Source: Pycnopodia helianthoides (Eukaryota > Echinodermata > Asteroidea > Forcipulatida > Asteriidae). From it: a DNA stretch of 64,000 bases. The notes beneath the pieces were generated by a model, which was given only the letters and a program-made list of their open reading frames with translations, was not told the DNA's origin and did not search any database. This document shows, in pieces, positions 1 through 64,000 of the stretch (positions within the stretch are counted from its first letter, which is position 1; each line of letters opens with the position of its first letter). The DNA lies in assembly GCA_032158295.1 (NCBI GenBank), contig CM063249.1, positions 13,496,078 to 13,560,077 of the forward strand, given 5' to 3'. The translations under genes and the position numbers were made by a program.

Positions 1-3000
1 GCAGAGACCTGCAGAGTTATCACTGGAGACAGTAGCATATTGGGACACGCTGAGACCGGAGTCCATCTGGACTTCGCTGCTGAGATCGCTTCTATGCTAT
101 CGCAAGGTCAGTTTAGTTAGTGGGTTTAATAGATGGTCTTGTATAGCCCATGTATCTACCAATAAGGTACTTAAAGTGCTCGAAGAAACAGAGACATTTT
201 AAATAATTATATATATTTCTTTTTAATTATGAGACTACTTATGAAGCATCTTATAAGGGTTTATATGGTGCTGCGACACATTTAACAGCCACGGCCAGAA
301 GCACTTGGGCAAACCCCTTCTCTTAGCGCTAAGTGTAACTGGGTTCTTTCACAAGCTTTACACAATACACGGGACCTACGGCTTAACGCCCCATCCGAAG
401 GACAAAGCATTAATGGTCAAGTGTCTTGCTTACAGACGAGTGTCAAAACCTGGAACTCGAACCCACACTCTGCTGATCAGAAACACCAGAGCTTGAATCT
501 GGTGCTCTTATATTTTAATGTTCCCATTTTCAAGTTTGGATTAGCAGACTTTCGAGTCACAGTGTTTGAGTACACTTTTGATAATCCTGGCCAACTTGAT
601 ATGGGGCACCTATTTAATTTTAAATTTTTTCTTTTTTTCTTTTTTCCAAATAGAATATTAAATTTTGTATACATTGTTCTGTATGTTTTTGTTTTGTTTT
701 GAGAAATGGCCGAATAAATAATAATAATAATAATTAACCGCTCGGTCATGACATGCCAATATTATAAACCTGCAGGGCTCGGAAAGCACTGCGTGACTTG
801 GCATGCATCTTTTCAGCTGATCTTTAACAACAGTCCCATAAGAATTTAAAAACAGTGTACAAAGTTGACATGGCTTTACCTGTTTAAATATTTGTTCCAC
901 AGTTATCAGGGCTCGATTTCAAAAAGAGCTTATATTGATCTTAGGTGGGAATCAATCTTAACTGCTCAGCAAAGTGTAATGTCACAATACAAATCACCAT
1001 GGTCAAACCGACAACTCATCTTAAGATGAACCTTAGTGCTTTGTGAAATCAAGCCCTGGTATACTGACTTCTCACCCTGGATAACACAGCTGTGTACTCT
1101 CCAGGAAGTTGAGGTGGTTTCAGGAATTCAATAAAAATCTCAATGAGTATTGTTCAATATTTTGCAGATAACTCGCTATTTAGATATTTATACCTATGCA
1201 TTAGTTGACTAGCGAAAGTGACAGCTATCCTGCCAAATAAAACTGCCGAGGATAAAGTAAGAGACATAATTGGCTACAAGTAACAGTTTTGTGTAGAACA
1301 CCACAAACCAAATATTATGTGAAAATCAATGAAACTATACAGCAGCAATAACTTGGGATTTTTTACTTTCCCCAGAGTACGCCTGAGTGCAGTGTGACTG
1401 ATCTATAATAAAAAGGTCAGGCCCGCTCGGCAAATGTGATCAAGCAACAGCCACAAGACGTTGCCAACCACTATGTTCATCACTGAGCATTAGGCATTTT
1501 AGCATTAATAATTGAACGATGAAAGGAAATAAATTGTTTCATTTTTGTTCTATAGAGGGCCTGGTGGAAAACATGGAATCTCTCAACGTTCTTCTGTCCC
1601 TCCTGCAACCTGATTGGTTAAAACTGAAGGTGGTAGAGAGTTTGCTGTGTGCCTACGATGATAGCCTAGTGAGAGAGGATTTCAGAGATATGGTAGCTCA
1701 GCCTCTATCGCTCAAAAAAGTGGTACGCCTAGTTTTTGTAAATCGCTAACATCTGCGCTAAAGTTCTACAGTAAATTTAATATTTAGCTTATTGAAAACC
1801 TTCAAACTGTCCACAACATTAGCTGGTATAGTTAACCAAACTATAGTTTTTGTTTTAGTTTCAAACCTGTGTCCACTCTCTGTTTTACAAAGTACATGAG
1901 AAAAGTAAATTGTAATCTGCTTTTGTTTGTGGTGTTTTTTTCTCTCCACAGGTGAACTATTACTTTTATCTGTTACCTCTGATGACGACAGCTTCTCAGT
2001 CTACTAGAACACCTGAAAAGCAAAACCAACCGATTATAACTAAGTCCAGGAAAAGACGGCATCAAGATACCGTCCAAGCTGGACCTCTCAAGACTCTGGC
2101 GTGAGTATCAACTGCTGCATTATTTATTCTATATTTCTGGTAATCAAACCGAGGATGCCTCATAAGTGAACTAAATCGCTAGAGGAAACCTGTAGGCAAG
2201 GGTGCTTGCCATGAAGTGTTTGCCAATGCCAAAACAGAAATTATTACTCGATGGTGGTTTTCTAGGCACCCTGCTGAATGTGTCAAAATGCAACTCAGTT
2301 AAAATGTAAACCCCGCTAAATGCAGCAAAATGCAACAGAGGACTCTGTTGTATTGTGAAGTGAACTGGTTTACACCAGCCATAGCACTGGGCATGTTTAC
2401 CCAGCAAATTGCACCAATAAGCATTGAAGTTTGCTGGGGACTGGGATTGCGCATGGACATGTCAAGGCCATGTAGGACACCGCTAAATCCAGTGCAGTGA
2501 AACAGAGTATGGGATTTGAGTTGACTGCTAATTGTGAAAAGGCACAGTGGGTGATAGGTGTAAGTGAAAACAAACAAATTGGTTTATAATTTTATGAGTT
2601 TTTTTTTGTGACTGTTCATATCTGTGCTTTTCAGGCAGCTTTTGATTTTGCCTCACTCCTCACTTTCCTTCATTAGGGATGCCATTTTTAACGATTCTTT
2701 TTGTTTCCTCTCTGTATTGTCAGTGTAAAAAACACCATCAGCAACTTACAAACACTGAAAGAGCGTCCAAACAGCAAAGATCCAAAAATGAAAATCAACA
2801 AAGTCAACCGCAGAAATATGAGAGGTAAATTATCACCCTAGTGTCATCCCTTCACATGATTAGTATAATGATATTGGAGTGCACGTATCCACCAATAATG
2901 TGCTTAAGGCACTGTAACAAAGAGAAACACTTCTTAAGACAGGTTTTGAAGTTTACGAATTATGACACCCATTTATGTATCACCTTAAAAGGGTTTACAA

Positions 3001-6000
3001 GATGCTTCAGCACACTCGGCAGCCACTAGTACCAGGGCAAACCCCTTCTCTTAGTGCTAAGTGTAGCTGGGTTCTTTTACGTTACACAACACAGAAGTTA
3101 CGTGATTACACAATCATGTTTGGCCATTCCCATTTTGCATCCCTATTCGCCCTTTGCACAGTCGGCCATTTGGGTGTAGAGCCTCAAGGTGGGGGACAGC
3201 AGTGATTAGAAGCATTATATAACTCTGTATTGTCATGGTAATGTAATGACACTTTCATCCAAACAGATACATAAATACAATACAAACTAAACTTATAGTG
3301 TTTGTGCAAACAAACACTAGGTGTTCGGGTATCGCTGGGGTCAGTGTTGTGTCAATGCTTGAGCTATTTCATTAAGTTGAAGTTTGGTGCTATTACTGTT
3401 TTGTGGTGTGCCTAACAAGCTACACACTTTAAGGAAAGTTTAAAAAAGCACACGATCAAAAGCCTGACATTAATTGATTGCTAGCGAGGTTTGCCTGGAC
3501 GGCTGTTTTAGAGACTAACAAAGCATAATGCCAGACAGGTTGCATGAACCTTGAACAGAGACTAGAGTTCAAGCATGTTTGATGGACTTTGAACCTTGTG
3601 GTCAATAGAGCAAACAGCCGCTCACGGTGCAACTGGTTTAGATCGCGCATTGTGTGTTTTTTCAGTGCAGTTATTTTCCCGACGCTTAAGGACTTACAAC
3701 CTGATGTACAAATTATTACTAAAGTATAAGTAGTTCTTGAGATATGAATCTTTGAAATTTTGAACCGGAAGTCAAGTTCAAATGGGGTCACACTTTGTGT
3801 AGCGTTTGTTAAGTTGTAGAAGACCTCTCCAACAATGAATTGATTGTAGAAATCCATTGTGTGGTTCATGACTTATGATTTTTTCAAATATTAAACTTTG
3901 ATCTAATGTAACTCGACACCTGATGACGCCATCAAAACGTAACTGAAGAGGTTTCATCTCTCAATAACTGTCTAACTATATCTAACTATAAGTTTCAAGT
4001 TCATATGAGCTTGGGAAGTGTACTTGTGTTAGCGGACAATCACGGGGGATAAGAAGAAAAAGAAGAAGTATTTTTTTTTAAACTTTAAAAAACGGAACAA
4101 AAACAAGAGGTGTTCCGGGCGGATAGCCCGAACACCTAATGAAGCATAAAGTGGAGGCTCTACACGCACATGGCGGATCCGTGCAAAAACGTTGTTCCTC
4201 CTAAAATAGCACTTGTTGTTTCTTGCTTAAAATAGCTCGGATGTACACACAAATTAAGTAGTGCTGAGATACAACATTTTTGCACAGAAAATGTTGGTGT
4301 GTAGTACAAAACTTTTTGCAATATTGAGATGTGATGTTTTTGCACTGACGTGACAAGTTTCAAGTCTATGAGCACCTTCTGATGATACTGGTACAATATG
4401 AATGTTCAGCTACATTAGTAATTTTACTATTATGTTTGTATTGACAGGCGAGACACCTTTACATTTAGCCTGCATAAAAAACAATGTAGCTAAGGTACGA
4501 GAGTTGTTATCGAGTCCTGCCATCGAGATCAACCAGGTGGATTTTGTCGGTTGGACTCCACTTCATGAAGCTGCAAATCATGGTCATGTCGACTGCGTCA
4601 AAGAATTACTGAAGTATAAACCAAAGGCCACGATTGCATCATATTTCTCTCCAGGTAAAATATAGTTCTTTCCTGGGTCCAATTTCATAAAGAGTTTATC
4701 AAATTTGCAAAATGGATAATAGGTTACCAGTCACAACAATTTTGAATTATTTTGAATTATTTTGAATTAGATAAAGGCAAGAAACCTGTGAGTGCGTTGA
4801 ATCTACTCGCAGCCCCTGCTGAATGTGGAACAACCCCGTTGCATGACGCGGTTAATAACGGCCGTGTAGAGGTTGCAAGGCTGCTTGTCAAAGCTGGAGG
4901 TAATACAATCTTTTTAGCATGCTTTTTAACTTGAAATCTTACTGATGCAGGCATGGGATTTCTCTGGATTTTTCCTGATTTAAGGATTTTCTCAAAATCT
5001 GTCAGAGCCTTTAAATTTCCTCTAAAGAAGTAAAGCAGTCACCAAAGGAAAGAAAGAAATATCTAACACTGTGTTCTAACCTGTAGTTTTGTATTTCTGC
5101 TAATGCACAGAGTCTGTAAACCTCCTGAATTGTCAAAACTGGGAAGTTTTGGGTCTAGAATAAAGGGGAATCCAGGCCCAAGGAAATTCTTTAGGAATTT
5201 TCTCATTTATCAAATCTCAAACAAAGAAATCAATGTAACCAATAATGTGTTTTTGATAATTTTTTGAGGTACCAATCCTATATTTTGTTTTTAAATCAAC
5301 TAACTTGTTTATCATTTCACAGGTAAAGCTGTTTTGATGGCACGTAACAAAGCAGGTTTTACTCCTCTGGAATTTGTAGCTGATAATGCCATGAGACGTG
5401 CTCTAGATTTTAGCACCATGAAGGAATCTGAAACAATGCCAGGTAAAAACCACAATAAAGAAATTGTAATGGGTAAGGGTTATAAGTCTCGTACTGCACT
5501 CAATGGAGATAAGGCCCACAAGAAGAACAGTGGTTAGCAGGTTTATCTCTTTTTCATTTGCAAAAAACTAATACAAGGAGTTTACTTGTACTAAAGTTTG
5601 AGAAATTATACTTGCATGAGTTAAGCTATTTTAAGCAAAACCATTTTTCGCTCATTTTTTCTCCAGATTCTAAATCTCAGAGGTCACCCCCATCGCCTCC
5701 TTTCAATCATCTGAGGGACATCGGCATCCCATCTGAAGAGGAGTACAATTGTATGCTGGGTTCCTCAAACGGCCCCAAATTGTTCATTCCAGCTGAGAGG
5801 TGTGAGCAGCTCTGCCTCCTGGTCTGCCACCTCCTGCGGGCCTGCCTGAGAGCGCATAAACTGGTACCCATCAAAGCCAATCTTGACAACCAGCATGGAT
5901 TGGTGGCAGGTTGCGATGACCTTGATGAGACGTCAGAAGCGGGTAGTTCCAAAGCAAACTCACAAGCATCAGTACGCTATGAGATGATGACGTCACTGTC

Positions 6001-6208
6001 CAATGAGGCCGCCTTTCAGCAGAGCTCCTTGCGGGTTAGTGGGTCCCGCCTTCTTGACGACTTGACCGAAATGTGCAGACTTGATAGTCACATTGATGGT
6101 TTTGTTCATCACATCGGACGTATTGGTCCATGGGTTGGATCGCAGCGCAGCAAAATATGTAACAAGGTTGTTTTTGAACTAAAAGCACTCGTACTCGCTT
6201 GCTTGTAA
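1..6208 (+). CDS. SLF1: SLF1-like protein (BRCT/ankyrin SMC5/6 recruitment factor), upstream tandem copy, 3' part only
   Basis: SLF1 (ANKRD32) binds RAD18 and, with SLF2, brings SMC5/6 to damaged chromatin. This is the 3' part of a gene starting left of the window. Exons read from splice sites and phase: <1-106, 1556-1722, 1952-2100, 2724-2824, 4448-4654, 4771-4899, 5323-5442 and 5667-6208 (TAA at 6206-6208). The ankyrin repeats are clear: exon 4448-4654 has GETPLHLACIKNN and GWTPLHEAANHGHVDCV, exon 4771-4899 has GTTPLHDAVNNGRVEVARLL, and exon 5323-5442 has GFTPLEFVADNAM. These match, in order, the ankyrin block and helical C-terminus of vertebrate SLF1 as I remember it. All exons are open, phases agree, and every acceptor is AG. 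A donor alternative to 5442 lies near 5533. This copy keeps a C-terminus of about 70 residues that the downstream copy loses. Introns carry insertions absent from the sister gene. Confidence 0.85.
240..515 (-). repeat. tRNA-derived SINE fragment in SLF1 copy A intron
   Basis: A B-box-like motif (ctcgaacccacactctgctg) near 457 is followed by a gcttgaatctggtgctc stretch, with a body containing caaaccccttctcttagcgc. The same body recurs at 2985-3080, 27927-28040, 34885-35010 and, with its B box, at 44674-44890. On the minus strand this is a tRNA-like head plus a unique tail, as in SINEs. Confidence 0.6.
3286..4138. mobile_element. Non-autonomous Helitron/Helentron-like insertion
   Basis: About 0.85 kb sits here in copy A but is missing at the matching place in module B (near 28229) and module D (near 35203). 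The 5' end has a small hairpin (gtgtttgtgcaaacaaacac) followed by aggtgttcggg. The 3' end has an A/AG-rich tract, a hairpin whose arm repeats that sequence (tagcccgaacac) and then CTAA. Hairpin plus CTRR-type end and insertion next to A/T fit Helitron/Helentron ends. No Rep/helicase coding is present. A MITE of another class is possible. Confidence 0.5.
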
Positions 6209-7205
6209 ATAATTTATTTGGTCACGGACCAATGGCTCAATAAGCTACATGTATTCATCATATTGCTCAGGAAATTTATTTGTTAAGAAGATCAATAGCG
6301 GGGCACCAGTTGCCACAATGAAAACAGCATGGTACCAAAATAATGATGTACTTTCTCAGGTTGATGTAGAACACATGTTTTAGTTGTGGAATGTAGTAAG
6401 ATACATTAGAGTGCCCACACAGAAAGGCTACCAGCCTTGTGTTAAAATAACACTTCTACACAGACCAGCAATAAAAGTAACACACAGTATTGTTATACCT
6501 CTGTCTTGAATGCTGTATTTTCATTTGCGCAGAATGATCACATGAGCGGGCAACAAATATCCATGTACCACTCTCCTCTCACGCACGCGCGAGTCGTACA
6601 ACTTTCTGTGCAGCAAAGGATCGAGATTATCATCGTTTTGATGAAATTGGAGTCCTTCAGATGAGGAAAATTATTACTAAGAATTCAAGAAAGAGGTATA
6701 GCAAAACAATGGTTGCCTTCTGTGGCATAGTCCGTGGGTTGTGTACACCCTCGGGGGCAAATGGCACCCTCGGCTTTTGCCTCAGGTGCCATTTGTCTGG
6801 GGTGTACAAAACACCATGGACAATGTCACCGCAGGCAACAGTTGTATAGTGTTTCATGAGTCCATGCATTGTAAAACAAACAGAAATGAAGAGTTAGTTC
6901 CACTCATTTTAAAAACAGCTATTTTTATGTCGTATATTATTAAACGCCATGTACAATGTATAAACATTTTGTACATAGACTTTTTGGTACGGACGCTGCC
7001 ATCTGTTTATATGGTTGACTAACATGGCTGATTTTTGTGTGTGTAAATAAATATTTTATAGTTATGCTACTGTAAAGGACTCGCCTGAAACGCCAGGAAG
7101 AAATTAAACAAAATTGGTCATTTGCAAACAGACTTTACAATAATCATTTTATAATTTTCCAAAGTGCGTAATTAAAGACAACTCCACTTGTTTTGGTTTA
7201 CTAAC
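6209..7205 (+). other. 3' UTR/downstream flank of SLF1 copy A
   Basis: Sequence after the stop remains alignable to the region after module D (39618-41110), so the duplication extends about 1 kb past the stop. A candidate polyadenylation signal AATAAA is at 7046-7051. Each copy has a private insertion: a foldback element here, and about 0.65 kb in the downstream copy. Confidence 0.6.
6710..6841. repeat. Foldback (MITE-like) element in 3' flank of copy A
   Basis: Inverted arms with gttgcct...gtccgtgg...gtgtacaccc on the left match the complement of gggtgtacaaaacaccatgg...gcaggcaac on the right, around a short centre. It is absent from the same place downstream of module D (about 40795). Confidence 0.55.
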
Positions 7206-9014
7206 ATAACTCCATATTCGCCAATTTCTAGAGAACTCGTGTCTTATTTTACGGTGATCTACAACAAAGTATCTACAACAATGTGAGGGAGGTAATTGTA
7301 GAACAAGTCTGTGGAGAGAAGGGGTTATTGGGAAAAGAACAGGTCGATCTCCCAAAAAAACTTGAGTAGGAGTAGAGGGCAAGCTGTATCAAGATAATGC
7401 AACTAACGTGGTAGGATAAAAGAAATTAAAAATAGGCAAAGAGGAACCTGCGGAGAGAGCGGGTTATCAAATCCTCTGCAAAAGGGATAGGTTATTAACG
7501 GGTTGGTTTTAAAAAAAACTTGTTGGGAAAAAGAAGGGAAAACAAACCTACCAGTTAAGAGAACAGGTTATTAACAGTATTACTGTATTTATATTACATG
7601 AAATAAATAAGTAAACAGTAAGTGAAATGGGGGTGGTGGAATTTATTTGACACCGGCGTTAATGTTCAGTCAAAAGGGTTGGACTGTCTTAAGTTGGTGA
7701 ATCCAGTGCAATTCTCTAAGTCTGTGGTGTGTGTCACGACCATTGTAAGCCTCAATCACCATAGTTCAACATCTTTGACGTTGTGATTAGGGCTGTTGAA
7801 GTGGATGGAGACGGGGTACGGTTTCTTTGTCTAAGTTATGGAAGAGACATGGTTCGCAAAGCGAAGACTGAGTTTGGTCTTAGTCTCTCCCACATAGATT
7901 CGCATTCAGAAAGTCCGTGCTACAGAAGCATGTTTTACGGCACATCAACGTGGGTATTGAACAACTTTTTAAAAAATCAGGGCCTTCACAGAACGCAGCA
8001 AAGACTATAATAAAAGGAACACTTGGAATGAACTATATAACAAATAAAACAATTCAATACCAATAACGACATCACGTCATGTTTTAAAGATGTAACATAA
8101 TTATTGTCGCGGTTCGACCGCTTGGCAATTCGTGGCAAGAACTGTTTAACAAAAATGTATGAACTTGCATGCATGAACTCGAACGCGCCTGATGCATCTA
8201 GCTGCTCACAAAGAGCTTTGTTTGGTGTCGCACCCGAATCTTGGACATTTCGTTGTGTTACCATGAATATTGTCACAAAGTGAAAACGCAACGAGAGTAC
8301 ATCTTTAAATAAGACGAGTCTAAAACTATGGAAAGTCTGAAACAACTTACCTTTAATGAAAGGGATTGAAATAGTATTTAACAAAAACCAAGGCCCATAA
8401 AAAAGTAACATAATCAAATGCAAACATCTGCCAATAACACTCAAGATCGATGTGCTTGCAAAAAAAATGAACTGGACATGTTAAGTCAACTTCTTGCTCA
8501 ATAAAAAGAAATAATATATCAACATCAATGACCGTATCAGATAACGCCCGCAGGCGTTACAAATTTGGGCCAGTTGTGATTGCAGTTTTTTCCTTTCTTT
8601 TTTGATATTATAGCTGGACAATGGAGAATTGTGCAATATATTTCAAGTCTGTATAAACTGAGCAGTATTCGTTAATTACATAAAATCCCATAGGCCTATT
8701 CAACAGTTTCCATCACCTTCATTGAACACTAATTACAAATCTTGATAGTCCAATGTGGTCGTGAGATTTTCCTTAAAAAAACACCATCTGAATTGACATT
8801 ATAAGGCGTGGTTACGTGTCATGGCTGTTCATTTGCAAAATCTCATGGCTGCACAGATATTTTTTGCTATTCTTTTTATGTGTAGGGGAAAACGATGATT
8901 GGAAGATAATTGTTCATGGTTCCACCTTAATGCCCCCCCCCCATACTGTTAATCGGGAAACGACAGCCATCTTTTTTTCACAATGATCCAGTGTCAAAGA
9001 AGATTTTCTAACAT
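7206..9014. other. Intergenic stretch, no gene recognised
   Basis: AT-rich DNA with short open frames only. A 152-codon minus-strand frame at 7986-8444 has no family motif and no convincing splice context. I see no RNA gene. Confidence 0.5.
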
Positions 9015-9767
9015 CTAGTCGCTAGTCGGCATCGCTGTGAAGCAACGAATGAAGTAAAGATCCCAAACCAAAACTAAAACAATGTACATGACCCACACAT
9101 TAGATTCAAGGACTTTGTTGAATTCACTGCGAAAATCCATGAAGTTCTTGCAGTCAAAGGCCACTCCATCACGCAACCACAAGTGTGTGTGTCTTGTGAA
9201 GTCAATTTGGACGACAAAACTCACCGTCAACTTTTTTCATGTCGGCAGATTGGAACCTACAAAGACAAGCGTAAATGAAAAAGTTTATTACAGCAGGTCT
9301 TTAGATCCATTTACTTATGCACAATAAGACAGACTGGTTTATTTTATTTTTTAAGTTAAAAAGAGGAAAATGAAAACTCCTACTACACGGCTATACGGCA
9401 AACAGTCTTATTGAGAACGCCAAGAACAATTTCAGGACACGTTCAAGATTTTGTCTTACCTGTCAGACATCGGAGGAATCTTCTCACCTTCTCTGTGGAC
9501 AAAGATTTCACGCATCTTCGCCGTTTCTGACTGTCCCTCCGTCATATCATCAGGGAAATGTACCTTGCAGTACAAGTTCGGTAGTGGGTCATCCTCTTTC
9601 TCATCTCGTCGAAGCTCATCTCTAACAGCGGATTCAGGTCTGTCACAATGTCATGCCAGCATCTGGCAACTATGCTGGCGCCTGTACTATTTCCTTGTGT
9701 GCAACTTCCTTAAGCACTGTCTCTGTTATAGATGAAGTCACACGAGCTCTCACACTGTGAGTATCCA

Positions 9768-9935
9768 ACGTTCGCTCGTCCCCAGCGCCTTGCCTTAAAA
9801 CCAAAGGCGCTGGGATGGGCAAACGTATCGTTAACGTTAATGCTCAGTCCCATCGTACTCCCTGAACAAGAATCTGTGCAAGCTGATTGGCCCATCCCAG
9901 CGGTCCTGGATAGACCGCTGGGGCCGAGCGAACAT
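9768..9935. mobile_element. Foldback element inside the HECT-like pseudogene
   Basis: Arms gttcgctcgtccccagcg (left) and the complement of cgctggggccgagcgaac (right) enclose further nested inverted repeats built on cccagcg. It lies exactly between two blocks of the HECT-like frame, so it is either a small intron-borne MITE or an insertion that broke the gene. Confidence 0.55.
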
Positions 9936-10498
9936 CCAACGCATCAAGCAGATCATCTTCTTCCACTGCCTGGAAGTCGTTCACAGCTCTAGAAAAAAAG
10001 AAGAAAAAAATTCTTTCACATTCAGGTGTGTATTCAAGAAAAGGAGTGGGTTTTTTTATCGACAGCGTCATCACCATCCAGGGTGATTTGCAGGAACGGT
10101 GGAGCCAGTTGCACAGGAAAATATCCCTCTTGACGGAACCCTACAACAAGTACTCTTGCACAAGCCTGCCATAATGCCTGTGTCATATTGTGTCGAAGGC
10201 ATGGCACCTTGAGATTCTCTCCGACTGTATTCATTTTGAAAAACTCTTCCCATAACTCGTTAAGGGCATCCCGAATGACTCCGCCATTGTCCTTCTTTGC
10301 TTCTTCCATGCCATTTGGCGTCATGCATCTTATAATAGGACATTAGTTCAGTCAGCACTTGTCCTCTGTGTAGTCTTATTTTTACCACTGTGGATGCTGA
10401 GCTTGCTTGTGACTTGTCCTCAAAATTGTGGTCGTCATCAACAACCTCATGAAAAGGCTCAAGGGCAGCATCATAATAACATCCACCACCTTCATTCT

Positions 10499-10730
10499 TC
10501 TCAGTTGTTTCTTAGGATGTTTCCAGGTTAAATTCCTCTCAGTTGTTTCTGAGGATGTTTCCAGGTTAAATTCCTCTCAGTTGTTTCTGAGGATGTTTCC
10601 AGGTTAAATTCCTCTCAGTTGTTTCTGAGGATGTTTCCAGGTTAAATTCCTCTCAGTTGTTTCTGAGGATGTTTCCAGGTTAAATTCCTCTCAGTTGTTT
10701 CTGAGGATGTTTCCAGGTTAAATTCCTCTC
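10499..10730. repeat. 38-bp minisatellite, about six units
   Basis: Units of 38 bp (core ctcagttgtttctgaggatg) start near 10500, 10538, 10576, 10614, 10652 and 10690. The last five are nearly identical; the first has cttagg for ctgagg. 38 is not a multiple of 3, so the minus-strand reading frame rotates with each unit and meets a stop in the third unit read. Confidence 0.9.
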
Positions 10731-11854
10731 GTTTTACTTTGAGTGTCATCACTTCGATCATATTTTGCACACCTGCGCCGTCTGTTTGTTTTTCCCTTCG
10801 CTTTTTTGCCAAACTTGTTTTCTTGAAATAAAACTTTGTCTTCAGCTTTTGTAGCAAAGGGGGCACTGCCTTGGTTTCCACCAGATCCATTTCATCCGAA
10901 GACTCAGTCGTGTCAGTCATTGTTGCCCTGAAATGCAAGTGGTAAAGATCTACCACAATTCTTTGTCTATATTTTGAATGTTTAGTGCTTTTGTAACAAA
11001 ACACAAATGTATTAATTTTCAGTTTCTTGGTTAGACTATGATTTGCATTGCTGCGTGACAGTAACTCTTTGATTACTTCTGTACACAAGCTTTTTGAAAA
11101 ACCCTTGCGCGTGCACGTGGCGAAAACTTTAATAAGTCCAAAGACTGGCCTGACCTTTTATTAATTAATTGTTTTTAAGTAATTGGCATACAGCCCTAAT
11201 CCTTAAAAGATCTTTTCTTTCAATGTCAGTGTCACCAGGCAAACCAGGGACAACATCCACTCACTTATATTTTTATAGGCCGTATTTCAACTGAATTTTA
11301 AATATCAATACAATTTAAATATCCTTATAACCCACGTACACCCACCACAGAGAGTTTTGATGGATCTTGTTCTCCACGTATCACGAAGTTAGTATTTCTT
11401 TTAGTGAACGTCCTTCAAGTATACTTGGCAATGTTTGGTGCACATGTACTAAAGGGCAAGGACCGTGAATGTGATATTAAAAACAGCAGTCGGGAAATTA
11501 CATCACAGTACTGTGATACGAACAAAATTTAACCACATATTCATGTGCTGGAGTGCTAAATAAGAGTAATAAAAAGAAATTCAAGAGTTTCAAACCAATA
11601 TTTATTCTTTCATATCGATTTGGAGGTCGTTTGTGTTTACATACAAGTTGAAACAGTATTAAACGCTGAGAATTGTCTGCATGTTCAAACCACGAAAACC
11701 AAAAAAGAGAACGTTTGTGAATGAATTTACTTATGAGTGTGAAGCACCGATTTTTTTTTTTTTTAGTAGCAACATGTTCAGAGGCGACACTCTCACAAAC
11801 GACTCTGCACGAGTAGGGCACTACATAGCTGAATCCAGGCACGAAGATATGGTG

Positions 11855-12361
11855 TTCTATAGACGACAGATGATGTGCGTCGCGACGTGGCGTCGCGTCG
11901 CCTGTTTTTAAATTGTTTTTCATAGCGGCTGCGCCTGCCGTCGTCCGTCGCGTCGCGCCGTCCGTCGCGTCGTTCGTCTTGTCGTCCGTCGCGTCTTCCG
12001 TCGCGTCCTCCGTCGCGTCGCCTCCACGGTGCCTTTAGGCACACCGTTGCGTCGCCCTTCGCGTCACCATGGAACCGCGATCGAGTTCTTCACTGTCTCT
12101 ATGGGTGGCGCTTTTTGTTTATATCCGCCATTGTTTACTCGTCGCGTCGGAGGAAAGTTCCCAGATGGCAGAGGTGTACAGTTTCGTCAATCCCGGCTTG
12201 CCGTGTCATCTCAACAATCCTGTTAATTAATAATCAAAAAATCAACTGTTAAATTACTTCGGCCTCCTAACAGAAAAACAGGCGACGTGACGCACGACGC
12301 GAAGGGTGACGAAACAGCCGACGCGACGGCACGACGCGACGCACATCTGTCGTCTATAGAA
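11855..12361. mobile_element. GC-rich foldback element with CGTCG-rich core
   Basis: The left end ttctatagacgacagatg (11855-11872) is the exact complement of the right end at 12344-12361. Both arms continue into CGTCGCGTCG-type repeats (11878-11907 and about 12275-12343), and the left half has a further array of cgtccgtcgcgtcg motifs (11935-12060). High GC contrasts sharply with the surrounding AT-rich DNA. No transposase frame and no clear target-site duplication are seen. Confidence 0.6.
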
Positions 12362-15061
12362 GACTTGCGAGATCGATCACCCCTGGGAACGAGGTTTGCC
12401 ACACTCCTTCGTGCGATTCAGTACGTTTTTCCTGTGACGGCGTTAGCCACATTATTACGGAAGTACGAAGAACTCCGATTTATTTTCTGAAATAATGTCA
12501 CCCATTGATATGTCACCCATCACAAGTGTATTTCAGGACACAAAGAGTAAATGAGGTAATTTCCAGCTTCTTAGATCAGGTAAAAATGTTGTTAAAAATT
12601 AGTTGAAATTTGTTCGCGAGAAGCTTATTACAGGACGTCAGTGCAGTGCAACGGATACTGGGGTGGACCACCGGGGTACGAGCCCTTTGTAAAGTTAGCA
12701 GAGTCAATGACAATAAGGAAATGACAGTGTCATGATAAGGAAATGACAGTGTCACGACAGTGTCATGTCACCACCCATGCTGCCACTGTCACTATCTGTG
12801 GTAATTCCATCTATATTTGGGACTTCCCAACTGCATGTAACACTCAAGTTGGGATTGGTCCAAACTATTGGGACGATTCTAAAGTTTGGATAAAACAATG
12901 TCATGTGTATTGCTACTCTGAATGTAATTAATGTGAGGTCGTGTTTCATGAACGGGATCATAATCGACCGTCGGTGGTCGGTGGTGGTCGGGAGTAGGGT
13001 TCTGAATCTGAATTATAACGCCGTTCGGCAGTTCCCGCTTTTATGACCTCTCCGAGCTCAATGTGAATCCGGTTTATAAAATTGAGGGTGGGGCGGGGGG
13101 GGGTAGGGGTTACACGATAACATGGTTAACCGACTGATCATCCGGCCAGCGTTTAAATTTTTATTGTTCGGGAAAACGTAAAAAAAATCACTCGAAAGTG
13201 CCGCGAAAGGCTGACAAAATAGCGATCACGATGTACATTGTACACAACGCCGATCCCGTGGATGCGACACACACACAAACATCGTTTCCGATCCAATTTA
13301 CAGGCGTGTGTAGTCTTCGTTTTCGTTACTTTGCGTGCAAAAATAAATGCAAGAAACATTGAACGCTAGGGCGGGGAACAATTCGGTACAGTCTAAAGTC
13401 CCTCTATGGTGAAACTACGTGATAGCATACAAACGTGTCTGCGCATGCTCTCAAAAAGCGGTTATTCCCCGAAATTGCAATAAGTTTATCATCGCTGGTC
13501 TTTTGACAGCATGCATGGTCATCAAGGAGCACAGTTTCCCGGAAGTTTTAGCTTGTTTAAGAAAAACTACAGAACGTGTAGGCTTCATTTAAAAAAAATT
13601 ACAAATTTAGGATACCCTGGATGAACAAAAGCAGTATTTTACTGTGTAAGGTAAGACTATCTTTCTTCTTGATCTTGTTTTGTTTGTTTGTTTTAGACTC
13701 TCCAGTCCCAACTAAAACCCATTTGTCCTTTTTTACACGTTAGAGCGTAAGCCTAAATATGAAGTGCTGTACGTACATAGATGAAGTTAACTAAACGAAT
13801 CAACGATCGTGAATAGGTATTAGGTATTCCATAACGTCCATTCATGGTTGCTCCATGAGCGTTAGGAAATTGCAGTTGTTGATTGTGCGGCGATGTAAAC
13901 GATGCTCTGTGTACATGATTCATGAAAGAACAATTATCGTCAAATATGGGAGGCATCCAACTTCAAAATGCCGAGAATTTTGGATCAAAATGAAGAACAG
14001 TTCGTACGGCCGGAGTTAGATAAAGAAAAAATGGAAGTGGTCCTGGTTAGATAGAGGGAGATGTTGAAATTAAACTGCCTGGGTGGTATTGTTATTTTTT
14101 TTTTACTGTTTAACATGAAAATCCACATCTCAAAATTATACAAAATTTTCTCAAGAAATAACCCAAGAACTGAAAATACGTGTCAAATATTAACTTATTA
14201 TTATAGAGTGATACATTTAGATTCTCAAGTGTCAATTGTGTTTATTTCTGCTGTTTAATATGGACATTCAGATCTAAAAACTACATTGAATTGCTTGAAA
14301 ATTATACTTTTCAGTACCTAAATTGTCAAAATTTTCTAAAAATTACTCTGTATGTAATTTATGTAACCGGGTGTTTCATGAAAGGGATCATAATCGACCG
14401 TCACACCAACTTGCATGACTTGGGTAACTTACTCACAGATACTTACGGAACATTCGTTTTAGTCAGGCCATGTGAGTTTTCGACCGGAAAAAACGCCCCT
14501 CCCCCAACTTTTTCCATTGTTAGAGTTAGTGTTATTTTCTAAATAAGTTGCTTTCCCTGCGCATCCGCACCTGAGCTAGCTCTGTCCTGGGCTGTAGCTG
14601 ACCCTACAAAATCTCAAATTTGTAATCAAATATTTATTTTTAAGGATGACAGTCAATGAAAACACTGTACATGTAGTATTAGTACTAAGTTAAGTGTTTT
14701 AAAAGCATGAGTATGCAAAACCTCCTTTAATTTTTAAACGTATGGTTAACTTTTAGGACAACAACAGCGTTCTGTTTGATGTGACCTTTGCCCTTTGACC
14801 TGTACAGAAAATAAGATTTGAAAATAAACAGGTCACTGCTAAAGTTGACAACTGACAAACCTTGTCAGAAGCAACTACATGTACCTACATGATATGAGTA
14901 CAAAGTAAATATTTTTTTCTTAACGAACAATTCATTCTCAGGGAGTTAGGAGAAGAAAAAAAATGTCTTCATGGACATAACTGATTGAACTCGATTGAAC
15001 ATTGAACCTGTTCTCTGTCACCCTTTGCTTTTGTTTTCTACTCACAGTGACACAGTTCAAG
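12362..15061. other. Region upstream of SLF1 copy B; no coding found
   Basis: Contains a short cluster of gacagtgtcatg repeats (12724-12768), a G-rich run near 13085-13110 and a pair of 60-bp direct repeats. It should hold the promoter and a 5' UTR exon of the downstream SLF1 gene, because the first coding exon begins just after an acceptor (AG at 15046-15047), but I cannot place them. Confidence 0.4.
12913..14402. repeat. Pair of 60-bp direct repeats about 1.43 kb apart
   Basis: 12913-12972 and 14343-14402 share tactctg.atgtaatt.atgt followed by gtgtttcatga and gggatcataatcgaccgtc with few differences. Sequence on either side diverges. Confidence 0.75.
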
Positions 15062-18000
15062 ATGAAGCAACAGCAGCTTCCAATGCGACGCAAGTCAGAT
15101 CGTCAGCAGTCCTGTCAATATAGTTTCCTACTGTCTGGATTTGGAGATCATGAAAAAACAACACTTGGTCGTCAGATCAGCCGACTTGGTGGAAAGTACC
15201 TTGAATGCAAGGTTAGTCATATCAGTCCTAGAATTACGTGGAGGCCAGGCCATAGAGCTGCTTAAGCAGAAAATATTGCTTAACAATATTCTAAGCAGAA
15301 TCGAGCATACCAGTCAAAAATTCTACATGTAACATGGTAGTTTTGCTGGTAACCTTGTTCTGGTAAGCATCATTTTGTTGTGTTGAGCTGTTTTTTGCTC
15401 TTAAGCAGCTTGATGAAATCAGGTCTTGGCCAATGGTGCCCCTTCAAAATTTTCTCACAGACTTTAGGATTTTAGAAGTGCCCCTTGCACAGTGAAAATG
15501 GCCTTGCCCTCTTAAACATAAAATTCTAAGTGTGTCACATCAAAGCAACTTTAATGAAAAACAAACTAAAGTTGACACTTAATCAAAAATATAGTGTTTT
15601 ACTTTCAATCTGAAAGCTCACTAGGTATAAAATTCATGGCATTATCATTCAATTTCACAGGAGCAGATGTCTTTTACCAACTGCTCATAAAAACTTTTCA
15701 CTTCTCACTAGAATGGCAAAGGTTGTGGGTTCGAATCCCACTTGAGTATCATCCTGTGGATTTTTTTTTCACAGAACACAAGAAAGTGGTGAGTATACGA
15801 AAAAATTCCTGATGCAAATTTATCATCTGTTAAAAAGGTTTTATCTGTATCAAAGTCAAATTATTTTGTGTAATTTTGGTGATATTTGTTGGGCAGGAAT
15901 TTTCACTAGATTGCACCCACGTTGTCTGCAAACGACCAATGAGAAGTGAGAAGTTCTTATGTGGATGTGCATCAGGTAAGATTGAAATAGCTTTCTTTTT
16001 CACTGTTTATGTAACTTGTTTGTTCAGTCACTCTGTATTGCTTTGGTCAGATAAATAAAAGTAATAATATTACACTCCACTTCCCATTGACGCTTCTTTA
16101 ACAAATTTTTGTGCATTTTCTTTGGCATATGTGGAAAGTTTTGGTCTGTTTATTTTGCAACAGCAATTTGTCCAAATTTATTTTTAAAAAGAAAAAGAAA
16201 ATCTTCAGCAAAAATTGGTTAAATGCAACTTTATTGCACTAAACAAATGCTTTTGTTATTAGTATTTGTTTTTCTTGTGCAAAACAAGTTTGGTTTGAGA
16301 GAAGAAAACTTTATTCTTACCTAAGCCAGAATGCTTTGGCGATTTGGGTTGAACTTTTTTGTCTTTGTCCAGGGAAATGGATAGTTTCTCCTGATTTCAT
16401 CCACGACAGTACAGCAGCAGGTCGCTGGTTAGAAGAAGCCAACTACGAATGGGGCAACGAGACTTCTGATGACAGTAATAGTAGTATCACCAGTGCATCC
16501 ATGGTGAACTCCCCCAAGCGACGGCGGGAACACCCAGAGCTGAAGAATCAGCGAGTTTTTGAAGGATGGAATGTCGCTATACTTTTGAATAATACCAAGA
16601 ACAGAACAGTGTACAAAAGGTACTTTTTTCTATTCATGTGTGACTTGACCAACCGTTTGACAGCAGGGGTTTTGTTTGGCGGAACAGCTGAAATTTCTGT
16701 GTGGTGTATAAACTCATTCACCACATGATATCATAAGGACCCCTTATGATGTCAGAGGCTCAAAGAGCACTCACACTGAGGTCAGAGGAATACTTCTCAT
16801 TGGCTGAGAATTTTGCATAGTTTATGTATAGACCTCAGGCATGCAACTTTCCCTCGGATCAGCTGATTTCCTCTTTTTTATTCTCAGGTTGACCATTCAA
16901 ATTTGAAAAATACTGCACAAAATCATTGAAATTTTGTAATTTCCTCTTTTTTGGTGAAGTTACAGTTGCATGCCTGAGACCAAGAGTCTAACTACCTTGC
17001 CCATACCTCATGGTGTACAGACGATGTTTAAATTACACTGTGCATTTCTATTGTCTGACCGCTGGATGTTCCCAACTAGGGAAAAAACCCACACAATTAG
17101 GTAGGGACTGAAAACACAATTTATATGCAAGGCTTTGATCTGAGACGGGATTTGAACCACGGTCACATAAAAAAAAACACAAAAAAAAACACTAGGCCAA
17201 CCTGATCCCCGAAAACAAGATGGTAAATGACCAGCAAGTTTGTTTTCGCCGTATAGGTTGATAGAGTGTGGCGGAGGGAACGTTCTGTCCTTAGGGTCCC
17301 CTACCAAGAACCTTGAAAGTCTCGCCAAGACGCTCAATTACATCTTCATGGACAAGGACTACCTGGAGAAAGTGCGCCCTCTGCTGGCTGAGGGGGTGCC
17401 ATGCTTGGACCCTGGTTACATCTTGGAATATTTGTTAGAGGTACGGATCGCGAAATACATGTTCTAAAGTTTTTTAAAATAACATTCTTCAAACAGCTTT
17501 TTAAAATTTCAACTTTTCATTGAGAGATCCACAAGTTTCAGGGCTGGAAAATGTACATCATTGGTTTTCGGAGAGACAACTCATCTTCATCCTCTCATGT
17601 CCATAATCACCTTACAATTTCATCAATTTAAGTTGGGAAGGTAGTGCATTCTGCTCTACCAGCCAGGCCCCTAGTGGATGATACCCATGCCTACATCCTT
17701 ACGGACTGTGAAGGGGGTAACCCTATTTCAGCCCCAGGAGTAGGTGGCAACGTGCCCCTGGTGTCAGTTGATTTGGGTCAACAGCCCAAACCAGTTTAGT
17801 GTAGCCCTCACCTTGAAGTGGCCGTTCGGCCTTGTGAGTAAGGCAATATCTCATTAAAAAATATATAAAAATCAAATCTTGAGGTCAAATTTCAGTGAAG
17901 CTATTAAAAAAACAACTTTGTTGCACATTCATATTATGCTTTTGATTGCTGCAAAGGTGATTTGGGTAGTGTTCAGATCGTATTTTCTCAGCTTTGACAG

Positions 18001-21000
18001 TATTTTAATGAGAAATATTTCCCCAGGGGATTAGTACGATTGTAAACTTTATAATTACCGAGCTTTCAGATTAAAACTTATTAATTTTGTCCGCCAGATG
18101 ATGATCAGTCCTGTACTTCGTCTTTCAATGTTTGTAAATTTTAATGGAAAGTTTGAATTGATTTGGTCTTTTAATAAAACAGTTTTGGATTTAGGATTTG
18201 AGGCTTCCATGGTCGAGATAGATATCGTTGTAAGTTCTTTTGGGTACAACATTTATTAATCTCTTCTACAAGGAAGAATTGGAAGTAGGGTTTGAAGCTT
18301 TGCATGGTGTACAATCTAGTAGTAGGGTTGCGGTAACACCATAGTTGCATGACAGAATCTCTCTTTGAGTTGTGGTGGTTCTGAAAAGAACAGGTTTTGT
18401 TACCCGACATTACACCATGTATTAATCTCTCATAGGAAGAAGTGTGGGATCTAAAGAGAGCCAGTTGGCCTATTCTCAACTTATCTACTCGTTGATGACT
18501 CATGACGATAACTAGATCACACTTGTTGAAACAATGAAAACCAACCGACTCTTTTCAGAGTCAGCTCTTTTCAGAGTTGGCTCTTTTCAGAGTCAACTGG
18601 CTCTTTTCAAATGTTGGCTCTTTTCAGAGTCAACCGACTCTTTTCAGAGTCAGCTCTTTTCAGAGTTGGCTCTTTTCAGAGTCAACTGGCTCTTTTCAGA
18701 GTCAGCTCTTTTCAGAGTTGGCTCTTTTCAGAGTCAACTGGCTCTTTTCAGAGTTGGCTCTTTTCAGAGTCAACTGGCTCTTTTCAAATGTTGGCTCTTT
18801 TCAGAGCCAACATTTGTTTCTAGAAGAGATTTATCAATACACGGTGTGACGGAAAGAACTTACAACATTATGATTTTGTCAATTTCCTCTTCCAGGAAAG
18901 CCCTGATATTGAACAGTATGACATTAGGACATATGAGCCCAACCAAAGAAAGAAAGGCTCAGATGTAAACAGTCTTTCTAGCAGAGCCTCGAGTTCTACA
19001 AACTCACCACTCCGAGGTAAGTCTCTAAATCCAGGCCTTGGCTGCATTATTTTTCCGGCTAGTTGACCGGGCTAGTCATCTGTAATTTGACTAATCCATG
19101 TTTGTTATGACCTGTTTGTGTACATAAATGATAACTTCTGCTGCTGTTTAGTAAGATGCTAAATCAAACTGAAATTTATCTGACCTTTCAATATCATCCG
19201 CTAATATGAATGATTCTTAATAGATTGTGCAAGTCCCGCTTGTATCGAAAACGACAAAAACAACTTGAACGAAGACTATATTTCTCTATGAAATCAAATC
19301 TTCTGTTTAAATTATATTTATACAAAATTCTCGGAAATAAAAACACCCATGGAAAATTGTTCCAAATACAGTTTCAACGTATATATATAATACAGATAAT
19401 TTGTTAAAATTTACATTGAAGCAAAAATAAAATTTGGGAGGAGGATGCTTATCTTTTGCCTGAGTTTGTGCGACCATTACATAGATTTAATGATAACATA
19501 AACATCAGTTGGGCAAAATTCTCACTTGTTTACAAGAAACCAGAAACGGTGGTCAAGTGGTACTTTCAAGTTTTCAAGTACTTTCTTTGTTGATTTGTTT
19601 AATTTATTTTACTCTCATATATTTCATGGCTAAATTTTACTTTCCCAACAGAAATGTTAATTTTTATAGCCATAAACTTTGTTAAACTAAAGTTTTGAAG
19701 AAACAGAATGGCGCACATTTAAAACTCAATGGTTGGGACCAACTTAGTTCCGGAAGTTAGATTATGCCCGAGAGCTATACAGTCTATTACGGAATATTAC
19801 TCTGAACTGCATATCTGTTGACTTTTTACAGGGCGTTCCCTAAGCCTTGCTCGTACTACACCACGTATAGCTACACCCCTTAAAGTGTCTACCCACGCCA
19901 CGAAGCCAAAGCGATACCGCCAAAGCCAGCTTCCAGAGTCGCTATTCACCCAATCCTCCAGTCAGAGCCAGGCCTCTGACTCTCAGAGCCAGTCACCAAA
20001 AGCCTCTTCAAAGCATTGTTCACCAATAACCAAGTCACTGGCAACACCGTCGTCTTTTACCCAGACAACCCTGACCCGGTCACCTTTGACCCGGTCACCT
20101 TTGACCCGGTCACCTTTGACCCGGTCACCTTTGACCCGGTCACCTTTGACCCGGTCACCTTTGACCCGGTCACCTTTGACCCTGTCACCTTTGACCCTTT
20201 CACCTTTGACCCTTTCACCTTTGACCCTTTCACCTTTGACCTGGTCACCTTTGACCCGGTCAAGACACCAGGTGGCCGTGGGAAATTTGCTAAACATACC
20301 GCACAGAGCAAAGATCCTAGTATTGCTGTCAAGGGTGAGACACTTGTGAATAGGAAACTGTTTTCGTCACATCAGGTTCAGAAGACAGTGGAAGAGGTTC
20401 AGAAAAAGGTGAAGGAAAATGTATTCAAATTGCCTTGATTTAATCTTGTTTGCAGGAATTCCATTTTGGCACCAACAAACTAGCACCAACAGGGTGTCTG
20501 AATTAAGCTTGGACGGTTCCAGAAATTTCGGACTCGGTTCTGGTTCTGAAAAAAGACTCAGTTCTGAGTCGGACCCGGTTCCACTATATTCAATAAAAGA
20601 CATAAGCGGTCCTGGTCCCGGCCCTGGCCCCGAGCGTACTCGCACACTTATGAGCTAACTGAAATTCCCCAAGTCCAGCACTGAGGCACTGAGCGCCGAT
20701 TCTTTCTCCGGTAGTTTGTGTACACATGTACGAATGCACTGTACACTGTATGTGGTGTGACCTGGAAATTTGGGCCACTCCATTACATATTTTAGGGGAG
20801 AACAGTTATGACTCTCATAGTTTCTCAAAGAAAGATGTTCATTGGGGGGAACAAACTTGGGAAAAAAAACAGTACCTTAATGCTGTTGGGCCAATCACAA
20901 TGAATTTAACATGTATGAAAAAAAATTAAACATGTAAAAAAGATTGCCCACTGACACGGACTGTAGTGTTATAGTGTATGGCTGATAGATAGCACAATGC

Positions 21001-24000
21001 TATTTGGCGGGTTTGTGGTTTGCAATGTTACACGATTTACATACAGTGCAGGGCCATAATATAACAATACTTTCACATTTTCGCTTTGTATGCCGCCCAG
21101 AGCACAGAGCAATTTGCAAGTTCCACATTTGTTCCTGGTAGGGGGTCACTACTGTCAACTTGTCAAGTGTCAATCGCGCATTGTCCAATGGCTCGGTGAA
21201 CCTGCACTCTTACGTGATATTTGGTACATCGTCTTATCAGCTCAAAAGTCTGTGCTGAGTCTGTGGTCAATTCTTACCACATCAGGACTCAATTTACAGA
21301 GTCGGTTTGGTTATTCTTCATTAATTCGGTGAGCCGGTCCTGGGTTTGGTTATTCTTCATTAATTCGGTGAGCCGGTCCTGGGACCGGCTCAGCAGAACA
21401 GTTTGGACTCGGTCTGGTGATTGCTAAATTGAAACCTGTTCTAATGATACATGTAACATCGTAGATATATTTTTTTCCTACAGTACTCGCCATCCTATTA
21501 CTCTCGTGTTCCTTACTGGATACAAGTCACACCTCCTAAATATCAGGTAAAATATCAAGAGTGCACTTAATTCTATGTCTGCAGGCAAACTACATGATTC
21601 AATGTAATAACCCGTTGATTATAGAGTTCATGCCAGGGCCCAATTTTATAGAGCATCTTAAGCACAAAAGTAGCTAAGCACAACAACATTGTGTTGACCA
21701 GAATAAGGTTGCCAGCCAAAGTATCATTCCATGTGTATCATCTGTGACTGTATCCTGCTCAGGTTTGCTTAGCAGGAAATTGTTAAGCACTTTTTGCTGC
21801 TTAAGCAGCTGTATGAAATTGGGCCTAGTACCTAATCCAAATACTTATCCTCTACTAAATTTGGTGTCAATCAAGGACAAGGAAGACGTAACGATGCCTT
21901 TCCCCACCATGGTCTGCAATTTCATTGAGGCAAACCTGGAGGAAGGCCTGTGGTTGAGAGCGGTGGAGAGCATCCAATCCTACTTATCTGTCAAGAAATA
22001 CCCTCCATCATCGTTACTACACGTCATCATGAGCAAGGTTTTAGAGGTAAGAAGTTGATCCTCAAGAAACCAGCTTTCCAATTAGCATGAAAGACAGTGG
22101 ATTGTACTTTTGTTTAATATTGTTTAAATCTGTTTTTGTATAACACTCCCATGGGCTTTTCAATTTTGTTTTCTCCCCCAATCTAGTCGACCATATATTT
22201 GAATTGCCTGCATAAATTTTGACTAACCCCTGTGACAAATATATCATGTATTTCCCCCCCCTTTTTCCCCATTTACTTATGATAGTGGAAAGACGTTGCT
22301 TTCACTTCCCGAGCCATCAATCTCTTAAAGTCTGTGCTCTGTGTCCATCGCCCGTCCACACCAGAGATGTCTCAGGTCTACCTTGAGTCTTTTGTGCCGT
22401 CTGCTGATAACGATTTGTTTGGTCTGGAGAGTGATGATCCCATCAACACACCATGGGATTTCATTGGTAGTGTCATTAGGTACCAGACTGTCTTTTGCTT
22501 TTTTTTCTTTCTTTCATTTTCTTTTCTTTTTTTCCTTTGTTAAAATTTCTACTGACATTCAGGGCCCAAATGTAAAGAATCTCCACTAGACCACAGGTCT
22601 TGTAATTCAGAACTTTTACTGGACCAGAATTTGTTTTACAAGACCCAAAAATATTTTGCTCTATTTGTAAACTTGCTTAACTTTGAAAAGGCAGATTGGA
22701 AATGATTAGTGTAAACACTCCACTCCGCTCTTGCGCTCAGGGTTCAGAGAAACTAGAGTACAGATATAAATTCCTCTAAATGTCTGCACTACGATAGCAT
22801 CATGCTTGAAACAGGATCCCAAGGACACCCACATGAGGGGAGTACTTGTGATTCCCCCATACATGTCAAATATTTGCATCTTTTTTACAGGAAGTCCTTG
22901 CAGCTGCCCCTAGAAGATTGTGAGGAGGATACAAAGGAGCAAGAGCAAGCTCAGCAGTCAGTCTTAAGGAACAATCATCAGATGTTACTGAGCTACATCG
23001 TAGCTCTAGTGGAGCAAGACTTCCAGGTCTGGGTGCATCGGTGAGTGATGTGGCTCGTATTTTTTTTTAAAGCAATCAAATTGACCCCTTGCATTGGCCT
23101 CCATTGCTGATGACAAACATTGCTGATGTTTAGTACTAGGTGGGGACAACAACCGAGCTGCTTTGACACCTCAGTCTTTGTTTTGAACCTCCCTATTGTA
23201 CAGCCAGCAGAATTCAACCAGCGAGGAGCAGAAATCATGTCACTGTATGCTGTCCGGTATTCTATGGCCAGATGGTCATGTCAAAGCGTCAGGTCCATTT
23301 GCCACACAGCTGATCAGCTTCATGCTTCAGGCTGTGGCGGCTATTGGGAGCGCATCACACATGGTGAGATACTCCATCCTACAAAACCCTTCATTCCTGT
23401 AATGTTGAACCACTCATTATTCATGGTTTGGAGTGATAGATACACTATGCCAGCCTGCAATATGTTGACATTTGGTGATTTCAGCTGTACAGTTCATGGA
23501 TAGTTTTATTATGGATAGTATGGATAATTATGTTATAATTAGTATATTATTAGTATCACTCTCTGTGGTGATGAAACCAATTGACCCTTAAAAGTGACTA
23601 TCACTGTAACCTGTCGGCCTGAAGATACATGTGAAAAGAAGGATGTATAGGCATGGGTATCATCCACTAGGAGCCTGGCTGGTAGAACAGAATGCACTAG
23701 CTTCCCAACTTTTTACGAAGCAGTTATGGTTAAGTGCCTTGCTCAAGGGCACAAGTGTCATGACCGGGATTCGAACCCACACTCTGCTGCTGGCAACACC
23801 AGAGCTTGGGTCCGGTGAACTAGACCACTCGGCCACGACACGCCACAAAATAAGGAAATGTCAGGTATATATGTGGGAGGAAAACCCTAAATGGGGAAAA
23901 CCCACTCGATCAAGTAGGGACTGAAAAACCAATCCACATTCAAAGCTCCAGTCCGGGATTCTAACCTGGGTCCACAGAGGTAAAAGGAAGGGAAGAAACC

Positions 24001-27000
24001 ACTGAGCCAATTGAACCTGCCCAGTTTTTACAAAGTGCAAGATGTCTTTAGACGGTGGCAGCATAGTGTCGTAGCTGATGGGGCATCTGCGCATGTATTG
24101 TATTGTTCTTAATAATACAGGAAATTTTAACATGTTTCCAAATTGTGGCTTCTGTGTGGGATTTACTTTTGACAATGATACTGATTATATGCAACTGTGA
24201 CAAAACCAAAGTAAATAAACCTCACATAGCCATATATTTACAATTTATGAACAAGATGTCAACATTCTTTTGTGTAGTACCCTTGCCTGAGGATGATAAT
24301 AAGTTTAGTGGAATTGGCCGCAGAGACCTGCAGAGTTATCACTGGAGACAGTAGCATATTGGGACACGCTGAGACCGGAGTCCATCTGGACTTCGCTGCT
24401 GAGATTGCTTCTATGCTATTGCAAGGTCAGTTTGATCAGTGGGTTTAGTCTTATATAGTGCACGTAGCTACCAATAAGGTACTTGCGGCACTTGAAGAAA
24501 CAAAAACATTTTAAGATAGATTTTGAATGTTTTGGAATTATCTCAATGATTTTTACACCTGCGTACATGTGTCACTGACCTGTAAAAAAAAGGTCAGGCC
24601 CGGTCGGCAAATGTAAGCAAGCAACAGCCACATGACGTAGCCAACCACTATGTTCATCACTGAGCATAAGGTATTTTAGCATTAATAAATGGACGATAAA
24701 TGGAAATAAATTGTTTCAATTTTGTTCTATAGAGGGCCTGGTGGAAAACATGGAATCTCTCAATGTTCTTCTGTCCCTCCTGCGACCTGATTGGTTAAAA
24801 CTGAAGGTGGTAGAGAGTTTGCTGTGTGCCTATGATGATAGCCTAGTGAGAGAGGATTTCAGAGATCAGCCTCTATCGCTCAGAAAAGTGGTACGCTTAG
24901 TTTTTGTAAATCTGTAAATCGCTAACATCTGCCAGAAGTTCTACAGTAAAATCAATATTTAGCTTATTTAAAACCATCCTACTGTCCTTAATATTAGCTG
25001 GTACAGTTCACAACCAAACATTCACAACTGTAGTTAGCTGCACAGGCTGTGTACGGTGGAGAAACTGCATGCGCAGAACTATCTGCTGTGCATTTACCAC
25101 ACATTGCAAGCTTGAATGGTGAACTGGCAAGCTGGTTTTCTTCTTTAAAAAAAAACACTGCACAAATTTAAGTGTGGTTGGACATTTACTCTTGCTTACA
25201 ACTATAAAGTTTCATGTCTGCAAAACCATACGATTGACAGGGTTCATGCCCAGGATTTCTTTAGTGGTGGAAAAATGTTTCCCTGGAAACCATCGCAAGA
25301 TGGATCAGTTACACGGTAGATCATATAAATAAACTCAAATCAAAGAAGTACTCATAATTAATGGCTTCAGATACCATTTTTACTGGTAAAAACCCAATTT
25401 TACATTTCGTTGAGAACCTTTGAAAAGGAAATTGCAAGTGTAATTAAAAAAATTTGAAAATGTGTGGTGGTCAGAAAAAGAGAAAATTCTGCCAGTGGTG
25501 GTTCGGGAATCCTGAGTGCCGGGCGGGTTTTCCGGCACCGACCACTGTGGGCAGAACCCTGGATTGATATTGGTCAGATGAGGGTTAAAATTATAAACAC
25601 ATATTGTAACGTCTGTAGTACAAGGGCTGTAGTGGAAGAAATAATTCCAACATTTTGGAGGATATAATATTCATGTTGTATACACAGTACAGGATTGATT
25701 AGTATCTCTAACAAAACTATTAGTTTCAATCTGAAATCTCACAAACTGTGAAGATAATAGCAGTACCAATCCTCCAGAGAAATATTTCCGTCTCAATTAC
25801 TGTTGGTTTGAGGAAATGGCATTTGAAGATCCATTCCTTTATTTGGGTTCTCGCACTGTGATTCTGAAAGTATTAAATATACTAGTGCAAGCCTGATACT
25901 TCACAGAGGGAGTTACCTCCATGCCCCTGGTCATTTCCTTGTTGCCCCCTTAAAAAGTTCCAGTAGAAATGTAGATTTCTCTTATAAAAGTGCCATTTAC
26001 TGTGGCAAACTGCCTTTCCCTTACAAGAACAAAGTGTAAGACCTGCTAATGTTGTGGTTTTTGTTTTAGGTGCAATTCTGTGTCCACTCCGGCTCTCTGT
26101 TTTACAAAGTACATGAGAAAAGTAAATTGTCATTTGCTTTCGTTCATGGTGTTTTTTTCTCTCCACAGGTGAACTATTATTTTTATCTGTTACCTCTGAT
26201 GACGACAGCTTCCCTGTCTGCTAGGACACCTGAAAAGCAAAACCAACCGATTATAACTAAGTCCAGGAAAAGACGGCATCAAGATACCGTCCAAGCTGGA
26301 CCTCTCCAGACTCTGGCGTGAGTATCAACTGCTGCAATTGTTATTCTTTATTTCTGGTAATCAAACCAAGGATGCCTCATAAGTGAACTTAACCACTAGA
26401 GGAAACCTGTAGGCAAGGGTGCTTGCCATGAAATGTTTGCCAATGCCAAAACAGAAATCATTACTCGATGGTGGTTTTCTAGGCACCCTGCTGAATGTAT
26501 CAAAATGCAACACAGTTGAAATGTAAAACCCGCTCAATGCAGCAAAATGCAACAGAGGACTCTGTTGTATTGTGAAGTGAACTGGTTTACACCAGCCATA
26601 GCACTGGGCATGTTTACCCAGCAAATTGCACCAATATGCATTGAAGTTTGCTGGGGACTGGGATTGCAAATGGACATGTCAAGGCAATGTAGAACCCTGC
26701 TAAATCCAGCACAGTGAAACAGAGTATGGGATTTGAGTTAACTGCTAATTGCCAAAAGGCACAACTTTTACCATATAAGATAAGACAAGATAAGATTGAT
26801 ATTTTAACAAACATTTATATCTCGCACTGGGGAAATTAAAACTGGCCTTTATTCAAACAGTACCAACAAAAACACTAAAATATGGAACATAAAACAAACT
26901 GAATGATTGATAGAACCAATAAAAGAAAGACAATTACATTTGTATTTGGCAGGGTTCGGTTGTAATAGACTACATCATGTCCTTATGTAACAGGGCCAAA

Positions 27001-30000
27001 AATCAAGTCAGGAAACAGCATTAAGATGAAGGTGTAATGTTTAACTCCATTTTTTCCACAGTGGAAACTGCGCGCAGCCAGCGCTGTACACAAAACTATA
27101 TCTTTAAAACTTTGCTCCTTACAGAGTGATGTCTTGTAACCAACTGAAGATTGTGAAAAATACCCACAGGAATCAAGTAGCCTACTGCATTCCTGGGCTA
27201 TGACTAACTTATGAATATACATGAAACAACTATAAATACAAAGGAATATGCAAATGAGTCTTTAGCGCTACTTGTGGTCACTCAAGTTCCAATAAACAAT
27301 TACATAAGGATAAGATTAAGATTGAACTTTCCCATGGATCCAATAAACTGTAAATTTGAAGATGTTAGAATGGCATGAATGAAAAAGAAAAGTAAATTAT
27401 AATAGAGTAAATATACCTCTTTGTTAAAAACACAGAGAATTAAGCAACCTAAAGCAGAGAAAACAAGACCATACATTTTTCACCTGTCACACTTAGAACT
27501 CAAGTGAGTGACAGGTGTTAGTGAAAACAAAAAAATTGGTTTATAATTTTTGATTTTTTTTTGTGACTGTTCGTATCTGTGCTTTTCAGGCAGCTTTTGA
27601 TTTTCCCTCACTCCTCACTTTCCTTAAATAGGGGTGCCATTTTTAACGATATCCTTTTTGTTTCCTGTCTGTATTGTCGGTATTAAAAAAAACATCAGCA
27701 ACTTACAAACACTGAAAGAGCGTCCAAAAATGAAAGTCAACAAAGTTAACCGCAGAAATATGAGAGGTAAATTATCGCCCTAGTGTCATCCCTTCACATG
27801 ATTAGTATACTGATATTGGAGTGCAAGTATCCACCAATAATGTGCTTAAGGCACTGGAACAAAGAGAAACACTTTTTAAGACAGGTTTTGAAGTTTACGA
27901 ATTACGAGACCCATTTATGTATCACCTTAAAAGGGTTTACAAGATGCTGCGACGCACTCGGCAGCCACTGCCATAAATACCTGGGCAAATCCCTTCTCAG
28001 CAATAAGTGTAACTGGGTTCTTTTACTTGCATTACACAACACACTAAATTTATGTGATTACACAACCACTCCCATTTTGCATCCCTATTTGCCCTTTGCG
28101 CGATCAGCCATTAATTGCGTGTAGAGCTTCCGATTGGGGATAGCAGTGAATAGAAGCATTATATAACCCTGTATTGTCACGGTAATGTAATAACACTTTC
28201 ATCCAAACAGATACATAAATATAATACAATGAAGCATGAAGTTGAGGCTCTACACGCACATGGCGGATCTGTGCAAGTAGTGAATGAAGATTTCCTTTGT
28301 TCTGGCTCTGTAGCAATCTTCCATAGACTTAGTTAACAAATTCCTTATCAAACATCCCTTTCTTTAGAACTCCCATGTGGAGACCTTATGGTACTATTGT
28401 CTTCGGTCTCCATTAGGTTGTGAATATTTAGACGTGTTTACATGTGTAAAATAACACACACAGATTTATTACAGCTTTTCTTTTTGAAGTCAGGTTGTGA
28501 GCGTTTATATTTCGGTATTCCAAGTGTCCCACACCAAACTCGTTCCCAGGGGTGATCGATCTCGCCGCACCATTTTATCTAGCATGCCTTGCTCGCATAT
28601 AACCCCAGGAATTGGTTCATTAAAATTTGCTCAAATCCAGCACATTTTAACTAGGCCTTTGGCCGATCCACTCTTTGCGCCCGCTCAAGTATGGTTACCC
28701 GCAAAAGAGGCCCAAAGACAAAGAGCAACTGGTCCCCTCTCATTCTTCTTTGGTTTTGTGATATGTCTAATTCATGCAGTTTAGGGTGACAGTGTAAAAA
28801 CATGATTCATTTGAAATGGAATCATGTTAAAATACTTGCATTTTCACACGTGCATACTAACATCCTATAAGCACTATAGAAGCGCTCAGAATTGTTAAGC
28901 AAGCGTGCAAGCAAAGTAGTCACGTTTGGCAGCCAATCAGTGTTGTTTTCCAGTAAATCCCTATGATTCATTTGAAATGGAGTTGCGTCAAAACACTTGC
29001 ATTTTCACACGCGCATACTAAGCGTCCTACAAGTGTCAAGCGCTCAGAATTTTTTAAGAAGCATGCATGCAAAGTAGTAATGTTCGGGAGCCAATCAGCA
29101 TTGTTTTTCAGTACATCCCTACCAGGGGTTAGTGACGAGAGGTATTGATAGGGCACGCTGGCCATGGTAGCGAGGCTGCTCCCACACACAATTCAAATAT
29201 TATCCTTCTTCTTTTTTTATATGAACTGTGATGGTCGAACAATTTAGACTTGTGCACCAGACTTAAGACTCTTTCAAACCATTATTGCTTTGTCCTTGGG
29301 ATGGGATGTAAAGTTTATAGGTCGGAGGTCCTATGTGCTGGGTAATGCATGAACAGAACCAATACACTTTATCTTGGGAGAGATTGGGTTTGCCTCAATA
29401 TTTCTGGCAAGGTTTGGTTGCACTTTGTTACCCTTATGAGGCGCTATAACCAAAATGTCATTCAGTAGCACCCATTTAATAGTTCGTTGTGTCAGTGCAA
29501 AAACGTTGTTCCTCCTAAAATAGCACTTGTTGTATCTTGCTTAAAATAGCTCGGATGTACACACAAAATAAGTAGTGCTGAGATACAACATTTTTGCACA
29601 GAGCATTTTAGTGTGAAATACAAAGTTTTCTTTGCAAAATCGAGATGTGATGTTTTTGAACTTACGCGACATGTTTCAAGTCTATGAGCACCTTCTGAAG
29701 AAACTGGTACAATTTAAGTGTTCAGCTACATTAGTAATTTTACTATTATGCTTTATATTGTATTGACAGGCGAGACACCTTTACATTTAGCCTGCATAAA
29801 AAACAATGTAGCTAAGGTACGAGAGTTGTTATCGAGTCCTGTCATCGAGATCAACCAGGTGGATTTTGCCGGTTGGACTCCACTTCATGAAGCTGCAAAT
29901 CATGGTCATGTTGACTGCGTCAAAGAATTACTGAAGTATCTACCAAAGGCCGCGATTGAATCAAATTTCTCTCCAGGTAAAATAAAGTTGTTTCCTGGGC

Positions 30001-33000
30001 CCAATTTCATAAAGAGTATATAAACATAAAATTTGCCAAATTGATAATAGTTTACCAGTCACAACAATTTGAATTATTTTGAATTAGATAAAGGCAAGAA
30101 ACCTGTGAGTGCGTTGAATCTACTCGCAGCCCCTGCTGAATGTGGAACAACCCCGTTGCATGACGCGGTTAATAACGGTCGTGTAGAGGTTGCAAGACTG
30201 CTTGTCAGAGCTGGAGGTAATACAATCTTTTTTGCATGCTTTTTAACTTGAAATCTTACTGATGCAGGCATGGGATTTTTCCTGATTTCAGGATTTTCTT
30301 TAAATGTCCTTCAAAGTAGTAAAGAAGTCACCAAAGGGAGAAAGAAATATCTAACACTGTGTCCTAACCCATAATTTGTATTTCTGGTAATGCACAGAGT
30401 CTGTAAACTTCATGAAATGTCAAAACTGGGAAGTTTTGGGTCTAGAATGAAGAGGAATCCAGGCCCAAGGAGATTCTTTAGGAATTTTCTCATATATCAA
30501 ATCTCGTCCCTGCGTATGACGTTTCACCATAAAAACAAAATTTGATTCCTGTGTTTTTGTAATTGTCTGACCAGGCTTTTCTAAATTAAATCTTAGCAAG
30601 AAAACCTGAACAAGTCAATAAGTTACTGTTCATAATGCGTTTTATGCTGTGAAAAGCTGAAAAACACTGTAAACACATTTTTTCCAAAGCAGCTTTCTCT
30701 TTTGGGTATTTGCAAATTGCATGTCTGAGGATTGGTATTGTTGTGAACTTCATAACCAGAATGTAATGATTTTTATTGCTGGGTCTCATTACATGGGAGA
30801 CCAGCTGTTGCCACTGAATAACAAACCAAGAAATAAATGTAACCAATCATGTGTTTTTGATAATTTTGGGGGGTTACCAAACCCTATATTTTGTTTTTAA
30901 ATCAACTAACTTGTTTTTCATTTCACAGGTAAAGCTGTTTTGATGGCACGTAACAAGGAGGGTTTTACTCCTCTGCAAATTGCCGCTGATGATGATGCCA
31001 TGAGAGTGCTCTAGATTTGAGCTCCATAATGGAATCTGAAACAACGATGCCAGGTAAAAACCACAATAAAGATAATGTAATGGATAAAGGTTATAAGTCT
31101 TGTACTGCACACAATGGAGATAAGGCTTCCAAGAAGAACAGTGGTTTGGGGGTTTATCTCTTTTTCATTTGCGAAAAACTAATGCAATGAGATTACTTGT
31201 GATAAAGGTTGAGAAATTATACTTGCATGAGTTGAAGCTAACCATTTAGTTATTTTAAGCCAAACCATTTCTTAATAATTTTTTCACCAGATTTTGAATA
31301 TCAGGAGTCACCCCCATCGCCTCCTTCCAATCATTCGCGGGACATCAGCATCCCATCTGAAGAGGAGTACAATTGTATGCTGGGTTCCTCAAATGGCCCC
31401 AAGGTGTACATACCAGCTGAGAGGTGTGAGCAGCTCTGCTTTCTGGCCTTTATTCAAACAGTACCAACAAAAAACTTAAAATATGTACCATAAAACAAAC
31501 TGATTGATGGATAGAACCAATAAAAGAAAGACAATTACAATTGGTGCACTTTGTTGTATTTGGCAGGGTTCGGTTGGAATAGACTACATCATGTCCTTAG
31601 AACTCAAGTGGGTGATGGGTGTTAGTGAAAACAAAAAATTTGTTTATTTTATGAGGTTTTTTGTGACTGTTCGTATCTGAGCTTTTCAGGCAGCTTTTGA
31701 TTTTGCCTCACTCCTCACTTTCCTTCATTAGGGATGCCATTTTTAACGATATTCTTTTTGTTTCCTGTCTGTATTGTCGGTACAAAAAAACAACATCAGC
31801 AACTTACAAACACTGAAAGAGCGTCCAAACAGCAAATATCCAAAGACTAAAATCAACAAAGTCAACCGCAGAAATATGAAAGGTAAATTATCACCCTAGT
31901 GTCATCCCTTCACATGATTAGTATAATCAAAGTAGTCACGTTTGGGAGCCAATCAGCATTGTTTTTTAGTACATCCCTACCAGGGATTAATGAGGAGTGG
32001 TATCGATACGGCACGCTGCAATGGTAGCGAGGCTGCTTCCACATACAATTCAAATATTATCCTTTTTCTTTTTTATATGGACTGTGATGGTCGAACGGTC
32101 TAGACTTGTGCACCGGACTCAAGCTCTGGAGTTGGTGAAGTGTGGGTTTTAGGTTTTGGTATTGCTTTGTCCTTTGGATGGGATGTAAAGCCATATGTCG
32201 GAGGTCCTATGTGCTGGGTAATGCACGTAACAGAACCAAGTACACTTTATCTTGGAAGAGATGGGGTTTGCTTCAATATTTCTGGATAAGGTTTGATTGC
32301 ACTTTGTTACCCTTATGAGGCGCTATAATCAAAATGTCATTCAGTAGCACCCATTGAATAGTTCGTTGTGTCAGTGCAAAAACGTTGTTCCTCCTAAAAT
32401 AGCACTTGTTGTATCTTGCTTAAAATAGCTCGGATGTAACACAAAATAAGTAGTGCTGAGAAACACCATTTTTGCACAGAGCATTTTCGTGTGAAATACT
32501 AAGTTTTGGGGAAAATCAAGAAGTGATGTTTTTGCACTGACGCAACAACTTTCAAGTCTATGAGCACCTTCTGAAGAAACTGGTACAATATGAGTGTTCA
32601 GCTACATTAGTAATTTTACTATTATGTTTTATATTGTATTGACAGGCGAGACACCTTTACATTTTGCCTGCATAAAAAACAATGTAGCTAAGGTACGAGA
32701 GTTGTTATCAAGTCCTGCCATCGAGATCAACCAGGTGGATAATTTTGGTTGGACTCCACTTCATGAAGCTGCAAATCATGGTCATGTCGACTGCGTCAAA
32801 GAATTACTGAAGTTTCTACCAAAGGCCGCAGTCGCATCAAATTTCTCTCCAGGTAAGATATAGTTCTTTCCTGGGTCCAATTTCATAAGATTTTATAAAC
32901 ATAAAATTTGCCAAAATTATAACAGGTTACCAGTCACAACAATTTTGAATTATTTTGAACTAGATGAAGGCAAGAAACCTGTGAGTGCGTTGAATCTACT

Positions 33001-36000
33001 CGCAGCCCCTGCTGAATGTGGAACAACCCCGTTGCATGACGCGGTTAATAATGACCATGTAGAGGTTGCAAGACTGCTTGTCAAAGCTGGAGGTAATACA
33101 ATCTTTTTAGCATGCTTTTTAACTTGAAATCTTACTGATGCAGGCATGGGATTTCTTAGGATTTTTCCTGATTTCAGGATTTTCTCAAACCCTCTAGGGG
33201 CCTTTAAATGTCCTTAAAAGGAGTTAAGCAGTCACCAAAGGGAGAAAGAATTATCCAACACTGTCCTAACCCGTAGTTCTGTATATCTGGAGTGCACAGA
33301 GTGTAAACTCATGAATTGTCAAACTGAAGTTTGGGTCTAGAATAAGGGGGAATCCAGGCCCAAGGATATTCTTTTAGGAATTTTCTCATATATCAAATCT
33401 CATCCCTGCTTATGACGTTTCACCATAAAAACAAAATTTGATTTCTGTGTTTTTGTAAAATTGTCTGACCAAGCTTTTCTAAATTAAATCTTTAGCAAGA
33501 AAACCTTATAGAGTCCAACAAATTACTGTTCAAAATGTTTTTTATTCTGTAAAAAACTTTAAAACACAGTATACCCATTTTTCCAAGGCAGCTTTCACTT
33601 TTTGGGTGATTGCAAGTTGCATGTCTGAGGATTGGTACTGTTGTGAACTTTGTAACCAGAATGTAATGATTTTTTATTGCTGGGTCTCATTACATGGGAG
33701 ACCAGCTGTTGCCTCTGAATAACATACAAAAAATAAATGTAACCAATAATGTGTTTTTGATAATTTTTTGGGGGTACCAAACCCTAGATTTTGTTTTTAA
33801 ATTAACTAACTTTGTTTTCATTTCACAGGTAAAGCTGTTTTGATGGCACGTAACAAGGCGGGTTATACTCCTCTGGAAATTACCGCTGATGATGCCATGA
33901 GGAGTGCTCTAGATTTGAGCACCATAATGGAATCTGAAACAACGATGCCAGGTAAAAACCACAATAAAGATAATGTAATGGGTAAAGGTTATAAGTCTTG
34001 TACTGCACACAATGGAGATAAGGCTACCAAGAAGGCTACCAAGAAGAACAGTGGTTATTGGGTTTATGTTCATTTGCGAAAAACTAATGCAATGAGATTA
34101 CTTGTGATAAAGGTTGAGAAATTATACTTGCATGAGTTGAAGCTAACCATTTAGTTATTTTAAGCAAAACTATTTCTTAATAATTTTTTCACCAGATTCT
34201 GAATCTCAGAGGTCACCCCCATCGCCTCCTTCCAATCATCTGAGGACATCGGCATCCCATCTGAAGAGGAGAACAACTGTATGCTGGCCGGTCCCTCAAA
34301 TGGCCCCAAGGTGTACATACCAGCTGAGAGGTGCGAGCAGCTCTGCTTTCTGGCCTTTATTCAAACAGTACCAACAAAAATACTAAAATATAGAACATAA
34401 AACAAACTGAATGATTGATAGAACCAATAAAAGAAAGACAATCATTTGTATTTGGCAGGGTTTGTAATAGACTACATCATGTCCTTAGAACTCAAGTGAG
34501 TGACAGATGTTAGTGAAAACAAAAAATTGGTTTATAATTATATGAGGTTTTTTTTCTCACTCCTCACTTTCCTTCATTAGGGATGCCAATTTTAACGATG
34601 CTATTTTTGTTTCCTGTCTGTATTGTCATTATAAAAAACAACATCAGCAACTTACAAACGCTGAAAGAGCGTCCAAACAGCAAAGATCCAAAGGTGAAAA
34701 TCAACAAAGTCAACCGCAGAAATATGAGAGGTAAATTATCGCCCTAGTGTCATCCCTTCACATGATTAGTATACTGATATTGGAGTGCAAGTATCCACCA
34801 ATAATGTGCCTAAGGCACTGGAACAAAGAGAAACACTTTTTAAGACAGGTTTTGAAGTTTACGAATTACGAGACCCATTTATGTATCACCTTAAAAGGGT
34901 TTACAAGATGCTGCGGCGCACTCGGCAGCAACTGCTAGAAATACCAGGGCAAACCCCTTCTCGGTAATAAGTGTAACTGGGTTCTTTTTTGTGCATTACA
35001 CAACACACTGAATTTACGTGATTACACAACCATGTACGGCCATTCCCATTTTGCATCCCTATTTGCCCTTTGCGCGATCAGCCATTAATTGCATGTAGAG
35101 CCTCGAATTGGGGACAGCAGTGAATAGAAGCATTATATAACCCTGTATTGTCACGGTAATGTAATGACACTTTCATCCAAACAGATACAAAAATAGAAGA
35201 CAAATAAAGCATGAAGTCGAGGCTCTACACGCACATGGCAGATCCGTGCAAGTAGCAAATGAAGATTTCCTTTGTTTCAGCCCTGTAGCATCCTTCCATA
35301 GACTTGGTTAACAGTCCTTGTCATTATCCCTTTTTGTAGATTTCCCTGTGGAGACCTTATGTTCCTATTGTCTTCGGTCTCCATTAGATAGTGAATATTT
35401 AGACGTGTTTACATGTGTAACCCATACAGATTTATTACACCTTTTCCTTTTGAAGTCAGGTTGTGAGATATTTTTATTTCGGTACTCAAGGCCTCACACA
35501 CCAACCTAGTCTTGGTTAAGACTCTCCTGTTATTAATACCTTCCCACGATAATTATATCCATCGCCACATCGCCACAAGAGGGCGCGCTCTCCCCATGGA
35601 CCGATCATGGGCTCATTCGCTATCTCCTGTGATAGCGGTTCTCGGGGCGATAGCGGTTCGTGGTTGATAGCGCCCTCTAGTGGGGAGCTTTCGGCGCTTT
35701 CAAGATAATAAACAACAGGAGAGTCTTAACCAAGACTAACACCAACCCTGTTCCCAGGGGTGACCAATCTCGCCGCGCCATTTTGCCTATAGCATGCCTT
35801 GCTTGCATAAATTATAACCCCTGGAATTGGTTCATTAAAATTGGCTCAAATCCAGCACATTTTAATTTGGCCTTTGGCCGATCCACTCTATGCGCCCGCT
35901 CAAGTATGGTAACCTGCAAAAGAGGCCCAAAGACAAAGAGCAACTGGTCCCCTCTCATTCTTCTTTGGTTTTGTGATATGTCTAATTCATGCAGTTTAGG

Positions 36001-39000
36001 GTGACAGTGTAAAAACATGATTCATTTGAAATGGAATCGTGTCAAAATACTTGCATTTTCACATGTGCATACTAACATCCTACAAGTGCCATTAAAGCGC
36101 TCAGAATTGTTAAGCAAGCATGCACGCAAAGTAGTCACTTTTGGGAGCCATTCAGCATTGTTTTTCAGTACATCCCTACCAGGGGTTTATGATGAGAGGT
36201 ATCGATACGGCGCGCTGCAATGGTAGCACTGATGCAACAACTTTCAAGTCTATGAGCACCAAGATACTGGTACAATATAAGTGTTCAGCTACATTTGTAA
36301 TTTTACTATCATGTTTTATATTGTATTGACAGGCGAGACACCTTTACATTTAGCCTGCATAAAAAACAATGTAGCTAAGGTACGAGAGTTGTTATCAAGT
36401 CCTGCCATCGAGATCAACCAGGTGGATAATTTCGGTTGGACTCCACTTCATGAAGCTGCAAATCATGGTCGTGTCGACTGCGTCAAAGAATTACTGAAGT
36501 ATAAACCAAAGGCCACAATTGCATCATATTTCTCTTCAGGTAAAATATAGTTCTTTCCTGGGTCCAATTTCAAAAAGAGTACTAGGACCTTAGGTGTTTG
36601 TGAAAAAACACAAAGCTGTTCCGTTTTGTTTTAGTTTGATTAAACGCTCTGTATTAAGCTAGCAAACATCACAAAGATTATGACTTTATGACATGTGGTT
36701 CAGGAGATATGATTTTTAATATTTGAACTTCCTGTTTGGACCGGAAGAGTGTCAACAAGGGGTCATGGCCAAAGTTCAATGTTTAATGCTCAAAGGATCT
36801 ATAACTGAATGAAAATTGGAAATCGGGTGTGTACTTCTTGAGATATGGTCCCACTTCCGGTTGACACAGAAGTAAAGGTCAGCAAAGGGTCACGGTAACC
36901 CAAATTCAATCTTCAATACTCAAAGGGTCTATAACTGAAAAGAAATTGAAATCGGGTGTGTACTTCTTGAGATATGGTCCCACTTCCGGTTGGCCCAGAA
37001 GTAAAGGTCATCAAGGGGTCACGGTAATCGAAGGCTAATCTCCAATGCCCAAGGAGTCTATAACTGAAAAAAAGTTTGAAAATCAGCTGTGTACTTCTTG
37101 AGATATGGTGCTGCAAAGATTAACTAATTAAAGCTTTTAATTGCTGTAATTTAACACCTGATGGCGTCACAGTTTTTCATACTAATAAATTTCATAAGGT
37201 ACAACTACAAGATGGTTTGTAACTTATCTCAATCAAATGCCTTAAAAAACACCCTAACTTTTCATAGCATATGTTGGTCACGCACAAATCCAATGGGGTG
37301 TGTACAAACCAATTGGTCAACCTTCGGTTAGGAATAAACGTGGCACAATCTCCAACGCATTGCCGTGATTGCGCAATACAGAGTTTGTTTCATGGGGTCA
37401 GATTTACAATCTTAAATCGTTAATTATCATGAAACTGCATTGTATTTGATTATTTTTAATGGCCAGGATTATCTTTTAAATAAAAGCATTTAACTTTCAA
37501 AACACTATATGTGATTTAGGAAACTATAACAATTAACTTATTCAGAAAAAAATTGTGTTTTTGACCAGCAAAATAGTTACACTTTTAGCGCCATGTGTTT
37601 TGTACACAGATACAAAACGCGTAATAAATGATGTCATAGTGACGTCGTCCGTAATTTTAGGCCGGAAATCAGATAAACAGTATTCCAGAAGTCTAAATCT
37701 GAAAAAAGTTTGACGATCGGGGGTATACTTTTTGAGATATGGTTCGAACAAGGTTGGCTAATTAAATATTCATCTTGCTGAAACAAGGCTAATTAATTAA
37801 GAATGTTAACATTTATTACATTTAGAGTTAAGTTTATGTCCTAAGCTTCAATTTGATATTTACGCTTTAGAATATTAGGCTTAAAGGAAAAACGTGTACA
37901 AATGCTATGGGATTTAGGTGGAAACAAAGAATAATAATAAGAAGAAAAATAATAAAAATCTTGACGAAAACAAACCTGTTCCAACTTCTAGAAGTCGGAA
38001 CAGCTAATAAACATAAAATTTGCCAAAATGAGGTTACCAGTGTTAAAAATTTTGAATTATTTTGAATTAGATAAAGACAAGAAACTTGTGAGTGCATTGA
38101 ATCTACTCGCAGCCCCTGCTGAATGTGGAACATCCCCATTGCATGACGCCGTTAATAACGGCCATGTAGAGGTTGCAAGACTGCTTGTCAAAGCTGGAGG
38201 TAACACAATCTTTTTAGCATGCTTTTTAAATTGAAATCTTACTGATGCATTCATGGGATTTCTTAGGATTTTTCCTGATTTAAAGATTTTCTCAAAATCT
38301 GTCAGAGCAAATTTTCTTTAAAGAAGTAAAGCAGTCACCAAAGGTAGACAGAAATATCTAAACACTGTGTTCTAACTGTAGTTTTGTATTTCTGCTAATG
38401 CACAGAGTCTGTAAACCTCATGAATTGTAACATCTGGGAAGTTTTGGGTCTAGAATAAAGGGGAATCCAGGCCCAAGGAAATATTTTAAGGAATTTTCTC
38501 ATTTATCAAATCTCGTCCCTGCTTATGACGTTTCAAAAAAAACAAAATTTTATTCCTGTATTTTTGTAAGTGTCTTACCAGGCTTTTTTAAATAAAATTG
38601 TCAGCAAGAAAACCTTAACAAGTCAAAAAATTACTGTTCAAAATGTTTTTTATTCCGTACAAAACTGAAAAACACAGTAAACACATTTTTCCAAGGCAGC
38701 TTTCTCTTTTTGGGTATTGCAAGTTGCATGTCTGAGGATTGGTATTGTTGTGAACTTCATAACCAGAATGTAATGATTTTTTATTGCTGGGTCTCATTAC
38801 ATGGGAGACCAGCTGTTGCCTCTGAATAACAAACCAAGAAATAAATGTAACCAATAATGTGTTTTTTGATAATTTTTGGGAGGTACCAATCCTATATTTT
38901 GTTTTAAAATTCAACTAACTTTGTTTTCATTTCACAGGTGAAGCTGTTTTGATGGCACGTAACAAGGCGGGTTATACTCCTCTGGAAATTACCGCTGATG

Positions 39001-39617
39001 ATGCCATGAGGAGTGCTCTAGATTTGAGCACCATAATGGAATCTGAAACAACGATGCCAGGTAAAAACCACAATAAAGATAATGTAATGGGTAAGGGTTA
39101 TAAGTCTTGTACTGCACACAATGGAGATTAGGTCCCCAAGAAGAACAGTGGTTAGCGGGTTTATCTCTTTTTCATTTGCAAAAAAACTAATGCAAGGAGA
39201 TTACTTGTACTCAAGTTTGAGAAATAACCGTTTAGTTATTTTAAGCAAAACCATTTCTCAATATTTTTTTCTCCAGATTCTGAATCTCAGAGGTCACCCC
39301 CATCGCCTCCTTCCAATCATCTGAGGCACATCGGCATCCCATCTGAAGAGGAGTACAACTGTATGCTTTGTTCCTCAAACCGCCCCAAGTTGTTCATACC
39401 TGCTGAGAGGTGTGAGCAGCTTTGCCTCCTGGTCTGCCACCTTCTGCGGGCCTGCCTGAGAGCGCATAAACTGGTACCCATCAAAGCCAATCTTGACAAC
39501 CAGCATAGATTGGTGGCAGGTTGTGATGACCTCGATGAGACGTCAGAAGCGGGTAGTTCCAAAGCAAGCTCACAAGCATCAGTACGCTATGAGATGATGA
39601 CGTCACCTGTCCAATGA
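15062..39617 (+). CDS. SLF1: SLF1-like protein (BRCT/ankyrin SMC5/6 recruitment factor), downstream tandem copy with triplicated ankyrin block
   Basis: Coding exons before the ankyrin block: 15062-15211, 15897-15975, 16373-16619, 17257-17440, 18896-19016, 19832-20334, 21484-21546, 21876-22046, 22286-22479, 22891-23040, 23204-23363, 24278-24425, 24733-24890 and 26169-26317; all phases agree. The start at 15062 is the first ATG after an acceptor. BRCT 1 covers residues 17-105 (GGKYLECK, CTHVVCK, SEKFLCGCASGKWIVSPDFI, GRWLEEANYEWG). BRCT 2 covers about 134-220 (GWNVAIL to PGYILEYLLE). A Ser/Pro/Gln-rich linker with an LTRSP minisatellite follows, then helical regions and the ankyrin block. Candidate ankyrin-region exons: B 27699-27766, 29770-29976, 30088-30216; C 31800-31882, 32646-32852, 32964-33092, 33829-33951; D 34648-34730, 36333-36539, 38071-38199, 38938-39060, 39277-39617. 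Using D only gives about 1119 residues, close to vertebrate SLF1 (about 1058 from memory). A 1-nt insertion near 39606 gives an early stop. It may be functional, shortened or becoming a pseudogene. Confidence 0.8.
15250..15430. repeat. Foldback MITE, gcttaagcag family
   Basis: Begins catagagctgcttaagcag and ends gctcttaagcagcttgatga, with internal tggtaaccttgttctggtaagca. Related copies are at 21636-21827 and 58571-58767. Confidence 0.6.
15700..15800 (+). repeat. SINE-like fragment with B box
   Basis: aatggcaaaggttgtgggttcgaatcccac contains a good pol III B box (ggttcgaatcc). The same head recurs at 57820-57855. Confidence 0.5.
16834..16978. mobile_element. Foldback MITE in SLF1 intron
   Basis: ctcaggcatgcaact at the left end is the exact complement of agttgcatgcctgag at the right end, with subterminal tttcctctttttt tracts on both sides. 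Confidence 0.65.
17632..17860 (+). repeat. SINE body/tail in SLF1 intron
   Basis: The stretch accagccaggcccctagtgg followed by atgatacccatgcctacatcctt is also the tail of the minus-strand SINE at 23640-23848, so both belong to one SINE family. The tRNA-like head is missing here. Confidence 0.55.
18540..18826 (+). repeat. Intronic minisatellite built on ctcttttcagag
   Basis: Fifteen copies of ctcttttca at 15-21 bp spacing, 13 of them continuing as ctcttttcagag; two have ctcttttcaaatg. Higher-order order (cagctc / ttggctc / ctggctc variants) is visible. The array ends 70 bp before the real acceptor at 18894-18895. Confidence 0.9.
20071..20265 (+). repeat. In-frame 15-bp coding minisatellite (LTRSP repeats)
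   Basis: Thirteen consecutive 15-bp units (ttgacccggtcacct and variants) inside the SLF1 linker exon. In the frame of the upstream coding sequence it reads seven LTRSP, four LTLSP, one LTWSP and a last LTRS. 15 is a multiple of 3, so other frames also stay open, including DPVTF on the plus strand and VKGDR-type readings on the minus strand, which are by-products. Repeated S-P and T-x-S sites suggest a disordered, phosphorylatable linker. Confidence 0.9.
21305..21382 (+). repeat. 39-bp tandem duplication
   Basis: Two adjacent copies starting gtttggttattcttcatt (21305 and 21344) and ending agccggtcctgg, within an SLF1 intron. Confidence 0.85.
21636..21827. repeat. Foldback MITE, gggcccaatt family
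   Basis: Left end gggcccaattttatagagc and right end gctgtatgaaattgggcct are imperfect complements; the inside has gcttaagcagc and ccagaataaggttgccagcc as in the copy at 58571-58767. The right end lies just before the SLF1 acceptor at 21874-21875. Confidence 0.7.
23640..23848 (-). repeat. tRNA-derived SINE
   Basis: On the minus strand it begins gtcgtggccgagtggtctag (A box tggccgagtgg), then gggttcgaatcccggtcatg (B box), then acttgtgcccttgagcaagg and a tail shared with 17632-17860. The head resembles a tRNA-Ser/Leu. Confidence 0.8.
23925..24030 (-). repeat. Second tRNA-like repeat next to the SINE
   Basis: On the minus strand caattggctcagtggtttc (A-box-like) precedes caggttagaatcccggactg (B-box-like). 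A related head is at 17130-17215. Confidence 0.5.
25010..26045. other. Intronic segment present only in SLF1 copy B
   Basis: The intron between exons 24733-24890 and 26169-26317 is about 1.28 kb, against about 0.23 kb (1723-1951) in copy A. The flanks align, so roughly 1 kb was inserted here or deleted there. No coding or terminal repeats are recognised inside. Confidence 0.55.
28801..29120 (+). repeat. About 160-bp tandem duplication in module B
   Basis: Two copies, from atgattcatttgaaatgga at 28802 and 28963, each running to gccaatcag...agta.atccct. Module D has one copy (36017-36176), so the doubling is specific to module B or was lost elsewhere. Confidence 0.8.
29225..29475 (+). repeat. 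SINE-like repeat, second copy at 32090-32360
   Basis: Shared order: tgatggtcgaac, cttgtgcacc, ttgctttgtcc, ggatgtaaag, ggaggtcctatgtgctgggt, then acccttatgaggcgctata. This is the body of the tRNA-SINE family (compare 48671-48930) with a decayed head. The module C copy keeps ggactcaagctctgg from the head. Confidence 0.55.
31447..34358 (+). repeat. Ankyrin/C-terminal module C of SLF1 copy B
   Basis: Second direct repeat. Exons: 31800-31882 (internal acceptor), 32646-32852, 32964-33092, 33829-33951 and a truncated last exon from 34196. Ankyrin exons are open and phase 1 to 1. The last exon lost one G near 34244 (ctgaggacatc against ctgagggacatc), which shifts the frame, and it ends at the same junction as in module B. 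About 1.2 kb of intron present in B (roughly 27810-29070) is deleted. Confidence 0.85.
35498..35747. mobile_element. Complete MITE (35507-35738) with 9-bp target duplication
   Basis: Perfect 25-bp terminal inverted repeats starting tagtcttggttaagactctc. acaccaacc is directly repeated at 35498-35506 and 35739-35747. Module B has the unoccupied site, with one such sequence (about 28522). A 9-bp duplication is typical of Mutator-like elements. There is no coding capacity, so it is non-autonomous. Confidence 0.9.
36582..38007. mobile_element. Non-autonomous Helitron/Helentron-like insertion in ankyrin intron
   Basis: About 1.43 kb between ankyrin exons of module D, absent in modules B and C and copy A (flanks aagagta and taaacataaaat join there). 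5' end: ggtgtttgtgaaaaaacaca then agctgttccg. 3' end: AAT/AAG-rich tract, hairpin ttccaacttctagaagtcgg, then CTAAT. It matches the architecture of the element at 3286-4138, and both contain cttgagatatg and ccggaagt motifs. Confidence 0.55.
36727..37115 (+). repeat. 130-bp tandem repeat inside the Helitron-like element
   Basis: tctataactga recurs at about 36798, 36928 and 37058 (130-bp spacing), each followed by ttgaaatcgggtgtgtactt-type sequence, cttgagatatggt and, in the first two, cccacttccggttg. A diverged further copy is near 37680-37745. Confidence 0.8.
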
Positions 39618-41110
39618 AGCCGCCTTTCAGCAGAGCTCCTTGCGGGTTAGTGGGTCCCGCCTTCTTGACGACTTGACCGAAATGTGCAGACTTGATAGTC
39701 ACGTTGATGGTTTTGTTCATCACATCGGACGTATTGGTCCATGGGTTGGATCGCAGCGCAGCAAAATATGTAACAAGGTTGTTTTTGAACTGAAAGCACT
39801 TGCACTCACTTGCTTGTAAATAATTAATTTGGTCAAGGACCAATGGCTCAATAAGCTACATGTGTTCATCATATTGCTCGGGAAATTTATTTGTAAAGCA
39901 GATCAATAGCGGGGTACCAGTTGCCACAATGAAAACAGCGTGGTACCAAAATAATGATGTACTTTCCCTCTGAAAATTGCTCTGAGCAGAAAAGTGGGAC
40001 CTGGGCACAATGTCATGTAAAGCTTTCTAAGCAGAACAAATTGCTTAGCAGAAACAGTTTACAAACTGAAATGTCATGTGTAACATTTGTGCCACTGGTA
40101 TACTGCGAACTTTTTGATCAGAAATACAAATTCTAAAGTCATGGCACATTTTAATTATTTAACTGTTTTCTCCAAAGTTCAATGCTTTGGGGGAGTCATA
40201 AGTCCTCGATATCCTAGACTGGACCATTTCACAATGGGGTATCTCAGGTCCAAGAGTTGTGTTGTTTGTTTGTTTGTTGTGTTTGTTTGTTTGTTTGTTT
40301 GTTGGTTTGGGATTTTTTGAGGGGCTGGTCAATATTTTCACTCATAAACTTTGTGCACAAAATTGTACAGCCATGCAGACCTACCCAGATCTAACCATCT
40401 GATGAAAGTGGAACCATCTGTTTTTTTTGTAGCAGGCTTCCAGAGTTCTTGCTGACAGCCTGTGCTAGGTTCTGAGTTTCCAACATCCCGCCCCCTCTCC
40501 GCCAATCAAACTTGTTGGCTTACTGGGGAACCAATACTAGTGGAACCTTCCTGCATTTGTGTAATCTCTGGGGTTACACTTGCTTTTAATGGTAACATTT
40601 TTATGAGATGTGGCACGGTGATTTTTGTATACCAACTTCACAGAACTGGATATTGTAACAGGTTGATGTAGAACATGTTATTGTTTTGGAGTGTAGTAAG
40701 ATACATTAGAGTGCCCACACAGAAAGGCTACCAGCCTTGTGTTGAAATAACACTTCTACAAAGACCAGCAATAAAAGTACACACTGTATTGTTCCATGAT
40801 TCCATGCATTGTACATCAAACAGAAATGAAGAGTTAGTTCCACTCATTTTAAAAACAGCTATTTTTATGTTGTATATTATTAAACGCCATGTGCAATGTA
40901 TAAACATTTTGTACATAGACTTTTTGGTTATGGTTGACTAACATGGCTGATTTTTGTGTGTATAAATAATTATTTTATAGTTATGCTACTGTAAAGGACT
41001 TGCCTGAAACATTTAAACCATTATTTGCAAACAGACTTTACAATAAAAATGTTTTAGTTTTCCAAAGTGCGTAATTGAAGACTGCTCCACTTGTTATGGT
41101 TTACTAACAT
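39618..41110 (+). other. 3' flank of SLF1 copy B
   Basis: Up to 39815 it still aligns with the coding tail of copy A, now out of frame. Beyond, it aligns with 6209-7205 apart from about 0.65 kb unique here (39965-40658). That insert holds a (GTTT)n microsatellite and a gcttagcag-type repeat. The duplicated sequence ends near 41110. Confidence 0.6.
40255..40305 (+). repeat. (GTTT)n microsatellite
   Basis: gttgtttgtttgtttgttgt followed by further gttt units. Confidence 0.9.
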
Positions 41111-41432
41111 GTCTTTTATGCGAATGTATAAATCTTTATTTTATCCTGAAACATTTTTAACCTTTGGATAAGCAGGATGAAGTTAAACAAAACTTGTAAT
41201 TTGCATATAATACCTAAAAATAAACATTTCTACAGCGCGGAAATTATGACACTTCCAACTTTTATGGTTGACTAACAAATGTTTTTGTATAATGTATTAG
41301 ATTTTTATATCAAAATGTTTTGATAAATGTTTTAACCTTTACAAAGTCAGGAGGAAAATTTAACAAAGCTGGTAAAATTGTAGAATTGAAATGTAAAATT
41401 TACATTCCCAGCAGTATAGGCCTACTGCAGGT

Positions 41433-41680
41433 GTTTTAAGTTCCCTTTGTAAAACTTTTGAGTATATTTTCAAACTTGGCTGTGGTTTTCTCAACTTTAC
41501 GATTGTTCTTGTTGACCTTTAATTAGTGAAGAATAATGAGAGCTCGTTTTTTGTGTGTTTTAAGTTGTTCTCTTTGTAAAACTTTTGAGTATATTTTTAA
41601 ACTTGGCTGTAGTTTCTCAACTTTACGATTGTTCTTGTTGACCTTTAATTAGTGAAGAATAATGAGAGCTCTTTTTTGTT
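41433..41680 (+). repeat. 124-bp tandem duplication
   Basis: Two adjacent copies starting gttttaagtt at 41433 and 41557, each with ctttgtaaaacttttgagta, ctcaactttacgattgttct and gaagaataatgagagctc; nearly identical. Confidence 0.9.
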
Positions 41681-42469
41681 TGTGAAGTTTTGTGGCAGGC
41701 CTGATGTTTCATGGTCATGGTCATTGCCTTGCCTTTAATATGTTCCAGATACAAATTGTTCAAATTTTTTTTTCAATCATAGAAGTGTCATCGTTTCAAA
41801 GGTTGTCTGAGGGAATAACATTGATGAGGAGTTTCTTTTTCAATTTCCAAAAGTGAAAAGAGAATTTCAGCTAACTTGCTTATTCTATATATTCCACATG
41901 ATTTCTTTGTAGTGAATTCACTTTATTCAAATGAACCTATGGTTGAAATTTCTTAGGGGTACTGATTTTAATCAATAAAATAAAGAAACGCAGTTGAAAT
42001 GAAGCCTTAACTATAATTTGTTTTCTTTGCGGTTGTTTTTTGTTTATTCATATAAAAGAGTATTTTTATGGTTTATGGATCTGTGATTATTTTCTATTCA
42101 TGTCAACCCCGACCCCAAAACACACCTGTAGGTAGGCGTGGTGAAACCATGGTTCAAGCCATGTATCTCGCAGAATAATATTTCTGTCTGTAAAAGTAGT
42201 ACTTTACTTTAGGCCTACGAAAGCGAGTGTGTTAACAAATCATAGAGCAATGGTTAAATACAACCCCAAAGCTCTGGGATTGACGGTTAGTAGATCTACA
42301 TCATTGGTCGATGACAAACAATATCTTCTTTCAAATTCATCTTATTCTTATGAATGGTCTGATTGTATCGAGCAATACATTTTATATTATTTATTATTTT
42401 TTGTAAATGACCGCCTTTGAAATATGTTGTGCGCCCTCAAGAGTTTCTGTACGTAAAAGCTCATCCAAG

Positions 42470-45400
42470 ATGGCGGCGTCCTCTGATGTGAAGTCTGAGC
42501 ACATGGAGTCGCAAAAAATGACCAAGAAACGATTGAAGTCGGTAATTTCTGATATTAAGCAGGAGGAGAAATTGTTCCTTGGCAGCCGGGAACATGCTAA
42601 CTCTCTGGTAGAGCTACTAGAAAAAGTCCAGGTGAAGTATATGAAAATAATTTCGTTCCTAGGAACTCTGCGTGGTGATGGATGGATGGCCGTCGTATCC
42701 GTACGGCCGGATGCAATTGCCATCCCACATGATACAAGAATCAGATATATTGGCCAATGGCCATTGCGATAATCGTAAACCTCCATCCTCCCGACAGTCG
42801 CGGAATGGAGGGTTACGATTATTGCAATATATACGCTTCCTACTCCTCGTCTCCTAGATTAGAACTATACCATGTATGAGTGACTGACATGACTGAGCTG
42901 AGGTAATCATATTCATAACCATGCCAGAAACCATATGACAACTAATCTTCGCTTCCTACAGACAGAGAATGCAGAAACGTTGTGCTAACCAGCAGTGTGA
43001 AGCGGAGAACAATGTCTAATTAATTAGATACAGCAAAGCACATTACAATGAGGCCCTCTCCAAAAAAAATGTCTGCTTTTTACACCAGTGGTAGGGAGGT
43101 CGATGGGTTTTCCATTTTTTGACAAAATAAAACAAGTTTGGTACCATTGGAAAGCTTATCTCGAACGAAATCTAATCTGCTAATGGTAGTAAAATCAATC
43201 ATTTATCTTTTTAAAGATTGGGAGATATTATAATTTTAATAAGTTTGTTTAATACTTTTGTTTTTGTCGTCAGATTTTTTTTTTTTTTTTTTCTTTTCGT
43301 GACGGCAACAATTTTTGTATAATATAAATGTTGAAATTATCAATAAAAACCCTTAATTTAAAGGTCTTTGTCAAAACAATTGTCCAAAATATTTTTAAAA
43401 ATAAGCGCATGTACCTTTATACAAAAATTTCCAGGTCTCCCTGTAGTCATTCATATATTTATTAGTGGCAATAATATGACAGCCAAGTTTGATCACAGAA
43501 CTAAGAACACCATTCTCAATTGTCAAACAAATGACCCCATGTGGACAGCTTCAATAAGTCCATAAGACTGAAAAAATCTGTCAGGACCCCCTCCTCTAAA
43601 TCTTAAATGCGCAGCTATGAGCAGCTACCTAGCGAAGAAACAAAGATATGCACATGATCACGAAGGTATAAGCTTTATGAAAATATGAGTTTTGTATAGG
43701 TTTTACAAAATAAAATGAATGATACCAAAACAGTCTAAAATATCAATCAAACTGCTAAATTGTGAAAGGAAACGTCTTCAGCTAACCACAGATGATTTTT
43801 TTACATCAAAATTTGCACTTAAATTATGTCTTTTGGGTGAGTTTTCACAAGCTGTTTTCGTGTAGTAACAGATACAAATCACGATTGAGGCCTTTCCGTT
43901 GACCTCCCTACCAGTGGCTGGTAGGCATAGCCATGAAATTTGGCCCAGTTCCATTCACAGTTTCTGAAAAACAATGTCAGAATTTCAACTTTGAGAGGAC
44001 AAGGCCATTTTTATTTTGAAAAGAGCACGAAGGCCAAGACCATGGGGACTCGGTTTATAATTCCAGGCCTGAAATGTAAATAATGTGATGATACCCAAAC
44101 TACTGTACCATATTATTTTCAGCATTGAAAGCAGTTTATTTATTTCTCACATTGCAGTCTGACAATACAGACATAGCAAGTGCTGCTTTGAGGAGCCTTG
44201 TGCATGTGTTCACCACTCTGTTCAACAGAGATGTCATGACGTCCAGCAAAACACAGACAAAGTCTAAGGAGGAAAGTATGGAGACCTCAGAGGCCAACCC
44301 AGAAGAGCAGTACAAGGACTGGCTTCACAAGAGATATAGCGACTGCTTGAGATGTTTTTCTCGATTGATTGAAACCTTCACAGATGCCCCCACTGCTGTT
44401 CAGGTGAGTTTGACCAGACTAAAAGTTAACCATTTAGACACCATGGCCTTTTCTTCCCAAAGCGTGTTTGATTTTGCTTGTTGTTTTTTAGCAAATCCTT
44501 TTCTTGATAATAATAATAATAATCTGTTCTTATATAGAGTGCTTTTCACTCACGAGGGGTGTTCAAAAGCACTCATTCTTTTGTTAGAGGTATGCAGAGC
44601 TATGTTTGAAATAGACAAACCTTTGCTTGATGTAGCACCTTTTAATGGTTTTATGGTGGTGCAAACTTAATGCAGCCTACAATGCCAGAAACACCCGGCT
44701 AGCCCCATTTCTTAACTGGGTTCTGTTATGTGCCATACACAACATACAGTACCAACAGCTTTACGTCCCATCCTGAGGATGAAGCAAATGGTCAAGTGTC
44801 TTGCTTATGGACACGGGTATCTAGACTGGGACTTGAACCCGTACTTTGCTGATCAAAAACCCCAGATCTTGAGTCCAGTACGCTTGTAAAAAATTGTCAA
44901 AATATCTGAAAAAATAATATGAAACATAATTGTTTGTCTTTCCTTTTTTTTTTTTAAGTTTCAATAATCTGAAGTTAGTAAACATAAGAGCATTGTAAAT
45001 TCACGACATGACCTGTTTGGTTCAATATAATTACTGCTAGGTCAAACTTTGAGGTCGTTTGCATTTTATGTAAGGGCATTTCAGAACAAGCTATTTGCAG
45101 CCCCTATGGTCTCATTATTCCTACTCATCAAATTTCCTTTTTTTGGTGTCGTGGCCGTATGTTTTTTTTTACTCAATTTCCGATGGCCGAGTCAGGTGCT
45201 GCATACTCCTAAGGAGTTGAAGAATGTTTTCAAAAATGCTTCAAAAAGTCCTATTGAACAGAGGTAAAATTAGTTTACCGTGCGTTGATGACCATTTTCT
45301 TTTTGCTAATTTTTTAAATAAATATTTTGGTTATACAGGAATTAGCTCTGTGTAGTTTGATGAAACTGCTGCAGGTCGAGTCCAACCATCCATTGAGGAA

Positions 45401-45757
45401 GAGTGATATGAAACGATACGCATTCCCTGTAGATGTTCTAAATGTAAGTATATATAATTTTCAACAGTGTGTAACAAAGGGGGCCTTTAGAGCCAGGTGC
45501 CAAGGACACAAAACTCAACTCATTTGTTTTGCACAGAATCAGGCCACAAACCTGTTACAGACCTCGAATTAAACAGAGGCCATAGTCTCGGTGCCCCTTC
45601 GAAAGTTTCTCAAAGACTTTCTAAGATTTATCAACGGAAGTGCCCTAAGCCTATATTGTATACCATGCACGATTTCTGGCAGAGGGTGCCCCCCCCCCCA
45701 GATGTTCCCATACTTTAACTCTTTAACTTTCCTCTTGTAACCCCACCCCCCAAAAAA

Positions 45758-45791
<34 letters not shown>

Positions 45792-48700
45792 AAACTTATA
45801 ACTATAATAATTATTATATTAATTTGTAATAATCAAGCATGATTTTCTTCCAACTTTGGGTCTGATTTCAGATTGTTTGGCCCTTACTAAAATTCTTATT
45901 AGATAGCCTGAAAAATATATTAAAGCCTATACCTTATGTACATGTCGGCCAGCCTTTGTACTCAATAAAGTTTGCCCTTCTTTTTTCCAAGTTCCAAGTA
46001 TCATGCCTGCAGAATATTTCTGGTCCAGTAAAAGTCCTGAGTTATAAAACCTTTGGTCTAGGGAGATTTGTTTTAAAGGCGTGGTATACTTTTGGTAATT
46101 GTCAGAGACCAGTATCCTCACTTGGTGTATCCCAACATATGCATAAAATAACAAACCTGTAATAATTCAAGCTCAATTGGTCATCGAAGTTGCAAGAAAA
46201 TATTTAAAGAAAAAACACCCGTGTTGCATAGAATTGTGTGCTTTCAAATGCCTGAGAAAGGTTCACGCCTGAAGCCTTTCTCAGATTCAAATTTTGTGGT
46301 GAAAAATTACCTCTTTCTATAAAACTACATGACTTTAAAGGGGGGTCATTTCTAACAATGTTTTAAAATATCAACAGCTCTCCAATGCTCTTTACCAAGT
46401 AAGTTTTTATGGTCATTAGATTTTGGGGAATTACCAAAGGACGAAGGTATACCCTCCCTTTAAATTCAATCCCTGGTGTATAACTGTACATGTAACTACT
46501 GGATCAAAATGCTTAAATTTACTTTCTTTTTTCATTGTGAATACAGCACGTTGTACCAAAGCTTCTGTCTAAGAGGCAAGACATGACAAAGCTTATTGTA
46601 AGATTTCAGGAATACATGGACTATGATGACGTCAGATTTCACGTACTCGTCCAGATCAAACAACACGCCACCAATGTAAAGAAGGAGGATGATAAAAAGG
46701 TAAGCAATAATGTGGTTAATTGTTCTAATATGAACATCACCATTTTCTTTTTTACTGTATCAGTGCAGTTGTGTCCATCTCTTAATAACATATCTTGTTC
46801 ACTAGAATCTCCATGCACAAATGTTTTATCTCCGTTTTGTAATAACGTTGTATCTTACACAGGAAAGGCTCCACTCAGTTCAAACCTCACATCTGTTCGT
46901 ACATTCTAATTTTGGGGATACAACATTTTTATTTCAGTTAGTATTAACAATTGTGATCTGAGTGTTTTTGTTTCTTATTTTGGTTTCTTAAGGACCTCTT
47001 AAAGTTCTGCACCAACACCTTCGCCCTTCTAGAAAAGCTGACCATGCCAAAGTCTGAGGAGGACATCACCAACTTCCTCTGTAAACCTCCAGATGAAGAG
47101 GCAGATGTTAAAGTTACATCCCTCAAGGTACATATACCCTCAAGCCTTCTCAACAACCCCACCCCTTCATGAGGCATATTAAATCATTGTACTACAAAAT
47201 ATTCAATATTTTGACGGCTCTATATTCTGACACCTCTGTGTTTTGGCAACCCTATGTTCCCCCAAAACCTAAATTTACCGGGCTAGGGTTAGGGTTAGGA
47301 GAATGGAAATACACTAGGGGTGTCAGAACATACAGGTGTCGAACATAGGTGTCCGAACATAGGGGTGTTCGAACATAGGGATGAAAGCTTCTGTATGCAT
47401 GTACCTTTTTATTAAGAGTAGGGAAAAACAGAAGAAATACACTTTCATACTCCACTATCAGACTAGACAAAGCACAAAGCCATAGACAGGGGACAGGTTG
47501 ACAGCTGAGCACCACTTTATCAATCAACAAAGTTAAAGCAATTTACAAATATCTAATTATAAAGTAATTATGTTTGTTTTGGCAGAATAGGTTATTGTAA
47601 GGTCTAAAATAATAAGGCAGTCCTAAGTTATTTAATCGGATATAAGTGACTGTCTGTTTTAAGATGATTTATTTAATCTAATCATTGATAGATTGCTTAA
47701 TTTCCATTGTTAAAGCAATTTCCTCTGCAAATACACTGAACATTTCCATGATTTGCTCTTTGTTTCAGGAGCATAGGAAATTGTTCAGTGATTCTTGGCT
47801 TGTATTCCTTGGTCTTCCTCTTCCGCCGTCCATCTACAAGAAGACGTTGGTCATCCTCCATGATGCCGTCATGCCTCACATGACCAACCCACTCCTGCTC
47901 ACAGACTTCCTGACGTTCTCCTATAATATTGGTCAGATATTTCTGATATTTGTCTCTTTTTGTTGTTTCTTTATGTAACCCAAAGCATTATTGTATTAAC
48001 CATCCATTGTCATTTAACTGTAGTGATTCTTTGATAGAGGGCTGGTACTGGTATGAATGTTTACCAACCCTGTACTCTGTCTTTACAAAACATTTCCTGC
48101 AGACTGTTACATGAACTTTGTTTATCAAAAGAGTTCCCTTGTACTTTCCAGGGCTTTTCCTGGCAGGCAAGATACTTCACTGGTCATATGAGACATTTCA
48201 CATTTCACATTTGTTATCGTAAAATCAAGAGTTGTAAAAATAACACCTGTACAAGATTTAAGATGTAGCCCCCTTTCTTTATATTAAAGCTGATTAAAAT
48301 TGTACAGTGCAACCTCAATAAGGTTTAAGATGTTATGCTTTCCTCCATGTGTGATGTTAGTGCAAGGGGTTTATATGTTTGCAGTTGGCACTGTTGACCA
48401 TGAACATTTTTCTTTACTTGACCTACAAGCGAATCCTCAATTCTTTTCAGAAGAGTTTGTTTTGAATCTGTTTTGTTCTTCTTCATAATTTCCTGTTTTT
48501 CAGGAGGTGCAGTTAGTCTGTTGGCTCTAAACGGATTGTTTGTCCTCATCAGTCAGCACAATCTGTAAGTTTTAGCATCGTTGCAATTTCTCTTGTTTTA
48601 TTAGTTTAATTCTTCAAAATTTCCAGTGAGTTGACCAACCATTTAAAGTCATTTAACGCCAGCTGTGGCGTGTCATGGCCGAGCAGTCAAGCACAACGCT

Positions 48701-51700
48701 TGCTCTGGTGTTTCTGATCAGAGTGTGTGTTCGAGTCCCGGTCTTGATACTTGTGTTCTTAAGCGAGACACTTAACCATTACTGCTTCGTCCTTCAGATA
48801 TGAGGTAAAGTCTTAGGTCCTGTGTGATGTGTCATGCATGTAAAGGAACCCCGTTACACTTAATCGCCAAGAGCAGCAGTTTGCCCAGTGTTTCTGGCTG
48901 GTGAATGCGCCGCAGCCCTTTGTAAACCCTTATAAGTTGCTAGTAGCCTACATATAATGGATCTCAAAATTCGTAAACTTAGAAACCTTTTAAAAAATGT
49001 TTCTCTTTTTTCAGGTGCCTTGAGCACCTTATTGGTGGGTACGTGCGTACGTGCACTATATTTTCTCCAGTTTACCACTCTCATTGAAACACTTTTGGCA
49101 ATGGCTCTACTCTCCACATAAGCATGTGGGTGCCTCAAAATGCCACTGTTGTGGCTTAGTGAGGTATGGGTTGGTTGTCTGAAGAAATATGCAGATGTAA
49201 CTGTAGTAGGCGGGTATATTAGTAACCTATATAGTAACCTACTAACCACTTGACTGTTTTTTTTTCTTTCCAAATTTGTATTTCTTTTTAGGGAATATCC
49301 GCAGTTCTATAAGAAGCTTTATGCGCTGTTTGAACCCAGCATCTTCCACGTCAAGTTTCGGGCTCGTTTTTTTCACCTTGCAGATTTATTTCTCAGCTCA
49401 ACGTAAGAATTTCTATTGCAACTCTATAGTATCAACACCTACTCTGTTTAATTTAATGTATATTATGGCATAAACAAAAATCGTACATTGCTGATTTGTG
49501 TTGATATAGACCTTATGCATTGACGCCATCACGCCGCCATCTCAGAGGTAAAAAGATGATGTAACAATGGAAAACGCACATCTAAGTATGTGCGGCGCAC
49601 ATAATCGGCCAATGAGTAACCATCTTTTGAACTCTACCCGAGGGCACCCTACTCAAATGACGTCAGATGCATAAGGTCCACTGTTTCTGTTATATGTTTT
49701 TTTTTTCCTGTTGTACATTTGCATTGTATATTTATTTTGTGTATGTACCTGTGGTTAACATACAGATTTATCGTTTTAATATTTGCATTGTATATTTTGC
49801 ATTATATGTGCCCATGGTAAACCTTGCAAATTGGCTATTGTTATAATTATTTGCATCAATTGTATCTTTTGCATTGTAAACTCAATTGTTTAACTGTACA
49901 AATTTGCTATTGTTAAAATTTTCATCAGTTGTATATTTTTCATTAATGATTATGTACCCATGGTTAACTGTACAAATTTGCTTTTGATATATTTTCATCA
50001 GTTGTATATTTTGCATTAATGATTATGTACCCATGGTTAACTGTACAAATTTGCTTTTGATGTATTTGCTTCAATTGTATATTACTTACTTTTGGTAATG
50101 CGTACAAATTGGCAGTTGTATATTTCATTGTGTATTTTACATTTTAAACCAGCAGTAAGACCACTCAACACAAACAGTTGTATCATACCAAATCAATAGC
50201 AATTTGGTAACAAGTTGTGATTTTTATCAACTTTAATTTTTCCCTAGGTATTTGCCAGCTTATTTGGTGGCAGCCTGCGCAAAGCGTCTTTCTCGTCTGG
50301 CCCTCACAGCGCCCCCTGCGGGTCTGATGCTGGTCATCCCCTTTGTCTGTAACCTACTTTTGAGACACAGGAGCTGTCGGGTTTTGATTCAGCGAACGGA
50401 CGGTCCCACAGGTAAATTAACACATATGCTAAACTTATGGGCCCCACTCATGAGGTCATCATCTTGCACATGTTTGCCTTGTGCCCAGATTAAAAGGTCA
50501 TTTACGCATGCAATTCTCATGGTCCATGGGGCATAAATCCAAGTAGTGTGCACTTTTCTCGCTGCAAATTGAAAATGTACCCGTTGAAGTATAGACCAGA
50601 CTAAAGTTTTCTGTTTGCAAGGGCAACCTTGGTTCAAATCCCAAGTCTCGACACTTGTGTCCTTGAGCAAGACACTTACATGTGATTATTTGCTTCTCTT
50701 AATTCACCCAGGGGTAAATGGATACCAGGCCTGACATCTTTACAGAGGCAATGGAAGCAACTGCTTCAATGCCTCTTGTCAATTGCCTTGGTGCCCCTTG
50801 ACATGTTCCCGTTTTAAGGTACCTTTTACTAAAGAAAAATCTGTCTTGCCCTTGGTATCAGGTCTTGGGTACCTGCTGGGGCAGAGGAGGTCCTTGTTGC
50901 AGAGACTGCATATTCTCCAGGGAGTTGAGAAAGTTTAAGGAACGAAGTTACTTGGCCCATGATTGGGTTGAGAATATTTATGTACCATGAATGTCAAAAC
51001 TGGTGGATACTTGTGCACTATAAATGTCCACTACAATATTATGTTGTAATGAATCCGTTACTTGATTCTTACTTATCTTAGAACTTGCAGATGATCCGTA
51101 CATAATGGATGAGACAGACCCAGCAAAGTGCCAGGCTTTAGACAGTTCTCTCTGGGAGTTGGAAACCCTCAAGTCGCACTACCACCCCGGGGTTGCTACA
51201 GCCGCTGCCAAGATCGACAAACCCTTCCCTAAAGTAGAATGGGAGATCTCAGAGTACCTGGAGCTGTCTACAAATGAGGTAGGTTGCACCATTGCATTAT
51301 AAGCGAGGTAGAGAGAGAGGAAAGTTCAGGACTTTTCTGTATTGTTTGTGTAAATTTCCCTTAACTTAATGGGTGTCACAACCACCAACCTTAATATTTT
51401 TCCATAGTGTTTGATTGTTGGAATGAATGCGTTTGAAATATATTTTTGAATAATAGAACCGTTTTACACTTCTCTTCATTTTTTTAAAAAGGGATATAGT
51501 AACTTTCCTATAGACAACATTTTTGTATGAAATATATTTTGTGTTTGTATGTTATGAGTTGTACAAACTTACATTGGAGATGAAGACCATATGCAGGTCA
51601 TATTTCCAGGACAGTATTAGACATGTGTAACTGGTAAAGTTATATTTTGCAATTATTTGTTTAGATACTATTATGATTGGCTGATATTTTCCATGGCAGC

Positions 51701-52032
51701 AAGATTTGTAATATCTTAAAACTGTTTATCGTTTATGTATTGGAAGCGTTTGTTTTCAATCGATTTGTTTTATAATTGTTGTGCATTGTTGTCTTATGAT
51801 ACTGATCTTTGTCTTCCCCGCTTGAACACATTTTGTAAAACTGATTTTTGCTACCTCACCAACAAACCTCCTGTTGTTTTTTTTTATAAATGTTTTTGAA
51901 TGTTTGTCTTCTCATCAGATGATTGACTGGGTGGTGAAGAAAAAGATGAAAACATCTCATTTGGAATTTGAGCCACCAAAAGGACTTTTTGGCAGAAAAG
52001 ATGACACTTCAGAATTTTTTGCATATGACTAA
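42470..52032 (+). CDS. NOC4L: Nucleolar complex protein 4 homolog (NOC4L)
   Basis: NOC4L/Noc4 works with NOP14 and EMG1-type factors in the nucleolus to build the 40S ribosomal subunit. Eleven exons with GT-AG borders and matching phases: 42470-42631, 44158-44403, 45339-45443, 46547-46699, 46993-47127, 47769-47931, 48504-48564, 49292-49402, 50248-50411, 51082-51278 and 51919-52032 (TAA 52030-52032). The product is about 536 residues, against 516 in human from memory. Diagnostic motifs: ELALCSLMKLLQVE, FQEYMDYDDVRFH, PPSIYKKTLVILHDAVMPHM, SLLALNGLFVLI, EYPQFYKKLYALFEPSIFHV, ARFFHLADLFLSS, LPAYLVAACAKRLSRLALTA and ALDSSLWELETLKSHYHP, all in the family's order. The start at 42470 (ccaagATGg) has a good Kozak context; an in-frame upstream ATG at 42407 would add 21 residues. 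No breaks seen. Confidence 0.95.
42763..42827. mobile_element. Small hairpin MITE in NOC4L intron 1
   Basis: attgcgataatcgtaa at the left and ttacgattattgcaat at the right are near-complementary, around cctccatcctcccgac. Same family as 53930-54007. Confidence 0.75.
44674..44890 (-). repeat. tRNA-derived SINE in NOC4L intron 2
   Basis: The minus strand carries ggttcaagtcccag-like B-box sequence (plus: gggacttgaacccgtac near 44829), then the shared acttgaccatttgcttc-type body and the gggtgtttctggcattg tail. Confidence 0.65.
45570..45786 (+). repeat. Retroposon-like fragment ending in a long A run
   Basis: gtgccccttcgaaagtttct resembles a segment at about 15436 in an SLF1 intron. It ends in a C run and then 25 uninterrupted A (45752-45776), like a retroposed tail. 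Confidence 0.45.
46073..46463. mobile_element. TTAA-flanked MITE in NOC4L intron 3
   Basis: TTAA at 46073-46076 and 46460-46463 bracket imperfect inverted ends (aaaggcgtggtatac...ttggtaatt and aattaccaaagg...gtataccctcccttt). Internal stretches such as catatgcataaaataacaaa look like an abundant family. The TTAA sites suggest piggyBac-type mobilisation. Confidence 0.65.
47240..47385. repeat. Dispersed repeat with short telomere-like motif
   Basis: ctagggttagggttagga at 47282-47299, then ggaaatacac and several gaacataggggtgt variants. A relative in the opposite orientation is at about 53155-53225. Confidence 0.6.
48671..48935 (+). repeat. Full-looking tRNA-derived SINE in NOC4L intron 7
   Basis: The head gtgtcatggccgagcagtca carries an A box, gttcgagtcccggtcttgat a B box, followed by cgagacacttaaccattact, ggaaccccgttacactt and ggtgaatgcgccgcagcc. 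It supplies the head missing from several fragments in the window. Confidence 0.8.
49508..49680. mobile_element. MITE in NOC4L intron 8
   Basis: gaccttatgcattgacgcca at the left is complementary, with few differences, to tgacgtcagatgcataaggtc at the right. Confidence 0.7.
49715..50125 (+). repeat. Degenerate AT-rich tandem repeat in NOC4L intron 8
   Basis: Repeats of roughly 70 bp containing gtatattttgcatta, atgtacccatggttaac and tgtacaaatttgctttt. Confidence 0.8.
50610..50985 (+). repeat. SINE in NOC4L intron 9
   Basis: Head with ttggttcaaatcccaagtct (B box) then cgacacttgtgtccttgagc and a tail with ggtaaatggataccaggcct and ccagggagttgagaaagttt. Confidence 0.7.
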
Positions 52033-53736
52033 AAGCATTTAAGAAGAAATTGTGCGGATATGATTTTCTAAAAGACTGGACTTTTATATTGCATCAGTAT
52101 CCACCAATGTTGGCACTCATCCTTATGGTGCATATTCATTACCCGGATCATAGGGCTAGTTACTTCATTGCTACAAGAACCACCTTTGCCCCATCAGACT
52201 CCCATTTACCCCTGGGTGAATAAAAGCGGTTAACAATTCATTTTATCGAGTAAACAATCTAATGCTTAGTACTCGGCACATTACTCCCAAATAGTTTGCG
52301 CCGGGGTTACCTCTCATGATTCATGGTAGGACGGGTTTTCCAGTTCTAGTTCTTCCCCAATGGCTTTATGCTGTTGCGTGTTTTGTGCATTCAGAGTCCA
52401 TATGACCAATTTGTGACCTGTGAAGCTGTGTAGATGGAAGTTGGTTGGCTCAAGGACGCAAGTGTCATGACTAGGATTCGAACCTAGGTTGCCTCTACTG
52501 ACGGGCAAATTTAGTTTGGTTCCGGAATGGATACATTGGCAATTTGATGTGAGAAAAGTGCACATATTGGTTACATGCCCTGACTCTTCACTGTAGTGTA
52601 TTATCAGTCATTCATGGCTCCCATTACTGTTGGATGATTTGATGCGCTGTAAGATTGTTGCGTCTGCGTCAGTCAAGGTGTTGCGTCCAGCATGGATCAT
52701 TGAATTTCTGCACTGATCTTGCACTGCCAGCCTTTATAAATGATCTCCAGGCTACACGATCATCGGATGTTCCCATGGGTTAGGGGTGATACTAAAGTCT
52801 AGTGTATTATGAAGACCATTAACATGATTCTGCCATGCTTTTCAAGTTCCCCGTATGGTGTATCAATATTAATAGGCATACTCATCACACCTGATAAGGT
52901 ACCAGGCTATTTTCCCCTTTCCTTGGAGACAATTGCTTTTAATGGTGGAAAAGCAAGATGGCTGCAGCATTGGAATGGTCCAGTCCGTGGCAGCAAGTAG
53001 CATACTGCACGGTCTTGTAAAAGTGAATCGAAAGGGTTTGAAAACGGCAAAGCTCATCGGCAAGTTTTGGTGTTCTGGGGCACTGACAGCTTCCTGTTTC
53101 CAAAGGCTTGTTGAGTATTGATGATAGGAATAAACGGGTTACATTCTTATATTCCTACACGCCTATGTTCCAACACCCGTGTGTATTTTCCTAATCCAAA
53201 CCCTAACCCAATAAACATGGGTTTGTCTGCTCTTCAAGCAAATTATGATAATGCAGGGAAGGCTTTGATATTAAAATATGAATAAATTATATAAATAAAT
53301 GGCTTATTAAAAAAAAGGTTTCATTGTGTGGTCTGTCAACTTTATTTTACCCATTAATTATGCTGCAGAAACTTGGTTTAAAACAAGCTTTTGAGCAGAA
53401 TACTAACAAAAGAACAGAGTAACAACACTGCTCCTGCCCTGTAAATTTGTTGTTTTAACAACTTGTGCTGATTAATTAATTAATTAAACATTTCCGTCTA
53501 ATTGCTTATATCACTCATCGGGCGCTACATAGCGAAAATTAATTTTGTTCTACATATTATACTCCGCCAACAGAGGGGGCGATACAAATTGCCACATTTA
53601 TTTTAGACGGTTACCAAAAACCAAATGGAGTTATAACGTGCACTGATGCAGTGAAGAACATTAGGTGTCTGTTTTCAATTATAAGAAGCTTCTTGCAGCA
53701 TAAAATCTACGTCGTCGGCTCGTGATATCTTGCAAA
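52033..53736. other. NOC4L 3' UTR and intergenic region before TXNDC17
   Basis: Candidate polyadenylation signals are at 53212-53217 and 53281-53286 (AATAAA). A minus-strand SINE head (actaggattcgaacctaggt) is at about 52473. No further coding is recognised. The TXNDC17 promoter must lie in the last part, which has no clear TATA box. Confidence 0.5.
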
Positions 53737-56205
53737 ATGGTCGTGAAAGAGACGGTTCGAGGGTTGGATGAATGCAATGCAGCAATAGAGAAATACCAGG
53801 GGAAAGGCCCTCTGTTTATTCTCTTTTCTGGTGACAAAGATGCTGCCGGGACGAGCTGGTGTCCCGATTGTGTTGACGGTGAGCAAACCCAGTCATTTTG
53901 TTCTGCATGCTGAATGACAACTCATGAATAGTTGCGATAATCATAACTTTATAACCCTCCATCCTCCCGACCGTCGGGAGGATTGGAGGGTTACGATTAT
54001 CGCAACTAACTCATGAAGTGCTATAAATATTTATATTTGTTAATAAATACTATATAATGTATTAGTAATACGGAACTGTGTAAAGGGACATTGACTTGCA
54101 AGGAGGAGAAAGAAAGCAAATGAAAGTCATAATTATGAATTACATCTCGTAACTTAGACTTAGTGAAGGTCATAATTATGACTTTTTTTTAAATACCGGT
54201 ATCTAATAATTATGACTACAACACTACACTCTACTGTCTTTAAATTATGGTACAGTTTTTGTACTGCCTGTTTTTGGTGGAGTGAAGAAGACTTTTTGGG
54301 GGGTGAAAATTACACACTCGCGCCGCAAAACATGATTTTATAAGCCTACCTCTGAGCATTTAACAGAACAATGTACTCTGCTAATTTTTTTCATCAGCTG
54401 AACCGGTTGTATTATCCTGCCTCGAATCAGCCCCAGAAGACACCGTCTTCATTTATTGCTCAGTTGGAGACCGGCAATTGTAAGTTCATACATTTATAAT
54501 GCATAATATAGGAGCATTTTATTGCTATAATTGTTAATTAAATCATATTAGTTATTACTGATTTCTAGAATTAGTCTGTACTCCAATTTCTGCTCAGTTG
54601 CTTATATCCAGTAGAAAAAGTTGACGATGATGAACGACACCGGGTAGGCCCATCTGGTGTAGCAGCCCAGGGGTCGATTTCACAAAACTCTTCCTAACTT
54701 AGGACTACTCCTAGGCAATGCTAAGAGATAGGACTAGTCCTAAGTACTGGTCCTAACTTAGGACTAGTCCTATCTCTTAGCATTGCCTAGGACTAGTCCT
54801 AAGTTAGGAAGAGTTTTGTGAAATCGACCCCTGCAGATGCGTTCTCCAAGTAGGCCGGCCGCACTGCTCGTATGGCTTAGTATCAGACCGCACTGTGCGG
54901 CTTGGATTATGAAGATCATAAATAGGCATACTGAATATGCACAAGTAATGTTCCCTACAGTACAAGGCCAGGAAAACTCATTTATTTATAAGAGTCTCTT
55001 CCCATCAAAATTCTTTTTAAAGACCCTATTAATAAAGTCAAAGTTTATTAATTTATAAAAGCTGTGATACTTCATCTAACACATTTTGCTTTTTCACATT
55101 TTTTTTTATTCCTTATTTTTTTTCAACCACAAAACAACTCTTTAGATCTTTTTTTCTTACAGCTGGAAAAATTCTGAAAATGGTTTTCGGACAAACAACA
55201 GGCTTAAGTTGACTTCAGTACCCACACTACTCAAATGGGGATCGGTAAGTAAAGTGTTTATAGTTAAAAATAGTTTTAAATTGCAATGGTGGTAGAAAAG
55301 ATAACTGTTGGGAAGGCCATGTACTAGGTTTTTTAATCATAGTAAGCTGCTTGGAGTTAAGGTCACATCAGGCTACACATTAAACTTTTAAGTACAGATG
55401 CATTAATAACTAAAAAATAAATAATAAACAAGCATGGACCTACAATAACTATTACATTGATTTTAAATTAATAACAAAGTATTATACATTTTTTTTATGA
55501 ACCAGAACAGTCGATGACCTGCATTTCTAAACTTCTGCCCACTTTAGCACATTTTTTTGTAGAATGGGGGAATGTATCCTTAGGATCTTCCCAAAGGATA
55601 CATTCCCTCTGTGCCCCTCTGTTCTACCAGTTGTCAGTCTTTTTATTTACTTAAAGGAACATTACATAATTGGTTTTTGCTAACAAAACAGTTGCTGGCA
55701 GTGTAAGCACTTTATGTAATCCACCATATACATAACTGCAAACCTGTAGAAGTTTGAGTTCGATCGGCCATCTGGGTCACGAGAAAATAGTGAAAAACCG
55801 ATTACACATTTACATGAAATCATATAGATTCAACAAATGGATAAAACGCTCACTGAGCGATAAACTCCAATCGGAAAATACGTTTATTCATTTCTCAACA
55901 AATATGGCATTTCAGACAGAAATATTTCAAGGGATGTTTTCTACTATCATCATCATTAGACCATGTAAGTTTTATGTAAATCTGTGATCAAAAAGTATAT
56001 TTTAAAAGTTTTTTTCTTACCAATTCTGTAATGTTCCTTTAACTTGCAAATTTGAAATAAACCTTTCGGTCATTCTTACTCCTGTACCAATAAATTTGTC
56101 ATAGCACTTTGAAATTTATATTTTTGTCTCCAGTCAAGACGGTTGGTTGAAGAGGAATGCAAGAAAGCGGAGCTTGTCAAGATGTTGTTTGAAGATGATG
56201 ATTAA
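53737..56205 (+). CDS. TXNDC17: Thioredoxin domain-containing protein 17 (TRP14-like)
   Basis: TXNDC17/TRP14 is a cytosolic thioredoxin-related oxidoreductase, reduced by thioredoxin reductase, that reduces cystine and protein persulfides or disulfides. Four exons: 53737-53878, 54398-54479, 55163-55244 and 56134-56205 (TAA 56203-56205), with phases 1, 2 and 0 at the junctions. The product is 125 residues against 123 in human. Motifs in order: GPLFILFSGDKDAAGTSWCP-DC with the WCPDC active site at residues 42-46, VFIYCSVGDR, WKNSENGFR, the cis-proline motif TSVPTLLKW, and an acidic C-terminus ending DDD. The start is the ATG after tgcaaa at 53737. No damage seen. It lies 1.7 kb downstream of NOC4L on the same strand. 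Confidence 0.95.
53930..54007. mobile_element. Small hairpin MITE in TXNDC17 intron 1
   Basis: agttgcgataatc and gattatcgcaact are exact complements at the ends; the centre has ccctccatcctcccgaccgt facing cgggaggattggaggg. Confidence 0.85.
54670..54831. mobile_element. Long near-perfect palindromic MITE
   Basis: ggggtcgatttcacaaaact begins the left arm and its complement ends the right arm; inside are repeated cctaacttaggactagtcct blocks. Almost the whole 162 bp can fold into one hairpin. Confidence 0.9.
55651..56042. mobile_element. TTAA-flanked MITE in TXNDC17 intron 3
   Basis: Starts TTAAAGGAACATTAC and ends GTAATGTTCCTTTAA (exact complements). It has the same terminal design as 46073-46463 and ends 91 bp before the last TXNDC17 exon. 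Confidence 0.8.
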
Positions 56206-58210
56206 TTATGGAGTCCGAAAAAAGTTATTCCAGGAGACAGTTCCTGTGTGTTTGATACCTCTGACTAGAAATGGCTAACAAATGTAAATCCAGTGGTGAT
56301 GTGTGTGAGTGTGTGGGTAGGTATACACATTCAAACCAAAGGGACAATATGGTTCCTGGTTTGGGTGAAGGTCCCCAGTTGCAAAGTGTGTACGAAACCA
56401 AAAGTACAAACAAAATAGAGACAATAGGTCCCAGATTGTAGGTGTTTGCACGCTTGTGGGTGTGTGTGGGTGTGTGTGGGTAGCTGGAATCCACAATTTT
56501 GAAAGATATTGCTCCCTAAACACTCGCCCAACCCCCAAGCGGCATAGCGGGGGTTGGGGGGGACGTGCCTTAACTTAACTCTAATCAGAGCTGACGATCT
56601 ATCTTGAGGCCAGCTCTGGTCAGAGACAGCAAAATCAATATACTAAAGATTAACCAGAATCATTCAGTTTCGTCCAGTTCTTGCCAGGATTGGAAAATTA
56701 TATACATGTGCACTGACAGACATTAGTTTAGCCAATGAGATCTAGCCGGTCGTAGTTAGGGGAGAGTTAACAAACATTTCTTAGAGCTGGTTTTTAGCCA
56801 GTTTGACCCAGAGCCAGTTAATTGCAATACATGTAATATCTTGTAATTAATTTCCAAGTTATCGGACTTTAAAGAATGTGTAATTTTGCCTTAATCAGTG
56901 TTGTAGACTGGTCTAGGTCATCAAGATTGTACCAGTTCTTAGAGGTTTGGCTTATAAAGTCAGACCAACATCTGAAATTAACACAATGTACTTCTGCTTT
57001 TTTATGATACTATATGACCCTAACACTGCATGCATTAAAAAGCTAGCCATTGGAAGGTTTCATGCATGTATAGTAATTCCTTCCACTTCTTTTTGCTTTT
57101 GTTTGTGCTTTAAGGAATAGAGCTGTCTGTTTTCAAACCTCAAAGGTGAACAATGTATTTGCAACTCATGATAACATGTACTTTTGTTGTTGCTTTGTTT
57201 TCTTCATTTTGTTGTAACACATAACATGAAAGGTCTAAAGGTCTCAGTCTGACATTCATTAAAGTTACATGTAGGTAATCATGTCTTTGAGAAGACACCC
57301 AAATAGCAGTATAATCTGGTTTACAAGTTGAAATAAGAACTGAGATTGAGTGACAATATTTGTGCACATAGGACATTATATCAGAAATATTTGTTGGGGC
57401 AGTAGGTACTAGCATCAAGTTTGTACCAACTAAAGCTTTCTGACCATGACTAATCATGTATCATATCTTTAATAGTGATATGACAAAAGACAGTGCAAGT
57501 AGTACACATACTTGTATTCCAAATTGGGGAACATTGGGCTCCCACATTCGTTGTTTAACATGTGAAGGGGGGAAACATCTCTTATGAAACAGCTGCAAGT
57601 ATTTTTAATACATGCCAGACTTGCACTGTCATTAAGTCTCAGTGTAATAGATGTTAAATTTGCATCGGGCTAAAGATTATTGTTTTGTTTTACTCATACA
57701 CCGATGTGTGTTAAGCCCTATATTCTCAATACTTTCTCGAAAAAAAAAACCCAAAACAATGCAGGCACATTACTTGGGTGAGATTTGAACCCGCGACCTT
57801 TGATAAGACATCTGCTCTGGAATGGCAAAGGTTGTGGGTTTGAATCCCACCTGAGTAATATGCCTGGTTTTTTTTTCTTTCGTAGGAATCGGGAAAGTAC
57901 TGAGTAGACAGTGCTTAAACACACATCGTTGTATGGGTGAAACCAAATAATAAGTCACAGTTTGTTATTTGCACCATCACAGTATAAAGTTAATTGAAAT
58001 TTAATCACACATTAGCTAATTATTTTTAACATAAAATTATAGCCTCAAAGATAACGAGGGTGGATGATAATGAAACTAAGCAAGCATTTATAGAAATTAT
58101 CATTCCAGACTTTTCAAGAGAGCCGAAATTGTCTGTAGAATTTTTAACACATATTGTATGTTTCAACTTGGTTTGGAAATAAAATCAGTGAATGCTATTC
58201 AGTTTGTTGT
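56206..58210 (+). other. TXNDC17 3' UTR/downstream region
   Basis: No coding recognised. It contains a GT-rich tract (56455-56480), a tRNA-like foldback (57770-57935) and a candidate AATAAA at about 58181. Confidence 0.4.
57770..57935. repeat. Inverted pair of tRNA-like SINE heads
   Basis: gtgagatttgaacccgcgac faces gttgtgggtttgaatcccac, each containing a B-box-like core in opposite orientation, about 60 bp apart; a related single head is at 15700. Confidence 0.6.
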
Positions 58211-58570
58211 ATACTATGTTTCAACTCTTGGGATAGAACTCCTTTTAGGCCCCACCTCAAAATCAACGGTTACATTCCTAGCTCCTCCTTCCTCTACCTG
58301 CTCTAAATCCTGAAAACTATCTGAAATGGTTTCAGTTTTATTAAAAAGTTGAAGTCCTTGCTCTATGGATTAACTCTAAACCAAAAATAATTTTAAAAGT
58401 AATCCTTCTACTCGGTGATAAGTGATTGTGTTACACGGATAATGCTACTGTTATGTCAGTGTAATTATCTTAATCGGGAACCATTAGAATCCTTATTGGG
58501 AGTTGGGAGTAATACTATCCCAACTGGGTGAGTGAAAAAGGAATACACGGTACGGCTGACTGTAGCCAGC

Positions 58571-58767
58571 TGGGCCCAATTTCATAGCGCTGCTAATGCA
58601 CAAAAAGTAGCTAACTACAACAAAATTATGCTTACCAGAATAAGGTTACCAGCCAAACTACCATGTCACAAGTACAATTTGTGACTGGTATCCTGCTCTT
58701 TTCTGCTCAGCAGAAAATTAATAAGCAATATTTTCTGCTTAATAAGCAGCTCTATGCAATTGGCCCA
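58571..58767. repeat. Foldback MITE, gggcccaatt family
   Basis: tgggcccaatttcatagcgc at the left and gctctatgcaattggccca at the right are near complements; the inside has ccagaataaggttaccagcc. Confidence 0.75.
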
Positions 58768-58769
58768 GA

Positions 58770-59789
58770 CTATAGGCCTAATGTCCAACAATCTAGATTT
58801 GTCGCCATGTTGTCTTGTTCCCTGACAACATTAAGACCTCCCATGCGAATTTGTGAACATTTATGATCTGAGTTGACATCTTGTACCAGGTGCCCAGACT
58901 GATCTTGTCTTTGATGGCATACTTTGGCATCTGTAGTATCTGGTGGTGAAATATCCATCAAGTTAATTTCTGTATTGCTAAAAGCGAAACAGCACTGATC
59001 AGCGTTGATGTTTTCTTTTTTCAGCGAATGGAAATCATGTTAATCTACTGATGACACATGTGTCAGTTTCACTAACTTGTTGACACCGAAAGCGCTTGTG
59101 CAACTTTAAATAAAGGAGTTCAGCTCAAAGCTTTAAAGGGAAAGAACATAATTAATTAAAAGAATATTTATAGGTTATTTTTTAGAAGAGTAAATCCATC
59201 TCCACCATCTAGTTTTTCATAACCCCCACACCCCCCCCCCCACACTTCCCCCCCCCCACCACACACAAGTGTGCAATGACCTCCAATTATGGACCCTCCT
59301 TTGTTCGACTCTTTGTCCTGACAAACGTGGACCCTATTGTTTTCCTTTTGTTATAAGTCCTCGGTTTGAATGTCACTACAAAGTCACACGCACACGCATA
59401 TTTGGCTTATTTCGATTGCCGCTATCAAATAAGCAACAGTAATTACTGATTGGTAAGGACTTCAAAATATTTTCTCCTAGATTTTCACGATAATCTCTGG
59501 AATAAATTGTATAGCCTATGTACTATCAAATTGAAACTAAGCAATATTTTCCTCGATACTTAGCATATGTCTACTTTGATTTTTAAATAGAAAATACTTT
59601 TACTTCTAACCAGACACAAAGATGTAAAACTAATTCCAAATTTTATTTCGGAAAGTAGATCCAATAAGCTACTTCAAGCACTCACCTGACTGTAAAACCG
59701 GTACCGCTGCTACGAGAAATGCTATCATCCCAAAAAGCAGTGCCATAGTGATGTTTGTTCCGTCCACGGTCGCTTTAATAATTTTGTTA
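58770..59789 (-). CDS. Candidate small secreted protein (signal-peptide exon plus terminal exon)
   Basis: I do not recognise a family. Exon 59789-59686 follows a strong acceptor (gtgttttttcttcag) and holds ATG at 59746-59744. It encodes MALLFGMIAFLVAAVPVLQS, a textbook signal peptide, and ends at a GTGAGT donor in phase 1. The next plausible exon, 58969-58770, starts after tttagcaatacag and continues in frame (INLMDISPPDTT to DCWTLGL, stop 58772-58770). This gives about 86 residues with three cysteines in the mature part. An AG eight bases upstream weakens that acceptor, and other exons could lie between. The signal-peptide exon is well supported; its joining to the terminal exon is inference. 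Confidence 0.35.
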
Positions 59790-59940
59790 CTGAAGAAAAA
59801 ACACTCAACAACCCCTAATTTTTCAAATCAGTGTAACCTACTTTATAAACAGTCCTCTTTATTTTTTCGTGAAGTTGCGAATAGATCGTTCTCCCTTCGG
59901 TTGGTTTATTTTGCTGCATGTGTTACCTGATGATTCTTAC

Positions 59941-60060
59941 CTCTTGTGATAATTTATTGATCCACGCACTGTTTGAACTGATTTGGAGTTGATAAACACT
60001 TCATCCTCGTTGAATTTGAACGACAGAAAGAACAGGAAACACCTGAAAATGTATTGATTT
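59941..60060 (-). other. Candidate 5' UTR exon of the minus-strand gene
   Basis: On the minus strand, sequence ending caagag is followed by GTAAGA (donor at 59940-59939), 150 bases before the acceptor of the signal-peptide exon. The upstream end is not defined; 60060 is approximate. Confidence 0.35.
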
Positions 60061-63000
60061 CCCGCTTCACTGGCATGCTTGCATCAAGCATACAAACAAA
60101 TGTATTCTGCAGCTGGAGCTGTTCAGAAGAGATGTAGCCCTCTTATGAAAACCCGAAAATATTTTTTAAAGATAAAAAACTGCCACAGTTTCTACAGCTG
60201 GTTCCGATAACGGCGGGATGATTTAATAACAAGGTTAAACGGGATCTTGGAACATTTTCGTGTGGTTTTCAATAATAGCCAGCCCCCCCCCCCCCCGCCC
60301 AATGTACTTCGAAAAAGTGTATTACTTAGGAATGGGTTAGGTCAATCGTGCATTGTGATGTAGGCCTAATAAGCAGACTAAATTTTGCAATGCCACCTTT
60401 GGACTCTGCCTTATTACAACAAAAAACATGCCCATTAGCTTATAAACACAACTTTCCTTTTCATAAATACAATGGCTGCAGGAAACCAACAAAGCGCCCC
60501 CTCAGTTTCTGCATTAAGTTTGCAGTGATTTGCATAATCTCAGAAAATACTTAAGAGGACTTGGCCACTGCGCTTCCTTAATACCGCGCGCAGGCAGGTT
60601 TGCACAATATCCCTCCCCATAAAATAGTTCTCTGTTTACTTCTAAAATTGTCCTCTTGTCGATAGATGACTTATGTTAAGTACACCTAAATCATCTTAAT
60701 AATATACATTATGTAAACATTGTTTTAAGACATTGTCAGGATGAGTATTTCTTGTGAGTTCACATTATTGCGCATTGATTTTGTAACGGGTCGTGTGGCT
60801 GTCATATCTTCCTCTTTTTTCCGTCAAGTTTGGAGCAGAGGGATTTCATCAAAAACTTCTCTGATATTTCTCTTCATTTTTCTTCGGATCATGGCTCTAG
60901 AATGTCAATAATGTAGATGTGCCAACGTCATGGAAACCCAAGTGAGTATTATTTTTGGTTTTCCATCCTCCCTGTCCAAGAAATTGTCCTTTTGGGGGAT
61001 GTTCATTCATCCTTTCAGCCATGTAATGTTGAACTTTTGACCCTGTTGTACTTGTACTGTTTGCTGTACGTTTGCTTTATTTTGTATGGACCCAGTTAGT
61101 TATCAGTGCAGTTTGGGGTCGTCCTGCTATAGAGTTTGCTTCACTTACGCCTTTTTTTTTGACACCAAATTCACGTTTTTCAATCTCTAGTTTTACTTAG
61201 GCCTAAAGTTTTCTGTTCAGATTCACTTCAACTTTGAAATGGTTGATTACATAAATAAAGTTTGACTTATTTATAGTCATGTACATTGCTATTCTCAAAA
61301 TGTACATCAATATCGTCTGCTTTCATTCTTTATTTTTGTTAATACTCATTGGTCATTATTTACTCTGGCTTTCTGTTTGTCTTTGTTGTTGCTGTGTGTC
61401 AATTTTTCACCGGTATTTTGTTTTTCTTGTTGTAGCCTGTTGCTTTTTAGTCCAAGTGTACTCAACAATATTTTCTTAATATTTTGTACATAACATCTGG
61501 CATACAAAGTAATTGCTTTACCATTTTCCTACATGTTGTGATTATCTTTCCTTTTCTCGATGTATAATTATCCACAGTTGTTTGAATTCAGGGCGGGTTA
61601 AAGTGTCTTTTTTATAGGGGGTGTTGGGAAGGCCCATTAGGTCTGGATTTATTACAATGCAACGGTATCACATATATTAAGCTTTGCAGTAAGATTTGTA
61701 TTAAGTTCCCTGAAGTCAGCCAGACAGTGTTAATAAGTTTTTATTATGTGTACCTTTGTGATAATACTTTCCGAGCTGTATTTTCGTAGGCTTTTGATTT
61801 GTCATAGGCCTCTATACTTTTTTTGTACGCCCTATTAGGCACAGATGCCTTACTGTACTGCAACCCAGCCTTGTTTGAATTCTTACATGTCTTTTTTTAC
61901 TTTTACAGTAAACAATAGTGTGCTGCTACAACATTGATAATATTATGAAGATCTTACACGGAACACTAAAAACAAGAACGAGTTTGCAATAGTAACAACT
62001 CTGACAACCCAGACAGAGAATACAGACAATCTTAGAAAGTCTTATTAAATGAAAATCTTTAATAATAATTATGTAGTAAGCAGTTGTGCGCACCACTGCA
62101 CTGTAAACGCCACCAATTATATCATTAAAAGTAAATTGATTAAAAGTTCAAAACTTGGAATATTTTCATGATATTACAAAATAATTACAATAAATTCTTA
62201 GCAGATGTACGCATGTAATTATTTTAAGCAAAAGTACAAACATAATATATACACAATACTGTTTACACAAGTTCTGTTGTAAGTTCCTTATTCTTTTAAG
62301 GAGACACTGTCCACGTCTAATACCCACTTCATTCCACTCCCACAGCCATTCCAATAACCCAGCTAATACCAGCCAAAACAGTACAGCGCTGGTTTTCCCT
62401 GAAAGCAATATCATAAAGCTCACAAAGTACAGTGTGTTTCCCATGTAGTACACGGTAGTGAAATTAAAAAATTGTTATTTAATTTGTAGCTTTAGGCATC
62501 TAGACAAAGACGTTAGCAACACATTATGACGTGGTGGGCATTGGCACTTTATATTACTTTTCAGATACAGGAAATTAGTCTATAAGAATAAAACTGTTCG
62601 TCATCAAAACATAATTTCAGTAAATGCTGGAAATTTTTTTTCCAAACAATCATTACAGGTACTAATAGAACCATAAAGAAAATTATTAAAGACAGGTATC
62701 CTTATGAATTGATAAAGAGCCACAAACAATACCGTTCAGTTGAATATACTTTCCTCTCATTATAGTAAATATTGGGCATTTCATATTAATGGAATTTCTT
62801 ATCAAACAAATAAAATGTTGAGCTGATGAGGGCTACAACTATACAATTTTGTTTTGCCCACTGCATCTCTACAACTTGAGTTTAATTTGTTCCCCAAAAT
62901 ATTTATAAGAAAAATACAAGTAAGTACTCATTCTTTTTATGCAGTGGAACACATTGCTTTGTAAATTGAGCCCTGCACCGAGAAACATTAGAAACTTAAA

Positions 63001-64000
63001 ATTGTGACCAAACGTTTCAGAACAATAAAAAAAAAAAGTTCTAGCAAAGATTACAGAAATTATGAAGATAATGTGTGAGTCAAGATACATCCATGAAATG
63101 AAAACAGAAGACTGAAGATGCATTGAAAAAGTCGATTGCAATACTTTTCTGTAAGAGCTTCCACACTCTTCAATAAACCTTTGTTTTTAAAACCCCAATT
63201 TCCAACTCCACCCAAAACCACAGACCTCTGACTCACAAGCCAAAGAAGGAACATCCCCAAATCTCAATTTGACTGGCGAAAATAATTAAAAAACAATGTG
63301 CTATATGTGTCTGCTAATGTTCAGCTTTAAAAATGAACCTATACAATACGTAGAATACAAAGCTTTATACAGAAATCTACATTTTAAACAAATAAATAAA
63401 CACAAAGTAGTTGTGCTTGTAGTGGACACAAGTAATCACAACTTTGTTTTGAACAGTAAATATACGTACATTGTTTGTATGAAGGGTTTGCCCTTATTAC
63501 TAGCCTGGTGTAAGGCACACTGTAAAAGAAATTTCAAATGTAAAAAAAAAATTGAAAAACAACTTCTTTTGAGAATGATGAGAACAATTAAATCCACCTA
63601 AAACACCTCGTCCCATTCATGTTGTGTACACATTTGACAACAAAATTTAGTAAGTCCGACAAGTAGTCAAAAAAAAAAAGAAAAGAAAGTAAGATTTCCA
63701 ACAAACCCCAAATTCATTTATCGCATTGTTCAATTTAGTCTGTTTTCTCTTTAGTTTGTTCTGCATTTGTATACTGTTTTCAGACTAATTTTATCTTAAA
63801 GTTAATAACATGCTTTAAATCTGGGCTTCCAAGACATACAATGGGAAAGTAAAAAGCAGATTCTATTAGCTTGTTGGGTAACTTTAAGACAAAAGGTAAA
63901 TCCATAATGTACAAGACAAAATTTAAAAGAGAATATCCTTTACAAAGCCTTAAAAGTGTACAGTGGTCATTCATACCCCAATCACTATTAACCCCCTCCA
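60061..64000. other. AT-rich region without recognised genes
   Basis: No exon pattern or family motif found on either strand. Features seen: a C run at about 60282-60296, an AATAAA at about 61254 and long A/T runs near 63027 and 63671. It might include the 3' UTR of a minus-strand gene to the right, but nothing shows this directly. Confidence 0.4.

Follow-up and report, generated by a model that had tools for sequence, protein, structure and literature searches.

By reading the unmethylated H4 tail, SLF1 recruits SMC5/6 to newly replicated chromatin that is damaged. Among the closest described systems is the human protein (ANKRD32), whose ankyrin domain (ARD) has been crystallised with H4K20me0 (PDB 8pef), the source of the six contact residues used here, and binds nucleosomes in isolated form at 1-5 µM (PMC11551741). 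The same paper treats the ARDs of TONSL and BARD1 (PDB 5ja4 and 7lyc) as H4K20me0 readers of the same type. Human SLF1 also depends on the region after the ARD, the C-half of a split Nse5-like domain, as a construct without it failed to bind SLF2 (PMC9708086). The 1183-residue SLF1-like protein P0001, which has one ankyrin module and was used as a tblastn query on the window, resembles the human protein in two parts, with residues 831-975 aligning to residues 4-128 of the 136 in 8pef and residues 21-179 matching the SLF1 BRCT structure 8ir2 (E 4.8e-28). The TONSL and BARD1 structures are likewise among its PDB matches and represent other proteins, not SLF1. Human SLF1 has one ARD, as do the closest named relatives among the matches listed, Patiria miniata P0002 and Acanthaster planci P0003, whereas the locus described here contains three ARD blocks with a longer ANK2-ANK3 stretch. 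In this it resembles the sea-urchin gene models P0164, P0165, P0166 and P0044, which carry tandem SLF1-type ARD modules with nearly all contact residues kept.

The window, meaning the whole 64,000-nucleotide stretch of Pycnopodia helianthoides DNA that was analysed, holds two SLF1 copies arranged head to tail on the plus strand. Copy 1 (gene 1) is represented by its 3′ part at 1-6207, comprising exon x10 (cut, 1-107), x11, x12, the pre-ankyrin exon P and exons E1-E4 of ankyrin module A, as delimited by tblastn of P0001, exon borders and comparison with gene 2; no frame lesion was seen in this part. Copy 2 (gene 2) runs from its first coding exon at 15062 to about 39.8 kb. Its BRCT and N-half exons x1 to x11 (15062-24891) were placed by tblastn of P0001 and splice sites, with x1 at 15062-15211, x2 at 15897-15975, x3 at 16373-16619, x4 at 17257-17440, x5 at 18896-19016, x6 at 19832-20408, further exons between x6 and x11, and the end of x11 at 24891. 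The open exon x12 (26169-26317, plus strand) follows; it is 149 nt long, starts in phase 0 and ends in phase 2. Gene 2 keeps the introns between its exons, as does gene 1 where both are visible, and has therefore not lost them in the manner of a processed pseudogene. The identification of the host gene as SLF1, made in an earlier sequence-only reading of this DNA, is borne out by the N-terminal tandem BRCT region, where x1-x4 align to residues 1-221 of P0001 with 74-83% identity, by the ARDs described below, and by a composite query of the window's SLF1-like exons, which matches SLF1 of P. miniata and A. planci with 47-48% identity.

P0001 was considered as the product of either gene and rejected, as it differs from both exon by exon, with about 56-96% identity to the window exons by tblastn (some stretches include intron ends) and the exception of 35 identical residues within x10 of gene 1. 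From this comparison it would be a paralogue in the same genome encoded outside the window. Several open reading frames lie around the two SLF1 copies. Between them are ORFs on the minus strand at 10037-10511, the first of which resembles a HECT ligase only below significance (E 0.46), and downstream of gene 2 are two long ORFs (42407-42769 and 44092-44667) that may be exons of another gene. A Pfam scan of the latter two gave no match, and 44092-44667 had no meaningful PDB match; nine ORFs of the window scanned against Pfam gave no match, two of which (21678-22046 and 23114-23500) overlap gene 2.

The ankyrin region of gene 2 consists of three modules, B, C and D, on the plus strand, and a fourth, intact module, A (4448-6207), terminates the separate upstream copy. 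Module A has E1 at 4448-4654, E2 at 4771-4899 and an exon 4 that is open through to its stop (5667-6207). Module B (26842-31446) has P at 27699-27766, E1 at 29770-29976, E2 at 30088-30216, a frameshifted E3 at 30929-31053 and an E4 that starts at 31291 and is truncated at a duplication junction (31443-31446). Module C (31443-34353) has P at 31800-31882, E1 at 32646-32852, E2 at 32964-33092, E3 at 33829-33951 and an E4 that starts at 34196, loses its frame and is then truncated at the second junction (34350-34353). Module D (34350-39818) has P at 34648-34730, E1 at 36333-36539, E2 at 38071-38199, E3 at 38938-39060 and an E4 that extends over 39277-39818 by homology and reads only to a stop at 39615-39617. 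The self-comparison matched a stretch of about 1.4 kb in the first intron of D (36581-38006) to nothing in B, C or A, and within this stretch a sequence of about 230 nt is repeated (36751-37109).

The sequence-only reading had described B, C and D as repeats of P, two ankyrin exons and exon 3, and this description agrees with the exon borders and with self-BLAST, in which 29070-31925 matches 31928-34773 over 2.9 kb at 87.5% and other long pairs among the three modules match at 85-94%. The exon ends that it gave at 30216, 32646, 33951 and 36333 are correct, and its starting point, 26842, is the start of the duplicated unit. The lengths that it gave for E1 and E2, 207 and 129 nt, their phase 1 ends and their openness hold in all four modules, where these exons also have AG/GT borders and are free of indels. 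Its further statement that the block is built of phase-symmetric exons holds for E1, E2 and the E3 of C and D, and fails for P and for the E3 of B. E3 measures 123 nt in both C and D, 120 nt in A and 125 nt in B, where it is frameshifted and contains a stop; outside B it is in frame and in phase 1 at both ends. Two modules of gene 2, C and D, are thus complete in the sense that E1-E3 are open, and B has open E1 and E2 and a broken E3.

The pre-ankyrin exon runs from phase 2 to phase 1 and is 68 nt long in B and 83 nt in A, C and D, counted from the acceptor CATCAG. Substitutions have removed the upstream acceptor AG (TGTCAG in copy 1), leaving GG in B and C and AT in D, and CATCAG, 18 nt downstream, keeps P in frame and open in all copies. 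In silico splicing of P between modules introduces stops, so that the P exons of C and D must both be skipped in any joined product. With this done, the splice B1-B2-C1-C2-C3-D1-D2-D3 proposed in the earlier reading gives 418 codons without a stop.

All four modules keep equivalents of the acidic pocket residues E808, D838, W842, E847, N850 and D881, and the spacing from E808 to the next four contact residues (30, 34, 39 and 42) is identical in P0001 and the modules. Based on these contact residues, modules A-D are predicted H4K20me0-reading ARDs. Of the 45 columns that at least 90% of 23 outside rows conserve, A departs at one, B at none, C at one and D at two, B being scored over E1 and E2 only. 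In a tree, the window modules group with P0001, Patiria and Acanthaster (97/96).

The architecture of the repeats points to their origin. The duplicated unit begins at 26842, in the intron ahead of P, and extends to the middle of exon 4, where a CTGG microhomology with 26842-26845 lies at the junction. The B/C and C/D junctions are identical, in that exon 4 breaks at CTGG and continues into the intron sequence starting at 26842, and B4 and C4 accordingly end at a duplication junction and not at a donor. The presence of one junction twice is explained by a single tandem duplication followed by unequal exchange. The segment of gene 2 from the intron before P to mid exon 4 would have been duplicated in tandem at the CTGG microhomology, and unequal exchange would then have copied the unit again to give B, C and D, the order of steps being the one suggested by the junctions. 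Divergence between copies is 4-13% intron by intron and, for pooled introns 2 and 3, 10-17% over all copies (a deletion in A raises the values of its pairs) and 10-11% among B, C and D. Alleles would be expected to differ less than this. Some substitutions in E1 and E3 are common to C and D, others unite B with C, and the E3 exons of C and D are 99.2% identical while the adjoining introns are 89-91% identical; the shared substitutions and the E3 identity indicate that the copies probably exchanged sequence, with some gene conversion. For ankyrin proteins in general, duplication of four repeats at a time was the more dominant pattern in one study (PMC1553488).

Selective constraint on the ankyrin exons was assessed against the introns of the same modules. 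Among B, C and D, the introns contain 28 indel events in 1023 columns, whereas E1 and E2 contain none in 336 columns where 9.2 would be expected (P 1e-4, Poisson; 3.5e-4, conditional binomial), with events of at least 60 nt left out and the first intron of D not used. Substitutions in E1 and E2 are also below those of the introns for B-C (0.060 vs 0.102, P 0.012) and C-D (P 0.002), and not clearly fewer for B-D (P 0.083). For E1 and E2, pairwise dN/dS between the four modules ranges from 0.45 to 0.83, on 3-7 synonymous and 8-17 nonsynonymous differences per pair, suggesting that the constraint was loose. As E1 and E2 have no indels where the introns predict nine, the ankyrin exons of B, C and D were probably all translated after the triplication, and the modules could have formed two to three H4K20me0-reading domains of a single protein or served singly. 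Gene conversion was considered as a cause of the exon preservation and would account for the missing indels only if it stopped at exon borders.

A contiguous ankyrin stack, two to three times longer than in a single module, had been predicted from the in-frame splice and was rejected. The B2-C1 join sets ANK3 and the next ANK1 24 residues apart, and the C3-D1 join passes through the last, capping repeat. The usual length of an ankyrin repeat is about 33 residues. The predicted structure of the sea-urchin protein P0044 (Diadema antillarum) contains three better-predicted ankyrin domains at about 41-183, 234-369 and 421-559, each with a short weak loop, separated by linkers of low confidence (model from a three-sequence alignment, mean pLDDT 56.6). 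This model favours beads on a string over a longer stack, and a Foldseek search with the whole model returned generic ankyrin proteins with low TM-scores among the 50 matches listed, as expected for separate domains.

The rest of gene 2 bears lesions that bear directly on whether such a protein is made. In x6, a 12-unit array of 15 nt (20081-20260), which is open in two frames and lacking in P0001, is followed at its 3′ edge by a frame change near 20260 and a stop at 20347. In D4, an additional base near 39606 leads to the stop at 39615-39617 and the loss of about 70 residues; beyond the shift, the DNA still differs from copy 1 at just 6 of 210 nt, an identity of 97%. The frames of B3 and C4 are also lost. 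The x6 break lies ahead of the N-half of the Nse5-like domain by position, and the C-half is broken within D4 and truncated in B4 and C4; given these lesions, both halves are not obtainable in one frame, and no combination of the recognised exons of the assembled gene 2 gives full-length SLF1. By analogy with the human protein, the frameshifts would remove Nse5-like parts required for SLF2 binding. Exon 4 of gene 1 is open, and most of the N-half of gene 1 lies outside the window. No protein resembling a multi-module product was present among the 120 matches listed for candidates of about 304-968 aa (best identity 57%), and among the 43 matches listed for candidates of about 567-1804 aa only P0001, with its one module, was close.

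The reading to which about an even chance is given is that gene 2 is a recently decaying tandem copy of SLF1 with a formerly translated, triplicated ankyrin array. Gene 2 would have lost its frame in x6 and D4 after the triplication, the whole protein is probably no longer made, and full-length SLF1 function would be left to another copy. Besides the frame lesions and the truncation of B4 and C4, this reading draws on the missing upstream acceptor of P, on the search result and on the dN/dS between modules, which exceeds the 0.34 found between gene 1 and gene 2 over more exons. Several observations speak against decay. No stop has arisen by substitution in the gene 2 exons matched to P0001, so that decay is either very recent or only apparent, and each lesion is a small indel next to a short run or a tandem array, a setting in which assemblies can err. 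Against decay of long standing, between gene 1 and gene 2 through D there are three indels in 1494 coding nt vs 21 in 2316 non-coding nt, the latter limited to alignable stretches, and dN/dS is 0.34 (28 synonymous and 33 nonsynonymous differences; more exons included, x12 excluded), which places the frame loss in the recent past or attributes it to assembly error. The near-identity of the D4 tail to copy 1, the CATCAG acceptor that keeps P in frame and the multi-ARD models of sea urchins also argue against decay. If the lesions are assembly errors or are bypassed, gene 2 would work and encode an SLF1 with two or three ankyrin domains as beads, in which each domain would hold an unmethylated H4 tail and nascent nucleosomes would be gripped by several arms. 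This possibility is consistent with the symmetric, in-frame phases of E1, E2 and E3 (except in B), the lack of indels in E1 and E2, the retained contact residues and conserved columns, and the two to three ARDs of the sea-urchin models, but it is considered unlikely in view of the two frame breaks outside the array, the need to skip P of both C and D, the 24-residue spacing that breaks the ankyrin register at B2-C1 and the lack of a corresponding protein among the matches listed. The longer SLF1 envisaged in the sequence-only reading is conceivable in principle and gains from the exon phases, the sea-urchin parallel and the indel-free exons, and loses from the frameshifts in x6 and D4 and from this search result.

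A quite improbable alternative is that each transcript takes a single module, x12 being spliced to the P exon of B, C or D, and B and C ending in their own truncated exon 4 to give short SLF1 forms that read chromatin without the SLF2-binding half. The phase 2 end of x12 fits the phase 2 start of P, which is open from CATCAG everywhere, the B4 frame stays open past the junction for about 15 codons, up to the stop at 31491, and AATAAA occurs at 31519 and 34426, about 75 nt past the junctions. Against single-module use stand the missing upstream acceptor of P in all three modules, the disrupted frames of B3 and C4, and the x6 break, which affects short forms as well. Tandem repeats are a known trap in assembly, and the array could in principle consist of duplicated haplotypes with no real counterpart in the genome. 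Haplotype duplication as the main cause was rejected on the pooled-intron divergence among B, C and D, and an artefact is made very improbable by this divergence together with their different internal deletions, their common junction with microhomology and the absence of N in the window. Beyond this locus, it is tentatively proposed, as a broader and somewhat doubtful reading, that echinoderms repeatedly multiply the H4K20me0-binding ARD in one polypeptide and thereby give SLF1 a multivalent grip on newly replicated chromatin as a reader, and that the array in the window is the asteroid instance, its two to three joined domains having been translated in the past or being translated still. Should multi-ARD SLF1 exist as protein, nature would offer a test of whether additional H4K20me0 readers in a molecule affect how tightly nascent chromatin is marked by the repair complex.

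The sea-urchin proteins provide the comparison for the array of gene 2. An SLF1-type ARD stretch of at least 100 bits was found in 34 of 273 collected proteins, six of which contain more than one stretch; this ratio does not represent a frequency, as the set was gathered with multi-ARD queries (the joined modules and an alignment of three sea-urchin proteins) from the best 120 matches per search, and the profile was seeded by six single-ARD proteins also counted among the 34. The multi-ARD entries, which are gene models or assembled sequences, include four from Strongylocentrotus purpuratus, namely P0164 (isoform X3; three ARD starts, the first without the ANK3 part, and one module that apparently lacks the E2 segment), P0165 (isoform X5; two ARDs), P0046 (two ARD starts, the first partial) and P0045 (LOC100892411; two ARDs). 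The other two are Lytechinus variegatus P0166, with two ARDs, and Diadema P0044, which has three ARDs and no BRCT part and is the only sea-urchin model in which three are complete. Nearly all sea-urchin ARDs are complete, and all six contact residues are present in 26 of 28 ARD rows compared, with P0164 (its short first module) and P0045 (module 1) supplying the two exceptions. P0167 and another Diadema protein, P0168, have one ARD each. P0164-P0166 contain BRCT domains and, by eye, parts flanking the ARDs on both sides, in contrast to the frame lesions of gene 2, and their linkers include, also by eye, a pre-ankyrin-like segment, whereas P of gene 2 is out of phase. These models point to sea-urchin SLF1 proteins that contain two or three ankyrin domains. 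Literature searches on multi-ARD SLF1 found no paper, in some of them among the 20 matches listed. In the tree, the modules of Lytechinus and those of Diadema P0044 each group by gene with strong support (99/99 and 100/99) and the S. purpuratus modules do not form one group, suggesting either that ARD amplification was separate in these lineages or that copies were homogenised.

Unusual domain combinations were also observed in individual models. P0045 combines BRCT, two ARDs and a precomputed PF08073 match, and may be chimeric. The partial Coregonus suidteri sequence P0072 contains two similar reader-type ankyrin domains (351-461 and 530-640), with S at the N850 position. P0187, a model from a Branchiostoma floridae x japonicum hybrid, is of BARD1 type with the BARD1 RING and BRCT and has two nearly identical ankyrin domains (687-807 and 872-992), both with D..GWTPLHEA.N and PLHD, and the H4K20me0 reader may have been duplicated in BARD1 as well.
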